Part shown: one piece after another, positions 1-64,000 of the stretch
Numbering within the stretch: position 1 is the stretch's first letter
Layout of the letters: the number at the start of each line of letters is the position of its first letter
NCBI RefSeq assembly: GCF_022808815.1
Contig: NZ_JAKZLC010000001.1
Coordinates: 868,001-932,000 of the forward strand
Source of the DNA: Geothrix paludis
GTDB taxonomy: Bacteria > Acidobacteriota > Holophagae > Holophagales > Holophagaceae
DNA: 64,000 bases
Reading direction: 5' to 3'
Position numbers and translations under genes: made by a program
The notes under the pieces: model-generated
What the model saw: the letters and a program-made list of their open reading frames with translations, nothing else
Database searches by the model: none
Told to the model about the DNA's origin: nothing

Positions 1-2
1 CG

Positions 3-41
3 CCCATGGTGTTGGAGATCGTGGCGGAGCGGCGGGGCTGA
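3..41 (+). CDS. possible 3' end of a gene entering from the left
   Basis: An open frame enters from the left edge and stops at TGA at 39-41 (tail reads MVLEIVAERRG). Only 12 codons are visible, so no function can be given. A gene ending here would converge on the nitronate monooxygenase-like gene, with the inverted repeat at 50-167 between the two stops. That is the same position several other such repeats occupy in this window. Confidence 0.2.
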   Translation, partial: PMVLEIVAERRG

Positions 42-49
42 CTGAAGGC

Positions 50-167
50 AACGACACACGCGGAGGTCGCGGAGAAGGCTGAGGGACGTAGAGGAGATCA
101 GGCAACAGCCTGATGATCATCTTCTCCGCCTACCTCCGCTTCCTCAGCGACCTCCGCGTGTGTCGTT
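50..167. repeat. long intergenic inverted repeat, 21-bp perfect arms
   Basis: Arms at 50-70 and 147-167 are perfect reverse complements over 21 bp (core CGCGGAGGTCGC). Inside is a second small hairpin (ATCAGGC-AACA-GCCTGAT, around 98-113). Four T residues follow the right arm. It lies between two stops and could work as a bidirectional terminator. Its length and partly repetitive content resemble the other intergenic inverted repeats of this window. Confidence 0.75.
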
Positions 168-188
168 TTGTTAGAGCAGTTCAGGGCT

Positions 189-1916
189 TCAGGCGTAGAC
201 CCGCTGCAGCCCCGGATCCTGGGTCAGCTCCTCGATGAGGTCGCGGACGCTGATCAGCTCGCGGAGCTTGGCGCCGTTGCTGCCGGTGAAGAAGAGGCCG
301 TTCTCCTCGTCGCCCTTCATGGCGTCCGCCAGCCGGTCCGCGATGCAGTAGCCCACCGCCGCCGCGCCCTTGCCGTGGCCGCAGGGGGACAGGCAGTTGC
401 TCACGCAGCGCACCTGGGGAGCGGTGCCCTCCTCGATGCGGCGCTGGAGGCTGGTGCGCACGCCCCGGGCGGGCAGGCCCACGGGGGACTTCATGAGGCC
501 GATGTCCTCGGCCCGGGCGCGGAGGATGACCTCCTTGAAGATGGGCGAGGCGTCGCACTCGAAGGTCCCGATGAAGCGCGTGCCCATCTGCACGCCGGAG
601 GCGCCCAGGGCCAGGAACTTCTGGATGTCCGCGTGGTCCCAGACGCCGCCGGCGACCAGGATGGGGAAGTCGCCCCACTTGTCCCGCTCCTCGATGACCT
701 CGGGCAGGATGTTCTCCAGGGTGTGGGCCGGATCGGCGCAGCCCTCGTGGCTGAAGCCCTGGTGGCCCCCGCTCTCGGGCCCCTCCAGCACCACCGCGTC
801 CGGCAGGCGGCTGAACTTCCGCTGCCACTGCTTGCAGATGACCTGAAGCGCGCGGCCCGAGGACACGATGGGCACCAGGGCCACGTCCGCGTCACCCACC
901 ATGCCCGGCAGGCCCAGGGGCAGGCCCGCGCCGGACACGATCATCTGGGCACCACCGGCCAGGGAGGCCTTCACGGCGGCCTCGTAGCCCTCGATGGCGC
1001 AGAGGATGTTCACACCCACGGCGCCGCGACCCTCGGCGCGCTCGCGCGCGGCGCGGACGATCCACTCCAGGGCCTTGGGGGGATTCAGCGAATCGGTGCC
1101 GTCGGGCCGGCCCAGGCGCATCTTGGGGCTGGCCGAGCCGTGGTAGCCCGTGCCAATGGCCGACACCAGGCCCACGCAGCCTTCGTGGGCCACAGCGCCC
1201 GCCAGGCCCTCCCAGGAGATGCCCACACCCATGCCGCCCTGCTGGATGGGGTAGGCCAGGTCGAGGTTGCGGATGCGCAGGCGGGGCAGCGTGCAGGCGC
1301 CCTTGCGCACCAGGGACTGGGCCATGGAATCGAGGCCCGCCATGAGCCGGGTCCGGAAGGCCGCCAGAGGCGATGCGTCCAGGAGGGAGGGCGTGCGGGG
1401 CTGGAGGCCCACGGCGCCGTCGGCCATGGCCTGCCGGGCCTCGGCCTCGGTGTCGGCCGTGGCCATCACCGGCAGACCCAGGTGCCGCAGAGCCGCCACC
1501 AGGCCCGCCCGGGCCAGGAGGCCTGAGGCGCCGCCGGCCTTGGCCTGGGCCGCCTCCTCGGCGTTCTGTACGGCCACGATGCGGGGCAGGTTCGCGTGGC
1601 GGAGCATGGCCAGGGTGGGGGGAAGCTCCGCCGTGTGCAGCAGGAAGGCCACGCCCGCCTCGCGGGCGGCGGCCATGACCGAATCCGCGCTGTCGCGGAG
1701 GCCGCGCAGGTCCAGCCCGATGCGGGCGCCCTCGCGCATGGAGGCCTTCAGTTCCTGCAGGCGCTCCCGCAGCTTAGCGGCGTCCGGAAAGGCTTCAGTG
1801 CGCGGCAGGGCCCAGCCCCCGGCGCGGAGGAAGGCGGCCTGGAAATCCATGGAACCGGGCGCCTGCCAGCCCTGGAGGGTCGGCAGGGACGCGGTGTTGA
1901 AGAAAGACTCGGACAT
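189..1916 (-). CDS. nitronate monooxygenase / 2-nitropropane dioxygenase family protein
   Basis: A 575-residue FMN-dependent TIM-barrel oxidoreductase of the nitronate monooxygenase family (PF03060), whose members oxidise alkyl nitronates or act as FabK-like reductases. The canonical barrel starts near residue 212 with YPIQQGGMGVG (222-232). It continues with the GGHQG phosphate or active-site motif (383-387), VAGGVWD (421-427) and ALGASGVQMGTRF (436-448). A cysteine set C504/C508/C512 follows, typical of one subfamily. The first ~200 residues look like a degenerate half barrel, which makes the protein longer than the usual ~350. It stands alone downstream of ilvC on the same strand, separated by a terminator. 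The true substrate cannot be told from sequence. Confidence 0.85.
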   Translation of the reverse strand: MSESFFNTASLPTLQGWQAPGSMDFQAAFLRAGGWALPRTEAFPDAAKLRERLQELKASMREGARIGLDLRGLRDSADSVMAAAREAGVAFLLHTAELPPTLAMLRHANLPRIVAVQNAEEAAQAKAGGASGLLARAGLVAALRHLGLPVMATADTEAEARQAMADGAVGLQPRTPSLLDASPLAAFRTRLMAGLDSMAQSLVRKGACTLPRLRIRNLDLAYPIQQGGMGVGISWEGLAGAVAHEGCVGLVSAIGTGYHGSASPKMRLGRPDGTDSLNPPKALEWIVRAARERAEGRGAVGVNILCAIEGYEAAVKASLAGGAQMIVSGAGLPLGLPGMVGDADVALVPIVSSGRALQVICKQWQRKFSRLPDAVVLEGPESGGHQGFSHEGCADPAHTLENILPEVIEERDKWGDFPILVAGGVWDHADIQKFLALGASGVQMGTRFIGTFECDASPIFKEVILRARAEDIGLMKSPVGLPARGVRTSLQRRIEEGTAPQVRCVSNCLSPCGHGKGAAAVGYCIADRLADAMKGDEENGLFFTGSNGAKLRELISVRDLIEELTQDPGLQRVYA

Positions 1917-2023
1917 GCTTGGCTCCGTGGGAGCGGAAACTGCTTTTCTCCCAATGTCATTCTGAGGCCATTTCCCTTGTGACGGGGTTCAACCTTCTAC
2001 TCGGGGTCAAAATCACCTCCCCG

Positions 2024-2066
2024 AAAAGCCATCCGGCCCGGCGTCAGGATCCGCCAGGCCGGATGG
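2024..2066 (-). terminator. terminator of the ilv operon, after ilvC
   Basis: Read on the minus strand, a 10-bp perfect stem CCATCCGGCC/GGCCGGATGG (2057-2066 with 2029-2038) is followed by CTTTTC. It lies about 30 bases past the ilvC stop, so it should end the ilvDBNC transcript before the nitronate monooxygenase-like gene. Confidence 0.65.
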
Positions 2067-2098
2067 TCGTGGATGTTCCATGCGCAACAGTTGCTATG

Positions 2099-3115
2099 TC
2101 AGCTCTTGACTGCCGGGGCTGGCACCTCGACGGGATCCAGGAAGGGCATCATGCGACGCAGTTCGCGGCCCACCTGCTCCAGCGGGTGGTCGTAGTCGGC
2201 GGCCCGCTGGGCTTCGAACCACTTGCGGCCCGTGCGGTTCTCCTCCAGCCAGGCCTCGGCGTAGCGGCCGTCCTGGATCTCCTTCAGGATCTCCTTCATT
2301 TCCGCCTTGGTCTGGGCGGTCACGATGCGGGGGCCCCCGGTGTAGTCGCCGTATTCGGCGGTGTCGCTGATGCTGTAGCGCATGTAGCTGAGGCCGCCCC
2401 GCTGCATCAGATCCACGATGAGCTTCAGCTCGTGCAGGCACTCGAAGTAGGCGATCTCGGGCTGGTAGCCGGCCTCCACCAACGTCTCGAAGCCGGCCTT
2501 CACCAGGGCCGAGGTGCCGCCGCAGAGGACGGCCTTCTCGCCGAAGAGGTCCGTCTCGGTCTCCTCGGTGAAGGTGGTCTCCAGCACGCCGGCGCGGGTG
2601 AGCCCGATGGCTGCGGCATAGGAGAGCGCCACCGCCAGGGCCTGCCCGCTGGCGTCCTGGTGGACGGCCACCAGGCCCGGTGTGCCGCCGCCTTCCACGA
2701 AGACCTCGCGGACGCGGTGGCCGGGGCTCTTGGGGGCCGCCAGACTCACGTCCACGCCCGCAGGCACCTCAATGCAGCCGTAGCGGATGTTGAAGCCGTG
2801 GGCGAACATCAGGGTCTTCCCCGGCGTCAGGTGGGGCGCGATGGATTCCTGGTAGAGCGCCGCCTGGCCCGTATCCGGGGTGAGCACCATGACCACGTCC
2901 GCCCAGGCCGCGGCCTCGGCGGGGGTGGTGACGGTGAGGCCCTGGGCTTCCGCCTTGGCGCGGGAGGCGGAGCCGGCCGGGAGGCCCACGCGGACGTGGA
3001 CTCCGCTGTCCTTTAGGTTGAGGGCGTGGGCGTGGCCCTGGGAGCCGTAGCCCAGGATGGCGACCTTGCGGGCGCGGATGAGGCCGAGGTCGGCGTCGTA
3101 GTGGATCTTGGCCAT
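2099..3115 (-). CDS. ilvC: ketol-acid reductoisomerase
   Basis: Class I (short) ketol-acid reductoisomerase, 338 residues, the usual length. It isomerises and reduces acetolactate or acetohydroxybutyrate to the dihydroxy acid, the second common step of valine and isoleucine synthesis. The N-terminal Rossmann motif [11 protein letters not shown] lies at residues 21-31. The loop after the second strand carries serines 49 and 51, which suggests NADPH use (inference). The metal-binding helix ETETDLFGE is present near residue 180. It is the last gene of ilvD-ilvB-ilvN-ilvC, 42 bases after ilvN, and ends at a hairpin terminator. The start ATG follows GGAG in the leader. Confidence 0.97.
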
Positions 3116-3157
3116 GGGAGGCTCCTTGGGTGGATGGGCGGTGGGTGGAAGGAAGGG

Positions 3158-3700
3158 TCAGACGGACATGGCCTGGTTGCTGGGCGCGGGGGCGGGCGCG
3201 CGGCGTGGGACTTCCGGCGAAGCACGCGGGCCGCGGGCCATGGCGACGGCCCCCGTGCGTCCCAGCTCGAGAATCCCGAAGGGCCGCAAGGCGTCCACCA
3301 GGGCGTCGATCTTGTCGGGGCCGCCGGTGCATTCGATGGCGAGGCTGTCGCCGGCGATGTCCACCACGTTGGCCCGGAAGACCTGGGCGAGTTGGAGGAC
3401 CTCGGACCGCACCTCGAGGCCCGCCGCCACTCGGATGAGGGCCAGGTCTCGCACCACCTTGGGCCGGTCGCCCAGCTGCTGGACCTCGAGGACACTCACC
3501 TGCTTCTTGAGGTGTTCCACCGCCAGTCTCACGGTGGCTTCTTCGGCGTCTACGACGATGGTCATGCGGGACTGGCGGGGCCGCTCCGTGGGACCCACGG
3601 TGAGCGAGTGGATGTTGAATCCGCGGCGGCGGAACAGCGAGGCCACCCGCGTCAGCACGCCCGGTTCATCATCGGTGTAGACCACGAGCACATGGGGCAT
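3158..3700 (-). CDS. ilvN: acetolactate synthase regulatory (small) subunit
   Basis: The small subunit of acetohydroxyacid synthase, 180 residues from the start chosen here. It begins MPHVLVVYTDDEPGVLTRV, the ACT domain that binds valine for feedback inhibition. A second regulatory domain follows (residues ~85-165). The frame is open 17 codons further upstream, but that extension would run into the ilvB stop and lacks conservation. The ATG at 3700 has AAAGGAA just ahead of it and sits 10 bases after the ilvB stop. The last ~25 residues (Ala/Pro/Arg-rich) form a non-conserved tail. Confidence 0.93.
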   Translation of the reverse strand: MPHVLVVYTDDEPGVLTRVASLFRRRGFNIHSLTVGPTERPRQSRMTIVVDAEEATVRLAVEHLKKQVSVLEVQQLGDRPKVVRDLALIRVAAGLEVRSEVLQLAQVFRANVVDIAGDSLAIECTGGPDKIDALVDALRPFGILELGRTGAVAMARGPRASPEVPRRAPAPAPSNQAMSV

Positions 3701-3710
3701 GGGATTCCTT

Positions 3711-5447
3711 TCAGACGGGGTCGGATCCGGTTTCGGCGATGGCGCTGGCATGAGTGGCGGGACGGCGGATCATCTCGTGCAGCGCTGCCCCGGCGGGGAC
3801 CATGGGATAGACGCTGTCCTCCTGCTCCACCCGGAACTCGATGAGGGCAGTGCCCTCGGCGGTCCGGGCCGCGGCCACGGCGCTGGCGAGGTCCGCCCGG
3901 GTGTCCACGCGCTGGCCGTGGATGCCGAAGGCGCCGGCCAGCTTCACGAAGTCCGGCGACAGGATGGGCGTTGCGGCGTAGCGGCCCTCGTAGAACAGGG
4001 CCTGCCACTGGCGGACCATGCCGAGGAAGCCGTTGTTGATGATGGCGATGTTCACCTTCACGCCCTCCTGCACGGCGGTCATCAGCTCGGCGAAGGTCAT
4101 CTGGAAGCCGCCGTCTCCCGCCACCACCCAGACCTCGGCCTCGGGCCGGGCCAGCTTGGCGCCGATGGCGGCGGGGAGGGCGAAGCCCATGGTCCCGGCG
4201 CCCCCGCTGGTGATGAGGCTGCGCTCCGCGTCGTGGTGGTAGTACTGGGCCTCCCACATCTGGTGCTGGCCCACGTCCGTCACCACCACCGCGTTCCCGC
4301 CCGTGAGGCGCCAGAGGTCGTGCATCACGTGGGCCGCGTAGAGGTGGCCGTCATCGGGCAGGTTCTTGATGTCGCGCACGGCGGAATCGCCCCGCCAGCC
4401 GCGGATCTGCTTCAGCCACTTGGAGCGGTCCGCCACGGGGATGTCCGGCAGCAGGGCCCGCAGGACCGTGAGCAGGTCCCCGGCGATGGCCACGTCCACG
4501 GGCACGTTCTTCCCCAGCTCGCTGGCGTCGATGTCGATGTGGATCTTCTTCGCGTGGGGGGCGTACTCCTTGAGCTTGCCGGTCACGCGGTCGTCGAACC
4601 GCATGCCGAAGGCCAGCAGCAGGTCCGCCTCCTGGATGGCCTTGTTCACCCAGGCCTCGCCGTGCATGCCCATCATGCCGAGGCTGAGGGGATGCGTGGC
4701 GGGTACGGCGCCCAGGCCCAGGAGGGTCAGGGCGAAGGGGATGTCCGCCCGCTCGGCCAGGGTCAGGACCTCGGCCCGGGCGCCGGACATCTGGATGCCG
4801 TGGCCCGCCAGGATGATGGGCCGCTTGGCGTGGCGGATCAGCTCCAGGGCCCGGGCCAGGGCCTCGGGATCCAGGGGTGGCGGCAGGTGGCGCAGGTGCC
4901 GGATGGGCTCCGCCGCCTCCCAGTCGAGGTCCGCGCGGCCCTGCTGCGCGTCCTTGGTGATGTCCACCAGCACCGGTCCCGGGCGTCCGCTCTTCGCCAC
5001 GGCGAAGGCCTCCCGCAGCACGGGCACGATGTCCGCGGCCCGCGTCACCAGGTAGTTGTGCTTGGTGACGGGCAACGTGATGCCCGTAATGTCCACCTCC
5101 TGGAAGGCGTCCGTGCCCAGCACGCCGGAGCCCACCTGGCCCGTGATGGCCACCATGGGTGTGGAATCCATCATGGCCGTGGCCAGGCCCGTCACCAGGT
5201 TCGTGGCGCCGGGGCCTGAGGTGGCCACGACGACGCCCACCCGGCCGGAGGCCCGGGCATAACCGTCGGCCATGTGGGCCGCGCTCTGTTCGTGCCGCAC
5301 CAACACGTGGCGGATGTCGTAACCCACCATGGCGTCGTAGGCGGGCAGGATCGCGCCGCCCGGGTAGCCGAAGACGGTGCTGATGCCCTCGCGGAGCAGG
5401 CATTCCCAGATGAGCTGGGCCCCGGTGTGCGTTCCGCCGGTGGTCAT
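3711..5447 (-). CDS. ilvB: acetolactate synthase catalytic (large) subunit
   Basis: ThDP-dependent acetohydroxyacid synthase large subunit, 578 residues. It condenses two pyruvates, or pyruvate with 2-ketobutyrate. The catalytic glutamate is E53 in VRHEQSAAHMADGYARASG. The ThDP/Mg motif GDGGFQMT...IINN lies near residues 445-475. The three-domain layout (PYR, FAD-binding middle, PP) is full length. The gene lies 10 bases after ilvD and 10 bases before ilvN, so the regulatory and catalytic subunits should be co-translated from one transcript. Confidence 0.97.
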   Translation of the reverse strand: MTTGGTHTGAQLIWECLLREGISTVFGYPGGAILPAYDAMVGYDIRHVLVRHEQSAAHMADGYARASGRVGVVVATSGPGATNLVTGLATAMMDSTPMVAITGQVGSGVLGTDAFQEVDITGITLPVTKHNYLVTRAADIVPVLREAFAVAKSGRPGPVLVDITKDAQQGRADLDWEAAEPIRHLRHLPPPLDPEALARALELIRHAKRPIILAGHGIQMSGARAEVLTLAERADIPFALTLLGLGAVPATHPLSLGMMGMHGEAWVNKAIQEADLLLAFGMRFDDRVTGKLKEYAPHAKKIHIDIDASELGKNVPVDVAIAGDLLTVLRALLPDIPVADRSKWLKQIRGWRGDSAVRDIKNLPDDGHLYAAHVMHDLWRLTGGNAVVVTDVGQHQMWEAQYYHHDAERSLITSGGAGTMGFALPAAIGAKLARPEAEVWVVAGDGGFQMTFAELMTAVQEGVKVNIAIINNGFLGMVRQWQALFYEGRYAATPILSPDFVKLAGAFGIHGQRVDTRADLASAVAAARTAEGTALIEFRVEQEDSVYPMVPAGAALHEMIRRPATHASAIAETGSDPV

Positions 5448-5457
5448 GGGTCCTCCT

Positions 5458-7146
5458 TCACTGGGCCAGGGTGATGGCGCCCTCGGCCGCGCTGGCGACC
5501 GTGGCGGCGTATTTGGCGAAGACTCCCGTCCGGTAGCGCGGCGCCGGGGCCTTCCACTCGGCCCGGCGCTTCGCCAGCTCCGCCTCCGGCACCTTCAGGT
5601 CCAGGCGCCGGGTGGGGATGTCGAAGACCACCGTGTCGCCCTCGCGCACCAAGGCGATGGGACCGCCCACGGCCGCTTCCGGAGCCACATGGCCCGCCAT
5701 GAGGCCCCGGGTGGCCCCGGAGAACCGGCCGTCCGTGAGGAGCGCCACGGACTCGCCGAGTCCGGCGCCCACCAGGGCCGCCGTGACGCCCAGCATCTCG
5801 CGCATGCCGGGGCCGCCCTTGGGGCCCTCGTAGCGGATCACCACCACGTCGCCGGGGTCGATGCCGCCCGCCTGCACGGCGGCGAAAGCGTCCTCCTCGT
5901 GCTCGAAGACGCGCGCCGGGCCCGTGTGGTGCAGGCGCTCGTGGCCAGCCACCTTGATGACGCAGCCTTCAGGCGCCAGGCTGCCCCGCAGGATCACGAG
6001 GCCGCCGCTGGGCTTCAGGGGCCGGTTGAAGGGCCGCACGACTTCCTGTCCCGGCGTCTCCGGCGCGCCGGCCAGTTCCTCGCCCAGCGTGCGGCCGGTC
6101 ACGGTCAGGGCCGCGCCGTGGATGAGCCCACCTTCCAGCAGGCGGTTGGCCACCAGCCGGATGCCGCCGGCGGCGTAGAGGTCCGGGGCCATGAACCGCC
6201 CGCCGGGCTTCATGTCCGCCAGCAGCGGGGTGCGCGTGCTGACGCGGTCGAAGTCCTCCAGCGTGAAGGGCACGCCCGCCTCCCGGGCCAAGGCGAGGTA
6301 GTGCAGGACGGCGTTGGTGGATCCGCCTGTCGCCGCCACGGCCGCCACGGCGTTCTCGAAGGCCTCGCGGGTGAGGATGGCGCTGGGGCGCAGATCGCGC
6401 TTCAACAGCTCCATCACCAGGCGTCCGCAGGTCTCCGCGGCCTCGCCCTTGCGGGGATCCTCCGCGGGAATGCCATTGAGGCCCATGGGGCTCAGGCCGA
6501 TGAGCTCCAGGCTGGCGGACATGGTGTTGGCCGTGAACTGGCCACCGCAGGCACCGGCACCGGGACAGGCGGCATCCTCCACCTCCTTCAGCCCCGCATC
6601 ATCCAGCTTGCCGGCGCTGTGGGCGCCCACGGCCTCGAAGACGTCCTGCACCGTGAGGTCCTTGCCGCCGCAGTGTCCCGAGGCCGTGGAGCCGCCATAG
6701 AGGATCAGGCCGGGGATGTCCAGGCGGGCCAGGGCCATGGCCACGCCGGGGTTGGTCTTGTCGCAACCGGAGAGGCAGACCAGGCCGTCGAAGGCGTTGC
6801 CCCGGGCCACCAGCTCGATGGAGTCGGCGATGACCTCGCGGCTCACCAGGGAGGCCTTCATGCCCTCGGTGCCCATGGTGATGCCGTCGCTGATGGAGAC
6901 CGTGCAGAACTCCATGGGCGTGCCGCCGGCGGCGCGGACGCCGGCCTTCACGCGCTCCGCCAGCGCCTGCAGGTGGTAGTTGCAGGGACCGATCTCGGTC
7001 CAGGTGTTCGCGATGCCGATGATGGGCTTCGCCAGGTCCTCGTCCGTGAAGCCGATGGCCTTGAGCATGGCCCGGGCCGGGGCGCGGTCGGGCCCCTGGG
7101 TGATGACCCGGCTGCGGCGGTTGAGCGGTTGTCCTGCGTCTGACAT
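5458..7146 (-). CDS. ilvD: dihydroxy-acid dehydratase
   Basis: Iron-sulfur dihydroxy-acid dehydratase, 562 residues from the chosen ATG. It makes the 2-keto acids of valine and isoleucine. Cluster and active-site motifs are SGCDKTNPG and [17 protein letters not shown], both conserved in the IlvD/Edd family. A GTG start 8 codons upstream is possible, but the ATG at 7146 is preceded by AGAGGAAG at normal spacing and gives the usual N-terminus ([12 protein letters not shown]). It is the first gene behind the tandem leader peptide and attenuator region at 7200-7665. Confidence 0.96.
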
Positions 7147-7199
7147 GGTCTTCCTCTGTGGGAAGGCCACCGACCTCGGGGATGACAGGACCAGATGTG

Positions 7200-7231
7200 A
7201 AAAGGCCCCGCATCGTTCGAGGTGCGGGGCC
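7200..7231 (-). terminator. attenuator terminator 1, ahead of ilvD
   Basis: On the minus strand, a perfect 9-bp stem GGCCCCGCA/TGCGGGGCC (7223-7231 with 7204-7212) with a 10-base loop is followed by TTTT. It starts 25 bases after the stop of the Val/Ile/Leu-rich leader peptide and ends 53 bases before the ilvD start. This is the classical place for a transcription attenuator. Possible competing antiterminator pairings were not worked out. Confidence 0.8.
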
Positions 7232-7255
7232 GGTTTCGGTTGGTTCCGAGAACGT

Positions 7256-7381
7256 CTAGGAGGCCCCCACCTCGCCGCTAATAATCAGCACGGCGGGAAT
7301 GGCCACCAGGTCGGCCACGGGGCGCACCACTGCGGGCGACATCGCCGCAGCTGCCGAGTGATCGAGGTGGGAAAGGCTCAT
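7256..7381 (-). CDS. ilv operon leader peptide 1
   Basis: A 41-codon ORF just ahead of a hairpin terminator and ilvD. It is rich in branched-chain codons in its second half: VV at 18-19, then V22, L25, V26, I28, V31, L32, I33, I34, V38. The run [13 protein letters not shown] ends the peptide, so a ribosome slowed at Val-Leu-Ile-Ile codons would sit close to the terminator stem. This is the logic of ilvL-type attenuation in enteric bacteria (established there, inferred here). No strong ribosome binding site is visible ahead of its ATG, and a later internal ATG (codon 14) would keep all the control codons. Confidence 0.75.
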
Positions 7382-7506
7382 GGCCGATGAGTCTTGGGGA
7401 TCGCGCGGGGAAAGTCAACCGTGAAGTCAGGTCATATCGGGGGGTCATGGGAATCCTCAGGAGAATCGATATCGAAGAGGTCGGGTTCAAGGGGTCGGGT
7501 CGATGT

Positions 7507-7533
7507 AGAAAGGCCCCGCCTGGGTGCGGGGCC
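7507..7533 (-). terminator. attenuator terminator 2, upstream copy
   Basis: On the minus strand, an 8-bp perfect stem GGCCCCGC/GCGGGGCC (7526-7533 with 7512-7519) with a 6-base loop is followed by TTTCT. It lies 27 bases after the stop of the second leader ORF (7561-7665). The stem is the same as that of attenuator 1 except for one terminal pair, while the loops differ. That suggests duplication of the attenuator unit. Confidence 0.75.
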
Positions 7534-7560
7534 GGGATCTGGATGCTGCCGTCCCCGCCC

Positions 7561-7665
7561 CTAACCCGTCAGCCGCAGCACCAGCCCAGGCAGCCCGCCA
7601 ATCACGCCGATGGTCCCTACCACGAAGGTGGGGATCGCGTCGGCGGGGGCGGAGACGGGAAGCAT
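7561..7665 (-). CDS. ilv operon leader peptide 2 (upstream copy)
   Basis: A 34-codon ORF starting 23 bases after the leuB stop. It encodes MLPVSAPADAIPTFVVG and then a Val/Ile/Leu-rich end (TIGVIGGLPGLVLRLTG). Leu codons cluster at 25, 28, 30 and 32, with Val at 15-16, 21 and 29 and Ile at 11, 19 and 22. A hairpin terminator follows directly, as for leader 1. The weighting towards Leu near the 3' end, against Ile/Val in leader 1, would let the two units sense different amino acids (inference). Its ribosome binding site is weak. Confidence 0.65.
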   Translation of the reverse strand: MLPVSAPADAIPTFVVGTIGVIGGLPGLVLRLTG

Positions 7666-7688
7666 GGGTCGGGTTCCGGGTCGAGGGT

Positions 7689-8825
7689 TCAAAGATGGGG
7701 GCGGGCGCCCTCGGGCGAACCGCACCAGGCGTAGGCGGAGTCAGCCAGCCGGGCTCCCTTGGCGCCGGGCGGGCGGATGGCATCGCGGATCTTGGCGCCC
7801 AGGGCCTGGGTGCCGTGGTGGTGCTTGAGGCCCCCCAGGTCCGAGGTGCCGTGACCGCCCTTGAGGACGCGGTCCACCGCGGATTCCAGGGCGCGGGCCT
7901 CCACCTCGAGCCGGAGGCTGTGGCGGAGCAGCATGGCCGCCGAGAGGATGGTGCCGATGGGGTTGGCCGCGTCCTTTCCGGCGATGTCCGGCGCAGAGCC
8001 GTGGATGGGCTCGTAGAGGCCCACGGGACCACCCAGGCTCGCCGACGGCAGCAGGCCCAGCGAGCCTGCGAGCACCGCGGCCTCGTCGCTGAGGATGTCC
8101 CCGAAGAGGTTCTCCGTCAGCACCACGTCGAAGTCGCGGGGCCGGGTGATGAGGGCCATGGCGAAGCTGTCCACGTAGGCGTGGCTGACCTTGACCGTGG
8201 GATACGCAGGCGCCAGCTCATCCACCACCTGCCGCCAGAGGCGGGAGGTCTCCAGCACGTTGGCCTTGTCCACGGAAACCAGCAGCCGCCGCCTGGAGGC
8301 GGCCAGCTCGAAGGCCACCCGCGCGACCTGCTCGACTTCTGTGCGGGTGTAGGGCAGCGTGTTCACAGCCCGCTCGGCGGAGAAGGAGCGTGGCTCGCCG
8401 AAGTAGAGGCCACCACCCAGCTCGCGGACGATCATCAGGTCCGTGCCGTGCACCACCTCCGGGCGGAGGGGCGAGGCATCCTCCAGGGCTGGGTGGACCT
8501 TGACGGGGCGCAGGTTGGCGTAGAGGCCCAGGGCGCGTCGCAGGCGCAGCAGGCCGGACTCGGGGCGCTGCTCGCGCGGGTGGCGGTCCCAGGCCGGACC
8601 ACCCACGGCGCCCAGCAGGACGGCGTCACTGGCCTGGCAACGGGCCAAGGTCTCGGCCGGCAAGGGATCGCCCGTGGCGTCCACGGCCGCGCCGCCGACC
8701 AGGGCTTCCTCCAGATGGAACTGGTGGCCGAAGGCCTTGGCCACGGCGGTGAGGCAGGCGGCCGCCTCGCGGACCACTTCGGGGCCCACGCCGTCGCCGG
8801 GAAGAAGGGTGATGCGGGCTTCCAC
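7689..8825 (-). CDS. leuB: 3-isopropylmalate dehydrogenase
   Basis: NAD-dependent 3-isopropylmalate dehydrogenase, 378 residues, the third step of leucine synthesis. The start is GTG, giving [17 protein letters not shown], the standard LeuB N-terminus. GGGG AG ahead of it lies inside the upstream small ORF. The region [16 protein letters not shown] carries the metal-binding aspartates, and [16 protein letters not shown] is the cofactor loop. Only two bases separate it from the stop of the 43-codon ORF that follows leuA, so leuA, the small ORF and leuB are probably co-translated. The tail after residue ~355 is not conserved. Confidence 0.95.
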
Positions 8826-8827
8826 GT

Positions 8828-8958
8828 TCAGACTCCCCAGAGGTACTGGTCAGGGTCCGCCCCGTCCTCCGGGGACGCGGCGGGCAGCGCGGCGGCCTGG
8901 ACGGCAATGTCCGTCCTGGCGTCGGCGGATTCAAGGCCTTGCGGCAGGGTTTCCTTCA

Positions 8959-8959
<1 letters not shown>
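8828..8959 (-). CDS. 43-residue ORF coupled between leuA and leuB
   Basis: A small ORF whose ATG overlaps the leuA stop as TGATG (8957-8961) and whose TGA lies two bases before the leuB GTG. It encodes [17 protein letters not shown] at the start, an Ala/Pro-rich middle and ends DPDQYLWGV. It is acidic and has no membrane segment, signal peptide or recognisable domain. The exact fit between two genes argues that it is translated, either as a real small protein or as a coupling device keeping ribosomes moving from leuA to leuB. I do not recognise the family. Confidence 0.6.
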
Positions 8960-10521
<1,562 letters not shown>

Positions 10522-10582
10522 AAAGGACTCCTGGACCGGCCGGGGCCGGAGGGATCACCAAAAGATCCTCCCATCCAACCCA

Positions 10583-10625
10583 TAAATACATTTAATTTTT
10601 TTTATGATTACATAAGTAATACTTA
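10583..10625. promoter_or_regulatory. AT-rich divergent control region between leuA and the LysR gene
   Basis: This region is sharply AT-rich in an otherwise GC-rich window. It contains two perfect short inverted repeats: TAAAT-AC-ATTTA at 10583-10594 and TAAGT-AAT-ACTTA at 10613-10625. A T-run lies between them. LysR-type regulators usually bind dyads in the gap shared with a divergent target. These are therefore candidate operators for control of leuA and the regulator's own operon (inference). Confidence 0.55.
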
Positions 10626-10653
10626 AAACCCTACACTTCCCGACGGAGGGTCC

Positions 10654-11574
10654 ATGGACCTCGGACAGCTGGAAACGTTCCTGGTGGTCGCGCGCGAGAA
10701 GAGCTTCTCCCGCGCGGCGGAGCGTCTCTTCCGCACCCAGCCCGCCGTGAGCCTCGCCCTGAAGCGCCTCGAGGAGGAGCTGGGCGAGACCCTGGTGGAC
10801 CGCACCACCAAGGGCGGGACGCTCACGGACGCGGGCGCCACCCTGCTCCCCCTGGCGCAGCGCATGTTCGACCTGCGCCAGGAGATCCTCGACACCTTCG
10901 GGGCCCTGAAGGGCCTCCAGCAGGGGCGCCTCAACGTGGGCGCCAACGAGAGCGTGTCCGAGTTCCTGCTTCCCCGGATCCTCCTGGCCTACCAGCAGGC
11001 CTGGCCTGCCATCAAGATCCAGGCCTACCGCCAGACCTCGGAGCGCATCCCCACCGAGGTGCTGGAGCGCCGGCTGGACGTGGGCTTCGTCTCCTACGAC
11101 GCCCTCCATCCCGAGCTGGTGAGCGAGGTGATCCACCGGGACCGCATGGTGCTGGTGGTCCCGCCCGGGCACCGCCTGGCGAAGCGGAAGAACGTCAGCA
11201 TCACGGACCTGGGGGAGGAGCGCTTCGTGGCCCATAACGCGCCCACGCCCACCCGGACCGCCATCATCGAACTGTTCGCCCGCTGCAACACGCCCCTGCG
11301 TCTCACCATGGAGCTGGCCTCCATCGCCACCATCCTGGAATTCGTGAGCCTTGGGGCCGGACTGGCCATCCTGCCCCGCATGACCACCACAGCGGCCGTC
11401 CGCGAGGGCCGGGTGGTGGAGATCCCCGTCCGGGAGCTTCAGGTGGAGAAGCTCATCCGCATCGTCACCCGCCGCGAGGCGGCCCTGTCCCCCGCCACGC
11501 GGGCCTTCCTCGACCTGATCCGCGCCATTGACTTCGACCACCCCGACCCCGCTCCAGCTAGGAAGAGCCCATGA
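10654..11574 (+). CDS. LysR-type transcriptional regulator of the leu genes
   Basis: A 306-residue LysR-family regulator. The N-terminal winged helix-turn-helix covers residues 1-60 ([20 protein letters not shown], with [16 protein letters not shown] as recognition helix). The LysR substrate-binding fold spans ~88-295. Its stop overlaps the leuC start (ATGA), so it is translated with leuC-leuD, and it is divergent from leuA. A regulator bound into the pathway operon this way probably senses a leucine-pathway metabolite such as 2-isopropylmalate, as LeuO/IlvY-like proteins do in other bacteria. The ligand is inferred, not seen. Confidence 0.88.
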
Positions 11575-12983
11575 GCCCGCGCACCCTCTACGACAAGATC
11601 TGGGACGAGCACCTGGTGGCCACCCGCGCCGACGGCACCAGCCTCATCTACATCGACCGCCACCTGGTCCACGAGGTCACCAGCCCCCAGGCCTTCGAGG
11701 GCCTTGTCCTGGCCGGGCGCACCCTGCGCCGCCCCGCGAACATCCTGTCGGTGGCGGATCACAACGTGCCCACCGTCGACCGCGAAAAAGGCATCGCCGA
11801 CGAGACCTGCCGCCTCCAGGTGGAGGCCCTGGAAGCCAACGTGAAGGCCCATGGCGTGCCCTACATCCCCCTCCTGGACGACCGCCAGGGCATCGTCCAC
11901 GTGGTGGGGCCGGAGCAGGGCTTCACGCTGCCGGGCACCACCGTGGTCTGCGGGGACAGCCACACCAGCACCCACGGCGCCTTCGGGGCCCTGGCCTTCG
12001 GCATCGGCACCAGCGAGGTGGAGCACGTCATGGCCACCCAGACCCTGCCCCAGCGCCGCTCGAAGAACCTGCGGGTGCGCTTCGAGGGGGACCTGCCCGA
12101 GTGGACGGGCGCCAAGGACATGGCCCTGCGCCTCATCGGCCAGATCGGCACCGCCGGCGGCACGGGCTGCGTGATGGAGTACACGGGTCCCGCCGTCCGC
12201 GCCCTCACCATGGAGGGCCGCATGACCCTCTGCAACATGAGCATCGAAGGCGGCGCCCGGGCGGGCCTGGTGGCCCCGGACGACACCACCTTCGCCTACG
12301 TGGCGGGCCGGCCTCTCGCTCCGAAGGGCGAGCTGTGGGACGCCGCCGTGGCCCACTGGCGCACCCTCGCCTCCGATCCCGGCGCAGCCTTCGACCAGGA
12401 GGTGGTCGTCGACCTCCGCGGCATGGCCCCCCAGGTCACCTGGGGCACCAGTCCCCAGTGGGTCACGGACATCACCGGCCGCGTGCCGGATCCCGCCCAG
12501 GCCCGCAACGCGGAGGAGCGCGAGTCCATCCTGCGGGCCCTGGACTACATGGGCCTGGAGCCAGACACGCCCATGGAGGCCATCCCCATCCAGGCCGTGT
12601 TCATCGGCTCCTGCACCAACGGCCGCATTGAGGATCTCCGCGAGGCCGCGCTCGTCGCGAGGGGCCGGAAGGTGGCCCAGGGCGTGCGGGCCCTCGTGGT
12701 GCCCGGCTCCGGCCTGGTGAAGAAGCAGGCCGAGGCCGAGGGCCTGGACCGCGTCTTCCTCGAGGCGGGCTTCGAGTGGCGCCAGCCCGGCTGCAGCATG
12801 TGCCTCGGCATGAACGAAGACCGGCTGGAGGCAGGCGTGCGCTGCGCCAGCACCAGCAACCGCAACTTCGAGGGCCGCCAGGGCCGCGGCAGCCGCACCC
12901 ACCTGGTGAGCCCGGCCATGGCCGCCGCCGCCGCCGTGGCGGGCCACTTCACGGATGTCCGCCGCATGGAGGTGCAGCGATGA
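11571..12983 (+). CDS. leuC: 3-isopropylmalate dehydratase large subunit
   Basis: An aconitase-superfamily large subunit, 470 residues, which isomerises 2- to 3-isopropylmalate with LeuD. The start [16 protein letters not shown] is typical of bacterial LeuC. Iron-sulfur ligands are visible in [12 protein letters not shown] and in [23 protein letters not shown], near residue 128, is the substrate-binding motif. It overlaps the LysR gene before it and leuD after it by ATGA, so all three should be translated in a chain. Confidence 0.97.
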
Positions 12984-13582
12984 AGGCCTTCACTACCCTC
13001 ACAGGCATCGCAGCGCCCCTTCTTCGCGCCAACGTGGACACGGACCTCATCATCCCCAAGCAGTTTCTCACCACGCTGGTGCGCTCGGGCCTGGGCCGCC
13101 ACCTCTTCCACGAGATCCGCTACAGCCCCGGGGGGCGGGAACTGCCGGACTTCCTGCTGAACCGCGAGCCCTATCGGAAGGCCACCATCCTGCTCTCGGG
13201 CCCGAACTTCGGCTGCGGCTCCAGCCGCGAGCACGCCCCCTGGGCCCTCCTGGACTTCGGCATCCGCTGCGTCGTCGCCCCCAGCTTCGCCGACATCTTC
13301 TTCAACAACTGCTTCGCCAACGGCATCCTCCCCGTGGTCCTGCCCGCGGAGCAGATCGCCCAGCTCGCGGAAGCCGAGGGCCCCCTCACCGTGAACCTCC
13401 CGGCCCAGACCGTCTCCTGCGGCGGGCGGTCCTTCCGCTTCGAGATCGAGCCGGCGCGCAAGGCAACCCTGCTGGAGGGCATGGACGAGATCAAGCGCAG
13501 CGAAGCGAACCTCGCCGACATCGAAGCCTACGAGACCCGCCGCCGAGCGGAGGCACCCTGGCTGGGGGTCGGCGGGAACTGA
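12980..13582 (+). CDS. leuD: 3-isopropylmalate dehydratase small subunit
   Basis: The swivel-domain subunit of isopropylmalate isomerase, 200 residues. It starts [20 protein letters not shown], with the conserved [13 protein letters not shown]. The loop [17 protein letters not shown] binds substrate. The frame is open far upstream inside leuC, but the ATG overlapping the leuC stop is the proper start. It is the last gene of the LysR-leuC-leuD operon and is followed by a long inverted repeat. Confidence 0.96.
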
Positions 13583-13593
13583 GGAGTTAAAGA

Positions 13594-13710
13594 CCTCCAC
13601 GAAGGGCACGAAGGAAAAGACCAAGGACACGAAAAGGGCTGGGATGTCACCAGGTTCCCGTTCGTGTCCTTATCCGCGCTCACAGAGCGTATTCGTGTCC
13701 TTCGGGGAGG
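13594..13710. repeat. intergenic inverted repeat of the cacgaagg type, after leuD
   Basis: The left arm at 13594-13612 (CCTCCACGAAGGGCACGAA) matches the reverse complement of 13692-13710 at 17 of 19 positions. A nested pair AAGGACACGAA (13623-13633) finds its complement at 13661-13671 and again at 13692-13702. The arms are made of the short word cacgaagg(a) repeated. A shorter hairpin of the same words occurs at 28060-28156. A T-run (13712-13715) follows the right arm, so it may also terminate leuD transcription. Confidence 0.8.
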
Positions 13711-13765
13711 CTTTTCCACCTCCCCGTCGCGTTACCCTGAATGATTGCCACCTCCGGGGTTCCCG

Positions 13766-14641
13766 ATGAAATCCATGACCGCCTTCGCCGAGGTCGTCCG
13801 GCCCCTGGCCGCCGGACAGCTCCGCCTGACGCTGCGCAGCGTCAACCACAAGGCGCTGGATCTCAGCCTGCGCCTGCCCCCTGCCCTCTTCGCTCTGGAG
13901 GCGGGTCTCCGCGCCCAGGTGCGCGAAGCGGGGTCGCGCGGGAAGCTCGACCTCGCGGTGGAGGTGCAGGACGACCCCTCCCTTGAGCCCCGCCTGAACC
14001 GCGCCCTGCTGCGCGCCCTCGCCAAGGGCTGGCAGGAGGACGCCGAATGGCTGAACCTGCCGCCCATGACGGCGGAAGCCTTCTTCCGGGTGCCCGGCGC
14101 CTTCCAGGCTCCGGATCCGGACCTGGCGGAGCGGCTGGAGGCCCCCGTGCGCGAGGCCATGGCCGCCCTGCTGGAGCTCTGGAACGCGGGCCGGATCCGC
14201 GAAGCCGAGCGGCTGCGGCCGTTCTTCGAGGACGCGCTGGGGCGGCTGCGATCCCTCCGGGAGCGGCTCCAGGCCGAGGCGGAGCTCCAGGCCGCCGAAC
14301 TCCCCGGCCTCTACCGCCAGCGCATTGAGCAGCTTCTGGAGGACGCGCGCCTCACCGGCCAGCTCCCCGCCGAGCGCCTGCTGGCCGAAGCCGGCGTGCT
14401 GGCCGAGCGCCAGGACGTGCGCGAGGAGCTGACCCGCCTCGCCGCCCACCTGGACGACTTCGCCGAGCGCCTCGCCGCCGGCCGCCTCGAAGGCAAAGCC
14501 ATCGACGTGTGGTGCCAGGAGGTCCTGCGCGAACTCAACACCACCGGCAGCAAGTGCAAACGCATCGCCATGACCCGCGCCGTCATGGAGGCCAAGGGGG
14601 CGCTGGATCAGATCCGCGAGCAATCCGCGAATCTGGAATAG
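13766..14641 (+). CDS. YicC family endoribonuclease-like protein
   Basis: A 291-residue YicC/YloC family protein. It starts MKSMTAFAEV, matching the family's KSMTGF-like opening. The conserved C-terminal DUF1732 block ends with DVWCQEVLRELNTTGSKCKR and the usual final helix (IREQSANLE). E. coli YicC has been described as an RNase acting with PNPase. The frame is open 7 codons upstream, but the conserved opening picks the ATG at 13766. Family members often sit ahead of gmk; here that neighbour is missing. Confidence 0.9.
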   Translation: MKSMTAFAEVVRPLAAGQLRLTLRSVNHKALDLSLRLPPALFALEAGLRAQVREAGSRGKLDLAVEVQDDPSLEPRLNRALLRALAKGWQEDAEWLNLPPMTAEAFFRVPGAFQAPDPDLAERLEAPVREAMAALLELWNAGRIREAERLRPFFEDALGRLRSLRERLQAEAELQAAELPGLYRQRIEQLLEDARLTGQLPAERLLAEAGVLAERQDVREELTRLAAHLDDFAERLAAGRLEGKAIDVWCQEVLRELNTTGSKCKRIAMTRAVMEAKGALDQIREQSANLE

Positions 14642-14642
14642 C

Positions 14643-15509
14643 TCAGAATCCCAGAGGGTCGTAGGGCAGGTCCGTGCTGCTTCGCCAGGCTCCGAAGAGG
14701 CGGGTGCGCGTCCAGTCCGAAGCATCCGGCCTCAGGCGTCGCATGCGGCGGGATAGGAACCACACGGTGCCGTCCTTCATGCGGAACTCGTCATAGGGTG
14801 CGAGGCGGGCCTTTGCCATGTCCTCCGGGGCAACCTGCCCGGGGAACACGGCCCAGGCCCAGCGGCGGGCGGCCAAGCCTTCCGCCCAGGCACGGCTCTC
14901 CATCAGGGCCGGATCGGTGCTGATCCTCACGCCCGCGAGCCCGGGGCGCCCCGGGGTGAAACGCTCGAAGCGGGTCAGTGTCATCCCCTGCCGCACGAAG
15001 GGCCCGCTGCCGGGGATCCGCCAGCGGGTGAGCAGGTCCGGCAGGCCCTTCTGGGGGGTCCTGAAGCGCAGGTCCAGCGTGGCGCCATCGATCAGGCGAG
15101 AGGTCCCCCCCAGCTTCCCCAGTTCGGGCTCAAGGGCCTTCGCCATCCGGGAGGCGTCGAGCATGGTCCCGTCCTGCATCCGCCATCCGGGCCGCGCCAT
15201 GAGGCGCCACCGGCGGCCGTGCCGCGAACCCTCGAGCGTCGACAGCAACTGTCCCGTCCAGCCGCCTTCCGGCGCCCTCGCCAGCAAGGTGAGGTCAGAC
15301 TGGGCGGCCAGGAAGGCCTCGACCCCGGGGCCTGCGGGCAGTAGGGCCTCCACCACCGCATCGTCTTCGCCGAACTCGGGCTGGCCGGGCACGAACAGGG
15401 CATCACCTGGAGCCAGCGGTACCGGCACCAGCGCATCCTGGTACAGCCAGTACCCGCCCGCCGCCAGGGCGGCGAGCACAAGGGTCAGGAGGACCAGGCG
15501 GAGCTTCAT
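14643..15509 (-). CDS. exported protein resembling a degenerate solute-binding protein
   Basis: A 288-residue protein with an N-terminal signal or anchor segment (MKLRLVLLTLVLAALAAGG). The part RWRLMARPGWRMQDGTMLDASRMAKALE resembles the LRPGVKFHDGTPLTA region of peptide/nickel family 5 solute-binding proteins. The rest is much shorter than their usual 500 residues, so a transport role is uncertain. The ATG lies one base after the threonine aldolase stop, so the two are translated together. Internal reading to 15764 is only the aldolase overlap in another frame. Confidence 0.6.
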   Translation of the reverse strand: MKLRLVLLTLVLAALAAGGYWLYQDALVPVPLAPGDALFVPGQPEFGEDDAVVEALLPAGPGVEAFLAAQSDLTLLARAPEGGWTGQLLSTLEGSRHGRRWRLMARPGWRMQDGTMLDASRMAKALEPELGKLGGTSRLIDGATLDLRFRTPQKGLPDLLTRWRIPGSGPFVRQGMTLTRFERFTPGRPGLAGVRISTDPALMESRAWAEGLAARRWAWAVFPGQVAPEDMAKARLAPYDEFRMKDGTVWFLSRRMRRLRPDASDWTRTRLFGAWRSSTDLPYDPLGF

Positions 15510-15510
15510 G

Positions 15511-16539
15511 TCAGGCGGTCCGCAGGAGGTGGGCCAGGGGCTCGATGCGGCGCAGGGCCTCCTCGATGTCCGCCATCTCCACGTCCCGGTGGGGAATGAA
15601 GCGGATGGCCGATCCCACTGGCAGGGCGCGGACGCCGACGGTTTCCAGGGCGGCCAGGGCCACGGCCGCGTTGGGCACGGGCACCAGCAGGATGTTCGTC
15701 TCGGGCGCGGGAGCCGCGATGCCGAAGGCCCGCATCCCCTCCGCCAGCCTCCGGGTCTTGGCATGGTCCTCGACGATGCGGGGCAGGTAGTCCAGGGCCA
15801 CCAGACCCGCGGCCGCCACCACGCCGCCCTGGCGCACGCCGCCGCCCAGCATCTTGCGGAGCCGCCGGGCCTCGGCCACCGCGGGCTTCGACCCGCAGAC
15901 GAGGGAGCCCATGGGCGCGCCCAGGCCCTTGCTGAGGCAGACCTGCACAGTGTCGGCGCCCTCGGTGAGGGCGGAGGGTGGAAGCCCCAGCGCCGCGGCG
16001 GCGTGCCAGACCCTCGCGCCGTCCAGGTGCACCGCCAGCTTCGCGGCCTTCGCGGCGGCCACGAGGGCGCGGTGCTCCTCCCGCGGCGTCACGGTGCCGC
16101 CGGCGAAGTTGTGGGTGTTCTCCAGGCAGAGCAGGGTGGTGTGCAGGGTGTAGTAGGGGCCAGGCGTTCCCGCGGCCTTCGTCACCTGGGCCGGGGTGGG
16201 CCGGCCGGGGCCGCCTTCCCAGGCCAGGGCCTCGGGCATGCCGCCCGCCAACCATGCGGCCGTGCCCAGTTCGGAGCCCAGCACGTGGGCCTGGGCCGGC
16301 GCCAGGAAGCGGTCGCCCCGCTTGAGGTGCAGCATCAGGGCGATGAGGTTACCCATGCAGCCTGAAGGCACCCACAGGGCGGCCTCCATCCCGAGCAACT
16401 CCGCCACCCAGCCCTCCAGCCGGACCATGGTGGGATCCCGCTCCAGCACGTCATCTCCCACTTCCGCGGCCGCCATGGCGGCACGCATCTCCTTCGAAGG
16501 CTGGGTCACGGTGTCGGAGCGGAGGTCGATGGATCGCAT
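15511..16539 (-). CDS. ltaE: low-specificity L-threonine aldolase
   Basis: A PLP-dependent threonine aldolase, 342 residues, cleaving threonine/allo-threonine to glycine and acetaldehyde. It starts [19 protein letters not shown], the classic opening. LENTHN (139-144) and HLDGAR (171-176) bind PLP and substrate, and K204 in [14 protein letters not shown] is the Schiff-base lysine. The frame remains open upstream beyond the real start, but those residues have no conservation and overlap the regulator on the other strand. It is divergent from the winged-helix gene at 16606. Confidence 0.93.
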
Positions 16540-16571
16540 GGGGAGATTCAAGCATGGACGAGCGGTGAGGG

Positions 16572-16602
16572 TTGACAAAACAGGTTTGCAATACAAACTT
16601 GT
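16572..16602 (+). promoter_or_regulatory. promoter element and dyad operator for the winged-helix gene
   Basis: A perfect -35 box TTGACA (16572-16577) is followed by an interrupted dyad ACAGGTTTG-CAATA-CAAACTTGT (16580-16602) with 8 of 9 paired positions. The dyad covers the expected spacer and -10 region and ends three bases before the ATG, leaving no room for a ribosome binding site. The mRNA may therefore be leaderless. A dyad in this place is a good candidate for self-repression by the encoded regulator. Confidence 0.65.
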
Positions 16603-16605
16603 TTC

Positions 16606-16929
16606 ATGCCCAAAAACGGACCTGACCCCAGAGCCATCCTCGACCTCGACCGGATCGTCCACGAGCCCGCCCGGTTGGCGATCCTCACCGTCCTGGCCTC
16701 GGCGGAGGAAGTCTCCTTCCTCTTCCTCCAGCGGGTCACGGGACTGAGCAAGGGCAACCTCTCGAGCCACACCCAGAAGCTCGAGGCGGCGGGCTATCTG
16801 GAGACCGTCAAGGCCTTCCAGGGCCGCATTCCCGTGACCAGCTTCCGCATCACCGAGGACGGCCGGGCCGCCCTCCGGGTCTACCACCAACAGCTCCGGG
16901 CCCTGCTCCCGAAGGAAGGAAAGCCATGA
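16606..16929 (+). CDS. winged-helix transcriptional regulator
   Basis: A 107-residue regulator of the small winged-helix type (PF13601-like, related to MarR/ArsR). [20 protein letters not shown] is followed by the recognition segment [20 protein letters not shown] and the wing [22 protein letters not shown]. Its stop overlaps the start of the next gene, a membrane protein, by ATGA. Such regulator plus membrane-protein pairs are common and usually form a self-regulated operon, but the signal is unknown. Confidence 0.85.
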
Positions 16930-17651
16930 CCACGACGGACCTGAAGGCCCTTGAATCCCTGACCCGGGACTATGCCGCATTCCAGTCCCATAAGAGCGGC
17001 CTGGCCACGGCCCTGGGCGGACTCATGGCGGTGCTCTTCCTGACGGCCCCGATGTACGTCGATGCACTCGGCATCCGCCTGATGGGGCGCTACCTCCTGG
17101 AATACCTCCTGCTCGCGCCGTTTGTCTGGCTGGTCCTGAAAGCCCTCCTGGGCCGCGTCCTCTATCGCGATCTTGGTGAGGTCAAAGCCATCCCGGATGC
17201 CGCCTACGAGCGCCGCCGGTGGTTCTGGATCCTGGGTATCGCCCTGTTTATCGGTGTTTTCCTCATTCTCTGCATCCTGGGGTTCGCTTCCGGGTTTCTG
17301 CACGCCATCCCGGCGGGCGCATGCGTGAGCATGCCTTCGCTGGGCGCCCTCTGGCTCCCCCTCCTCTACCTCGCACCCCTGCCCTGGATGCTCCGCGGCA
17401 TCGAAGAAGCGCGGGCCTACGCCGTCCTGGTCGGCGAGTGCATGCTCTGGTTCCTGGCCTCGTTCCTGGCCTTCTGGAGCACCCGGTCCTATCGTCAACC
17501 CTCCATGGAAACCGCCTCCACCGTCGTCCAGATCACCCTGGTATGCCTCCTGCTGGCCATCCTCATCTGGAGCGCCCTGGCCATGGTCCGGGGCTGGAAG
17601 GAACACCGCGAGTACTTGGCCATCCTGCGGGCGCTTCCGCGGGAGGCCTGA
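16926..17651 (+). CDS. multi-pass membrane protein, partner of the winged-helix regulator
   Basis: A 241-residue inner-membrane protein of unknown function. Hydrophobic segments lie near residues 27-45, 55-75, 98-122, 134-152, 167-185 and 200-222, so about six membrane spans with a charged C-terminus. No enzyme motif is visible. The one-base-offset overlap with the regulator gene ties its expression to that regulator. It might be the regulated effector (for example a stress or transport protein), but nothing in the sequence says which. Confidence 0.75.
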
Positions 17652-17689
17652 TTCCTCTGGCACACTGTTCCTTTGCGCCGAGGGACTGA

Positions 17690-18571
17690 ATGAATCTGCT
17701 GCACGCCATCCTCCTGGGTCTGATCCAGGGCCTGACGGAATTCCTGCCGGTATCCTCCACGGCGCACCTGACGCTGGCGGAGCACCTGATGTTCGGCGGG
17801 CGGCCCATGCCGCTGGCCTTCGACGTCCTGCTGCACGGGGGCACGCTGATCGCCCTGATCATCTACTTCCGCCGGGAGCTGCTCCAGGTGGCCATGGGCT
17901 GCGTGGGCCGAGATTCCGAAGGCCGGAAGCTGGCGCTGTGGCTGTTCATCGCCATGATCCCCACGGGGATCTTCGGCCTCGCCACCAAGGCGGTCAAGGA
18001 GGCGGCGAAGGAGCACCTGTGGGTCTACGGAATTGGGCTCATCTGCACTTCCGGCCTGCTCTATTTCGCCAACCGCCTGAGCCGTGAGCGGAACAACCTG
18101 CGCCAGGAGGATCAGGCGGGCCGAGGGATCAGCGACCTCCGCGCCTCGGACGCCTTGGCCGTGGGCGCCATCCAGGGCATCGGCGGCGGCTTCGGGCTGT
18201 CGCGCTCCGGCTCCACCATCTCCATGGGCGTGTTCCAGGGCCTGCGCCTGCCGGTCTCGGCGCGGTTCAGCTTCCTCCTGGGCGTGCCCACCATCGCCGC
18301 CGCCGCGGCCGTGGAACTGAGGGGCCTGCTGAAACCCATCCTGAAGCACCAGCCCCTGCCCCCGGATCTGGCCTTCCCCGCCGGATCGGCCGCCCCCGCC
18401 CTGCTCTGCGGGGTGGGCGTGCTGGCCGCCGCCATCTCGGGCTACCTGGCCATCGGCCTCCTGGACCGCTTCACCCGCAAACCGAAGCTCAACGGCTTCG
18501 CGGTCTACTGCCTGGGCCTGGGCCTGGTGATGCTGGCGCTCAGCGCCACGGGCGCGCTCGGCCACCACTGA
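17690..18571 (+). CDS. uppP: undecaprenyl-diphosphatase
   Basis: A UppP/BacA family integral membrane phosphatase, 293 residues, which recycles undecaprenyl pyrophosphate for peptidoglycan and O-antigen synthesis. The N-terminal motif LIQGLTEFLPVSSTAHL carries the acidic and serine catalytic residues. The second motif reads GGGFGLSRSGSTIS, matching the family PGxSRSxxT region with a changed first residue. About eight membrane segments are visible. The start has GAGGG upstream. Confidence 0.95.
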   Translation: MNLLHAILLGLIQGLTEFLPVSSTAHLTLAEHLMFGGRPMPLAFDVLLHGGTLIALIIYFRRELLQVAMGCVGRDSEGRKLALWLFIAMIPTGIFGLATKAVKEAAKEHLWVYGIGLICTSGLLYFANRLSRERNNLRQEDQAGRGISDLRASDALAVGAIQGIGGGFGLSRSGSTISMGVFQGLRLPVSARFSFLLGVPTIAAAAAVELRGLLKPILKHQPLPPDLAFPAGSAAPALLCGVGVLAAAISGYLAIGLLDRFTRKPKLNGFAVYCLGLGLVMLALSATGALGHH

Positions 18572-18676
18572 AGGCCCGGCCGCTCCCGTTCGCCGGCCGG
18601 TTTGGCCCGTTCGCCGGTCCCCGGGCCAGGGGAGCACGCTTCCCCCTACACTGGGGCCAGTCCTTCCGGAGGTCCG

Positions 18677-19444
18677 GTGATCCAGCTCCACGAGGTCCAC
18701 AAATCCTTCACGGTGAAGGACAGGAAAACCCATGTCGCCAAGCGGATTGACGCGGTGCGCGGGATCTCGCTGGAAGTGAGGCCGGGCGAGATCTACGGCC
18801 TTCTTGGGCCCAACGGCGCCGGCAAGTCGACCACCCTGCGCATGATCGCCGGGCTCATGGATCCGGATGCGGGCTCCATCCACGTCTGCGGCCACGAGAC
18901 CCGGCGGGCGCCGGAGGCGGTGCGCGGGTGCCTGGGCTACCTCAGCACGGACATGGGGGTGTACGCCCGCTTCACACCGAGGGAGCTGCTGCGGATCTTC
19001 GGCGAATTCCAGGACGTGGACCCGCGGATCGCCGAGCGCCGGGGCATGCACCTGCTGGAGAAGCTCCAGCTGGCGGATTTCGCGGACGTGAAGATGGAGG
19101 GGTTCTCCTCCGGGCAGAAGCAGAAGGTGAGCATCGCCCGGGCCCTGCTGCACGACCCCAAGGTGGTGATCTTCGACGAACCCACCACGGGCCTGGACGT
19201 CCTCACCGCCAAGACCGTCCTGGACCTGCTCGGCATCATGCGCGAAGAGGGCCGTACCGTGATCGTGTCCACGCACGTCATGCCCATGGTGGAAGACATC
19301 TGCGATCGCGTAGGCATCATCTTCGACGGCAAGCTGCATGGCGACGCGCCGCCCCGGGACCTGCTGCTCTCCCGGCGCGCGAAGACCCTCGATGAAGTCT
19401 TCTTCCAGCTGGCGGCCGAATCCGAAGTCGAAGGAGGCCACTGA
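18677..19444 (+). CDS. ABC transporter ATP-binding protein, NatA-like
   Basis: A 255-residue ATPase from the GTG start (MIQLHEVHKSFTV) that follows GGAGG. The frame stays open 25 codons further up but without a ribosome binding site. Walker A is GPNGAGKST, the signature is SSGQKQK and Walker B is VVIFDEPTTGLD, followed by the H-loop STHVM. It overlaps the permease gene by TGATG. With that permease it forms a two-gene exporter like NatAB (sodium efflux) or other ABC-2 type exporters; the substrate is not certain. Confidence 0.9.
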   Translation: MIQLHEVHKSFTVKDRKTHVAKRIDAVRGISLEVRPGEIYGLLGPNGAGKSTTLRMIAGLMDPDAGSIHVCGHETRRAPEAVRGCLGYLSTDMGVYARFTPRELLRIFGEFQDVDPRIAERRGMHLLEKLQLADFADVKMEGFSSGQKQKVSIARALLHDPKVVIFDEPTTGLDVLTAKTVLDLLGIMREEGRTVIVSTHVMPMVEDICDRVGIIFDGKLHGDAPPRDLLLSRRAKTLDEVFFQLAAESEVEGGH

Positions 19445-20634
19445 TGCGCGGCGCCCTGCTCATCGCCAAGAAGGAGTTCCTGGAGCTCTCCAAGGACCGC
19501 AAGACCCTCTTCTTCGCCTTCGTGCTGCCGTTCCTCCTCTACCCGGCCATCTTCGGCATGATGGCCAAGATGGCGAAGCGGGATGAGGCCCAGAACCGCG
19601 GCAAGGCCAGCCGCATCTATCTGGCGGATGCATCCGGCGCCCTCGCCGAGACGCTGCGGGCCGATCCGAAACGCTTCGAGCTGGTGCCGAAACCCGAAGG
19701 CGACCTCAAGCAGGCGGTCCGGGACCAGAAGCTGGACTTGGCCCTGGAGGCGGATCCCGGCGCGATGGAGGCCCTTCAAAAGCACGAGACCTTTTCCCTG
19801 ACCGCCACCGTCGATGAAAGCGAGCACACCTCGGAGCTGGCCTTGAAGCGGGTCAAGGAGGCCCTGCGGAACCAGGAGAAGAGCTGGATCCAGACCCGGC
19901 TCGAGGGTCTTGGCGCGTCCCCGCAGTTGGCGGAGCCTCTGAAGCTTGAGGTGAAGAACGCCGCGGATCCGGCCCTGGAGATGGGCAAGGTCATGGGGCG
20001 GATCCTCCCCTACCTGCTGATGATCATGATGTACACCGGATCAATGCAGCACGGGATCTACGCCACGGCTGGGGAGAAGGAGCGCCACACCCTCCTGAGC
20101 CTCATGGCCACCCGCCTACCGAGGAACCAGATCATCCTCGGCAAGCTGCTCTACATCTTCAGCATGGGCGTGATCGCGGCCCTGCTGAACCTGCTGAGCA
20201 TGGGCCTCTCCATCCCCTTCATGACCGGCGGGGCCACGAGTTCCATGCAGGCCCTGGCCGCCGTGGCCAACCCCATGACCCTGGGCCTCACCTTCATGAT
20301 CATGGTGCCGCTGGGCCTCTTCTTCTCGAACTTCATCCTGCTCATGGGCATCCAGGCCCGGAACACCATCGAGGCGGGTAGCGCCATCACGCCCGGCATC
20401 TTCCTGGTGGTGTTCCTGGGCGTGTTCACCATGGCCCCGGGCGTGGACAAGATGCCATTCCTGACCTACGTGCCCGTGGTGAACGTCTGCCTGTCCCTGC
20501 GCAAGCTCTTCAGCCAGCAGTTCGACCAGCTGGAATACCTCGTGGCCTTCGCCATGACGGTGGGCCTGGCGGGGCTCATGACCTACGTCTCCACCCGGCT
20601 CCTCAACCGCGAAAAGGCCTTGTTCAAGGCTTGA
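19444..20634 (+). CDS. ABC-2 type transporter permease, NatB-like
   Basis: A 396-residue permease. One N-terminal membrane helix (FFAFVLPFLLYPAIFGMM) is followed by a large extracytoplasmic domain (~45-180). Five or six helices follow from residue ~185 on (LPYLLMIMMYTGSM, IFSMGVIAALLNLLSMGL, LGLTFMIMVPLGLFFSNFILLMG and so on). GEKERHTLLSLMATRLPRNQIILGKL is the cytoplasmic coupling segment typical of NatB-type proteins. It is co-translated with the ATPase before it. Confidence 0.87.
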   Translation: MRGALLIAKKEFLELSKDRKTLFFAFVLPFLLYPAIFGMMAKMAKRDEAQNRGKASRIYLADASGALAETLRADPKRFELVPKPEGDLKQAVRDQKLDLALEADPGAMEALQKHETFSLTATVDESEHTSELALKRVKEALRNQEKSWIQTRLEGLGASPQLAEPLKLEVKNAADPALEMGKVMGRILPYLLMIMMYTGSMQHGIYATAGEKERHTLLSLMATRLPRNQIILGKLLYIFSMGVIAALLNLLSMGLSIPFMTGGATSSMQALAAVANPMTLGLTFMIMVPLGLFFSNFILLMGIQARNTIEAGSAITPGIFLVVFLGVFTMAPGVDKMPFLTYVPVVNVCLSLRKLFSQQFDQLEYLVAFAMTVGLAGLMTYVSTRLLNREKALFKA

Positions 20635-20719
20635 CGGCCGATTCCGGGGCGCCGCCATGGGATTTGCCCGGGGAAAGCTGTCATCCTATAGTTTCTCCAA
20701 GGCTTCCAGAGGATCCCGT

Positions 20720-21250
20720 ATGGCTACGAAAGCCAAGTCAGAACAAGCTCCCAAGTCCACCCACGCCCCGGCCGGCCAGCCATCTCCGTTCGCGGAGGCG
20801 TTCGCGAAGGCGGTGAAGCTGGTGGATGGCGGCAAGCACGCCGAGGCCGTGAAGGCCCTGGACACGCTGATGGAAGAAGCCCGGACCGCCGGCGACTGGG
20901 CGGTCAAGCGCCGGGCCGAGGTCTATCGCGCCCTGGCCGAATCGAAGCTGCATCCCCCCAAGGCCGCCGCGGCCGACGCCATCACCGAGATCCAGGCCTG
21001 CCTCAACCGGCGCGATACGGATGGCGCCCTCAAGCTGCTGGAGAAGGCCATCAAGGCGCACCCCGCGCAGGGCACCCTGCACTACCTGCGCGCCGTGGCC
21101 TTCGCCCAGGCCGAGAACGCCGAGGCCTCCGCGGAAAGCATGAAGAAGGCCGTGGAGCTCGACGGCGACCTGCTGTTCCAGTGGCACATGGAGCCGGACT
21201 TCAACTCCGTCCGGAAGTCGCCGCTCTTCGCCTTCACCGAAGGCCACTAG
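20720..21250 (+). CDS. TPR-like repeat protein
   Basis: A 176-residue mostly helical protein. Repeats resembling tetratricopeptide units appear at roughly 33-65 and 90-150 (TDGALKLLEKAIKAHPAQGTL and AENAEASAESMKKAVELDG). The C-terminus FNSVRKSPLFAF resembles the end motif often seen after a last TPR. No signal peptide. The chosen ATG has AGGA ahead; an upstream ATG in the same frame lacks one. It lies 18 bases before the yvcK-like gene and may be cotranscribed with it. Function is unknown; TPR proteins usually hold partner proteins. Confidence 0.7.
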   Translation: MATKAKSEQAPKSTHAPAGQPSPFAEAFAKAVKLVDGGKHAEAVKALDTLMEEARTAGDWAVKRRAEVYRALAESKLHPPKAAAADAITEIQACLNRRDTDGALKLLEKAIKAHPAQGTLHYLRAVAFAQAENAEASAESMKKAVELDGDLLFQWHMEPDFNSVRKSPLFAFTEGH

Positions 21251-21268
21251 GCCAGCAGGACCATCCTC

Positions 21269-22258
21269 GTGCCGGGCCCCCTGGGTCTCCATGCCGATCA
21301 GCCGCTGAAGGTGGTGGCCCTGGGCGGGGGCACCGGCCTCGCCGCGCTGCTGCGGTCCCTGAAGCGCGAGGCGGGACGGAGCCGCGACCCCTGGAAGCTC
21401 ACGGGCATCGTCACCGTGTCCGATAACGGCGGATCGTCCGGCCGGCTCCGCGACGAGCTTGGCGGCATCCCGCCCGGGGATCTCCGCAACTGCCTCTCGG
21501 CGCTGACGCTGGAGGATTCGGCGCTCTCGGACCTCCTGAACTACCGGTTCAAGGGGGACGGCAGCCTGGCGGGCCACTCCCTGGGGAACCTGATGCTCTG
21601 GGCCCTGGCGGATCTCACGGGAGATTGGGTCCGCGCCATCCGCCAGCTCTCGGGCGTGCTGGTGACGGTGGGGCGCCTCTTCCCCTCCACGGTGGTCCCC
21701 ATCACCCTCTGCGCCGAGGACATGGACGGGCGCCTCTATCAGGGCGAGACCGCCGTGGGCTCCTGCCGCCCTCCCCTGGCCCGCCTCTGGATGGAGCCCG
21801 CGGACGCCGAACCCCTGCCCGAGGCCGTGCTGGCCCTCCTGCGGGCGGACCTGGTGATCCTCAGCCCAGGCAGCCTGTACACCTCCACCATCTCCAACCT
21901 CCTGCTCTCCGAGCTGCAGGAGGCGGTGGCCATCTCCCGGGCCCCGGTGATCTACGTAGCCAACCTCATGACCGAGCCAGGGGAATCCTCCGGGATGGAC
22001 CTGGAGAACCACGTGGCCGCCATCGCCGCCTTCGGGCGCGTCGGCATCTCGGCCGTGATTGCCAATTCGGCGCCGTTCCGGCCCGACATGCTCGCCCGCT
22101 ACCGGGAGGAGGGCGGCGAGCCCATCTCCGCGCCCGCCAGCGAGGTCCTGGGCATCCCCGTGCACCGGTTCCCCCTGCTGGACCCGGAAGCCCCCATGGC
22201 GCGGCACCACCCCGACCTGCTGAACCAGGCCATCCGCGCCACCCTGGACCGGCTCTGA
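21269..22258 (+). CDS. YvcK/CofD-family gluconeogenesis factor
   Basis: A 329-residue YvcK family protein, which in firmicutes and actinobacteria binds UDP-GlcNAc and links carbon metabolism to cell wall synthesis. Motifs are VVALGGGTGLAALLR (nucleotide binding), VTVSDNGGSSGRLR, PPGDLRNCLSAL, GHSLGNL and LSPGSLYTSTISNLL. The start is GTG with AGGA upstream. The usual partners rapZ and whiA are absent here. Confidence 0.92.
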   Translation: MPGPLGLHADQPLKVVALGGGTGLAALLRSLKREAGRSRDPWKLTGIVTVSDNGGSSGRLRDELGGIPPGDLRNCLSALTLEDSALSDLLNYRFKGDGSLAGHSLGNLMLWALADLTGDWVRAIRQLSGVLVTVGRLFPSTVVPITLCAEDMDGRLYQGETAVGSCRPPLARLWMEPADAEPLPEAVLALLRADLVILSPGSLYTSTISNLLLSELQEAVAISRAPVIYVANLMTEPGESSGMDLENHVAAIAAFGRVGISAVIANSAPFRPDMLARYREEGGEPISAPASEVLGIPVHRFPLLDPEAPMARHHPDLLNQAIRATLDRL

Positions 22259-22367
22259 CCAAAGCCTGAGCGGCCGCGGATCAGGCCGCACGGAGCTTGG
22301 ATATTCCTGATCATCCTGGGTTCCAGCCAAGGATCGAGGTACCCTTGACGGAACGGGAGGCAAGGTC

Positions 22368-23495
22368 TTGGCCCTGAGCGGTGATCTGGCGACGATGGGC
22401 CTGGAAGATCTCTTCCAGTGGCTGGCCGTCGGCAAGAAATCCGGCGTGCTGGAGCTCCGGGGCCCCCTGCACACCAAGCGCGTGGCGCTCCATGAGGGCC
22501 GCATCACCAGCGTCTGGTCCTCCGATCCCAGGGAGTACCTGGGCCAGTACCTGCTCGCCTTCAACCGCATCACCGAGGACCAGTTGCGCGAAGCCCTGGC
22601 CACCCAGGAGGACGAGCAGCAGCTGCTCGGGCGCATCCTCGTCGATCGCCACTTGATCACCGAGGCGGAGATCCGGCGCATCGTCCAGGTGAAGGTCGAG
22701 GAGAGCATCTACGACACGTTCCTCTGGAGCGTGGGCAGCTTCGACTACCACGACGGTCTCGATTCCCACCAGAAGTCCATGCTGCTCAGCCTCGACGTCA
22801 CCGGCGTCGTGCTGGAGGGCGCGCGCCGGATGGATGAATGGAAGCGCATCCGGCGGGTGATCCGAGGCGGCGACGCCGTGCTCGCGCCCATCCCCGAGGC
22901 CATCGCCGAATGCCTGCCCCTCGCCCCCGAGGACGCGGACATCCTGGCGCGCATGAATGGGCAGGTCCGCGTGGACCAGCTCATGCTCACCATCCGCATG
23001 CCCGAGTACAAGATCAACAAGCTGCTCTTCGACCTCCACGAGAAGGGCCTGGTCCGCATCGTGGATCCAGGCGGCGGGCTGGGCGAGAACCCGAGCCTCC
23101 ACCTCCAGCGGGCCCGCGCCTTCATGGAAACGCAGAAGCTCCAGGAGGCCCAGGAGGAACTCCGGCGCATCCTCCAGGATCAGCCCAGGCACCTGGACGC
23201 GGGCCGGATGATGGCCGTGGTCCAGAACCTCCTGGAGGACAAGAAGCTGGATCAGGAGCTGGTGCCCGAGTTGGCGGTGAGCCTGGATCAGCTGGTGACC
23301 ACCGATCTCGGATCCAACGAGGCCTTCCTGGCCACCCGCGTGAACGGCCTGTGGTCCATCCGCGACATCCTGTCCATCGCGCCCTTCGAGCAGGACGAGT
23401 GCCTTGCCATCTTCTCCCGGCTCATCAAGCGTGGGATTCTCAGGACATCGAAACCCATCAAGGGGAGCGATCAGGCGGGTGCCGCCCTGCGCTGA
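22368..23495 (+). CDS. DUF4388 (PATAN) domain protein
   Basis: A 375-residue protein starting at TTG with GGAGG upstream. Residues 1-100 match the DUF4388 pattern (SGDLATMGLEDLFQWLAVGKKSGVLEL, then HEGRITSVWSSDPREYLGQYLL). This domain is common in deltaproteobacterial and acidobacterial signalling and gliding proteins. A middle helical region (~150-235) looks like a winged-helix repeat (EYKINKLLFDLHEKGLVRI). A TPR-like part (240-290) and a second winged-helix-like block (315-360) follow. It probably acts as a regulatory scaffold; no partner can be named. Confidence 0.75.
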   Translation: MALSGDLATMGLEDLFQWLAVGKKSGVLELRGPLHTKRVALHEGRITSVWSSDPREYLGQYLLAFNRITEDQLREALATQEDEQQLLGRILVDRHLITEAEIRRIVQVKVEESIYDTFLWSVGSFDYHDGLDSHQKSMLLSLDVTGVVLEGARRMDEWKRIRRVIRGGDAVLAPIPEAIAECLPLAPEDADILARMNGQVRVDQLMLTIRMPEYKINKLLFDLHEKGLVRIVDPGGGLGENPSLHLQRARAFMETQKLQEAQEELRRILQDQPRHLDAGRMMAVVQNLLEDKKLDQELVPELAVSLDQLVTTDLGSNEAFLATRVNGLWSIRDILSIAPFEQDECLAIFSRLIKRGILRTSKPIKGSDQAGAALR

Positions 23496-23517
23496 TCCCC
23501 CCGGATCCGGAGGTGCC

Positions 23518-24225
23518 ATGCGCATTGCCATCGCCCTGCTGCTGATCACCCTGCCCCTCGCCGCGGCGAAGAAGCCCACGGCCGCCCAGCTCCAGGCCCA
23601 GGTGAAGCGGCTCACGGAAGAGCGGGACAGCCTCAAGCAGCGGCTTGCGTCCACCGAGGACATCCAGCAGGAGCTGGCCGCGGCCCAGAAGGCCCGGGAC
23701 CTGTCCAAGACGGAGGCGGAGGCCGCCCGGAAGGAGCTGGACGAGGTTCGCGCCTCCCTCAAGGAGAACGAGCGGGGCGGCGACGCCATCCTGAAGGACG
23801 TGAAGACCGCCCGCCAGGAGGCCGAGGACGCCAAGGCCGAAGCGGCGAAGCTCCGGGCGGAGAACGAGCAGCTTCGCGCCAAGGCGAGCGCCGTACCGGC
23901 GGAGGGCGATCTGGTGGTGCTGAGCCAGGACCTCCAGCCCGCCCGACCCATCAACCTGAACCGCGTGGTCCCGCGCCTGAAGTCCTCGGGCTTCTTCAAG
24001 GCCCGGCCCAAGGGGGTCGTCGTGGTGAACGTCCTGGTCAACGAGAAGGGCGAGGTGGTCGCCTCCCGGCTGATCCAGGGCCTGCCCGGGGACGGTCCCG
24101 ACGAGAAGGAAGCGGACGAGGCTTGCGTGGAAGCGGCGAAAAAGCTCGTCTTCGACCCGGCCGCCTCGGCAGACGGCAAGACGCGCTTCAAGGTCTGGCA
24201 GGGCGTGGGGTTCTATTTGGATTGA
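23518..24225 (+). CDS. exported coiled-coil protein with TonB-C-like end
   Basis: 235 residues. A signal peptide (MRIAIALLLITLPLAAA) leads into a long charged coiled coil (~20-125). A C-terminal domain (~155-235) follows, in which GVVVVNVLVNEKGEVVASRLI and EACVEAAKKLVFDPAASADGKT follow the TonB C-terminal pattern (a strand pair, then a helix and strand). It lacks the TonB proline-rich arm and membrane anchor. It more likely binds an envelope partner than transduces energy. It lies 22 bases after the DUF4388 gene. Confidence 0.7.
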   Translation: MRIAIALLLITLPLAAAKKPTAAQLQAQVKRLTEERDSLKQRLASTEDIQQELAAAQKARDLSKTEAEAARKELDEVRASLKENERGGDAILKDVKTARQEAEDAKAEAAKLRAENEQLRAKASAVPAEGDLVVLSQDLQPARPINLNRVVPRLKSSGFFKARPKGVVVVNVLVNEKGEVVASRLIQGLPGDGPDEKEADEACVEAAKKLVFDPAASADGKTRFKVWQGVGFYLD

Positions 24226-24230
24226 GGCTT

Positions 24231-24325
24231 CAGGCTTCGGTCCTCAGTCCTCAGTCTTCAGTAAAGGACAGGGAGGGCGAGGTGTCACTGAGGCCTGAGG
24301 CCTGAGGACTGAGGACCGAGGCCTG
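24231..24325. repeat. intergenic inverted repeat of the ctgagga type, between convergent genes
   Basis: The left arm (24231-24262) repeats the word cctcagt; the right arm (24287-24325) repeats ctgagga/ctgaggc. The last 24 bases of the right arm pair with the left arm almost perfectly. It fills the whole gap between the TonB-C-like gene (plus) and truA (minus) and reaches to within one base of the truA stop. Its words are the same as those of the repeat at 42137-42283. Confidence 0.8.
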
Positions 24326-24326
24326 C

Positions 24327-25118
24327 CTACTCCCGCTCACCCCAGGGGCTGGGCTCACCGATGGCCCACCGGGCCTCGTACCACACCTTCTCCAGGCAGA
24401 GGCCATCGGGCGGGGCGGTGAGGCCGGCCTGGGCGCGGTCCCTCGCGGCGATCACGGCGCCGAGGGAAGCCGGGCTCCGCTTCCCCTTCCCCACTTCCAC
24501 TAGCGTGCCGGTCATGATGCGGACCTGGTGCATGAGGAAGCTGCCGCCTTCGAAGATGAGGTCCACGCCGCCTTCTGTCGGTTCCAGGCGAAGGGCGTGG
24601 ATGGTGCGCACGGGCGTCTTCGCCACGCATTCGGCACAGCGGAAGCTGGAGAAGTCATGGGTTCCCAGCACCTGGCGCGCGGCCTGCGCCATGGCCGCCA
24701 GGTCGAGCGGCGCCGCCTGGTGGACGTGCCAGCGGAACGCCGCCATCAGCGGATCCTCCGACGGCCCAAGGCCCAGCCGGTAGACGTAGCGCTTGGCCAC
24801 GGCGTGCTGCCGGGGAAAGAAACCCTCCGGGGCTGGTTGCGCTCCCATCACCCGGATGTCCTTCGGCAGATGCGCGTTCAGCGCGGCCAGGAGCCGGTAG
24901 GGGTCCCAGGCCCGCGCGGTGTGGATCAGCACCCCCTGCGCGCGGGCATGCACGCCCGCGTCCGTGCGCCCCGTGCCCTGGGGCATGGGCGCTTCCGGGT
25001 CGAAGGCGCGCAGCGCCTTCCACAGATCCCCCTGCCCGCTCCGCAGGCTCGTCTGGATCTGCCAGCCGTGGAAACCCCCGCCCGCGTAGGCCACGGTGAG
25101 GAAGTAGGGATGTGCCAT
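24327..25118 (-). CDS. truA: tRNA pseudouridine(38-40) synthase
   Basis: A TruA family enzyme, 263 residues, modifying uridines 38-40 in the anticodon arm. The catalytic aspartate is D53 in GTGRTDAGVHARAQG. FHGWQIQ near the start and FLMHQVRIMTGTLVEVG near residue 198 are family signatures. It stands alone, converging on the TonB-C-like gene, with an inverted repeat between. Confidence 0.95.
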   Translation of the reverse strand: MAHPYFLTVAYAGGGFHGWQIQTSLRSGQGDLWKALRAFDPEAPMPQGTGRTDAGVHARAQGVLIHTARAWDPYRLLAALNAHLPKDIRVMGAQPAPEGFFPRQHAVAKRYVYRLGLGPSEDPLMAAFRWHVHQAAPLDLAAMAQAARQVLGTHDFSSFRCAECVAKTPVRTIHALRLEPTEGGVDLIFEGGSFLMHQVRIMTGTLVEVGKGKRSPASLGAVIAARDRAQAGLTAPPDGLCLEKVWYEARWAIGEPSPWGERE

Positions 25119-25307
25119 AGGACATCATAGGCCGCGAACCGCCTCTGGCGCCCCTTCCACGGAGGGGCTCCGGCCCAATGGCCCGTTCTACGGTGATCTG
25201 CGACATCCATGGCACTTAGGCTCCAGCGTTTCCGGCTGTTCCTGTGTTCCATGACACTCTAGAATCCCCAGGGAGGCCGATCTGCGAATTTTTTTGAAAG
25301 AAAAACC

Positions 25308-25336
25308 TTGACCATGCTGCGTCTGCGGCGTAGCTT
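25308..25336 (+). promoter_or_regulatory. likely promoter of the HU gene
   Basis: TTGACC (25308-25313), a 17-base spacer and TAGCTT (25331-25336) lie about 145 bases before the HU start. An A/T-rich stretch just upstream (AATTTTTTTGAAAGAAAAA, 25288-25306) looks like an UP element. The rest of the 25119-25479 gap (360 bases) shows no convincing ORF or RNA gene. A long 5' leader would therefore be transcribed. HU is normally highly expressed, which fits a strong promoter. Confidence 0.5.
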
Positions 25337-25479
25337 CTTGGCAGTTTAGGAAATACAGTATTCATCGGCCTTTCCGGGCCAGTGCTATTCGAAAACCCAA
25401 TAGGTACGGTCGTCTCCACACGGAGCCGATTCCGTTTTCCTCAACCCGGGGACACAGATCCCCAAATTCGGAGGTTTCC

Positions 25480-25776
25480 ATGAACAAGGCTGAACTGGTC
25501 AGCGCCGTCGCCGACAAGGCCGGTATCACCAAGGCCCAGGCCGCTGCCGCCCTCGATCAGGTGCTCGGTGGTATCGCTTCCGCCCTGCGCAGTGGCGACA
25601 AGGTCACCCTCGTGGGCTTCGGCACCTTCTCCGTCGCCAACCGCGGCGCCCGCACCGGCCGCAACCCCCGCGACAACAAGCCCATCAAGATCGCTGCCAA
25701 GAAGGTCGCCAAGTTCAAGCCCGGCAAGAAGCTGGCTGACGAAGTCAACGGCAAGGGCGGCAAGAAGCGCAAGTAG
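25480..25776 (+). CDS. hup: DNA-binding protein HU
   Basis: A 98-residue HU family histone-like protein that bends and compacts DNA. It starts MNKAELVSAVADKAGITKAQA. The DNA-binding arm is GARTGRNPRDNKPIKIAAKK, with the intercalating proline in RNPRDN. A Lys/Gly-rich tail (GKGGKKRK) extends a little beyond the standard 90 residues. Codon use is strongly biased to preferred codons, as expected for an abundant protein. GGAGG stands ahead of the ATG. A strong hairpin terminator follows. Confidence 0.97.
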   Translation: MNKAELVSAVADKAGITKAQAAAALDQVLGGIASALRSGDKVTLVGFGTFSVANRGARTGRNPRDNKPIKIAAKKVAKFKPGKKLADEVNGKGGKKRK

Positions 25777-25812
25777 GATCAGGCTGGCCGGCCCTGCCGG
25801 ACACCAGGATCT

Positions 25813-25840
25813 CAGGACCCGCTACGGCGGGTCCTGTTTT
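25813..25840 (+). terminator. terminator of the HU gene
   Basis: A perfect 10-bp stem CAGGACCCGC/GCGGGTCCTG with a TACG loop is followed by TTTT. A second T-run lies at 25853-25859. Confidence 0.85.
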
Positions 25841-26015
25841 GTACCAAAAGCCTTTTTTTATTTATTAATGGTCAGACATGCCCCTGAAGCCACGACGGGC
25901 CAGCCTTCTCGGTTTCCTCTGGATGGCAGGCGGTAAACCCCTCTTCTCTTTGTGATGCGGCCGAATCCATCGAAGCGCGTCAGGTGATCATCCTGTGTCA
26001 TCCTGGGATTTCGCC

Positions 26016-26864
26016 ATGGATGCCACCCACCCCAGCGCCCCGCCCGTTGCCCTGTGCCTGGGCGGGATGGATCCGTCCGGCGGAGCAGGCCTGCTGCGTG
26101 ATGCCCTGGCCTTGGCAGAGCTGGGCTGCCAGCCCATGGCGGTGAGCCTGGCGGAGACCCTCCAGAATGGCCTGGGCTGCTCGCGGATCGATGCGCCCGC
26201 CATGGACCCGGTCCAGCGCCTGGAGACTCTCGCCCCCCATCTGGCGGGCCGCTGGGGCGTGAAGGTCGGCCTCTGTGCCCTGGAGGCGGACACCTTCCGC
26301 CGCCTCTGCGCCACCCTGCGCCACCTCGCCCCGCCCGTCCGGATCTGGGATCCCATCCTCGCCCCCAGCGCCGGGGTGGGCCTGCACGATGGCGGGGACC
26401 TCCGCCGCCTGGCCGCGGATCTGCTGCCCATGGGTGGCTGGGTGGTGAGCCCCAACCGGGGCGAGGCCGCGGCTTTCGCCGGCTTGCCACCCGAGGCCAT
26501 CCGCAGGGCGGACCCCTCGGCCCTCGCGACCCCCTGGCTCGAGGCTGGCGCCGCCGCCGTGTGGCTCAAGGGCGGGCACGCCGCCGGTGACGTGGTGCAG
26601 GACCTGTGGATCACCCGGGACGGCATCGAGGCCCTGGATGCCACGCCCCGGCTTCCGGGCCAGCGCCGGGGCACGGGCTGCCTCCTGTCGGCCTCCTGGC
26701 TGGGTCTGCGCTTGCAGAAGCGGGATGACCGCGCCGCGGCCCGGGAGGCCGCCCGCCGTCTGCGGGAGCGCTGGGACCAGGCCTTCACTCCGGGCGGGAT
26801 GGGCCGGCCCATGTTCGCGCCCATGTCCGCCTTTCTTGAATCCGCTGCCGGGGAGGCCCGGTGA
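26016..26864 (+). CDS. thiD: phosphomethylpyrimidine kinase (ThiD family)
   Basis: A 282-residue ribokinase-fold kinase acting on hydroxymethylpyrimidine (phosphate) in thiamine synthesis. Motifs are LGGMDPSGGAGLLRDA (family GxDxSGGAG) and GTGCLLSASWLGLRLQ (the family GTGCTLSA anion hole and catalytic region). A GTG 7 codons upstream is a possible start. No TPP riboswitch is visible ahead of it and no other thiamine genes are close, so a pyridoxal kinase role in the same family cannot be excluded. Its stop overlaps the next gene's GTG (GTGA). Confidence 0.85.
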   Translation: MDATHPSAPPVALCLGGMDPSGGAGLLRDALALAELGCQPMAVSLAETLQNGLGCSRIDAPAMDPVQRLETLAPHLAGRWGVKVGLCALEADTFRRLCATLRHLAPPVRIWDPILAPSAGVGLHDGGDLRRLAADLLPMGGWVVSPNRGEAAAFAGLPPEAIRRADPSALATPWLEAGAAAVWLKGGHAAGDVVQDLWITRDGIEALDATPRLPGQRRGTGCLLSASWLGLRLQKRDDRAAAREAARRLRERWDQAFTPGGMGRPMFAPMSAFLESAAGEAR

Positions 26865-28048
26865 CGGAGCACGAAGGCCGGGGCTTCATCCTGCGCACGG
26901 CGACGGACGGGCCCTGGGCCGGCTGGGCCGGGTCGCGCTTCCTCGAGGAGGGTCTGGCCTCGGTTCATGCCGCGCCCGGACGGGCTCTGGCCCGGCTCAT
27001 GAACCTGATGTCCTTGCTTCCGGGAGGCTTCGGCCTGGTCTGGGACCATCCCCCCGCTTGGATGGAAGCCCTGCCAGCGGAGTCCCGCCAGGGCTGGTGG
27101 GAGGCCATCTCGGCCATTCCCGGCCTCACCCTGCACCTGGGGCCGGAGGCCGCGGCCCAGCTCCCGGGCGGAGCCTTCCGCGCCTGGCTGCATGCCCCGG
27201 AGGCCCCGGAAGGCCCCTTGGGCGAGGCCTGGCGCCAGGGGGTCATCGGCTGGGTGCCGCGAACCGGGACCGCATGGCGTCTGCCGGACCTGGGCACCCC
27301 AGCCCCCGGCGATGAAGTGCCGCCCGGCTGGCTCTGGGGCGAGGTGGTCCTGCCCCTCGGCGCGCTTTCCACGCTGGCCTCGGGCGAAACGCTCGTCGCG
27401 GCCATGTCCGAAGCCCAGGGCTCGGCGGAACGCGGTCTGGCCCAGCGCATGTCCGCGAATGCCTGGGTGGACCTGCCTTTCCTGCGTCGCACGGCGGGCT
27501 GGCGCCTGGCCCTGGCGGGTGGCATCGAGTTCCAGCGCGCCGGCGGCGCCTGGCCCGCGGCTTTCGGCCAACTGCGCGCCCTCAAGGCCCTGCTCCAGGA
27601 GCGCCTGCGGACGCCGATCCACCTCGGTGCCTGCGGCGATCCCGTTGCGGCGGCCCTGCTTGGGCGCCAGGCCCTGCGCGAGGGCCTGCCCTGGCGGGCG
27701 AGCCTGCCGCTTCCTCCGGCGCCCGGGGCCTTCACCCCCGGGCTCGCCGCGGATCCCCGGGATCCCGCGCCCATCGAGGCTCGCGCCCTCCAACCCGCCG
27801 GCTGGCCCGAGACCCTGGACCACCCGCCGACGATCCTGCTGCGCGTGCCCGCGGTGCCTCCCGAAGCCGGGGCGCAGGCGATGCTGGCCCAGATCCAGCC
27901 CGCCCCCGCCCTCCGCTGGCTGCCGCCGGATCTCCCGCCGCCACCGCCCTTCGATCCCGACCGCCCCTGGTCCCCGCCTGCGGCCTTCCCCTTCCCGGCC
28001 GATCCCGGAAACGGGGTGCAGCGGGGGCTCTTCGAGGAATTCGAATAG
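26861..28048 (+). CDS. uncharacterised protein coupled to thiD
   Basis: 395 residues starting at a GTG that overlaps the thiD stop. I do not recognise a family. It has many tryptophans and prolines, no signal peptide, no membrane segment and no cysteine cluster. The last ~40 residues are very proline-rich (PPDLPPPPPFDPDRPWSPP) and the end is acidic (GLFEEFE). A segment GWRLALAGGIEFQRAGG and a following helix-rich part are the most structured-looking. Translational coupling suggests a role tied to the ThiD-like kinase. Confidence 0.7.
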   Translation: MTEHEGRGFILRTATDGPWAGWAGSRFLEEGLASVHAAPGRALARLMNLMSLLPGGFGLVWDHPPAWMEALPAESRQGWWEAISAIPGLTLHLGPEAAAQLPGGAFRAWLHAPEAPEGPLGEAWRQGVIGWVPRTGTAWRLPDLGTPAPGDEVPPGWLWGEVVLPLGALSTLASGETLVAAMSEAQGSAERGLAQRMSANAWVDLPFLRRTAGWRLALAGGIEFQRAGGAWPAAFGQLRALKALLQERLRTPIHLGACGDPVAAALLGRQALREGLPWRASLPLPPAPGAFTPGLAADPRDPAPIEARALQPAGWPETLDHPPTILLRVPAVPPEAGAQAMLAQIQPAPALRWLPPDLPPPPPFDPDRPWSPPAAFPFPADPGNGVQRGLFEEFE

Positions 28049-28059
28049 ACCTGGGAAAA

Positions 28060-28156
28060 GGATCTCCACGAAGGACACGAAGAAAAGAGGCAGACCACGA
28101 AGGATGAGTCTGTGTCTTCGTGTTCTCGTCTTCACTTCGTGTCCTTCGTGGAGTCC
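28060..28156. repeat. intergenic inverted repeat of the cacgaagga type
   Basis: The left arm GGATCTCCACGAAGGACACG... (28060-28081) and the right arm TTCGTGTCCTTCGTGGAG... (28136-28156) pair perfectly except for one unpaired base. Between them the words cacgaagga/tcttcgtg recur. It shares its words with the repeat at 13594-13710 and lies between two same-direction genes, ending 40 bases before the CDF exporter start. Confidence 0.8.
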
Positions 28157-28196
28157 TTTCTTCCTCTCGGCTGGTAGCGTGGAACCCGGAGCCGCC

Positions 28197-29186
28197 ATGT
28201 CCGCCGAACACCTCGAACAGCGTTCCCGAGTCCGCATCGCCCTGCTGTCCATCACGGCGGGCGTGGCCGTCCTGGGGCTGAAGTACCTGTCCTTCATCCT
28301 GTCGGGCTCGGTGGCCCTGAAATCCGACGCCATCGAGAGCGTGGTGAACGTGGTGGCCGCCATCTTCGCCCTGGGCGCCGTGGTCTTCGCCGGCAAGCCC
28401 GCGGACAAGGAGCACCCCTACGGACACGGCAAGATCGAGCACTTCAGCGCGGCCTTCGAGGGCGGGCTCATCTCCCTGGCCGCGGCGTTCATCCTGTTCG
28501 AGGCCTTCCATGGGCTCATCCACGGGGTGGAGCTGAAGAACCTGGGCCTGGGCCTAGCGGTGAACCTCGTGGCTGGTGCCCTGAACGGCCTGCTGGGCTG
28601 GTTCCTGCTCGCTCAGGGCCGCAAGACGCGGTCGAAGGCCCTGGAGGCGGATGGACACCACATCCTGTCGGACTTCTGGACCACCGTGGGCATCGTCGCC
28701 GGCCTGCTGGCCGTGAAGCTCACCGGCATCAAGTGGCTCGATCCCGTCATGGCCATGATCGTGGGTCTGCTGCTGGCACGCACGGGCTTCCGCCTGGTGA
28801 AGGAATCCTCCCAGGCCCTGCTGGACATGGAAGATCCCAAGGTGCTGGCCCGGGTGCTCACCTCCATGAACCGGGTGCGGACCTGGGACATCATCGCCGT
28901 CCACGAGATGCGAACCTTCCGCTCGGGCCGCTACACCCACGTGGACGTGCACATGGTGGTCCCCGAGTACTACCCCGTGCGCCAGGCCCACGACCTCTGT
29001 GAAGGCTTCGGCAAGCGCGCGCTGGAAGGCGCCGAGATCGAAGGTGAAGTGCACACGCACGTGGATCCATGCGGCCGCCTGTACTGCGAGCGCTGCCCCG
29101 CAGAGACCTGCGCCATCCGGCGCGCGCCCCACACCGGCGATACGGCTTTCGCGTTGGAGGAGGCCACGGCCGCCGGGCCAGCCTGA
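28197..29186 (+). CDS. cation diffusion facilitator family metal exporter with cysteine tail
   Basis: A 329-residue CDF transporter. Six membrane helices lie within residues 12-200. The metal site is carried by KSDAIESVVN (D44 region) and ADGHHILSDFWT (H155/D159 region); HPYGHGKIEHF is the loop characteristic of FieF-type members. The cytoplasmic ferredoxin-like domain (~210-290) ends with THVDPC. Then comes an unusual tail with four cysteines, C292-x4-C297-x2-C300-x4-C305, which could bind Zn or Fe. The ATG is chosen for its GGAG and conserved N-terminus; the frame is open far upstream without meaning. Confidence 0.9.
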   Translation: MSAEHLEQRSRVRIALLSITAGVAVLGLKYLSFILSGSVALKSDAIESVVNVVAAIFALGAVVFAGKPADKEHPYGHGKIEHFSAAFEGGLISLAAAFILFEAFHGLIHGVELKNLGLGLAVNLVAGALNGLLGWFLLAQGRKTRSKALEADGHHILSDFWTTVGIVAGLLAVKLTGIKWLDPVMAMIVGLLLARTGFRLVKESSQALLDMEDPKVLARVLTSMNRVRTWDIIAVHEMRTFRSGRYTHVDVHMVVPEYYPVRQAHDLCEGFGKRALEGAEIEGEVHTHVDPCGRLYCERCPAETCAIRRAPHTGDTAFALEEATAAGPA

Positions 29187-29224
29187 ACCGCTAGACTCTT
29201 CTCCATCATCATCATGAGGCCCCC

Positions 29225-30691
<1,467 letters not shown>

Positions 30692-30703
30692 CTTCCTGAA
30701 CTA

Positions 30704-30813
30704 CTGGTCACGGAAGACACGGAAGAAGGCCGGAAAACACGGAATAAAACATGGGGCTCCGATCGGAGCCCCTTTCCGTGTCTTCCGTGGAATTCCGCGC
30801 CTTCCGTGACCAG
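30704..30813. repeat. long intergenic inverted repeat of the cacggaaga type with central palindrome
   Basis: Outer arms CTGGTCACGGAAG (30704-30716) and CTTCCGTGACCAG (30801-30813) pair perfectly. Between them the words cacggaag and cttccgtg recur, and a 20-bp palindrome GGGGCTCCGATCGGAGCCCC (30753-30772) sits in the middle, followed by TTT. It fills the gap between two convergent genes (HerA-like ATPase and Dus), where it can end transcription from both sides. Confidence 0.85.
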
Positions 30814-30825
30814 CGCTTTTCAGGC

Positions 30826-31806
30826 TCAGGCCGCCTGGTGCCTCAGGGCGTCGATGGCGGCCAGGAGGGCCTGGGCGTCGCTGGCGGCGTGGAGGTTCTG
30901 GCGGAAGCCGTGGCCGCCGGGCACACCCTTGGTGAACCAGGCGCCGATCTTCTTGATCTTGTGCAGGGCCTCGCGGGGCTCCAGCAGGTCCAGCAGGATC
31001 TGGAACAGCCGCAGGGTGGCGTCGATGCGCATGTCCGTGGTCACGATGAAATCCGACTCCAGGATCTGCCGGAAGAGGAACGGATTGTAGAGCGCGCCAC
31101 GCCCGATCATCACGGCGGTGCAGCCCGTCTCCTCGACCATGCGGAAGGCATCCTCCCGGGCATTCACGTCGCCGTTGCCGATGATGGGGTACGAGGTGCC
31201 CGCCTCCACGGCCCGGGCGATGATGCTCCAGTCCGCGTGCCCCTCGTACTGCTGGGCCCGGGTGCGGGGGTGGATGGCCAGGGCCTGCACACCCGCGGCC
31301 TCGAACATGCGCAGGAAGTCCAGGAACTCCCCCCGCTCCTTCTGGGACGCGTCCCAGCCTGCCCGCATCTTCACCGTCACCGGCACCTTCACGGCCTTCA
31401 CCATGGAAGTGACGCAGCGCTCCGCCAGTCGGATGTCCTTGAGCAGCGCCGAGCCCGCTCCGCCCTTGGTGACGTTGCTGGCCGGGCAACCCATGTTCAG
31501 ATCCACCAGGTCCGCCCCGGCGGCTTCGCACAGCGCCGCGCCCTCCGCCAGGGCCTCGGGCCGCCCACCGGAGATCTGCATGGAGAGCGGCCGTTCGCCC
31601 GTGGCCGCCATCATCTTCTCCGCCTTCACCGCATGCCGGATCAGCGCCTCGCTGCTGATCATCTCCGAGACCACCAGCCCCACCCCGCCGATCTCCCGGA
31701 TGAACTTCCGGAAGGGCTGGTCGGTGATCTCATGCAGCGGCGCCATGACGAGGCGGTTGGGCACCTCGATGGGACCGATGTGGAATGGTGAGTGGGGGAA
31801 GGTCAC
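30826..31806 (-). CDS. dus: tRNA-dihydrouridine synthase
   Basis: An FMN-dependent Dus family enzyme (DusB-like), 326 residues, reducing uridine in tRNA D-loops. It starts at GTG (MTFPHSPFHIGPIEVPNRLVMAPL). The catalytic cysteine is C107 in NMGCPASNVTKGGAGSALL. VKMRAGW holds the FMN-contacting lysine, and IHPRTRAQQYEGHADW and IIGNGDVN are family signatures. The upstream open frame is a shadow of the quinone reductase gene. No ribosome binding site is obvious, so the start could shift by a few codons. Confidence 0.93.
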   Translation of the reverse strand: MTFPHSPFHIGPIEVPNRLVMAPLHEITDQPFRKFIREIGGVGLVVSEMISSEALIRHAVKAEKMMAATGERPLSMQISGGRPEALAEGAALCEAAGADLVDLNMGCPASNVTKGGAGSALLKDIRLAERCVTSMVKAVKVPVTVKMRAGWDASQKERGEFLDFLRMFEAAGVQALAIHPRTRAQQYEGHADWSIIARAVEAGTSYPIIGNGDVNAREDAFRMVEETGCTAVMIGRGALYNPFLFRQILESDFIVTTDMRIDATLRLFQILLDLLEPREALHKIKKIGAWFTKGVPGGHGFRQNLHAASDAQALLAAIDALRHQAA

Positions 31807-31889
31807 GGGCGGGCTTTCTGGCGACCTTCCAGTGTAGCGGGGGCTCAGAATCTGGCCTGCGGCCAAATTCCGAGGCGGAGGGCCTTCCC

Positions 31890-32942
31890 TCAAGTCCTCG
31901 TATCGGCGCAGACCAGGACGATCTTCCCGATCACGCCACCCCTTTCCAGCAGTTCCTGGGCTTCCCTTGCGGCGGAAAGCGGCAGCCGCTGTGCGACGAG
32001 CGGCCTGATCTTCTGCTGCTGAAGCAGGTCCAGCAGGGTGATGAGGTCCTGACGGAACAGGGCCGGTCGCAGCCGTTTGAGCGTCTGGATGCTGTAGGGG
32101 ACCACCCGCCTCCGGCCGGGGAGGACCCAGCCCCCGAGGATGTAGAGCAGGTAGATGGGGATTCCATGGAGCCGATTCCGACGGCCGGCGCGACCGGCAC
32201 CCAGTCCCTCTCCGCGCAGTGTCGTGGTGTTGCCGTAGCCCACCACTCTTCCCCCGGATCGCAATGCCCCCCGGGATTGCCAGAGGTGGGCGCCCCCAAA
32301 GGGATCGAAGACGGCGTCGACACCGCCGCCCGCGAGGCGCCGGGTTTCGGCCACGAAGTCCTGATGTTGGTAGTCGATCGGGGTGGCGCCTAGCTCGGAC
32401 ACGGCCGGGGCGGAACGCAGAGAGCAGGTGCCGTACAACTCCAGCCCGGCCAAGTGGCCAAGCTGCAGAAGGGCCGTTCCCACGCCGCCGGCGGCGCCAT
32501 GGATCAACGCGCGCTGGCCCGGCTTGACCTTGGCGGAACGATGAAGCATCTGGTAGGCCGTGATGTAGTTGAGGATGAGGCTCACGGCTTCCGCCGGGTC
32601 CAACCCGGAAGGCACCGGGACGAGCTCGCGCTGCGGCAGGCAGATGAACTCTGTGTAGGCGCCATGGATCGGCATCGCGGCAACCACCTGGCCCGGCGCG
32701 AACCTCGAAACGCCCGGGCCGGGGAGGTCCACCACTCCGACCAGGTCCCAACCCGGCGTGTAAGGCACCGGTGGCGTTTCGGGGTGGATGCCCTCGTGCG
32801 CCATGATGTCGGGCATGGCAACCCCTGCGGCCAGCACCTTCACCCGCACTTCGCCGGCCGCTGGTTCGGGGCGCGCCTCTTCGATCACCTGGAGCGCCTC
32901 AGGCCCGCCGTAGTGGGAGACAACGACTCGCTTCTGTCTCAT
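31890..32942 (-). CDS. zinc-independent MDR family quinone oxidoreductase
   Basis: A 350-residue medium-chain dehydrogenase/reductase. The GroES-like domain is N-terminal (1-130). The NAD(P)H-binding motif HGAAGGVGTALLQLG lies near residue 150. The zinc-binding cysteines of alcohol dehydrogenases are absent, so it belongs to the quinone oxidoreductase group. The start is secure because AGGAGGAGG stands ahead of MRQKRVVVSHYGGPEALQ. An inserted basic segment (~265-300) is longer than usual. The gap of 241 bases upstream towards rho holds the rho hairpins and no further gene. Confidence 0.88.
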   Translation of the reverse strand: MRQKRVVVSHYGGPEALQVIEEARPEPAAGEVRVKVLAAGVAMPDIMAHEGIHPETPPVPYTPGWDLVGVVDLPGPGVSRFAPGQVVAAMPIHGAYTEFICLPQRELVPVPSGLDPAEAVSLILNYITAYQMLHRSAKVKPGQRALIHGAAGGVGTALLQLGHLAGLELYGTCSLRSAPAVSELGATPIDYQHQDFVAETRRLAGGGVDAVFDPFGGAHLWQSRGALRSGGRVVGYGNTTTLRGEGLGAGRAGRRNRLHGIPIYLLYILGGWVLPGRRRVVPYSIQTLKRLRPALFRQDLITLLDLLQQQKIRPLVAQRLPLSAAREAQELLERGGVIGKIVLVCADTRT

Positions 32943-33140
32943 GGGCCCTCCTCCTCTTTCGTGAATCCCACGCGACGTGGGCATGACGAAATGCCGGACT
33001 GCCTGATGCGACCGCGAATGGAACGGTTGGGACCTGTGATGGGAAAAAGGTACGGGGCGGAGGGAAGCGCTCCCAGCCGCTATCGCCGGGGTCATCTCCC
33101 TGGCTACTTCTACATGATATCCGGCCCATCGACGCGCCAA

Positions 33141-33166
33141 GTTGGCGCTGCCTTTGCAGCGCCAAC
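33141..33166 (-). terminator. hairpin downstream of rho
   Basis: A perfect 11-bp stem GTTGGCGCTGC/GCAGCGCCAAC with a 4-base loop is flanked by a second matching pair CGACGC (33130-33135) and GCGTCG (33171-33176). There is no T-run, so intrinsic termination would be weak. The structure lies 18 bases past the rho stop and could stabilise the mRNA end or act with Rho itself. Confidence 0.5.
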
Positions 33167-33176
33167 CTGGGCGTCG

Positions 33177-33194
33177 CGCGGCGCTAGCGCCGCG
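33177..33194. repeat. 18-bp perfect palindrome covering the rho stop codon
   Basis: CGCGGCGCTAGCGCCGCG is a perfect palindrome. The rho TAG stop (33184-33186) lies in its centre. In RNA it would fold with almost no loop, so a DNA-level role or simple GC-bias chance are both possible. Confidence 0.6.
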
Positions 33195-34476
33195 GGGCCG
33201 GCTCCTGCAGGTTCGCCAGGAACTCGTCGTTCGTCTTGGCCTTGCCCAGGCGGTCGACGAGCAGCTCCATGCTCTCGCTGGGGCCGCTGGCGCTGAGGAT
33301 CTTGCGGAGCACCCAGATCTTGGCGAGCTTGGCGGCGTCGATGAGCAGGTCCTCCTTGCGGGTGCCGGACTTCTGGATGTCCATGGCCGGGAAGATGCGC
33401 TTGTCGCTGAGCTTGCGGTCCAGCACGATCTCGCTGTTGCCGGTGCCCTTGAACTCCTCGAAGATCACGTCGTCCATGCGGCTGCCGGTCTCGATCAGCG
33501 CCGTGGCGATGATGGTGAGGCTACCGCCGGCCTCGATGTTGCGCGCCGCACCGAAGAAGCGCTTGGGGCGCTGGAGGGCGTTGCTGTCCACGCCGCCGGA
33601 GAGCACCTTGCCGCTGGGGGGCACCACGGTGTTGTAGGCCCGGCCCAGGCGCGTGATGGAGTCCAGAAGGATCACCACGTCCTTCTTGTGCTCCACGAGG
33701 CGCTTGGCCTTCTCGATGACCATCTCGGCCACCTGGACGTGGCGGGTGGCGGGCTCGTCGAAGGTGCTGGAGACCACCTCGCCCTTCACGCTGCGCTCCA
33801 TGTCGGTCACTTCCTCGGGCCGCTCGTCGATGAGCAGCACGATGAGGAACACTTCCGGGTGGTTGGCGGTGATGGAGTTGGCGATGTTTTGCAGCAGCAC
33901 GGTCTTGCCCGTGCGGGGTGGGGCCACGATGAGGGCGCGCTGGCCCTTGCCCAGCGGCGTCATCAGGTCCATGACGCGGGTGCTGACCTCCTGGGCGTCC
34001 CGCTCCATGCGCAGGTGGTGTTTGGGATACAGAGGCACGAGATCATCGAAGTGGGCGCGGTCCTTGGCCACCATGGGCGGATCGAAGTTCACGGCGTCCA
34101 CCCGCAGCATGGCGAAGAACTTCTCGCCTTCCTTCGGCGCGCGGATCATGCCGGAGAGCGTGTCGCCGGTGCGCAGGTTGAACTTCCGGATCTGGCTGGG
34201 CGAGATGTAGATGTCCTCGGGGCCCGCGAGGTAGTTCTGGTCGGGGCTGCGCAGGAAGCCGAACCCCTCGGGCAGCACCTCCAGCACGCCCTCGGCAAAG
34301 AACTGGCCCTCGCGCTCGGCCTGGGCCTGGAGCACCCGGAACACCAGCTCCTGCTTCCGCATGGCGAGCGGGTTCTCGATCTGCAGGTCCTTCGCCAGTT
34401 CGGCGAGCTTGCCGATGGAGAGTTCCTTGAGCTCTTGCAAGCTCAGGATGGCCGGGGACTGAGAAGGGGTGGCCAT
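33184..34476 (-). CDS. rho: transcription termination factor Rho
   Basis: Rho helicase, 430 residues, near the usual length. The Rho_N domain (~10-50) and the RNA-binding cold-shock-like domain (~56-125, [23 protein letters not shown]) are both intact. Walker A is APPRTGKT (185-192). [16 protein letters not shown] and [16 protein letters not shown] carry the catalytic residues, and the secondary RNA site [20 protein letters not shown] follows. It lacks the long N-terminal insert seen in some high-GC phyla. It is monocistronic. Confidence 0.97.
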
Positions 34477-34543
34477 AGGTCACCTCAGGGGCAGGGCGAG
34501 TCGGAAGTGGCTCGGGGAAGGATGTATGGTAGGCCAGTTTCCT

Positions 34544-35380
34544 CTATCGGCCAAACCCGGCATCGACTTTATCCATGAAGTTCCGAATCCTGGCCACGAA
34601 TCCTTTGGGGTCCTCGACGGGGTAGGCATGCCCGATGCCCGGTACGACTTCGAAGCGGCTGCCGGGAATGCGCTGGGCCGTCTCCAGGCACTTCCAGGGC
34701 GGGGTGAGGAGATCCTCGGCACCGGAGAGCATCAGGACTGGATTTTGGATGAGACTCAGACGCTCCCGGATGTCCCAGCCCAGGATCCCCCGGATCTGAT
34801 GCAGGTTGCCGTGCATGGGCTTCCCGGCGCCCCCCGTCACCACCTGGTGGTAGGCCCGCAGGACACCGTGCCGGGCCTCCAGGAACGCGTCGCCCCAGAG
34901 GAAGGGCGCCACGGCATCGAACTGCATGAGGGGCCCGCCCACCTCCAGGCATCGGGCCCAGTGCTCGGCCTTAAGGGCCATGGCGAAGTCGATGCGCGGC
35001 ATGGCGCTGGTGAGCACGGCTCCAGCGAAGGCGCCGGGATGGGCAGAGAGCAGCTCCAGGCTCATGGCGCTGCCGTTGGAGAGGCCCACCAGCCAGGGCC
35101 GTTCCACGCCCAGGACGCCGAACAACGCCTTGGCCTCGGCGGCCATCAGGGCGGTGGGATAGGGGCCCGCCTCCGGCGCGTCCGACTTCCCCTGCCCCCG
35201 GCTGTCGAAGGTGAGGACGCGGTAGCGGCCCATCAGGCCTGGCAGCACCCCGGCCCACATGGTGGTGTCCGACAGCAGGCCGTTCAGCAGCACCACCCAG
35301 GGTCCATGCGGATTCCCCTGGACGCGGTAGTGGAGCTTCAGGCCCGAAGGGAGGGTGGCGAACGTGGGCTGGGGTCGCAT
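34544..35380 (-). CDS. alpha/beta hydrolase
   Basis: A 278-residue alpha/beta hydrolase fold enzyme. The oxyanion segment is LLNGLLSDTTMW, the nucleophile elbow GLSNGSAM (serine), the acid SGAEDLLTP and the histidine GIGHAYPVEDP. It resembles 3-oxoadipate enol-lactonase and related esterases, but the substrate is not clear. Its ATG overlaps the sixA stop by TGATG, so it is cotranslated with the thioesterase-sixA pair upstream. Confidence 0.88.
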   Translation of the reverse strand: MRPQPTFATLPSGLKLHYRVQGNPHGPWVVLLNGLLSDTTMWAGVLPGLMGRYRVLTFDSRGQGKSDAPEAGPYPTALMAAEAKALFGVLGVERPWLVGLSNGSAMSLELLSAHPGAFAGAVLTSAMPRIDFAMALKAEHWARCLEVGGPLMQFDAVAPFLWGDAFLEARHGVLRAYHQVVTGGAGKPMHGNLHQIRGILGWDIRERLSLIQNPVLMLSGAEDLLTPPWKCLETAQRIPGSRFEVVPGIGHAYPVEDPKGFVARIRNFMDKVDAGFGR

Positions 35381-35853
35381 CAGCCCCTCAGCTCCGATGG
35401 CTGGTACTGCGCCTCGAAGCGCCAGGCGCCATCCTCCCAGCGGATGACCGTGCAACTGGCCTTCTTCACCTCGAGGCTGCGGCCCGTGAGATGGAAGATC
35501 AGCTCGCCGAGGAAGGGCTGGTGGCTGACGAGGGCCAGCACGCCGCCTGGCATCTCGGCCGCCAGCCCGCGCAGCCAGAGGTCCGCCTGGGGCACGCGGC
35601 TCTCCGGCAGGACCAGCAGGGAGGTCTCCATGGGAAAGACCCCGGAGGCTTCCTGGAGGCAGGCCATGGTCTCCATGGCGCGCCGGTAGGGGCTGCTGAA
35701 TCCCCGGGTGGGACGGTGGCCGCGGCTCACAAGCCCCTTCATGGCCGCGCGGGTCCTGGTCCAGCCTTCCCGGGTCAGGGCCCGGTCCGCATCGCGCTGG
35801 CCAGGCCGGGCATCCTCCGCGATGCCATGACGGATGAGCAGGATCGAAGTCAT
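35380..35853 (-). CDS. sixA: phosphohistidine phosphatase SixA
   Basis: A 157-residue histidine phosphatase. It opens MTSILLIRHGIAEDA with the catalytic RHG (8-10). FSSPYRRAMETM and LALVSHQPFLGELI supply the second arginine and histidine. SixA dephosphorylates phosphohistidine on HPt domains or the PTS-Ntr protein NPr in E. coli. It lies 9 bases after the thioesterase gene and overlaps the hydrolase gene. Confidence 0.9.
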   Translation of the reverse strand: MTSILLIRHGIAEDARPGQRDADRALTREGWTRTRAAMKGLVSRGHRPTRGFSSPYRRAMETMACLQEASGVFPMETSLLVLPESRVPQADLWLRGLAAEMPGGVLALVSHQPFLGELIFHLTGRSLEVKKASCTVIRWEDGAWRFEAQYQPSELRG

Positions 35854-35862
35854 GCCGTGATC

Positions 35863-36918
35863 TTACCGCTCCCGCGAGGCCTTCCACGCCAGCCGCGCCT
35901 CCCGGCGCCGGTGGGCGGCCAGGTAGCGGGCGTCCTCGGCGTAGGTGGTGGGGTAGATGGGGGGCACGGGCTGGGGACGCAGCTCGTCGTCTACACTCGC
36001 AAAGGTGAAGACACAGCTGTTGGAGAGATTCGTCTGGGTCCGGTCGCGGCTCACGCGGATGATGTCCGTCTCCACGCACACACTGGTGTTTCCGGCATAG
36101 ACCGCCCGGCTGAGGAACTGCAGCTTGTCACCCATGCGCACGGGCTGAACGAAGTTGATGCGGTTCACGGCCACGATGACGGGGCGGTGCGGTGCCACCT
36201 GTTCCGCGCAGATGGCCGACTGCTCGAAAGCCTGGCGGATGAGGTGCCCACCGAAGATCTTGGTGGGGACGTTCTCATGCTCTGGATAGGTGCGCTCCCA
36301 GCCGCTGGTGACGCACTCCGCCGCCATCAGCCCCTGGAAGCCGGAAGCGTCCTGGGCCGCGTGCAGGGAAGCCAGCAGGGCGTATTCGTCGCGGCTGGGT
36401 GGCTCCTGGGCCTGGTGCAGCTGCTGGCGGTAGCTTTCCCGCCGCGCGATGGCGCGTTCCCAGCGCCGCAGCGCCAGGGCATCGCCGGGTTCGAAGCCGG
36501 GAAGGACCAGACTCTCCGCTCCCGCCCCCGCGGTGCTGCGGGCCACCATGGTGAAGTAGCAGGAGGCGATGTGGGCGGCGGGCAGGCCCGCTTCCGCCGG
36601 GTGCTCCACGCGGATGCCCACTTCCAGGCTGGTGCGGCCCACGAAATTGACCCGGGCCCGGAACACCATGTCGCGGTGCACGTCCGCCGCGCTGCGCACG
36701 AAGATGTTGTCGATGGCCGCCGTCACCACCCGGGCCTGGGGATGGGTGCGGCGCACGTAATCCAGCGCGCACTCCTCCGCAACCTTGTCGAGCACTTCGA
36801 GGATCAGGCCGAAGCGCACGTTGGCCGGAAGGTCCTGGTCGAGCACCATGTAGCGCCGCCGCAGGGATGGATCGGAACCCAGGGGGACTGTGAGGATGCG
36901 GTCTTCGGGATCAGCCAT
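35863..36918 (-). CDS. double-hotdog acyl-CoA thioesterase
   Basis: A 351-residue protein with two hotdog thioesterase domains (~15-140 and ~185-330), like eukaryotic ACOT9 and bacterial acyl-CoA hydrolases. RVVTAAIDNIFVRSAADVHRDMVFRARVNFVGRTSLEVGIRV marks domain 1; its counterpart in domain 2 is VIVAVNRINFVQPVRMGDKL...GNTSVCVETDI. The family's NKIFGG(H) segment is present as TKIFGGHLIRQAFEQS. The chosen ATG (MADPEDRILTVPLG) has no strong ribosome binding site. First gene of thioesterase-sixA-hydrolase. Confidence 0.87.
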   Translation of the reverse strand: MADPEDRILTVPLGSDPSLRRRYMVLDQDLPANVRFGLILEVLDKVAEECALDYVRRTHPQARVVTAAIDNIFVRSAADVHRDMVFRARVNFVGRTSLEVGIRVEHPAEAGLPAAHIASCYFTMVARSTAGAGAESLVLPGFEPGDALALRRWERAIARRESYRQQLHQAQEPPSRDEYALLASLHAAQDASGFQGLMAAECVTSGWERTYPEHENVPTKIFGGHLIRQAFEQSAICAEQVAPHRPVIVAVNRINFVQPVRMGDKLQFLSRAVYAGNTSVCVETDIIRVSRDRTQTNLSNSCVFTFASVDDELRPQPVPPIYPTTYAEDARYLAAHRRREARLAWKASRER

Positions 36919-37059
36919 GGACCAGTATGGCGGAAGGTTGTCGATACAGAATTGGAATATCCCTTGGAAATTATTGGGTTTCGTGAGAAGCTTCCTGTTT
37001 GGGCCTCTCCCGGCTGGCGCTGTCTGCCATCTTCTGCGGGAACAGCCCCGGGAGACATT

Positions 37060-38670
37060 GTGAACGACCTGACCTTCGCAGCCCTCGGCTGCAGCGAAGC
37101 TTTGCTGGCCGCCCTGGCCAAGCGCGGCTTCGAGACCCCCATGCCCGTGCAGGCCCAGACCTTCAAGCCGGGCCTCGAAGGGCGCGACCTGCTGGTGCAG
37201 AGCCGCACCGGCTCCGGCAAGACCCTGGCCTTCGGCCTGCCCCTGCTGCACCGGCTCTCGGACGAGCGCCACACCCAGGCCCTCATCCTCGCGCCCACGC
37301 GCGAGCTGGCCCAGCAGGTGGGTGCCGAGCTGCACAGCCTCGTGCCCAAGCTGCCCATCGCCTCCCTCGTCGGCGGGGTGAGCTACACGCCCCAGCTGCG
37401 GGCCCTCAGCATGGGCGCTCCCGTGGTGGTGGGCACGCCGGGCCGCGTGATGGATCACCTGGAGCGCGGCACGTTGGACTTGGGCCGCGTCAGCATGATC
37501 GTCCTCGACGAGTGCGACGAGATGCTCAACATGGGCTTCCTGGAGGATGTGGAAACCATCCTCGCCAAGGTGCCCGCGGGCCCCCAGACCTACCTGTTCT
37601 CGGCCACCCTGCCCGCCCCCATCGCCAAGCTCGCCAAGCGTTTCCTCAAGGATCCCGTCCAGATCCAGTTGGCGGAGGCCGGCGAGCAGGCCAGCCACGC
37701 CGACATCGCGCACACGCCCGTGCTCGTGCCCGACCATCACCAGGTCCGCGCCCTCGTGAACCTGCTGCTGAAGGACGAGCCCAGCGCCGCGCTCATCTTC
37801 ACCAAGACCAAGGCCCAGACCGAGGAAGTCGCCGAAGAGCTGACCGTCTCGGGCCTGCCCGCGGCCTTCCTGCACGGCGACCTGGCCCAGGCGACCCGCA
37901 CCCGCATCCTCGGCCAGTTCAAGGACGGCAAGCTGCGCTACCTCGTGGCCACGGACGTGGCGGCGCGGGGCCTCGACATCGGCGGCCTTCCGCTGGTCGT
38001 GCACGTGGGCATCCCCACCCAGCTGGAAAGCTACATCCACCGTAGCGGCCGCACGGGCCGCGCCGGTGCGAAGGGCACCAGCCTCGCCCTCGTGAACTGG
38101 AAGGAGAGCCGCATCCTGCTGGCCTGGGGCCGCCGTGGCGGGCTCAAGCTGGACTGGCGCGCCGTGCCCACGCCCGCGGAGATCCGGGAGGCCCAGGCCG
38201 CCAAGCTCCTGGACGGCATCCAGGGCGCCGCCAGCGCCGCACTGCTCGCCCAGGCCACCCAGCTGCTGAAGGACGCCGACCCCCTGCGCCTCGTCGCCGG
38301 CCTGCTGGGGCTGGTCCAGGCCGAGAAGTCGGCGGGATTCGAGCTGCCGAACGAGCCTGAGAAGAAGACCAAGCCCCGCTTCGACACCCCCCGCGAGCGC
38401 AAGGAGGGCGGTCCCCGCCCCCAGCGTTCCTACGCGGAGCGCAGCGCCGCCCGGGGCGAGGCTCCGCGGCCGGATTCCGCCTTCTCCAAGACCCGGCCTG
38501 ATGGCAGCTTCAAGCCCCGCCGCGAGTTCGACGAGAAGCCGCGCCCCTACCAGAAGCCCAAGCCGGAGGCCGACACCCGCCCGCGCCGCACCTGGGAGGA
38601 CCGCCCCGCTCCCAAGGACACACCCCGCCCCTGGAAGACCGCCCCTGCGAAGGCGTGGAAGAAGAAGTAG
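37060..38670 (+). CDS. DEAD-box RNA helicase with basic C-terminal tail
   Basis: A 536-residue DEAD-box helicase. The Q motif precedes Walker A SRTGSGKT (48-55). PTRELAQQ, TPGRV, the DECD form of the DEAD box, FSATLP, VATDVAARGLDIG and HRSGRTGRAG are all present. After residue ~370 comes a linker and a very basic Arg/Lys/Pro tail (~425-536), expected to bind RNA. The start is GTG behind GGGAG; the frame is open 1.5 kb upstream as a shadow of the thioesterase. It likely acts in ribosome assembly or RNA decay. Confidence 0.94.
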   Translation: MNDLTFAALGCSEALLAALAKRGFETPMPVQAQTFKPGLEGRDLLVQSRTGSGKTLAFGLPLLHRLSDERHTQALILAPTRELAQQVGAELHSLVPKLPIASLVGGVSYTPQLRALSMGAPVVVGTPGRVMDHLERGTLDLGRVSMIVLDECDEMLNMGFLEDVETILAKVPAGPQTYLFSATLPAPIAKLAKRFLKDPVQIQLAEAGEQASHADIAHTPVLVPDHHQVRALVNLLLKDEPSAALIFTKTKAQTEEVAEELTVSGLPAAFLHGDLAQATRTRILGQFKDGKLRYLVATDVAARGLDIGGLPLVVHVGIPTQLESYIHRSGRTGRAGAKGTSLALVNWKESRILLAWGRRGGLKLDWRAVPTPAEIREAQAAKLLDGIQGAASAALLAQATQLLKDADPLRLVAGLLGLVQAEKSAGFELPNEPEKKTKPRFDTPRERKEGGPRPQRSYAERSAARGEAPRPDSAFSKTRPDGSFKPRREFDEKPRPYQKPKPEADTRPRRTWEDRPAPKDTPRPWKTAPAKAWKKK

Positions 38671-38686
38671 CCTTGTATCCTCCTAT

Positions 38687-38728
38687 CTCCAAAACAAAGG
38701 GCGCCGATTGGCGCCCTTTGTTTTGGAG
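38687..38728. terminator. bidirectional terminator between DEAD-box gene and PBP1A
   Basis: A perfect 19-bp stem (38687-38705 with 38710-38728) around a GATT loop. The stem has a GC core (GGGCGCC) and an A-rich left and T-rich right side, giving U-tracts in both directions. It lies between two convergent stops. Confidence 0.92.
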
Positions 38729-38743
38729 CGGGTGAACCACGGA

Positions 38744-41224
38744 TCACCCGTTTGGATCCGTCGCGTTCAGATCCACGGGCTTGGGTTCCTCGACCTTGGC
38801 GGGCTGGCCCCAGACGCGGTTCTCCATGGGCTGGACCGCCGCCTTGTCCCGGGCCTCCTTCACCTTCTGGATGGCCTCGGCGTCGCTGCCGGACTTGGGC
38901 ACGGTGCCGGGCTTGAAGGCCAGGTGGAGCACCTTGTCGGCGGTGGCGGAGGTGGCCAGCAGGCCCGTGTAGCGGTCGATGTCCGCCCATTCCATGCCCT
39001 CGGGAGCCTGGAACGTCTCCTGCGGCGTGGTCGGCAGGGCCGCCTTCATGAAATCGACCCAGATGGGCAGGGCCACCTTGGCGCCATCCGCCCCCCGGAA
39101 GATCGTCTTCTTCTCGTCCAGGCCCACCCACACGCCGCACACCACGCGCGTGGAGAAGCCCAGGAACCAGGCGTCCGTGTGATCGTCCGTGGTGCCGGTC
39201 TTGCCGGCCACGGGCCAGTTCAGTTCGTTACTCTTGGCGCCGGTGCCGCTGGTGGCCACGCCCTGGAGGCACTGGATGAGCTGGTAGGTGCTCTGCGCGT
39301 CCAGCACCTGCTCCGTGGCCGCGCCGCCGTGGGTCTCCAGGACCCGGCCGTTCCGGTCCACCACCTTCTTGATGAAGAAGGGCGGCGGCGCCTGGAGGCC
39401 GCCGTTGGCGATGGTGGCGTAGCCGCGCACCATCTCCTTCAGCGTCAGGTCGGCGGAGCCGAGGGCCATGCTGGGATAGGGGGGGATGCTGCTGGTGATG
39501 CCGCACTTGCGGGCGAAATCGATGACGTTGAGGACGCCCGTCTCCTCCAGAGTGCGGACGGCGGGCACGTTCCGGGAATCGCGGAGGGCCTCCCAGATGG
39601 GGATGGGGCCCCAGAAATCCCGCTCGTAGTTCTTGGGTTCATACGGCTTCACGCCGCCGCGCAGGGGCTTGTATTCCGAGGTTCCGTCCGGGAGGGTGAC
39701 GGTCATGTAGTCCACCGTGTTGACGAAGCGCGTGGGCACATCCAGGACCATGCTGGCGGGCGTCTTGCCGGCGGTGAAGGCCGCGCCGTAGACGAAGGCC
39801 TTCATGGTGGATCCGACCTGGCGCTGCGCCTGCATGGCGCGGTTGAATTTGGAGCGGTTGAAGTCGTAGCCGCCCACCATGGCGCGGATCTCGCCCGTCT
39901 TCGGATCCAGCGCCATCAGGGCGCCTTCCACCTGGGGCTCCTGGTCCAGCTCCAGGGTCTTCGGCGTGCCGTCATCCGCGGCCTTCACCAGGAAGAGCGG
40001 CGCGGCTCCGCGGGGCAGCAGCTTCTGGGGGTCCTTGCCGATCCAGGCGAAGGCGCTGTCGGGAACTTCGAGAGTTGTCTTGCCGATGCGCACCTGGGCC
40101 TTGCCGCCCTTCCAGGCGAGGATCACGCCCCGAACGTTGTCGCCGGCCTCGAAGTAGCGCTTCCAGCCGTTGAGCTGCGTCGTGTCGGGATCCGTCACGA
40201 ATTGCACGGCGTCCTTCCGGAACCCGCGACGGCGATCCACCGCCTTCAGACCGTTCCGCACGGCCTCGTTGGCGGCCTCCTGCCAGTAGCTGTCCACGGT
40301 GGTGGTGACTTCCAGGCCGCCGTTCAGGACCTGCTCGCGGCCGTACTTCTCGTAGAGGTACTTGCGGACCTCCTCCACCACGTAGGGGGCCACGGCCTCC
40401 TCGTGGGCGTTTTCACGGGCCAGACGGATGGGCTTGTCCATCAGCAGACTGGCTTCCTGGGCCTTGAGGTAGTCCTCCTTCACCATCCGGAGCAGCACGT
40501 GGTTGCGCCGGGCCTTAGCGGCGGCGCGGGCCTTGGGGTCGGGGTTGTACGGGTTGTACCAGTTGGGATTCTGGACCAGCCCTGCGAGCAGGGCGCATTC
40601 CTCAACGTTGAGCTGGGGGGCGCTCTTGCCGAAGTAGAACTCCGCGGCGGCCTCAATGCCGTAGCGCCCGCCGCCGAAGTACACCTCGTTGGCGTACATC
40701 TCCATGATCTGCTTCTTGGAGTAGGCCTTCTCCAGCTTGCGGGCGAGGATGATCTCCTTCAGCTTGCGGTCCAGGCGCTTCTGGCGCTTGGCGGTGACCG
40801 TGCGGATGAGCTGCATGGTGAGGGTGGAGGCGCCCTCCCGCCGCCGGCCGAAGCTGGTGATGAAGTTCACGCCCGAGCGCATGATGCCCCGGGCGGAGAC
40901 GCCGCTGTGGCTCCAGAAATCCGAATCCTCCGTCGCGACCAGCGCGTTCACGAAGGCCTTGGGGATGTCGCCGTAGGGGATCACCACCCGGTGCTCCTCG
41001 GCGAAGATGCCGATGACGTTGCCGTCGTGATCCAGCACCTTGGTGATGGTCTTGGGCACGCGCAGGGCGAACAGCGTGAGGAAGCTGTCCGCGTCCCGCG
41101 AAAGCACGGACCAGGACACTGCCAGGGTGGCCGCGCCGGCCACCGACAGGGCCAGGAAGGCCCACAGGGCGCGCCCGATCCAGCGCCGGGCGGGGGATGA
41201 GTGGGATGCCTGGTTCGAAGCCAT
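38744..41224 (-). CDS. penicillin-binding protein 1A
   Basis: A bifunctional class A penicillin-binding protein, 826 residues. One N-terminal membrane helix (19-40) leads to a GT51 transglycosylase (~65-235, catalytic E99 in ATEDSDFWSHSG). An inserted OB-like region (~320-415) follows, then the transpeptidase with STMK (472-475, nucleophile S472), SRN (550-552) and KTGT (675-678). The C-terminal ~60 residues are charged and non-conserved. The ATG at 41224 is divergent from nadK, and the 28-base gap must hold overlapping promoters or one gene uses a distal one. Confidence 0.95.
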   Translation of the reverse strand: MASNQASHSSPARRWIGRALWAFLALSVAGAATLAVSWSVLSRDADSFLTLFALRVPKTITKVLDHDGNVIGIFAEEHRVVIPYGDIPKAFVNALVATEDSDFWSHSGVSARGIMRSGVNFITSFGRRREGASTLTMQLIRTVTAKRQKRLDRKLKEIILARKLEKAYSKKQIMEMYANEVYFGGGRYGIEAAAEFYFGKSAPQLNVEECALLAGLVQNPNWYNPYNPDPKARAAAKARRNHVLLRMVKEDYLKAQEASLLMDKPIRLARENAHEEAVAPYVVEEVRKYLYEKYGREQVLNGGLEVTTTVDSYWQEAANEAVRNGLKAVDRRRGFRKDAVQFVTDPDTTQLNGWKRYFEAGDNVRGVILAWKGGKAQVRIGKTTLEVPDSAFAWIGKDPQKLLPRGAAPLFLVKAADDGTPKTLELDQEPQVEGALMALDPKTGEIRAMVGGYDFNRSKFNRAMQAQRQVGSTMKAFVYGAAFTAGKTPASMVLDVPTRFVNTVDYMTVTLPDGTSEYKPLRGGVKPYEPKNYERDFWGPIPIWEALRDSRNVPAVRTLEETGVLNVIDFARKCGITSSIPPYPSMALGSADLTLKEMVRGYATIANGGLQAPPPFFIKKVVDRNGRVLETHGGAATEQVLDAQSTYQLIQCLQGVATSGTGAKSNELNWPVAGKTGTTDDHTDAWFLGFSTRVVCGVWVGLDEKKTIFRGADGAKVALPIWVDFMKAALPTTPQETFQAPEGMEWADIDRYTGLLATSATADKVLHLAFKPGTVPKSGSDAEAIQKVKEARDKAAVQPMENRVWGQPAKVEEPKPVDLNATDPNG

Positions 41225-41252
41225 GGGACCAGGATAGCGGTAGAGTGTTGCC

Positions 41253-42131
41253 ATGCCCCAGCGATTGATCCTCGTGGCCAAGGCCAAGTCTCCGCACCTG
41301 GTGTCCACCTTGCGCGAGGCGGTCCCGCCGTTCCTCGATCGGGGCTGGGCCGTCAAGGGCGAGCCGGCCCTGGCCGAGGCCTGGGCCCAGGCCGACCTGC
41401 CCCCCGCGAAGCTGGCCCTGGATCCGGATCTTGGCACGGCGGATCCCGTCGCGGACCTCTGCCTGGTGCTCGGCGGCGATGGCACCCTGCTCCATGCGGC
41501 CCGCCGCGTGGGCATGCGGGGCACCCCCATCCTGGGCATCAACCTCGGCTCCCTGGGCTTCCTCACAGCCCATCCCGTATCCGAAGCCGCCGCCACTGTG
41601 CAGGCCTTCCTGGCAGGGACCCTGGCGACCGACCGACGGCCGACGCTAGAGGTGGAGCTCTGGCGGGAGGATCGTCAGATGGTTCGGCAGACGGTGCTGA
41701 ACGATGCGGTGGTGGCCAAGGGCGCCCTGGCCCGCATCATGGACATGCACCTGCGGGTCGGCAATGAGGATGCCGGTCCCATCAAGGCGGACGGACTCAT
41801 CGTGGCGACGCCCACGGGATCCACCGCCTATGCGCTGTCCGCGGGAGGGCCCATCCTGCATCCCAGCCTGGAGGCCTTCGTCGTGGCCCCCATCTGTCCG
41901 CATACCCTGACCCTCCGCCCGTCCGTGGTGCCCGCCTCGCGCCCCATCAGCATCACCTTGGAAGAAGCCGAGGACGCCCACCTGACCCTGGACGGCCAGG
42001 TGGGGCACCGGCTGTTCCCCGGCGATGAAGTGCGGCTCCGCCAGGCCCAGACCCGCATCACCCTCCTCCAGCGCCCCGGCCTGGACTTCTTCGCCCTGCT
42101 CCAGCAGAAGCTGCACTGGGGGGATCGGTGA
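41253..42131 (+). CDS. nadK: NAD kinase
   Basis: NAD(+) kinase, 292 residues, making NADP. The catalytic motif LGGDGTLLHAARR has D76. LNDAVVAKGALARI (the NE/ND motif) and DGLIVATPTGSTAYALSAGGPI are conserved. FVVAPICPHTLTLRPSVVP completes the family signature. It is divergent from PBP1A and followed by an inverted repeat. Confidence 0.96.
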   Translation: MPQRLILVAKAKSPHLVSTLREAVPPFLDRGWAVKGEPALAEAWAQADLPPAKLALDPDLGTADPVADLCLVLGGDGTLLHAARRVGMRGTPILGINLGSLGFLTAHPVSEAAATVQAFLAGTLATDRRPTLEVELWREDRQMVRQTVLNDAVVAKGALARIMDMHLRVGNEDAGPIKADGLIVATPTGSTAYALSAGGPILHPSLEAFVVAPICPHTLTLRPSVVPASRPISITLEEAEDAHLTLDGQVGHRLFPGDEVRLRQAQTRITLLQRPGLDFFALLQQKLHWGDR

Positions 42132-42136
42132 GGTTC

Positions 42137-42283
42137 AGTCCTGAGCCCTCAGTCCTCGGTCCTCAGTCTGGAATTTGAGCAGCCCTGCGGGCCGGCCATT
42201 GGTTTCCATTTGGGCCGTTCAAGCGGGTCGGCGCCGACCTGGAGCCATCGGCCCGCCTTCTCCAGGACTGAGGGCTGAGGACC
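42137..42283. repeat. intergenic inverted repeat of the cctcagt type, after nadK
   Basis: The left arm AGTCCTGAGCCCTCAGTCCT (42137-42156) pairs with 42264-42283 at 18 of 20 positions, with further cctcagt words to 42168. The same words form the repeat at 24231-24325. A short dyad GACCAC-CA-GTGGTC (42294-42307) follows. The rest of the 42132-42454 gap shows no ORF with support; it must hold the promoter of the oxidoreductase operon. Confidence 0.75.
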
Positions 42284-42454
42284 GGAGACCGGGGACCACC
42301 AGTGGTCTGTCCCCCGCAGACCGCCCGCGCCGGGGCCCATTCCTGACCTTTCGGTCGGTGGCGGTCTGCGCCGGAGCCCGCTTGTGACCACGCGCACACG
42401 GGGTGGGCATGACACTTCCCCGTGGTAGGACCTGCGTCCCTGCATGGAGTTCCC

Positions 42455-43855
42455 ATGGCCCTCAAAGAACGACCGAAACCCTTCCTGCTGCCGGAGTACT
42501 GCAAGGGCTGCGGCCGGTGTCTCGACGCCTGCGCCAAGGACTGCATCCACCTCAGCGACCAGATCAACCCCCTGACGGGCCTGGTCCCCGTGGAGCTGGA
42601 CTTGACGAACTGCAACGCCTGCGGCCTCTGCATGGACGCCTGCCCCGAGCCCTACGGCCTGCGGCCCGCCCATGAGGGCGAGATCCAGGACTTCGAGCTG
42701 GAGGATCCCGCCAAGCTCTTCGGCGTGAAGCCCAGCAACGCGCCCGAGCCCGTGGACATGCCCTCGGAAGTGCTGCCCCTGCCCCGCACCGAGCCCCTGG
42801 TCATCAAGGGCACCTACGCCTCGGCCCTGGGCGCCCTGCTGGCGGGCTGCCGCCACGTCTACGGCTACCCCATCACCCCCTCCACCGAGGGCGCCGAGCT
42901 GATGGCCAAGTTCCTGCCCAAGCTCGACGGCACCTTCATCCAGGCCGTCAGCGAAGTGGCCACGGTGAACATGATGTACGGCACCGCCGGCGCCGGGCTG
43001 CCCACCATGACCTTCACCTCCTCGCCGGGCTTCAGCCTGATGCTGGAGGGCGTGTCCTACATGATCGGCGCGGAGCTGCCGGGTGTCTTCGTGGACGTCA
43101 TGCGCGGCGGGCCGGGCCTGGGCAACATCGCTCCCGAGCAGTCCGACATCAAGCTGGCCTGCCACGGCCTCGGCCACGGCAACACCCAGGCCATCACCCT
43201 GGCGCCCTCCACGCCCCAGGAGATGCTCGACCTGACCATGCTTGCCTTCGAGCTGAGCTTCAAGTACCGCAACCCCGTCATCCTCCTCGGCGACGGCTAC
43301 CTGGGCCAGATGACCGGCAAGGTGCAGCTGCCCGAGACCATGATCAAGCCCGGCATCCCCAAGTGGGCGGTCTTCGGCGACGCCATGCACCGGAAGAACG
43401 TCATCACGTCGATCTTCCTCACGGAGAGTGACCTCGAGGCCCACAACGTCCACCTGAACGCCAAGTACGAGGCCATGCAGGTCGAAGCCCGCGCCGAGTC
43501 CTTCCTCTGCGAGGACGCCGAGGTGGTGCTCATCGCCTGCAACACCCCGGCCCGCACCGCCAAGGGCGCGGTCCAGGAGCTGCGGCACCAGGGCATCAAG
43601 GCCGGCCTCTTCCGGCCCATCACCCTCTGGCCCTTCCCTGTGGAGGAGCTGAAGGCCGCCATCCACGGCGCCCAGCGCATCGTGGTGGTGGAGGCCAGCG
43701 CCGGGCAGCTGGAGGACGAGATCCGCCTCGCCCTCAGCAAGGCCGGCGTGAACCAGTTCCCCGAAATCGAATCCGTGCGCCGCATGGGCGGTGTCCTGCC
43801 CCAGCAGAGCGAAATCATGACCCGGGTCCTGGGTCGGAAGGAGGTGCTCGCATGA
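42455..43855 (+). CDS. 2-oxoacid:ferredoxin oxidoreductase, fused ferredoxin plus alpha subunit
   Basis: 466 residues. The N-terminal ~70 residues form a two-cluster ferredoxin (C16/C19/C22/C26 and C53/C56/C59/C63), the delta subunit of other oxidoreductases. From ~115 on comes the alpha subunit (KGTYASALGALLAGCRHVYGYPITPSTEGAELM and so on), like VorB/KorA. With the next gene it oxidises a 2-oxo acid and CoA to acyl-CoA, CO2 and reduced ferredoxin. Which acid (2-oxoglutarate, branched-chain or pyruvate) cannot be fixed from sequence. GGAG precedes the ATG. It overlaps the next gene by ATGA. Confidence 0.92.
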   Translation: MALKERPKPFLLPEYCKGCGRCLDACAKDCIHLSDQINPLTGLVPVELDLTNCNACGLCMDACPEPYGLRPAHEGEIQDFELEDPAKLFGVKPSNAPEPVDMPSEVLPLPRTEPLVIKGTYASALGALLAGCRHVYGYPITPSTEGAELMAKFLPKLDGTFIQAVSEVATVNMMYGTAGAGLPTMTFTSSPGFSLMLEGVSYMIGAELPGVFVDVMRGGPGLGNIAPEQSDIKLACHGLGHGNTQAITLAPSTPQEMLDLTMLAFELSFKYRNPVILLGDGYLGQMTGKVQLPETMIKPGIPKWAVFGDAMHRKNVITSIFLTESDLEAHNVHLNAKYEAMQVEARAESFLCEDAEVVLIACNTPARTAKGAVQELRHQGIKAGLFRPITLWPFPVEELKAAIHGAQRIVVVEASAGQLEDEIRLALSKAGVNQFPEIESVRRMGGVLPQQSEIMTRVLGRKEVLA

Positions 43856-45282
43856 GCAAGGCCAGCGTCTTCTACGACAGGTTCGAGCGCCACTCCCACG
43901 GCGAGGGCCTGAAGGGCCACGCCACCCACTACTGCCCTGGCTGCGGCCACGGCCTGGCCCACAAGTACCTGGCCGAGGCCATCGACGAGCTGGGCATCCA
44001 GGACCGCACGGTGGCCGTGAGCCCGGTGGGCTGCTCCGTGTTCCTCTACTACTACTTCGATGTGGGCAACACCCAGGCCGCCCACGGCCGCGCGCCCGTG
44101 GTGGCCCTCGGCCACAAGTTCGCCAACCCGGAGAGCGTGGTGGTGAGCTACCAGGGCGACGGCGACCTGGCCTCCATCGGCCTCGCCGAGACCGTGGCCA
44201 CGGCCCAGCTCGGCGCCCCCATCACCGTCATCTTCATCAACAACGCCATCTACGGCATGACCGGCGGCCAGATGGCCCCCACCACGCTGATGGGCCAGAC
44301 CAGCTCCACCAGCCCCTCGGGCCGGAACGAGTACAACGGCCAGCCCCTCAAGATGGCCGAGCTCATCGCGGGCCTCGACGGCCCCGTCTACGTGGAGCGC
44401 GTGGCCCTTTACGACGCCAAGCAGCGCATCAAGGCCAAGAAGGCCATCCACAAGGCCATGAAACTCCAGGTGGAAGGCCGCGGGTACTCCTTCATCGAGG
44501 TGCTGGCCGAGTGCCCCACCCACCTGAAGATGAACCCCGAGGACACGGAGAAGTGGGTCAAGGAGTGCATGGAGCCCGTCTATCCGCTGGGCGTGAAGAA
44601 GGACCTCACCGTCGATCCCTGGTTCAAGCGGAACGCGCCCTGCTTCAAGGGCGAGAAGATCCTCAGCCTGGCCGGGGCCACCTCCGAGCACCCCGAGCGC
44701 TTCTGCAAGGGCTTCCCCACGCACCTGGCCCCCAATGACATCTCACTGAAGCTCGCCGGCTCCGGCGGCGACGGCGCCCAGACCGCGGCCATGCTCATCG
44801 CCCGGGCCGCCATCAGCGAGGGCTTCGACGCCACCCACATCCCCAGCTACGGCCCTGAGAGCCGCGGCGGCACGTCCTACGCCGACGTCCACGTGGCCGA
44901 GGACGAGGTGCTGAACCCCGGGTCCCCGGATCCCCAGGTGCTCATCGCCTTCAACGCCCCCAGCCTCGTCAAGTTCGGTCCCACGGTCCGCAAGGGCGGC
45001 TTCGTCATCTACGACAGCTCCGTGGTGACCGACGCCCCCGTGCTGGATCCCAGCATCAAGATGTTCCCCGTGCCCTTCACGGGCATCGCCACCGACCTGG
45101 GCAAGGCCGTGGTGAAGAACATCGTGGCCCTGGGCGCCCTCCAGGCTGCCACGAACATCTTCCCCAAGGACACCCTGCTCGGCGCGATCCGCACCGCCTT
45201 GAAGGACAAGTGCGCCCTGATCCCCCTCAACGAAGAAGCCTTCGCCTGGGGCATCAAGTCGGTGGAAGCGCTCGACAAATAA
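43852..45282 (+). CDS. 2-oxoacid:ferredoxin oxidoreductase, fused beta plus gamma subunits
   Basis: 476 residues. The beta part (1-~275) has the cluster cysteines C28/C31 in YCPGCGHG, the ThDP motif GDGD (102-105) and NNAIYGMTGGQ (130-140). The gamma part (~295-476) starts ISLKLAGSGGDGAQTAAMLI and includes PSYGPESRGGTSYADVHV, as in PorG/KorC. So four subunits are carried by two coupled genes, delta-alpha and beta-gamma. Both genes show strong preferred-codon bias, which fits a highly expressed central enzyme. Confidence 0.93.
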   Translation: MSKASVFYDRFERHSHGEGLKGHATHYCPGCGHGLAHKYLAEAIDELGIQDRTVAVSPVGCSVFLYYYFDVGNTQAAHGRAPVVALGHKFANPESVVVSYQGDGDLASIGLAETVATAQLGAPITVIFINNAIYGMTGGQMAPTTLMGQTSSTSPSGRNEYNGQPLKMAELIAGLDGPVYVERVALYDAKQRIKAKKAIHKAMKLQVEGRGYSFIEVLAECPTHLKMNPEDTEKWVKECMEPVYPLGVKKDLTVDPWFKRNAPCFKGEKILSLAGATSEHPERFCKGFPTHLAPNDISLKLAGSGGDGAQTAAMLIARAAISEGFDATHIPSYGPESRGGTSYADVHVAEDEVLNPGSPDPQVLIAFNAPSLVKFGPTVRKGGFVIYDSSVVTDAPVLDPSIKMFPVPFTGIATDLGKAVVKNIVALGALQAATNIFPKDTLLGAIRTALKDKCALIPLNEEAFAWGIKSVEALDK

Positions 45283-45305
45283 GCCCGCAATTCCAGGAGG
45301 CAGCC

Positions 45306-45569
45306 ATGACGGACATCGCCATCCAGACCACCCTCAACGCCGAGGAATGGAAGATCGTCATGGCCCTCCGGGAGATCCCGGACAGCCCGCTCCGCGCCAA
45401 AGTTTCCGGCCTCCTGGCCGAGCTGGCGCGGTTCATCCAGCAGCCCCGCTGCCTTGGCATGCAGAGCGACGGTTTCCCCTGCGGGAGCCCCCACACCAGC
45501 TGCGAGGAATGCCAGCACATGCTGAACGTCCTCGACGATCTGGCGGGGAGGATCCCGGTCCAGGGCTGA
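45306..45569 (+). CDS. small cysteine-motif protein downstream of the oxidoreductase
   Basis: 87 residues with AGGAGG ahead of the ATG (45306). The second half contains C49-x9-C59-x6-C66-x2-C69 (RCLGMQSDGFPCGSPHTSCEEC), which could bind a metal or iron-sulfur cluster. The first half is helical and acidic. It lies 23 bases after the oxidoreductase and probably shares its transcript. I do not recognise the family. A role in cluster assembly, regulation or protection of the enzyme is only a guess from context. Confidence 0.75.
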   Translation: MTDIAIQTTLNAEEWKIVMALREIPDSPLRAKVSGLLAELARFIQQPRCLGMQSDGFPCGSPHTSCEECQHMLNVLDDLAGRIPVQG

Positions 45570-45619
45570 AGGCCTTTCAAGGCGGGTTAAGCTGGAGTTC
45601 CATCCACCTCGAGGACACC

Positions 45620-46156
45620 ATGACCAAGCTCGCCCGGGCGCTGGCCTGCCTGATCGGAACCGCAGCCGTGATCCAGGCGCAAGGCGCGCCCTCGGATCCC
45701 TGGGCCCCCGTCCGCTTCCTGGTGGGGGAATGGCAGGGCGCCATCACGGGAGACCAGGGAACGGGCACGGCCACGCGCCGCTACCGCTTCATCCTGAGCG
45801 GCCAGTTCCTCCAGGAGCGGAGCATGGCCAGCTTCCCGCCCCAGCCCCTCCACCCGGACGGCACGGTGGCCAGCCACGCCAGCTTCCTGGCCTACGACAC
45901 CGCCCGGAAAGTGCTGGTGTTCCGCCTCTTCCGCCAGGAGGCGTTCAGCGGCACCTTCGTCCTCTCTCCGGCCCAGAGCCAGTCCACCAAGCTGGTCTTC
46001 GAAAGCGTGCAGCTGGACAGCGCCGCCACGTCGAAGGCCCGGGAAACCCTCGAGCAGATCTCCCCCGAGGCCTATGTGGAGACCTTCGAGGTCGCCGAGG
46101 CGGGAAAGCCGTTCTCGGTTCGGAGCCGCATCCAATTCAAGCGGCGTCAGCCCTAG
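45620..46156 (+). CDS. secreted lipocalin-like protein (DUF1579-type)
   Basis: 178 residues with a signal peptide (MTKLARALACLIGTAAVIQAQG). The mature part starts DPWAPVRFLVGEWQGAITGDQGTG, close to the family opening of DUF1579/THAP4-like beta-barrel proteins (LxGxWxG). Beta strands such as YRFILSGQFLQERSM and VLVFRLFRQEAFSGTFVL follow. Ligand unknown. It comes 50 bases after the small cysteine gene and may end that operon. Confidence 0.7.
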   Translation: MTKLARALACLIGTAAVIQAQGAPSDPWAPVRFLVGEWQGAITGDQGTGTATRRYRFILSGQFLQERSMASFPPQPLHPDGTVASHASFLAYDTARKVLVFRLFRQEAFSGTFVLSPAQSQSTKLVFESVQLDSAATSKARETLEQISPEAYVETFEVAEAGKPFSVRSRIQFKRRQP

Positions 46157-46470
46157 CCGGTGATCTTCTTTTGGATCTAGCCATTAATCATTATTTTCAT
46201 ACCATGAGCATGACAAACAGCGGCATTTGACGGCGAGTCTTGGAAAAGGACTTGCAGGACATCATCGGGTCCGCATATTTCAGTCTGCGCCACCGCCTCT
46301 GCTCTGCTCCGCCGACAAGGCCCGGCCTTCGAACCGACGCCAGGCCCCTTCCCCAGGGTGGCGCGATCTGAACTTTCCACAGGGCCCCCGGGCCGCTTCG
46401 CCTGCGACATGCGGGGCGGAGGGGTTCTGTCCCCGCGGTTCTTCCACCCCCATCTTCAGGAGGCATTGCC
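46157..46470. other. 314-base gap upstream of the 5'-nucleotidase gene
   Basis: An AT-rich patch (46180-46212) stands near the left end, including a TTTTCATACCATGAG segment. The remainder is GC-rich without a supported ORF, tRNA or recognisable riboswitch. AGGAGG stands at 46457-46462 as the ribosome binding site of the next gene. The promoter of that gene should be here, but I could not pick a convincing -35/-10 pair. Confidence 0.5.
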
Positions 46471-48546
46471 ATGCGCAAGCAACTGCTGTCCTCCCTGCTG
46501 GCCCTGGCCGCCGCGATACCGCTCATCACCTGCGGTGGCCGGTTCGGCGTCGACAAGGAAGGCAACCGCACCCTCGTCCTGCTCCACACCACGGATGAGC
46601 ATTCCCGCCTGCTCGGCGTGGGCCCCGAGGTCGACGGCTACCCAGCCCTCGGCAAGTCCCAGCAAGGGAAACTGGTGGGGGGCATCGCCCGGCGCTCCTC
46701 CATTCTCGCGGCGGAGCGGAAGCGCGCGGACGTCCTGCAAGAGAGCAGCCTGACCTTCTCTTCAGGCGACAACCTCATGGGCACCCTGTTCCAGGCCGCA
46801 TCCACCTCGGCCTCGCCGGACTACCGGGCCCTCAAGGCCCTGGGCTATGACGCCACCACCCTGGGCAACCACGAATTCGACGCGGGCCCTGCCTACCTGG
46901 CGGGCGCCCTCTATGCGGCCCAGGCCCAGGGCGGCCTCGTCCCCGTCATCGCCAGCAACATCCACTTCTCCGGGGAGGCCTCCGCACCCGACGCCGCCCT
47001 GGCCAGCCTCTACGATCCCACCGGCCAGGACGCCACCAAGCCCATCCGGCCCTACCTGGTGCTCCGGGCGACCAACGGCCTGAAGGTCGGCGTCCTGGGC
47101 GCACTGGGGGCCATCCCGGCCGCCACTGCCCCCCTCAAGGCCCCCGTCTCGTTCACCGTGCCGGAGGATCCCAACCAGGAGCTCCAGGCGCGGGTGGACG
47201 ACCTCCGGAACACCGAGAAGGTGGATCTGGTAGTCCTACTGGCCCACGCCGGAACGGAACCTGACACTCCCGAACTGGGCGAGAGCTACCAGATCGCCCG
47301 GAACATCGCCGGCATCGACGTGATCCTCAGCGGCCACACCCATGTGACCACCCCGCCCTTCCTGGTGGCCAACGCGACCACTGGGAAGAACGTGATCGTG
47401 GTGGAACCCGGCTGGAACGGAGAGGCCGTGGAGCGGCTCGTCCTCAAGGTCAAGCAGGACGGGACCATCCAGATGGATGCGGACCAGACCACCCTGATCC
47501 CCGTGGACGATCGCACCCCCGCCGATCCCAAGATGAGGTATCTCGTGGATGAAGCCATCCAGGCCCTCGAGACCCCCGAGGAATGGACCGGCGCCGGCCA
47601 GTCCATGCTCGAGCGGACCCTCAGCGATATCGAGGGCGCCCCTGTGGTGAACGATCCGAAGACGACCGGTGACCTGTTCTTCAGGAAGCTGGGCGCCACC
47701 ACCTTCGAGCTGACGACCAGGCCCCGCAAGGAGACCGGCATGCTCCGGCTCGCGGCCGATTCGATCCTCGCCGAGGCAGAGGCTTCCGGGGGACCCACCC
47801 ACGTGAGCATCACCTCCTACGGCAACGTCCGGGGCGGCATCTCCCTGGGCTACAGCGGCACCATCGCGATGTCCGACGCCTTCCGGGTCTACCCCATGGG
47901 GCTCGGCCCCGATGCCCTGGGACACTACACCCCAGGCTTCGGATTGGTGCGGGTGGCCGTCCCCGCCATCGAGCTGAGGGCCATCCTGGAGGTCACCGCC
48001 ACCTACCCCTTCATGACCAGGAATGGCGCGGACCAGTACCTGCTGCCCTCCGGAGTCTCCTTCACCTTCGACACGTCCCGGCCGGTCTTCGACCCGGCGG
48101 ACCCGGGCAATCCCGCCAAGGGGAGGGTCACCCGGATCGCCTTCGCCACCGACCATGCCGCCCTGGACACCTACGACCTCCCGATCTTCGACTTCACCTA
48201 TTCGCCGGTCGGCTGGCTGAACGCGGACTATCCCTACATGCCGGTGGTCCTGGCGACGGACGTGTATCTGGCCCTGATGGCCCAGACCCTGGGGCTCGCC
48301 TACTGGCTGCCGGACGCCACGGCGGCGGATTTCGCCGGCGGGACCAAGCTGGTGACGAACATCGGCCAGGTGATGCTCTTCCGGTCCACGGACGGTTCCT
48401 CGATCAAAGCCTACGAGGCCTTCGCGAAGTACGTGCGCGCCCAATGCCAGGCCAATGGCGGCGTTCTCCCCTCTCGCTACGATGACCTGTCGACCGAGGG
48501 AGCGGCGCCCAGGCGGGCCATCGGCACCGGCCCCGGCACGGAGTGA
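46471..48546 (+). CDS. exported 5'-nucleotidase / metallophosphatase
   Basis: 691 residues of the UshA/YfkN family. The signal peptide ends LITC, with C21 a possible lipidation site although the -1 threonine is unusual. The metallophosphatase domain (~30-340) carries LLHTTDEHS, SGDNLMG, TLGNHEFDAGP, LLAHAG and LSGHTHV. The 5'-nucleotidase C-terminal domain (~380-640) follows (SYGNVRGGISLGYSG, FRVYPMGL and so on). It should hydrolyse nucleotides or other phosphate esters outside the inner membrane. Monocistronic, closed by a strong terminator. Confidence 0.9.
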   Translation: MRKQLLSSLLALAAAIPLITCGGRFGVDKEGNRTLVLLHTTDEHSRLLGVGPEVDGYPALGKSQQGKLVGGIARRSSILAAERKRADVLQESSLTFSSGDNLMGTLFQAASTSASPDYRALKALGYDATTLGNHEFDAGPAYLAGALYAAQAQGGLVPVIASNIHFSGEASAPDAALASLYDPTGQDATKPIRPYLVLRATNGLKVGVLGALGAIPAATAPLKAPVSFTVPEDPNQELQARVDDLRNTEKVDLVVLLAHAGTEPDTPELGESYQIARNIAGIDVILSGHTHVTTPPFLVANATTGKNVIVVEPGWNGEAVERLVLKVKQDGTIQMDADQTTLIPVDDRTPADPKMRYLVDEAIQALETPEEWTGAGQSMLERTLSDIEGAPVVNDPKTTGDLFFRKLGATTFELTTRPRKETGMLRLAADSILAEAEASGGPTHVSITSYGNVRGGISLGYSGTIAMSDAFRVYPMGLGPDALGHYTPGFGLVRVAVPAIELRAILEVTATYPFMTRNGADQYLLPSGVSFTFDTSRPVFDPADPGNPAKGRVTRIAFATDHAALDTYDLPIFDFTYSPVGWLNADYPYMPVVLATDVYLALMAQTLGLAYWLPDATAADFAGGTKLVTNIGQVMLFRSTDGSSIKAYEAFAKYVRAQCQANGGVLPSRYDDLSTEGAAPRRAIGTGPGTE

Positions 48547-48581
48547 CCTCTCCGTTCGAAGCCATTCGTCAGGGTTGATCA

Positions 48582-48618
48582 CGACGACCGCAGGAGAATC
48601 TTTCTCCTGCGGTCGTCG
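48582..48618. terminator. terminator between the 5'-nucleotidase gene and truB
   Basis: A perfect 17-bp stem (48582-48598 with 48602-48618; core CCGCAGGAGAA/TTCTCCTGCGG) around a TCT loop, between convergent genes. Without a long T-run its strength as an intrinsic terminator is uncertain. Confidence 0.75.
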
Positions 48619-48628
48619 CCGATAAGGT

Positions 48629-49528
48629 CTACAGCCCGCCCCGCAAGTTCGCGAAGGTGCGGAGACCCCCGTCATCGGAAGGCCTCAGGAGGGCCACCAG
48701 GCGGCCCGCGTGCAGGGCCCGCAGGGGCGCGCAGGGGTCGGGGAAACCTTCGGGCATGGGCCAGGTTGGTGGTGCCGTCTCGCCGGCAGGAATGATTCGG
48801 CCATGGGCCAGGTGATCCGCCTCCACGTCGGACAGAAGGCGCGTTGGGCACCAGGGCAGCAAGTCCGCGCCGGTGAGCAGGCGCTCCTGGCCTTCGCCGG
48901 GATCCATCCAGGGGCCGATGGCCGTGCGGCGGAGGGCGGTCAGGTGGGCGCCGCACCCCAAGGCGCGGCCCAGGTCCCGGGCCAGGCTGCGCACGTAGAA
49001 GCCGCCGCGGCAGGTGAGCTCCAAGGTGCTCCGTCGCGGCAGGTCCTGGGCGATCCGGCGGGCGGAGAGCAGGAAGACACGGCTGGGGCGCATCACCACG
49101 TCCTCGCCCCGATGCGCCTTTTTGTAGGCTGCCTCGCCGTCGATCTTCTTGGCACTGGTGGCGGGGGGCACCTGATCCGTCCAGCCCAGGAAGGGCGCCA
49201 GGGCGGCATCCAGAGCCGCCTCCGTCAGGTGCGCAGCCGGGGCCTCCGACACGGGCTTCCCGTGCAGGTCGCAGGTGTCTGTCTCCACGCCCCAGGCCAC
49301 TTCCGCGACATAGGTCTTGGGCAGGGGATGCATCAGCTCCATGAGCCGCGTGGCCTGGCCCGCCAGCACCAACAACAGACCGTCCGCGAAGGGATCCAGC
49401 GTGCCGCCGTGACCCAGGGCCAGTTTCTTCTGCTCCGCCTCGAAGGCCCGGCGCTTGAAGCCGCGGATCACGTCAAAGCTGCTCTGGCCCACGGCCTTGT
49501 GGACGAGGTGGATGCCCGGCTCCACCAT
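48629..49528 (-). CDS. truB: tRNA pseudouridine(55) synthase
   Basis: TruB, 299 residues, making pseudouridine 55 in the T loop. The catalytic aspartate is D45 in GHGGTLDPFADGLLLV. TYVAEVAWGVETDTCD and RGGFYVRSLARDLGRALG are family motifs. Its ATG follows the rbfA stop directly (TGAATG). rbfA-truB is a conserved pair in bacteria, often with nusA-infB, which are absent here. Confidence 0.96.
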   Translation of the reverse strand: MVEPGIHLVHKAVGQSSFDVIRGFKRRAFEAEQKKLALGHGGTLDPFADGLLLVLAGQATRLMELMHPLPKTYVAEVAWGVETDTCDLHGKPVSEAPAAHLTEAALDAALAPFLGWTDQVPPATSAKKIDGEAAYKKAHRGEDVVMRPSRVFLLSARRIAQDLPRRSTLELTCRGGFYVRSLARDLGRALGCGAHLTALRRTAIGPWMDPGEGQERLLTGADLLPWCPTRLLSDVEADHLAHGRIIPAGETAPPTWPMPEGFPDPCAPLRALHAGRLVALLRPSDDGGLRTFANLRGGL

Positions 49529-49921
49529 TCAGCCTTCTTCCGCTTCCGGATCCACGGGCCGGGTGGCCCGCTCCTTCTCGATCTCCGCCAGCAGGGTCTC
49601 CATGTGGTTCCCTTCTTCCAGCGTGCCGTCCGGGAAGAAGCGCAGCTCGGGCACCCGACGCATCTTGAGGCGGGACGCCAGCTGGCTGCGGAGGAAGCCT
49701 GCCGCGCGGCCCAGGGCCTTGCGGGTGAGCGCGTCCTGGGCCTCCTGGTCCCCACCGTTGGGGGGCAGCACCGTGAAGTACACCTTGGCCACGCTGCGGT
49801 CAGGTGAGAGCCGCACGGCGGTGAGGGTGAGGAATCCGAGTTCCGGGTCGCGGAGCTCGCGCTGGATGAGGTTCGACAGCAGGAAATGGACCTGGTCTTC
49901 GAGGCGTTCGGGGCGTTGCAT
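49529..49921 (-). CDS. rbfA: ribosome-binding factor A
   Basis: RbfA, 130 residues, a KH-fold 30S maturation factor. It begins MQRPERLEDQVHFLLSNLIQRELRDPELGFLTLTAVRLSPDRSVAKVYF, matching the family. The end VPELRFFPDGTLEEGNHMETLL is the usual C-terminal signature. First gene of the rbfA-truB pair, divergent from the methyltransferase gene. Confidence 0.95.
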   Translation of the reverse strand: MQRPERLEDQVHFLLSNLIQRELRDPELGFLTLTAVRLSPDRSVAKVYFTVLPPNGGDQEAQDALTRKALGRAAGFLRSQLASRLKMRRVPELRFFPDGTLEEGNHMETLLAEIEKERATRPVDPEAEEG

Positions 49922-49973
49922 GGGCTTCCTTCCGCCCCCATTCTACCGGGCTCGGAGGTGTTAGCCTTCCTCG

Positions 49974-50711
49974 ATGGCCGACTGGTTCGAAACCTGGTTC
50001 GACGAGGACTATGCCCTGCTCTACGCGCACCGGGACGCGGAGGAGGCCAGTTTGGCCGTGGCCCTGGCCCTGCGCGAGGCCCCAGAACTGGCGGTGGGCC
50101 CGGTGCTGGACCTGGGCTGTGGCGCGGGCCGCCACCTGGAGGTCCTGCGGCGGACCAACCCGCAGGCTTTCGGCATGGACCTCTCCGCCTCCCTGCTCCG
50201 ACTGGCTGCCGCGGAGCTGCGCCCCTGGCTCCTCCGCGGCGACATGCGCGCCCTGCCGGTGAAGGACGGGGCACTCTCCGGCGCCTGCCTCTGGTTCACC
50301 CCCTTCGGCTACTTCTCCGATGCCCAGAACCGTGCGCTGATGCTGGATCTCGGGCGTGTCCTCCGCCCTGGCGGCGCGCTCCTCATGGACTACCTCAACG
50401 CGGGGCTGGTGGCGCGCGAGCTGGTGCCCGAGGACACGCTGGAACGCTCGGGCGTGCGGGTCCAGAACCGCCGCGCCATCGAGGGCGGCCGCATCGTGAA
50501 GCGCATGACGATCACGCAAGTGGACACGGGGGAGACCCGCCAGGTCCTGGAGAGCGTGCGCCTCTACCAGCCCACCGACATCGAGGCCCTGGCCGCCGAC
50601 GCCGGGCTGCGGCTGCGGACCGTGAAGGGCACCTACGCCGGGGGCCCCTTCACCGAGGACAGCCCCCGCTGGATCGGCCTCTTCGAAAAGCTTCCGACAG
50701 CCGAGAGCTGA
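49974..50711 (+). CDS. class I SAM-dependent methyltransferase
   Basis: 245 residues. The SAM-binding motif I is VLDLGCGAGRHLEVL (~43-57), then GMDLSASLL and LRGDMRALP. The order and length fit the Methyltransf_11/25 groups. Substrate unknown. The last codons (PTAES and stop) fall inside a 16-base direct repeat that recurs just downstream, so the C-terminus may have been altered by the repeat. Confidence 0.85.
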   Translation: MADWFETWFDEDYALLYAHRDAEEASLAVALALREAPELAVGPVLDLGCGAGRHLEVLRRTNPQAFGMDLSASLLRLAAAELRPWLLRGDMRALPVKDGALSGACLWFTPFGYFSDAQNRALMLDLGRVLRPGGALLMDYLNAGLVARELVPEDTLERSGVRVQNRRAIEGGRIVKRMTITQVDTGETRQVLESVRLYQPTDIEALAADAGLRLRTVKGTYAGGPFTEDSPRWIGLFEKLPTAES

Positions 50712-50732
50712 GATCTGACAGCCGATAGCTGA
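50696..50732. repeat. two 16-base direct repeats over the methyltransferase stop
   Basis: GACAGCCGAGAGCTGA (50696-50711) and GACAGCCGATAGCTGA (50717-50732) differ at one base. The first copy contains the methyltransferase stop codon. A further partial unit follows (gacaaccg). Confidence 0.7.
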
Positions 50733-50781
50733 CAACCGCATCTTCCGTCAGAATGGACCTTTCCAAGAGCAAGGAGCAGCC

Positions 50782-51978
50782 ATGGGCTTCCAGTCGGTGC
50801 GGGATCTCAATGTGAAGGGCCATCGCGTCTTTCTGCGGGCGGACCTCAACGTGCCGCTCAAGGAAGGCCGCATCACGGACGCCACCCGGATCCGCGAGAC
50901 CCTGCCCACGCTGAAGTGCCTGCTGGACGGCGGCGCCTCCGTGGTACTGGCCTCGCACCTGGGCCGCCCCGAGGGCAAGGGCTTCGAGGCCGCGTTCAGC
51001 GCTGCACCCGTGGCGGCCTGGCTGAAAGAGCAGGGTTTCGATTGCCGCCTGGCGAGCTACGTAAATGGCGAGGCCGTAGAGGCCGAGGCCGCGGCTCTGA
51101 AGCCCGGCCAGGTGCTGCTCCTGGAGAACCTTCGCTTCGAGAAGGGCGAGACCAAGAACAAGGAGGACTTCGCCGCCAGCCTGGCGAAGCTGGCGGACAC
51201 CTACGTGAACGACGCCTTCGGCGCGGCCCACCGGGCCCACGCCTCGGTCAGCGGCATGGTCCAGCACTTCCCCAAGGACCGCGTGGCGGCCGGCTTCCTC
51301 ATGGAGAAGGAGCTGAAGGCCCTGGGCAAGGTCACGGAGAACCCGGACAAGCCCCTCGTGGTGATCTTCGGCGGCGCCAAGGTCAGCGACAAGATCGAGC
51401 TCATCCAGAACTTCCTGGGCCGGGCCGACGCCATCCTCATCGGCGGCGCCATGAGCTACACCTTCCTCAAGGCGCAGGGCTTCCAGATCGGCAAGAGCCT
51501 CTGCGAGGAGGACAAGCTGAACCTGGCCCTGGACCTGCTTAAGCAATCGCAGGTCAAGGGCACGCGCCTGCTGCTGCCCCTGGACCACGTGGCCGCTTCC
51601 GAGTTCAAGGAGGACGCGGACTGCGCCATCACCGTGGACCAGAACATCCCCGCGGACCGCATGGCCCTGGACATCGGCCCCGAGACCGTGGCGGCCTACG
51701 CCGCCGAGATCCGCGGGGCGAAGACCCTGCTCTGGAACGGCCCCATGGGCGTCTTCGAGATGGCGTCCTATGCGGCCGGCACCCTCAGCGTGGCCGAGGA
51801 GCTGGCGGAGGCCGCGGACAAGGGCGCCTTCGTGCTCGTGGGCGGCGGCGATAGCGTAGCCGCCGTGAACAAGGCCGGCGTGGCCACCCGCATGAGCCAT
51901 GTCTCCACGGGTGGCGGCGCGAGCCTCGAGTTCCTCAGCGGCCTGGAACTGCCGGGGGTCGCGGTCCTTCAGCGCTGA
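50782..51978 (+). CDS. pgk: phosphoglycerate kinase
   Basis: Pgk, 398 residues, the ATP-forming step of glycolysis. It carries the N-terminal substrate site [37 protein letters not shown] and [13 protein letters not shown]. The nucleotide domain has [10 protein letters not shown] and WNGPMGVFE, with GGGDSVAAV near the end. AAGGAG precedes the ATG. GAPDH, its common neighbour, is not in the window. Its 3' end overlaps the convergent DUF3224 gene by 10 bases. Confidence 0.97.
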
Positions 51979-52493
51979 GGGGTGGGCTGGGACGGGGACT
52001 CGGTGGCGCTTGGCAGCGAGTACTCCAGCGTGTAGGTGTGCCGGCCACCCTCGATGAGGATCGTCATTCTCCCCGCCAGCCCTTTCAGATCCCCGGTAGC
52101 GGAGTCCGGCACCACCATCACGATCCATTCGCCGGGTACCCCGCGGCTCATCACGGCGAAGTGCTGGAGAAGGAAGCTGCCGCTTCGGCCATGGAGTGTC
52201 CCGCGCACCTGCTCGATGGCCGTGTAGCCCGCGGAACCCTGGACCTCCGTTCCGGCCGCCAGCATCTCTCCCTGGCTGGCCGCCTCCAGATCGCCCTTGA
52301 ACCGCTTGTCGATGGACATCCGGCCCGGCGACCAGACGCCTTCCCGCGCCCCTTCCGTGAGAGGCACCAATTTCACGTCGAAGGATCCTGTCGCAAGGGC
52401 CGTCATGCGGGTCTCCTTTGGGTGAATGGCCGGGGCCTGGGGGCCGAGGCAGAAGAGCAGGGCTAGGCTCGCCTGGATGAGGGGTATGGTCAT
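51969..52493 (-). CDS. DUF3224 family exported protein
   Basis: 174 residues. A short hydrophobic N-terminus (MTIPLIQASLALLFCLG) suggests export; an internal ATG (codon 30, MTALATGSFDVKL) would give a cytosolic form of normal family length. The DUF3224 core is clear: GRMSIDKRFKGDLEAASQGEM, GSAGYTAIEQVRGTLHGRSG, VVPDSATGDLKGLAGRMTI. These are small beta-barrel proteins of unknown function. It is divergent from an AraC-type regulator, which probably controls it. Confidence 0.8.
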   Translation of the reverse strand: MTIPLIQASLALLFCLGPQAPAIHPKETRMTALATGSFDVKLVPLTEGAREGVWSPGRMSIDKRFKGDLEAASQGEMLAAGTEVQGSAGYTAIEQVRGTLHGRSGSFLLQHFAVMSRGVPGEWIVMVVPDSATGDLKGLAGRMTILIEGGRHTYTLEYSLPSATESPSQPTPQR

Positions 52494-52585
52494 GGCGACT
52501 CCGGTCGCTGGGGCTGGTCCCAGCCTCGACCCGCCTGTGACGACAGTATTGTATAAACGCGACAGGTGCTGGGAGAGGGTTCGGC

Positions 52586-53395
52586 ATGGCGAAGCCGGTG
52601 GTGTGGCGACCGAAGGGCGTGGTGGATGCCGGGGCGATCCGACGGGAATCCCCGGCCGGCCGCTTCCTTCCCGAGGGGCCCCTGGCCGGGTTCGTGGAGC
52701 ACTTCTGGACCGTCTCCTGGGATCTGCGCGGGCGGCCGCCCCTGACTCGGGAAACCCTTCCCCACCCCTCGGTGCACCTGGTGATCGAAGCCGGCCGCTC
52801 CGGCCTCGCGGGCGTCCACACGGGGCGCTTCAGCCGCGTCCTGGAGGGCCGGGGCTGGGTGCTCGGGGCCAAGTTCCTCCCAGGCTGTTTCCGGCCGTTC
52901 TGGGGCCGGCCCGTGGATGAACTCACGGATCAGGTGCTTCCCCTGGGAAGGGCCTTCGGCGCCCCCGGCGAAGCCCTCGAAGCCTACGTGTTGCGCTGTG
53001 CCGGGGATGAGAATGCGGCGATCTCGCTCGTCGAGGCCTTTCTTCTTGGGCGCCTTCCCGAACCCGATGCCAAGGCCGCGCTGGCTCGAAGCATCGTGGC
53101 CCGAATCCGGGAGGATCGCGAGCTGACCCAGGCGGAGGCTGTGGCCCGGGAAGCCGGGCTGAGCCTCCGGTCGCTTCAGCGGCTCTTCCAGGACTACGTC
53201 GGCGTCAGCCCCAAATGGGTGATCCAGCGGTATCGCCTCCATGAAGCCATGGAGCAGCTGGAGGCGGATCAGGCGGTGGATCTCCCGGCCCTCGCCCTGG
53301 CGCTTGGCTACTTCGATCAGGCCCACTTCACCAAGGCCTTCAAGACCTACCTGGGCAGGACCCCCGCCGTGTATGCGAAGGGCCCGGAAGGCTGA
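52586..53395 (+). CDS. AraC family transcriptional regulator
   Basis: 269 residues. The C-terminal AraC helix-turn-helix pair is at ~170-265 (LTQAEAVAREAGLSLRSLQRLFQDYVGVSPKWV and ALALALGYFDQAHFTKAFKTYLGRTPAVY). The N-terminal part (PLAGFVEHFWTVSWDLRG and so on) is the DUF6597-like sensor found in many such regulators. It lies back to back with the DUF3224 gene (93-base gap). The start has GGGAGAGG ahead. Confidence 0.88.
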   Translation: MAKPVVWRPKGVVDAGAIRRESPAGRFLPEGPLAGFVEHFWTVSWDLRGRPPLTRETLPHPSVHLVIEAGRSGLAGVHTGRFSRVLEGRGWVLGAKFLPGCFRPFWGRPVDELTDQVLPLGRAFGAPGEALEAYVLRCAGDENAAISLVEAFLLGRLPEPDAKAALARSIVARIREDRELTQAEAVAREAGLSLRSLQRLFQDYVGVSPKWVIQRYRLHEAMEQLEADQAVDLPALALALGYFDQAHFTKAFKTYLGRTPAVYAKGPEG

Positions 53396-53471
53396 TAGCC
53401 TCCAGGTCTACCCCATTGGTCGCGCCAGAACCCCATGGTCGACGACCACCCTGCGTTCTCCGGGAGATCCC

Positions 53472-54206
<735 letters not shown>

Positions 54207-54938
54207 TCAATCCCGATCGAGGAAGCGGTCCGCGACCTCCAGGGCCAGCCCCATCAACCCGGCGGCCGTGAGCCATGAAGGCGGAGCGCCGGTCTGCGGC
54301 TCGAGGTCCAGGCCGGCCGCGGGCTGCGGCGCCTGGGCCCGCCGGGCTTCCTTCAGGTCCTCCAGTTCCCGTGCCCGGGCGCGGTCCAGACCGCCACCGG
54401 CGATGAAGGCGAGCAGGCGGCGCAGTTCGTCGCGGTCGAACCAGAGACCGTGGGCCTTGCAGACATCCAGCACCACGCCAGACCGCCGGGCGTAGTTCAC
54501 CCGGTTCATGCGCTGCCCGCAGGCGGGACAGGGGCGGTACTGCACCGGCTCCAGCCCGGTGGCGGACGGGAGCGGTGGCGCCGGAAGAGCGCCCAGCACG
54601 GCCCCCTGACGCTCCCGGCTGGCGCCCAGCTGCTCGAACATGGTCCGGTCCAGCCACAGGCCGCCACAGGCCAGGCAGGCCTGCGTGTCGAGGCCTCCGA
54701 TCTGGCTGGCGGCGAGAGGTTTCGCGCAGGCGGGACAGGGGGCCCCGTCGGCTACGGTCGACGTCCTGGGGGCCATCGCGGCGCCGCAGGAGGGGCAGTG
54801 GTCCGCCGAGAGCGGCACCAGGGCGAAGCAGGCGTGGCAGGCCACCGTGGCGAGCTGGGCCTGGCAGTAGGGACACTGCGGCGCATCCGGCGGGACCGGT
54901 GCGCCGCAGCCGGGGCAGCGGAGGGCCTTGGCTTCCAT
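54207..54938 (-). CDS. multi zinc-ribbon protein with TFIIB-type repeats
   Basis: 243 residues. Two CxxC pairs near the start (CPGC 8-11, CPYC 22-25) form one ribbon; CHAC and CPSC form a second. Two zf-TFIIB type units (PF13453) follow: CPACAKPL...CLACGGLWLDRTMFEQL and CPACGQRMNR...CKAHGLWFDRDELRRLL. The second has CKAH in place of CxxC. The rest is a charged helical tail. It overlaps the lipoprotein gene by TGATG. Function unknown. Confidence 0.75.
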   Translation of the reverse strand: MEAKALRCPGCGAPVPPDAPQCPYCQAQLATVACHACFALVPLSADHCPSCGAAMAPRTSTVADGAPCPACAKPLAASQIGGLDTQACLACGGLWLDRTMFEQLGASRERQGAVLGALPAPPLPSATGLEPVQYRPCPACGQRMNRVNYARRSGVVLDVCKAHGLWFDRDELRRLLAFIAGGGLDRARARELEDLKEARRAQAPQPAAGLDLEPQTGAPPSWLTAAGLMGLALEVADRFLDRD

Positions 54939-55702
54939 CAGTCCTGCTTCGGTTCGGGCTTTGAAGGCGCGGGCTCATCCTTCTTGGCGGCGGGCTCCTG
55001 CTTGGCAGCCGGCTCCTGGTAGAAGCGCTGCTCCGCCAGGCGCATCCAGTGGAACTCGGAAGACAGCTTCTGCACCACAACGCGGGCGAAGCCCTTGGCC
55101 TCCTCCTCGCGGATGCGACCGTCATCGTCCCGCGATCCGGGCGGCAGCGGATCCATGGCCTCGACCACCTCGGAGGGCTCGATGGCCTCGGTCCAAAGCG
55201 GTTCAGGGTTTCCCGGCTGCACCAGGCGGACCTGGGCCCGGACCACCTGAGGACGATAGCCCAGACGGTCCCGGGTGTTCTGCTGCGCCATGGCCGCCTG
55301 GCTGCCGGCCCACAGTCCCCAGAAGAGCCCATCCACCACGCCCCAGCCCCGGTTGCCCGAGGCGGCGCTCAGGGCCCCCACGGAGGCGCCCACCGCCACG
55401 CCCACCGCCGTGGGACTGGGCTGGCCGGGGGCCGGAGAGACGTCCCGGATGTCCACCTGGAGTTCCGCCGCCCCCACCGGCGGCTTCACGCCCTCGGGCA
55501 CCACCACCACGCGGGTGGCCAGATGGGCTCGCAGCGCCGAGGCGTATTCCTTCTGGAAGGACTCCCGATCCGCCAGGCCCGAGGGCAGGCTCACGGAGAC
55601 GCTCACGGGACCGGGCTGTCGCCGGAAGGCCTCCACCTCGGGGCGGGCGCAGCCGACGGCCAGCATGAGTGGGGCGAGGAACAGGATGGGGGCGCGCCGC
55701 AT
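54938..55702 (-). CDS. lipoprotein of unknown function
   Basis: 254 residues. A lipobox (LMLAVGC) puts the lipid cysteine at C18. Beyond it are a DUF4136-like beta part (VSVSLPSGL...ALRAHLATRVVVVPEG...AELQVDIRDVSP), a glycine-rich segment resembling a glycine zipper (AVGVAVGASVGALSAASG) and a Lys/Pro/Glu tail. It may be an outer-membrane lipoprotein. It is cotranslated with the zinc-ribbon gene. Not recognised beyond this. Confidence 0.7.
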   Translation of the reverse strand: MRRAPILFLAPLMLAVGCARPEVEAFRRQPGPVSVSVSLPSGLADRESFQKEYASALRAHLATRVVVVPEGVKPPVGAAELQVDIRDVSPAPGQPSPTAVGVAVGASVGALSAASGNRGWGVVDGLFWGLWAGSQAAMAQQNTRDRLGYRPQVVRAQVRLVQPGNPEPLWTEAIEPSEVVEAMDPLPPGSRDDDGRIREEEAKGFARVVVQKLSSEFHWMRLAEQRFYQEPAAKQEPAAKKDEPAPSKPEPKQD

Positions 55703-55796
55703 GGGACCTCCGCGCCCAAGTCTGGGGGCGGCTGCGCCCTGTGTCCAGGCGCTCGCCCCACCTGGGCGCTAGAATCGAGCTTCCCTGCGAGGCCGC

Positions 55797-55883
55797 ATGC
55801 TCATTCTCTTCGCCCTGTCGGGCTCAGACCTCGGGAACAGGAAACCGCTCTCCCACGTTCGTCCGATGCTCTCTCTCCGCTAG
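55797..55883 (+). CDS. upstream ORF ending at the aroF ribosome binding site
   Basis: A 28-codon ORF, in the same frame as aroF, starting MLILFALSG and ending in TAG at 55881-55883. The stop is part of TAGGAGG, the aroF ribosome binding site. TAGAAT at 55770-55775 could be a -10 box, giving a very short leader before this ORF. It has no cluster of Phe, Tyr or Trp codons, so it does not look like a classical aromatic attenuator peptide; translational coupling is the more natural reading. Confidence 0.45.
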   Translation: MLILFALSGSDLGNRKPLSHVRPMLSLR

Positions 55884-55892
55884 GAGGTCCGC

Positions 55893-56924
55893 ATGCTCAT
55901 CCTCATGGAACCCACCGCCACCCGGGAACAGGTCGGCGAAGTCCTGGCGCTGCTGGAATCCGCCGGCATCCGCAGCCAGGTGAACGAGACGCCCGAAGCC
56001 CTCAGCATCGTGGCGCCGAACGCCTCCAAGGCGCTGAAGCCCGACCGCATCGAGCCCATGGCGGGCGTGCGGCGGGTGGTGCCCATCACCAGCCCCTACA
56101 AGCTCGCCAGCGCGGATGCGGCCGCGGGCCGCACGGTGGTGGACGTGCACGGCGTGAAGATCGGCGGGCCCGATCTGGTGCTGGTGGGGGGTCCTTGCGG
56201 CGTCGAGAGCCGGGAGCAGCTCTTTACCGTGGCCCGCTACGTGGCCGAGGCCGGCGTGAAGCTGCTCCGGGCCGGCGCCTTCAAGCCCCGCACCAGCCCC
56301 TACGCCTTCCAGGGCCTGGGCCTGGAGGGCCTGAGGCTGCTGGAGGAGGTCCGGGCCGAGTTCGACTTGGGCATCGTCACCGAGGCCACGGAAGTCGAGA
56401 CCTTCGACGATGTGGAGCGCAGCGCCGACATGGTGCAGATCGGTGCCCGCAACATGCAGAACTTCGCCCTGCTGCGCCGGGCCGGACGCAGCGAGAAGCC
56501 CGTGCTCCTCAAGCGGGGCCCCGCCGCCACCCTGGAGGAATGGCTCTACGCTGCGGAGTACGTGCTGGGCGAGGGCAACCGCAACCTGGTGCTCTGCGAG
56601 CGCGGCATCCGCACCTGGTCCGATCACGCCCGCAACACGCTGGATGTGAGCGTGGTCCCCGCCGCGAAGGCCCTCACGCACCTGCCGGTCATGGTGGACC
56701 CGAGCCATGCCACGGGACGGCGCGACCTGGTGATTCCCTGCGGCCTGGCGGGCGTGGCGGCAGGCGCGGACGGCCTGCTGGTGGAGACCCACTGCAACCC
56801 CGAGAAGGCTCTGAGCGACGGGCCCCAGGCCCTGCTGCCCTCGGATTTCATCCGCCTGGTGGAGCGGGCCAGGGCCGTGCACCAGGCCCTGCGGGCTCCC
56901 AGCCTCACAGGGCTCTGGATGTAG
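55893..56924 (+). CDS. aroF: 3-deoxy-7-phosphoheptulonate (DAHP) synthase
   Basis: DAHP synthase of the type I-beta (KDO8PS-like) group, 343 residues, the first step of aromatic amino acid synthesis. The N-terminal ~70 residues form the ferredoxin-like/ACT-type domain (MLILMEPTATREQVGEVLALLE) that gives feedback control in Thermotoga. The barrel has GGPCGVES, AGAFKPRTSPYAFQGLG, IGARNMQNF, LKRGPAATLEEWL, CERGIRT and DPSHATG. AGGAGG precedes the ATG and overlaps an upstream stop. Confidence 0.95.
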   Translation: MLILMEPTATREQVGEVLALLESAGIRSQVNETPEALSIVAPNASKALKPDRIEPMAGVRRVVPITSPYKLASADAAAGRTVVDVHGVKIGGPDLVLVGGPCGVESREQLFTVARYVAEAGVKLLRAGAFKPRTSPYAFQGLGLEGLRLLEEVRAEFDLGIVTEATEVETFDDVERSADMVQIGARNMQNFALLRRAGRSEKPVLLKRGPAATLEEWLYAAEYVLGEGNRNLVLCERGIRTWSDHARNTLDVSVVPAAKALTHLPVMVDPSHATGRRDLVIPCGLAGVAAGADGLLVETHCNPEKALSDGPQALLPSDFIRLVERARAVHQALRAPSLTGLWM

Positions 56925-56962
56925 ATTCCGCCCTGTGCGAGACTAGGAGGTTCGGAGTTTCC

Positions 56963-57307
56963 ATGAATGGCCTCGCCCTCGCACTTCTGATCCTCTTCGG
57001 TGTCCTGCTCATCGGGACGATCCTGCTGCAGCCCGGCACCAAGGGCGGCCTCGGCGCCTCCTTCGGCGGCGGCGGCGCGAACTCCGCCTTCGGCGCCCAG
57101 GGCGCCACGCCCTTCCTCTCCAAGGCCACGTACTGGCTGGCCGCGGGCTTCCTGGGAACCACGCTGCTCATCGAAGTGATGATCATCCGCGGCAGCCGCT
57201 CCGTGCTGGAGAAGATCTCCGACAAGCCCGCGGCCACGGCGCCCGCTCCCGCTCCCACTGTTCCCCTTCCCGCGCCCGCGCCCTCCCACGCGACCGAGAA
57301 GAAGTAG
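56963..57307 (+). CDS. secG: preprotein translocase subunit SecG
   Basis: 114 residues. Two membrane segments (4-22 and ~54-74) flank the conserved loop LQPGTKGGLGASFGGGGANSAFGAQGA, close to the family LQxGKGAxxGAxFGGG. The tail is Ala/Pro-rich and longer than in E. coli. GGAG stands ahead of the ATG. It is followed by tRNA-Leu, as in E. coli. Confidence 0.92.
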   Translation: MNGLALALLILFGVLLIGTILLQPGTKGGLGASFGGGGANSAFGAQGATPFLSKATYWLAAGFLGTTLLIEVMIIRGSRSVLEKISDKPAATAPAPAPTVPLPAPAPSHATEKK

Positions 57308-57381
57308 GTCCGCCCCGCGGTGGGGCGCGAAACCAGGCATTGACCGCGTCCGCGCTTTGGGTGAAGATGATTGTTCCACGT

Positions 57382-57467
57382 GCCCGCGTGGTGAAATTGG
57401 TAGACACGCCATCTTGAGGGGGTGGTGGCCACAAGCCGTAGCAGTTCGAGTCTGCTCGCGGGCACCA
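57382..57467 (+). tRNA. tRNA-Leu(GAG)
   Basis: An 86-nt class II tRNA. Acceptor GCCCGCG pairs with CGCGGGC, and CCA is encoded. The anticodon arm is CCATC-TTGAGGG-GGTGG with anticodon GAG (57414-57416). It has a long variable arm and T arm AGCAG-TTCGAGT-CTGCT. It lies 74 bases after secG and is closed by a terminator at 57472-57500. Confidence 0.97.
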
Positions 57468-57471
57468 AACG

Positions 57472-57500
57472 AAACGAGCGCCTTCTGGCGCTCGTTTTTT
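57472..57500 (+). terminator. terminator after tRNA-Leu
   Basis: An 11-bp stem AAACGAGCGCC/GGCGCTCGTTT with a TTCT loop, ending in six T residues (57495-57500). It lies 4 bases past the tRNA CCA end. Confidence 0.93.
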
Positions 57501-57519
57501 GTTTCAGGCCGGCCGGCGT

Positions 57520-58941
57520 CTACCGGAACACTTCGGTCAGCTTGATGCCGCCGCCGCCCTCGGTGCCGCCGGCCAGGAGCACGTCGCCCGACAGCAGGCG
57601 CGTCGCCGTGTGGCGGTAGCGGGTGGTCAGGTCGGAAGTCAGCAGGGTGCTCTTGGCCAAGGTCGGATCGAACACTTCGAGCGTGGCCGACGCGAGGGAG
57701 CCCTCGCCCTGGGTCCGCCCGTGGGCCAGGAGGATCCGCCCATCCGTGAGGAGGGTGGCCGTGTGGTGGCTCCGGGGCCGGAGCATGGTCCCCGCGGCGG
57801 TGAAGGTCCCTGTAGATGGATCGTAGATCTCCAGGGAGGGGGACACGTCCGTGTCCGGCAGGTCCGGCGTGGTGCCTCCGGCGATCAGGACGCGGCCATC
57901 CGGCAGCGGGGTCGCCGTGTGCCCGTACCTCGCCTGGGCCATCCTCCCGGTCGGCGTGAACGTGCCAGTGGCAGGGTCGTAGAGCTCGGCGGAGGCCCAG
58001 GTCAGCTCCGGACATCCGTACCAGCAGGTGCTGTTCCGCCCGCCGGCGATGAGGATCTTCCCATCCGGGAGACGGGTCGCCGTGTGGCCGGTCCGGGGCG
58101 AAGCCATGGATCCCGACGGCGTGAACATACCCGTGGCGGGGTTGAAGATCTCCGCGGTGGGCGTGGCGTAGACATCCGAGCCCGTGGCGGGCAGTCCGCC
58201 TGCCAGCAGGACGCGCCCATCCGCCAGCTCCGCCGCCGCGTGGAGCATCCGGGTGGCCGTCAGGGCGCCCACCGCGCGCGGGCCGGTTCCGATCTCGAAG
58301 ACCTGGGCGGTGGACAGGACGTTCACGCCATAAACACCCCCCGTCAGCAGCACGCCGCCCCCGGGGAGGACCGAGGCCTGGTGGGCCCAGCGCCTGGTCC
58401 CGAGGTCGCCGGCCGGAACGAAGGTCCCTGAGGCGGGCAGGTACCGCTCGAGCTGGCTGGACTCCATCCCGCCGGCCAGCAGCACGCTGCCGTCCGGCAG
58501 CAGGGTGGCGCTGTGGTCCGAGCGGGTGAACTGGGCCGGGGCGGCCGGTGCGAGGCTGGCCAGGTAGGCGGAGACCTTCACGGGCGCTTCGGCGACGGCC
58601 CCGGGGACCTGGCCGCTCGTGGCCCGGAGGTGGTAGGTCCCGGCGGTGAACGGCGCCTGGTAGCGGCCGCTGGCGTCCATCGTGCCGCCCTGGAGCTCCA
58701 CCACCGAGAAGGCCGCCGGGACCGCATGGCCCTGGGCGTCCTCCGCCCACACCTGCAGGGCGCCGCCCACCTTGATGTCGCCGGAGGCGGGAAGGAGCTT
58801 CAGCGCGGCGGGAGCCGGGGTCCCGACGGCGCCGGAGCCCCCGCCGCCGCAGGCCCAGATGGAACCCAGTCCAACCCCCACGCCGAGGAACACCTGCGCC
58901 GAACGGAATGCGTCAGCCATTATTTTCATCATTGTTTTCAT
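57520..58941 (-). CDS. Kelch-repeat lipoprotein
   Basis: 473 residues. The signal peptide ends IWACGGGG, with a likely lipid cysteine at C31. An Ig-like (Big-type) domain (~45-125; ALQVWAEDAQGHAVPAAFSV...GTYHLRATSG) is followed by a beta-propeller. The propeller has about six Kelch blades, each with a HxATxLPDGxVLLAGG strand and a YDPATGTFTPxGxM strand. These repeats share long identical DNA stretches, which suggests recent duplication or conversion. It is probably an outer-surface binding protein; no catalytic residues are seen. Divergent from mutY. Confidence 0.88.
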   Translation of the reverse strand: MKTMMKIMADAFRSAQVFLGVGVGLGSIWACGGGGSGAVGTPAPAALKLLPASGDIKVGGALQVWAEDAQGHAVPAAFSVVELQGGTMDASGRYQAPFTAGTYHLRATSGQVPGAVAEAPVKVSAYLASLAPAAPAQFTRSDHSATLLPDGSVLLAGGMESSQLERYLPASGTFVPAGDLGTRRWAHQASVLPGGGVLLTGGVYGVNVLSTAQVFEIGTGPRAVGALTATRMLHAAAELADGRVLLAGGLPATGSDVYATPTAEIFNPATGMFTPSGSMASPRTGHTATRLPDGKILIAGGRNSTCWYGCPELTWASAELYDPATGTFTPTGRMAQARYGHTATPLPDGRVLIAGGTTPDLPDTDVSPSLEIYDPSTGTFTAAGTMLRPRSHHTATLLTDGRILLAHGRTQGEGSLASATLEVFDPTLAKSTLLTSDLTTRYRHTATRLLSGDVLLAGGTEGGGGIKLTEVFR

Positions 58942-59075
58942 CGCTCATCCATGAAAAAAGAATGAGTCTAAAACGGATTCAACGTTCCGAATACCCCCAA
59001 ATTCGCCCCCAGGAACCCGTCGTCTCGCCCGGGGACCGCCCGAGTGGCCGGGCCCCGGAATGGTAGGGTCTGGGT

Positions 59076-60188
59076 ATGCCCTGGCCCCCCGCCTCCACCC
59101 TCCTCGCCCCCCTGGCTCCCTGGTTTGAAGCCTCCCGGCGGGACCTGCCCTGGCGAGCCGGCGACCTTGAGGCCCCCCACCCGGATCCCTATGCAGTGCT
59201 GGTGTCCGAGCTGATGCTCCAGCAGACCCAGGTGGCCACGGTGATCCCCTACTTCAAACGCTGGATGGATCGCTTTCCCACGCCGCAGGACCTCGCGGAA
59301 GCTGACGAGGACACCGTCCACAAGGCCTGGGAGGGCCTCGGCTACTACCGCCGCGCACGGTTCCTGAAGGCCGCGGCCAACTGCATCGCCTCGGAGGGAT
59401 GGCCCGGCGATCTGGAAGGTCTCGCGGGCCTTCCGGGATTGGGCCCGTACACGGCCGCCGCCGTGGGGTCCATCGCCTTCCAGTGGCCCGCCCCGGCCCT
59501 GGATGGCAATGCCTTCCGGGTGCTGGCCCGGCTGCTGCTGATCGAGGGCGATCCCAAGGCCCGGGCCGGGGATCTGCGCGCCTGGCTCGCCCCCGCCCTC
59601 GCGGCCCATGGCCCCTCGCGCCTGACCCAGGCCCTCATGGAGCTGGGGGCCACGGTCTGCGCGCCCGCCCCCGCCTGCGGGTCCTGCCCCCTGGTGGAGG
59701 GTTGTGGCGCCCGCCTTGCCGGCCGAACGGCGGAGATCCCGCCCGTGGCGAAGCGGCCGACGCCGAAAGCCTCGGCCCTCTGGCTGGTGGCCATGGAAGC
59801 CGAGGGTCACATGCTGCTCCATGCTCCCGCCGCCCGCGGCCTGCTGGCCGGCCTGTGGCGCTGGCCAGCGCTCGATGCAGAGACGATCCCAGCGGCCGGC
59901 GTTGCCTCGGCGGCCTCGGTGGCATCGCCTGCAGCGCCACTCGTCGCATGGCCCGGCTGGACCCAGATCTACACCCATCGCCGCGAGGCCGTGAGCCCAC
60001 TGTACCTGCGCCTTGAGGCACGCTTCGAGGCGGCGGAGGGCCTGTGCTGGGTCCCCGCAGGCGACCTCTCCCGCCTTCCCCTCGGGAAGCGCGACCAGCG
60101 CCTGCGGGATCTGCTGGCCACCCCCGGCCAGGCGCTCCTGGAGGCGCCGGATTCCGCCCTGCTGATCCAGACTCTGTCCATGGCCTAG
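59076..60188 (+). CDS. mutY: A/G-specific adenine glycosylase
   Basis: MutY, 370 residues, removing adenine opposite 8-oxoguanine. Catalytic E45 (SELMLQQTQV) and D143 (ALDGNAFRV) are present, with the helix-hairpin-helix LPGLGPYTAAAV. Cluster cysteines C195, C201, C204 and C210 show spacing 5-2-5; the usual first spacing is 6. The C-terminal NUDIX-like domain (~230-360) is degenerate, as is normal in MutY. It lies 11 bases before the aldo/keto reductase gene. Confidence 0.94.
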   Translation: MPWPPASTLLAPLAPWFEASRRDLPWRAGDLEAPHPDPYAVLVSELMLQQTQVATVIPYFKRWMDRFPTPQDLAEADEDTVHKAWEGLGYYRRARFLKAAANCIASEGWPGDLEGLAGLPGLGPYTAAAVGSIAFQWPAPALDGNAFRVLARLLLIEGDPKARAGDLRAWLAPALAAHGPSRLTQALMELGATVCAPAPACGSCPLVEGCGARLAGRTAEIPPVAKRPTPKASALWLVAMEAEGHMLLHAPAARGLLAGLWRWPALDAETIPAAGVASAASVASPAAPLVAWPGWTQIYTHRREAVSPLYLRLEARFEAAEGLCWVPAGDLSRLPLGKRDQRLRDLLATPGQALLEAPDSALLIQTLSMA

Positions 60189-60199
60189 GAGGAAACCCC

Positions 60200-61084
60200 A
60201 TGCCGATCCTGCGCCCCTACGGCTCCACCGGCATGGTTGTGAGCCTCCTGGGCTTCGGAGCCGGCCACATCGGCGATCCGGCTTTCAGTGAAAAGGACTG
60301 CGGCGCCTTCCTCCATGGCCTGCTGGACGCGGGCGTCACCCTGGTGGACACCGCCCGGGGCTACGGGCTTTCGGAAGAACGCATCGGGCGGCACCTGGCC
60401 AGGCGGCGCGGCGAATTCATCCTCTCCACCAAGGTGGGGTACGGCGTCGAAGAGATGGAAGACTGGACCCATGCCTGTGTAGTCGCAGGCGTGGACCGGG
60501 CCCTGAAGGTCCTGCGAACGGACCACCTCGACATCGTGCACCTGCACTCCTGCCCCCGGGAGACCCTCGCCCAGGGCGGTGTCATCGAGGCCCTCGAGCA
60601 GGCCAAGGCCGCCGGGAAGATCCGGGCCATGGCCTATTCGGGCGAGAACGAGGCCCTGGCCTTCGCCCTGGCCTCCGGCCGCTTCGATGGGGTGCAGTGC
60701 TCGCTCAACCTCTGCGACCAGAGGGTCCTGGGCGACACCCTTCCCGCCACCCGGGCGCAGGGCCTTGGTCTCATCGCGAAGCGCCCATTGGCCAATGCCC
60801 CGTGGCGCTGGACCGAACGTCCGGCGGGGGAATACTGCGAAGTCTACTGGGCGCGCCTGAAGGCCATGGGCCTTGATCCCGGGGACCTGGACTGGCCGGA
60901 GCTGGCCCTTCGCTTTGCCGCCTTCCACGAAGGCGTGTCCAGCTGCATCGTCGGCACCACCAAGCTGGAACACCTGAAGGTCAACCTCCGTTTTCTCGAG
61001 AAGGGGCCCCTTCCGGCAGATCGGGTGGACGCCATCCGGGCCGTCTTCGCCGCCTGCGACGGCGGATGGGACGGCCAGATCTGA
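60200..61084 (+). CDS. aldo/keto reductase
   Basis: A 294-residue NAD(P)H-dependent reductase with the AKR barrel. VSLLGFGAGHIGD opens the fold. VDTARGYGLSEERIG holds the catalytic Asp and Tyr, then FILSTKVG with the Lys and VHLHSC with the His-containing strand. AMAYSGENEALAFAL and VQCSLNLCDQR follow. AGGAGG precedes the ATG. It is coupled with mutY by position; the substrate is not predictable. Confidence 0.9.
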   Translation: MPILRPYGSTGMVVSLLGFGAGHIGDPAFSEKDCGAFLHGLLDAGVTLVDTARGYGLSEERIGRHLARRRGEFILSTKVGYGVEEMEDWTHACVVAGVDRALKVLRTDHLDIVHLHSCPRETLAQGGVIEALEQAKAAGKIRAMAYSGENEALAFALASGRFDGVQCSLNLCDQRVLGDTLPATRAQGLGLIAKRPLANAPWRWTERPAGEYCEVYWARLKAMGLDPGDLDWPELALRFAAFHEGVSSCIVGTTKLEHLKVNLRFLEKGPLPADRVDAIRAVFAACDGGWDGQI

Positions 61085-61105
61085 AGTCCGGGCCTCCGAT
61101 CCAGG

Positions 61106-62095
61106 TCAGGAGGCCGGAACCCGGTGCAGGCCCTTCGGCGTGATCCGCAGGTCCAGGGGGGGCAGACCCATGTCGCGCAGGGCTGCCTCAGCGGTTTCCC
61201 GCATGCCATCCTTCACCACCAGCAGGCAGCAACCGCCCCCGCCGGCGCCGCAGGGCTTCATGCCCGCGTACCAGCCCTCGAGACGGCCGCGGTCGCGCAC
61301 GGCGTGCATGGCGTCCGTCTCCACGGCCGGGGAGAGCCGCACCCGGGCCTGTCCCTCGCGCTCCAGCAGGGCGGCCACCGCAGAAGGATCCGAGGGCAGC
61401 GCCGCGGCCATGTCATGGGCGATGTCGCGGATGTCGGACAGGGCCTGGCGGGTCTGGCGGTCGCCCTCGATGAAGCGCTTGTAGGCTTCCCAGTTCGTGA
61501 GGCCCGAGTGGTGGGGTCTGCCGGTGTAGAACACCACCAGGTCCGCCAGCAGGCCGGGATGGGGCTCCAGGCGCTCCCAGCGCGGTTCCGGACCATCCCA
61601 GTGCAGGGCCAGGGCCCCGCCCAGGGCGGCCGGATAGTAGTCCTGCCAGCCCGCCGGGGTCTGAAGCTCCCGACTTTCCAGGTCCCTTAGAACCGGCACT
61701 TTGTGAGCCAGACTTTCACCGGCTTCCTCGCCGATGGCAGAGCCCAGCAGACCCACGCCAAGACAGGAGGACACCCCCAGGCCCGAACCCTGTGGCACGG
61801 GACTATGGATGGACAGAGTCGTCGGCGGCGCGCCCGAGGCGTCCAGCACCCGCCACACCCAGGACAGGCCATTCGGCGGTTCCGTCGGCCAAGCGCCGAA
61901 GGCGAGATCGATCCCCAGATCCTCGCTGGTGATCCGGTGGCCGGCTCCGCCCCGCCTCACCTCCAGCTCGACCCACAGGTCCACGGCGGCGTTCACGGTA
62001 AGGCAGCCGCCCATCATGGCGTAGATGGGCCAGAGGTCCAGGGTGCCGCCCGCGAAATCAATGCGGACGGGGACCCGCCAGCTTTCGACGCTCAT
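61106..62095 (-). CDS. GHMP family sugar kinase, heptose kinase-like
   Basis: 329 residues. GHMP motif 1 is VPVRIDFAGGTLDLWP, motif 2 (ATP loop) PVPQGSGLGVSSCLGVG, motif 3 KPCGAGGGGCCLLV. This layout resembles D-glycero-D-manno-heptose 7-phosphate kinase (HddA) and related L-fucose/galacturonate kinases. No heptose genes lie near, so the sugar is uncertain. It starts 5 bases after the cpoB stop, so it may be the last gene of the Tol-Pal operon. Confidence 0.85.
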   Translation of the reverse strand: MSVESWRVPVRIDFAGGTLDLWPIYAMMGGCLTVNAAVDLWVELEVRRGGAGHRITSEDLGIDLAFGAWPTEPPNGLSWVWRVLDASGAPPTTLSIHSPVPQGSGLGVSSCLGVGLLGSAIGEEAGESLAHKVPVLRDLESRELQTPAGWQDYYPAALGGALALHWDGPEPRWERLEPHPGLLADLVVFYTGRPHHSGLTNWEAYKRFIEGDRQTRQALSDIRDIAHDMAAALPSDPSAVAALLEREGQARVRLSPAVETDAMHAVRDRGRLEGWYAGMKPCGAGGGGCCLLVVKDGMRETAEAALRDMGLPPLDLRITPKGLHRVPAS

Positions 62096-62099
62096 GCGC

Positions 62100-62816
62100 T
62101 CAAAGCCCCAGGTCGCTCAGTTCCTGCTGGGCCGTGCGGGCTTCGGCGCTGCCGGAGAACCCGTCCACCAGCTCGCGGAAGGCCTTCACGGCCGCCGGCT
62201 TCAGGCCCTGCTTCAGCAGGCACTGGGCCCGCTTGAGCTTGGCAGGCAGGAACTGGGAGGAGGCCGCATGATCCTTGATGATCCGCTCGAACGCCTGCTG
62301 GGCCTTGTCGTAGGCCCTCAGGTTGTAGTGGGAGAGGCCGAGGAAGAACAGGGCATCGGGGCGCTTCGCGCTCTGGGGGTAGTTCTTCAGGAAGAGATTG
62401 AAGCCTTCGGCGGCCAGGGGATAGTTGCCGCGGTTGTAGTCCAGCACCGCCGCGTTGAAGGCCCGCTCCTCATCGGACACCTGGGCAGGCTGGGTCTCGG
62501 CGGCCGCGGGTCGCACCGCCGTCCCGCGGGGCATGCTGTTCAGGCGGTTGTTCAGCACCCGCGTGGTGTCCTGCACCTGGCGCAGGCTCTCCTGCAGATC
62601 GGCCTGGAAGCGGCGGTCCTGGCCGCGGGCCTCCTGGGCGGCCTTCTGCTCCGCTTCGGCGCGCTTGTTGCCGTCCTCGACCTGCTGGCGCAGCTTGAAG
62701 ACCTCGAGCTTGAGGTCGCCGACTTCCTGCTCCACGCGGCGGAGCTGGTCTTCGGAACTGCAGCCAACGGCGAGGATCACGGCCAGGACGGGGAACAGCA
62801 TCGCGCGGGCGCTCAT
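62100..62816 (-). CDS. cpoB: Tol-Pal system lipoprotein CpoB/YbgF-like
   Basis: 238 residues. The lipobox VILAVGC marks lipid C19; E. coli CpoB is soluble, so lipidation here is a difference. A coiled coil (~22-95) drives trimerisation. The C-terminal TPR domain (~115-235) contains FNAAVLDYNRGNYPLAAEGFNLFLKNYPQSAKRPDALFFLG, the family hallmark. In E. coli CpoB coordinates PBP1B with Tol-Pal; PBP1A is elsewhere in this window. It follows pal across a hairpin. Confidence 0.9.
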   Translation of the reverse strand: MSARAMLFPVLAVILAVGCSSEDQLRRVEQEVGDLKLEVFKLRQQVEDGNKRAEAEQKAAQEARGQDRRFQADLQESLRQVQDTTRVLNNRLNSMPRGTAVRPAAAETQPAQVSDEERAFNAAVLDYNRGNYPLAAEGFNLFLKNYPQSAKRPDALFFLGLSHYNLRAYDKAQQAFERIIKDHAASSQFLPAKLKRAQCLLKQGLKPAAVKAFRELVDGFSGSAEARTAQQELSDLGL

Positions 62817-62846
62817 GGGGACTCCGGGACTTTCATCATCCTAAAC

Positions 62847-62872
62847 GAAAAGCGGGGGCCGAGGCCCCCGCT
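62847..62872 (-). terminator. hairpin terminator between pal and cpoB
   Basis: On the minus strand, a 10-bp GC stem AGCGGGGGCC/GGCCCCCGCT with a minimal loop (62851-62872) is followed by TTTTCGTTT. It would partly end the tolB-pal transcript and lower cpoB expression. Confidence 0.8.
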
Positions 62873-62890
62873 TCGCGTCCTTCGGAACGA

Positions 62891-63613
62891 CTACTTGAGC
62901 TTGAACTCGCCGCGGCGGTTCTGGCTCCAGCAGGCTTCCTTGGCCTCGGTGCAGAGGGGCTTCTCCTTGCCATAGCTGATGGTGGTAAAGCGGGCCTCGT
63001 CCACGCCCAGGGTCTTCAGGTAGGCCAGGGCGGCGGCGGCGCGGCGATTGCCGAGGGCCAGGTTGTACTCGTTGGTGCCGCGCTCGTCGCAGTGGCCTTC
63101 GATCTCGACCTTGGCGGCGGGGTAGGCCTTCATGAAGTCGGCGATGCCCTGGAGCAGCGCGCGATCGTTCTCCTTGATGTCCGACTTGTCGAAGTCGAAG
63201 TGGATGGTCTTGAGGGCGGCCTCGGCGGCGCGCTTGAAGGCGGCGGCCTTCTCGGCCTCGGCGGCCTTGCGGGCAGCTTCCTCAGCAGCGGCCTTCTCGG
63301 CGGCGGCCTTGCGGGCGGCTTCGTCGGCAGCGGCCTTCTCGGCGGCGGCCTTGTCAGCGGCATCCTTGTCGGCCTTGGCCTTGTCCCAACCCTCGTACCA
63401 GCCCGTCACCTTGTGCTGGTTTTCCTTGGCGTCCTTCGCGTTCACGTAGGGGTTGGTGTCGCGGGCCTTGCCATCCTTGAACGCCTGGTACCCCTCGTTG
63501 AACGCCGCCTGGGTCTCGGCCTTGATCTCCTCCGCGGTCTTGGGGGGCTTGCAGGCGAGGCTGCCGAGCGTGAGCACGATGGCAGCGGGGACGAGGTAGG
63601 TTCCGTATCTCAT
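62891..63613 (-). CDS. pal: Pal, peptidoglycan-associated lipoprotein with unusual N-terminal half
   Basis: 240 residues. The signal peptide ends GSLAC, lipid cysteine C21. Residues 41-79 carry GYQAFKDG...NPY...GWYEGWDKA, very like ribosome modulation factor / CrpP proteins. Residues ~78-134 are a repeated Lys/Ala/Glu helix (KAAAEKAAADEAARKAAAEK) like TolA stems. The OmpA domain (~135-240) has IHFDFDKSDI and IEGHCDERGTNEYNLALGNRRA, which bind meso-diaminopimelate of peptidoglycan. It keeps the outer membrane attached. Codon use shows strong bias. Confidence 0.94.
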   Translation of the reverse strand: MRYGTYLVPAAIVLTLGSLACKPPKTAEEIKAETQAAFNEGYQAFKDGKARDTNPYVNAKDAKENQHKVTGWYEGWDKAKADKDAADKAAAEKAAADEAARKAAAEKAAAEEAARKAAEAEKAAAFKRAAEAALKTIHFDFDKSDIKENDRALLQGIADFMKAYPAAKVEIEGHCDERGTNEYNLALGNRRAAAALAYLKTLGVDEARFTTISYGKEKPLCTEAKEACWSQNRRGEFKLK

Positions 63614-63679
63614 GGGGTTGTTCCTCCTGGATGAGCCTGAGTATAGATGGACAGTACTCAGGTAAATGCGATTTATTTT

Positions 63680-64000
63680 TTAACGCGCCCTAGTCCACTT
63701 GGGACTCTGGCAACCCGCAAGTTCCGTCATCCGCACCACCTGGCGGCCGGACAGATCCGTGGTGAAGATTTGCATGGAGCCGAAGCGATTGCTGGTGAAC
63801 ACAAGCCGGCGCTCATCGGGGGACCAGGCCGGCGATTCGGATGTGCTCACGCCAGTGGTGATCTGATAGGCCTTTCCTTCTCCCAATTTATAGATAAAAA
63901 GATCGAACTTGCCCTCGAATCGCGAGACATACGCGATCATGGCGCCGTTGGGGCTCCAGGCCGGGCTGGCGTTGTACAGTCCTTCACCAGTCAGGCGGCG
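63680..64000 (-). CDS. tolB: TolB, C-terminal part (continues past the right edge)
   Basis: The last 106 residues of TolB; the frame is open to the window end, starting RRLTGEGLYNASPAWSPNG. Two PD40/beta-propeller units are visible: NASPAWSPNGAMIAYVSR and ESPAWSPDERRLVFTSNR, each with the SPxWSPDGxxIAFxS pattern. TolB is the periplasmic partner of Pal. It lies 66 bases upstream of pal. Confidence 0.93.
   Translation of the reverse strand, partial: RRLTGEGLYNASPAWSPNGAMIAYVSRFEGKFDLFIYKLGEGKAYQITTGVSTSESPAWSPDERRLVFTSNRFGSMQIFTTDLSGRQVVRMTELAGCQSPKWTRAR

Follow-up and report, generated by a model that had tools for sequence, protein, structure and literature searches.

A putative leucine-sensing attenuator between leuB and the ilv genes in Geothrix paludis and its relatives

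Why should a short open reading frame with a hairpin of its own lie directly behind leuB, when another leader and terminator stand just ahead of ilvD? The question is raised by a window of Geothrix paludis DNA (the whole stretch of 64,000 nucleotides analysed here), in which the minus-strand order is leuA, leuB, unit 2 (7665-7512), a promoter-like element (7418-7390), unit 1 (7381-7204), ilvD, ilvB, ilvH and ilvC. A sequence-only reading had seen two tandem leader/terminator units ahead of a single operon, the upstream one (unit 2) weighted to leucine and the downstream one (unit 1) to isoleucine and valine. The genes of the region are the following:

10654..11574, plus strand: LysR-family regulator, divergent to leuA and, by its position, the probable regulator of leuA
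8959..10521, minus strand: leuA, first gene in the leuAB(-ilv) direction; passes the NCBIfam cut-off
7689..8825, minus strand: leuB, 3-isopropylmalate dehydrogenase, upstream of unit 2; TIGR00169, 482.9 bits against a cut-off of 353.2
5458..7143, minus strand: ilvD, dihydroxy-acid dehydratase, first gene past both units; passes the NCBIfam cut-off
5447-3711, minus strand: ilvB; passes the NCBIfam cut-off
about 3751-3158, minus strand: ilvH; passes the NCBIfam cut-off
3115-2099, minus strand: ilvC; passes the NCBIfam cut-off

No leader peptide unit was seen before leuA, where the upstream region is the stretch divergent to the LysR-family gene, conserved in 21/21 genus genomes. In the intergenic part (10522-10653), all 21 of the genus genomes looked at share a strongly conserved AT-rich block, in the window ATTACTTATGTAATCATAAAAAAAATTAAATGTATTTAT, which is probably a LysR-type site.

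Unit 2 consists of the following elements:

7674..7677, minus strand: GGAA, possible weak Shine-Dalgarno sequence of the leader; read by eye, unscored against chance
7561..7665, minus strand: leader ORF of 34 codons plus UAG, MLPVSAPADAIPTFVVGTIGVIGGLPGLVLRLTG, ending in GLPGLVLRLTG and the stop; homologues in 20 further genomes
7570..7578, minus strand: CTG CGG CTG, proposed control codons, with invariant Leu codons at -5 and -3 flanking an Arg/Trp codon at -4
7557..7561, minus strand: GGGGC, 5' strand of the antiterminator, whose first base is also the last of the stop codon; found in the fold of every genome
7528..7532, minus strand: GCCCC, 3' strand of the antiterminator, belonging also to the terminator 5' arm; fold prediction
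7512..7533, minus strand: terminator hairpin, GGCCCCGC-ACCCAG-GCGGGGCC; predicted -19.8 kcal/mol

The 34-codon ORF and the hairpin directly 3' of leuB are thus present as first described (7665-7561 and 7533-7512), and they are kept in 21 genus genomes. The ORF starts 23 nt after the leuB stop codon (7691-7689), and the stretches upstream of the unit 2 leaders hold a motif of GGA/AGG type some 9-14 nt ahead of the ATG (again read by eye and unscored against chance). Comparison of the leuB-ilv junctions shows a separate ORF of 34-36 codons in the 21 genomes with two exceptions, one of 44 codons that overlaps the end of leuB and one that has a 36-codon form but also an alternative start giving a longer ORF. 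In every case it terminates in UAG, 29-33 nt ahead of the hairpin. The leucine weighting holds up well: codons -5 and -3 before the stop encode Leu in 21/21 genomes (42/42 codons, with a single change, CTG to TTG, that is synonymous), counts that refer to related genomes and not to independent events. The intervening codon -4 is Arg in 17 genomes and Trp in four, the amino acid varies at -2 (Thr, Ala, Met or Arg) and -1 (Gly or Asp), and codon -6 is Val in 17 of the 21, by way of four different Val codons. It may be that the conservation of CTGYGGCTG has RNA reasons instead of reflecting the coding of Leu. A second reading frame across the stretch is open in 18/21 genomes, so openness of the ORF alone proves little. 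Its N-terminal part drifts freely, with a pN/pS of about 1.5 for codons 2 to -16 and hence no purifying selection, whereas the last 15 codons change slowly; judged by sequence, this is the pattern that a leader, but not a working protein, would be expected to show.

In seven genomes of one further clade the separate ORF is absent. There the leuB stop codon serves as the UAG to which the antiterminator is joined (in G003 only the tail of LeuB was read), and LeuB ends in GLAVILP, LPVILPT, DVILPS or similar. Leu occupies position -3 in five of these seven, which represent few independent lineages, and the RNA switch is present in all six that were folded.

How might the RNA of unit 2 work? Downstream of the ORF stands GGCCCCGCACCCAGGCGGGGCC, followed by a short T-tract. 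The hairpin, G+C-rich in the window, has a predicted energy between -17.5 and -21.4 kcal/mol in each of the 21 genomes. The U-tract behind it is weak; in the window it reads TTTCT (7511-7507, TTTCTACATC), and in most unit 2 genomes it has three to four T in eight positions. Every unit 2 also has a GGGGC(C) run joined to the stop codon and able to pair with the terminator's G(G)CCCC arm, around an inner hairpin that is specific to the clade; the run has a mismatch in G005, and in G015 and G007 the match is shorter. If nothing covers the RNA from the stop codon on, the predicted energy of this antiterminator is -13.8 to -22.6 kcal/mol across the 21 unit 2 genomes and the six LeuB-tail genomes folded. 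Masking the first 12 nt, counted from the stop, leaves about -2 to -6 kcal/mol in the former and -2 to -9 in the latter. In the folding model, then, antiterminator and terminator would exclude each other, and a ribosome at the stop codon would mask the antiterminator while a ribosome at the control codons would not, with part of the antiterminator 5' arm predicted to stay paired in the window's clade even when the ribosome is at the stop.

Shuffling of the spacer weakens the antiterminator on average in 27/27 genomes folded, with z-scores from -1.0 to -4.9 that are weakest in the window's clade (-1.0 to -1.9). Among 12 unit-2-only sequences, 95.8% of antiterminator cells are paired, against 30-65% when the partners are slid, and 100% of the terminator cells. 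One compensatory change in the antiterminator, from G-C to A-U, occurs in G013 and G063. Covariation in the antiterminator is nonetheless small and does not go beyond the shuffle control (65 of 500 shuffles reach it), because the arm shared with the terminator is invariant and cannot vary. RNAalifold, run on all unit 2 sequences jointly, found mainly the terminator, since the antiterminator's inner part is not the same from clade to clade. The terminator wins at equilibrium in every occupancy state tried, and the switch must therefore be kinetic; attenuators usually depend on a kinetic choice. A protector (1:2) hairpin over the control codons has a pairing probability of 0.00-0.01 in all 21 genomes, and the one that could be drawn from GGTGCTGC and GCAGCATC in the window was rejected, its predicted probability being almost zero.

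From this anatomy, its conservation and the predicted energetics of the fold, we infer translation of the leader, termination at the hairpin, a response to leucine and the passage of leuAB transcripts across unit 2. Unit 2 is, on this model, probably a ribosome-mediated transcription attenuator within a leuA-leuB-ilv transcription unit, at the leuB-ilv junction, and we put the probability of this reading at about 0.6. A ribosome on the short ORF behind leuB would meet Leu codons five and three codons before UAG. With ample charged tRNA-Leu it would reach the UAG and cover the first bases of the antiterminator (UAGGGGC(C)), leaving the GGCCCC arm to pair with its own 3' arm, so that transcription would stop after leuB. 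When leucine is short the ribosome would lag on the Leu codons, GGGGC(C) would pair with G(G)CCCC, the hairpin would be delayed and the polymerase would continue towards ilv. Given that the predicted fold has no protector hairpin, read-through would be favoured if the leader went untranslated, in contrast to the classical trp/ilv design.

Both units occur in seven genomes, which form one clade (with G008, supported 100/100 on the LeuB tree). Unit 2 alone is found in 14 genomes, G008 included, where it stands by itself between leuB and ilvD or ilvB, with neither unit 1 nor its promoter; unit 1 alone is found in three genomes, and three others have no unit. The check proposed at the outset, whether relatives keep both units, thus comes out positive for these seven, and unit 2 is not absent from the relatives. 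No other promoter is visible for ilv in the unit-2-only genomes, and leuAB transcripts must therefore, by inference, cross unit 2 there; if so, unit 2 would lower the flow from leuAB to ilv when leucine is plentiful. One genus offers each unit on its own, the two together, and a leader seemingly merged with the end of leuB, so that gain and loss can be compared side by side.

Apart from the units, ilvD appears to have been lost from the leuB-ilv operon several times in the genus, with six changes on the LeuB tree (G007, G008, G014, G005, G034, G068 and others).

What, then, does unit 1 add? Its elements are these:

7413..7418, minus strand: TTGACT, -35 element; TTGAC[AT] in 10/10 genomes with unit 1
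7390..7395, minus strand: AAGACT, -10 element; [AG]A[ACG]ACT in 10/10 genomes with unit 1
7256..7381, minus strand: leader ORF of 41 codons; the same class of leader occurs in other genera
7262..7273, minus strand: GAGGTGGGGGCC, 5' strand of the antiterminator, 12 nt within the codons for GEVGA; fold prediction
7204..7231, minus strand: terminator hairpin, whose 5' side (7231-7219) is also the 3' strand of the antiterminator; fold prediction

The hexamers are 17 nt apart, and an element of the type TTGAC[AT]-N17-NANACT lies between the units in 10/10 unit 1 genomes (positions by eye; in G061 before the second ATG). They end 8 nt before the start codon, so the mRNA of the unit 1 leader is expected to be nearly leaderless. 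Very little change is seen in the stretch GTGCTGATTATTAGCGGCGAGGTGGGG across the 10 genomes, all of one genus. Its control codons, V-L-I-I, agree with the proposed weighting to isoleucine and valine, and its protector is partial (predicted pairing probability 0.03-0.66). By sequence, unit 1 looks like an ordinary ilv attenuator of the wider class, and ilvD leaders like it occur in other genera and in another family of the class, for example G079 and G046 (ending in VVVVVIIVISSAGPPG and the stop).

Unit 1 would act mainly on transcripts that start at its own promoter, and unit 2 on read-through from leuAB. The picture of two leaders ahead of one operon therefore stands in part: tandem leader/hairpin units are kept in relatives, but the promoter-like element between them (10/10) and the presence of unit 2 alone in 14 genomes speak against their serving jointly as leaders of a single operon. 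A promoter between the units with no transcript crossing unit 2 had been named as what would count against the idea, and the promoter part of this seems to be there, as the predicted element in all ten unit 1 genomes. For the pair as a whole, both proposals made at the outset, that it integrates two amino acid signals or that it insulates ilv from leu read-through, are possible.

It is possible that in the window's clade unit 2 is mainly an insulator, namely the normal terminator of leuAB, left over from the unit-2-only arrangement, which stops leu transcription from entering ilv now that ilv has a promoter and an attenuator to itself, the Leu codons hardly mattering any longer. The conserved promoter-like element downstream of unit 2 fits such a role, as does the antiterminator signal, which is weakest in this very clade. 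The unit 1 start, 8 nt past the -10, has no evident Shine-Dalgarno sequence, so that unit 1 may go untranslated, and terminate, on leuB read-through RNA; on this ground an insulating role for the unit pair in the clade is quite possible. However, all eight genomes of the clade retain the UAG spacing and both Leu codons (-5 and -3), and in G008, which belongs to the clade, unit 1 and ilvD are gone and unit 2 alone stands ahead of ilvB. We regard unit 2 as mainly an insulator there as unlikely.

Alternatively, the hairpin may be only a constitutive terminator of leuAB or a stabiliser of its mRNA 3' end, and the ORF a chance frame in G+C-rich DNA. Two of three frames are mostly open in the stretch, conservation is poor in the N-terminal part of the ORF, pN/pS is not below 1, and the T-tract is weak. 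A chance frame would leave unaccounted for the invariant Leu codons and the fixed UAG, the antiterminator joined to a stop codon across several lineages (27 genomes), and the lack of any other visible promoter for ilv in the unit-2-only genomes, which makes this account distinctly improbable. Could the ORF instead encode a small functional peptide, for example a membrane peptide, with the hairpin incidental? The peptide would be hydrophobic in its C-terminal half, and its final residues are conserved, but the free drift of the remaining sequence, and the seven genomes that lack a separate ORF while the RNA switch persists in the six folded, leave this explanation very little probability.

The leucine-attenuator reading of unit 2 can be widened. 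A leucine-sensing attenuator between leuAB and ilv would set the read-through; in one lineage the last codons of LeuB (VILP or LPT before the stop) would replace the leader, making translation of the enzyme the sensor, and in another it would work in series with a promoter-bearing Ile/Val attenuator. We offer this wider scheme only tentatively and consider that it may well not hold in full. It suggests a way in which a common leu-ilv transcript could be split by leucine supply.

The enterobacterial ilvGMEDA and leuABCD leaders are ribosome-mediated attenuators, in which a short ORF with branched-chain codons lies near mutually exclusive antiterminator and terminator structures. The units described here share with them the leader ORF, the branched-chain codons and the exclusive structures, and in unit 1 a partial protector. 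In contrast, unit 2 lies within the operon after leuB, has no protector, and has an antiterminator that begins in the leader stop codon; on the predicted fold, these three traits (missing protector, antiterminator starting in the stop codon, place between two genes) would set it apart from the classical design. In the E. coli rph(orfE)-pyrE attenuator the end of the upstream gene is the translated element and UTP is sensed through polymerase speed. The LeuB-tail genomes parallel it in the use of an upstream gene end, the rph-pyrE signal being UTP and not an amino acid. To our knowledge, few leader-peptide attenuators in series have been described. Salmonella mgtCBR has tandem attenuators in one 5' leader with ATP and Pro as signals (PMC3641672). 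As there, two short ORFs stand in series, each with alternative structures and able to read different signals; unlike there, a promoter-like element lies between the units and the first unit sits between two genes. By analogy, parts of both units would work like known ribosome-mediated attenuators, with mgtCBR as the precedent for tandem leader peptides. The Corynebacterium ilvBNC attenuator/uORF, as described, lies in the 5' leader of one operon and likewise has a leader ORF that controls ilv transcription in response to a branched-chain signal, but it is not described as placed between leu and ilv genes (PMC11857589, PMC10272879). Among the open-access titles and abstracts listed, there was no description of an attenuator at a leu-ilv junction or of any attenuator in the genus.

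Rfam gave no match in the window at the gathering score, and none at E up to 1 in 7100-7760. A terminator scan of 30000-49999 returned fewer sites than shuffled sequence and is hence uninformative on what terminators look like in this genome. No further copies of either unit were found in the genome, the backwards control pattern for unit 2 also having had one match; a 47-nt DNA match of unit 1 elsewhere falls in an apparent amino-acid permease coding stretch and was put down to chance.

The ilvD leaders of G042, G046, G038 and G040 (L022, L023, L025 and L026) have long runs of Val, Ile and Leu codons and strong terminators (for example, ending in VLLVVLVVVIIVISSLGPPG or MFKTTLLALILVIVIISLVLLRLGPPV and the stop). 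Judging from their codons, leaders with such runs appear to be a class-wide type of ilv attenuator, the window copy of which has no Rfam match. Part of the genus has a conserved C-terminal extension of LeuB of ~28 residues (7689-7780 in the window), which is absent from the other members. In a sister genus, L178 (G075) has one unit at the leuB-ilvD junction, with no room for a promoter and a unit-1-like end (LVVPVLLAILIDRQAGAP and the stop), and is possibly an intermediate between the unit 1 and unit 2 types.
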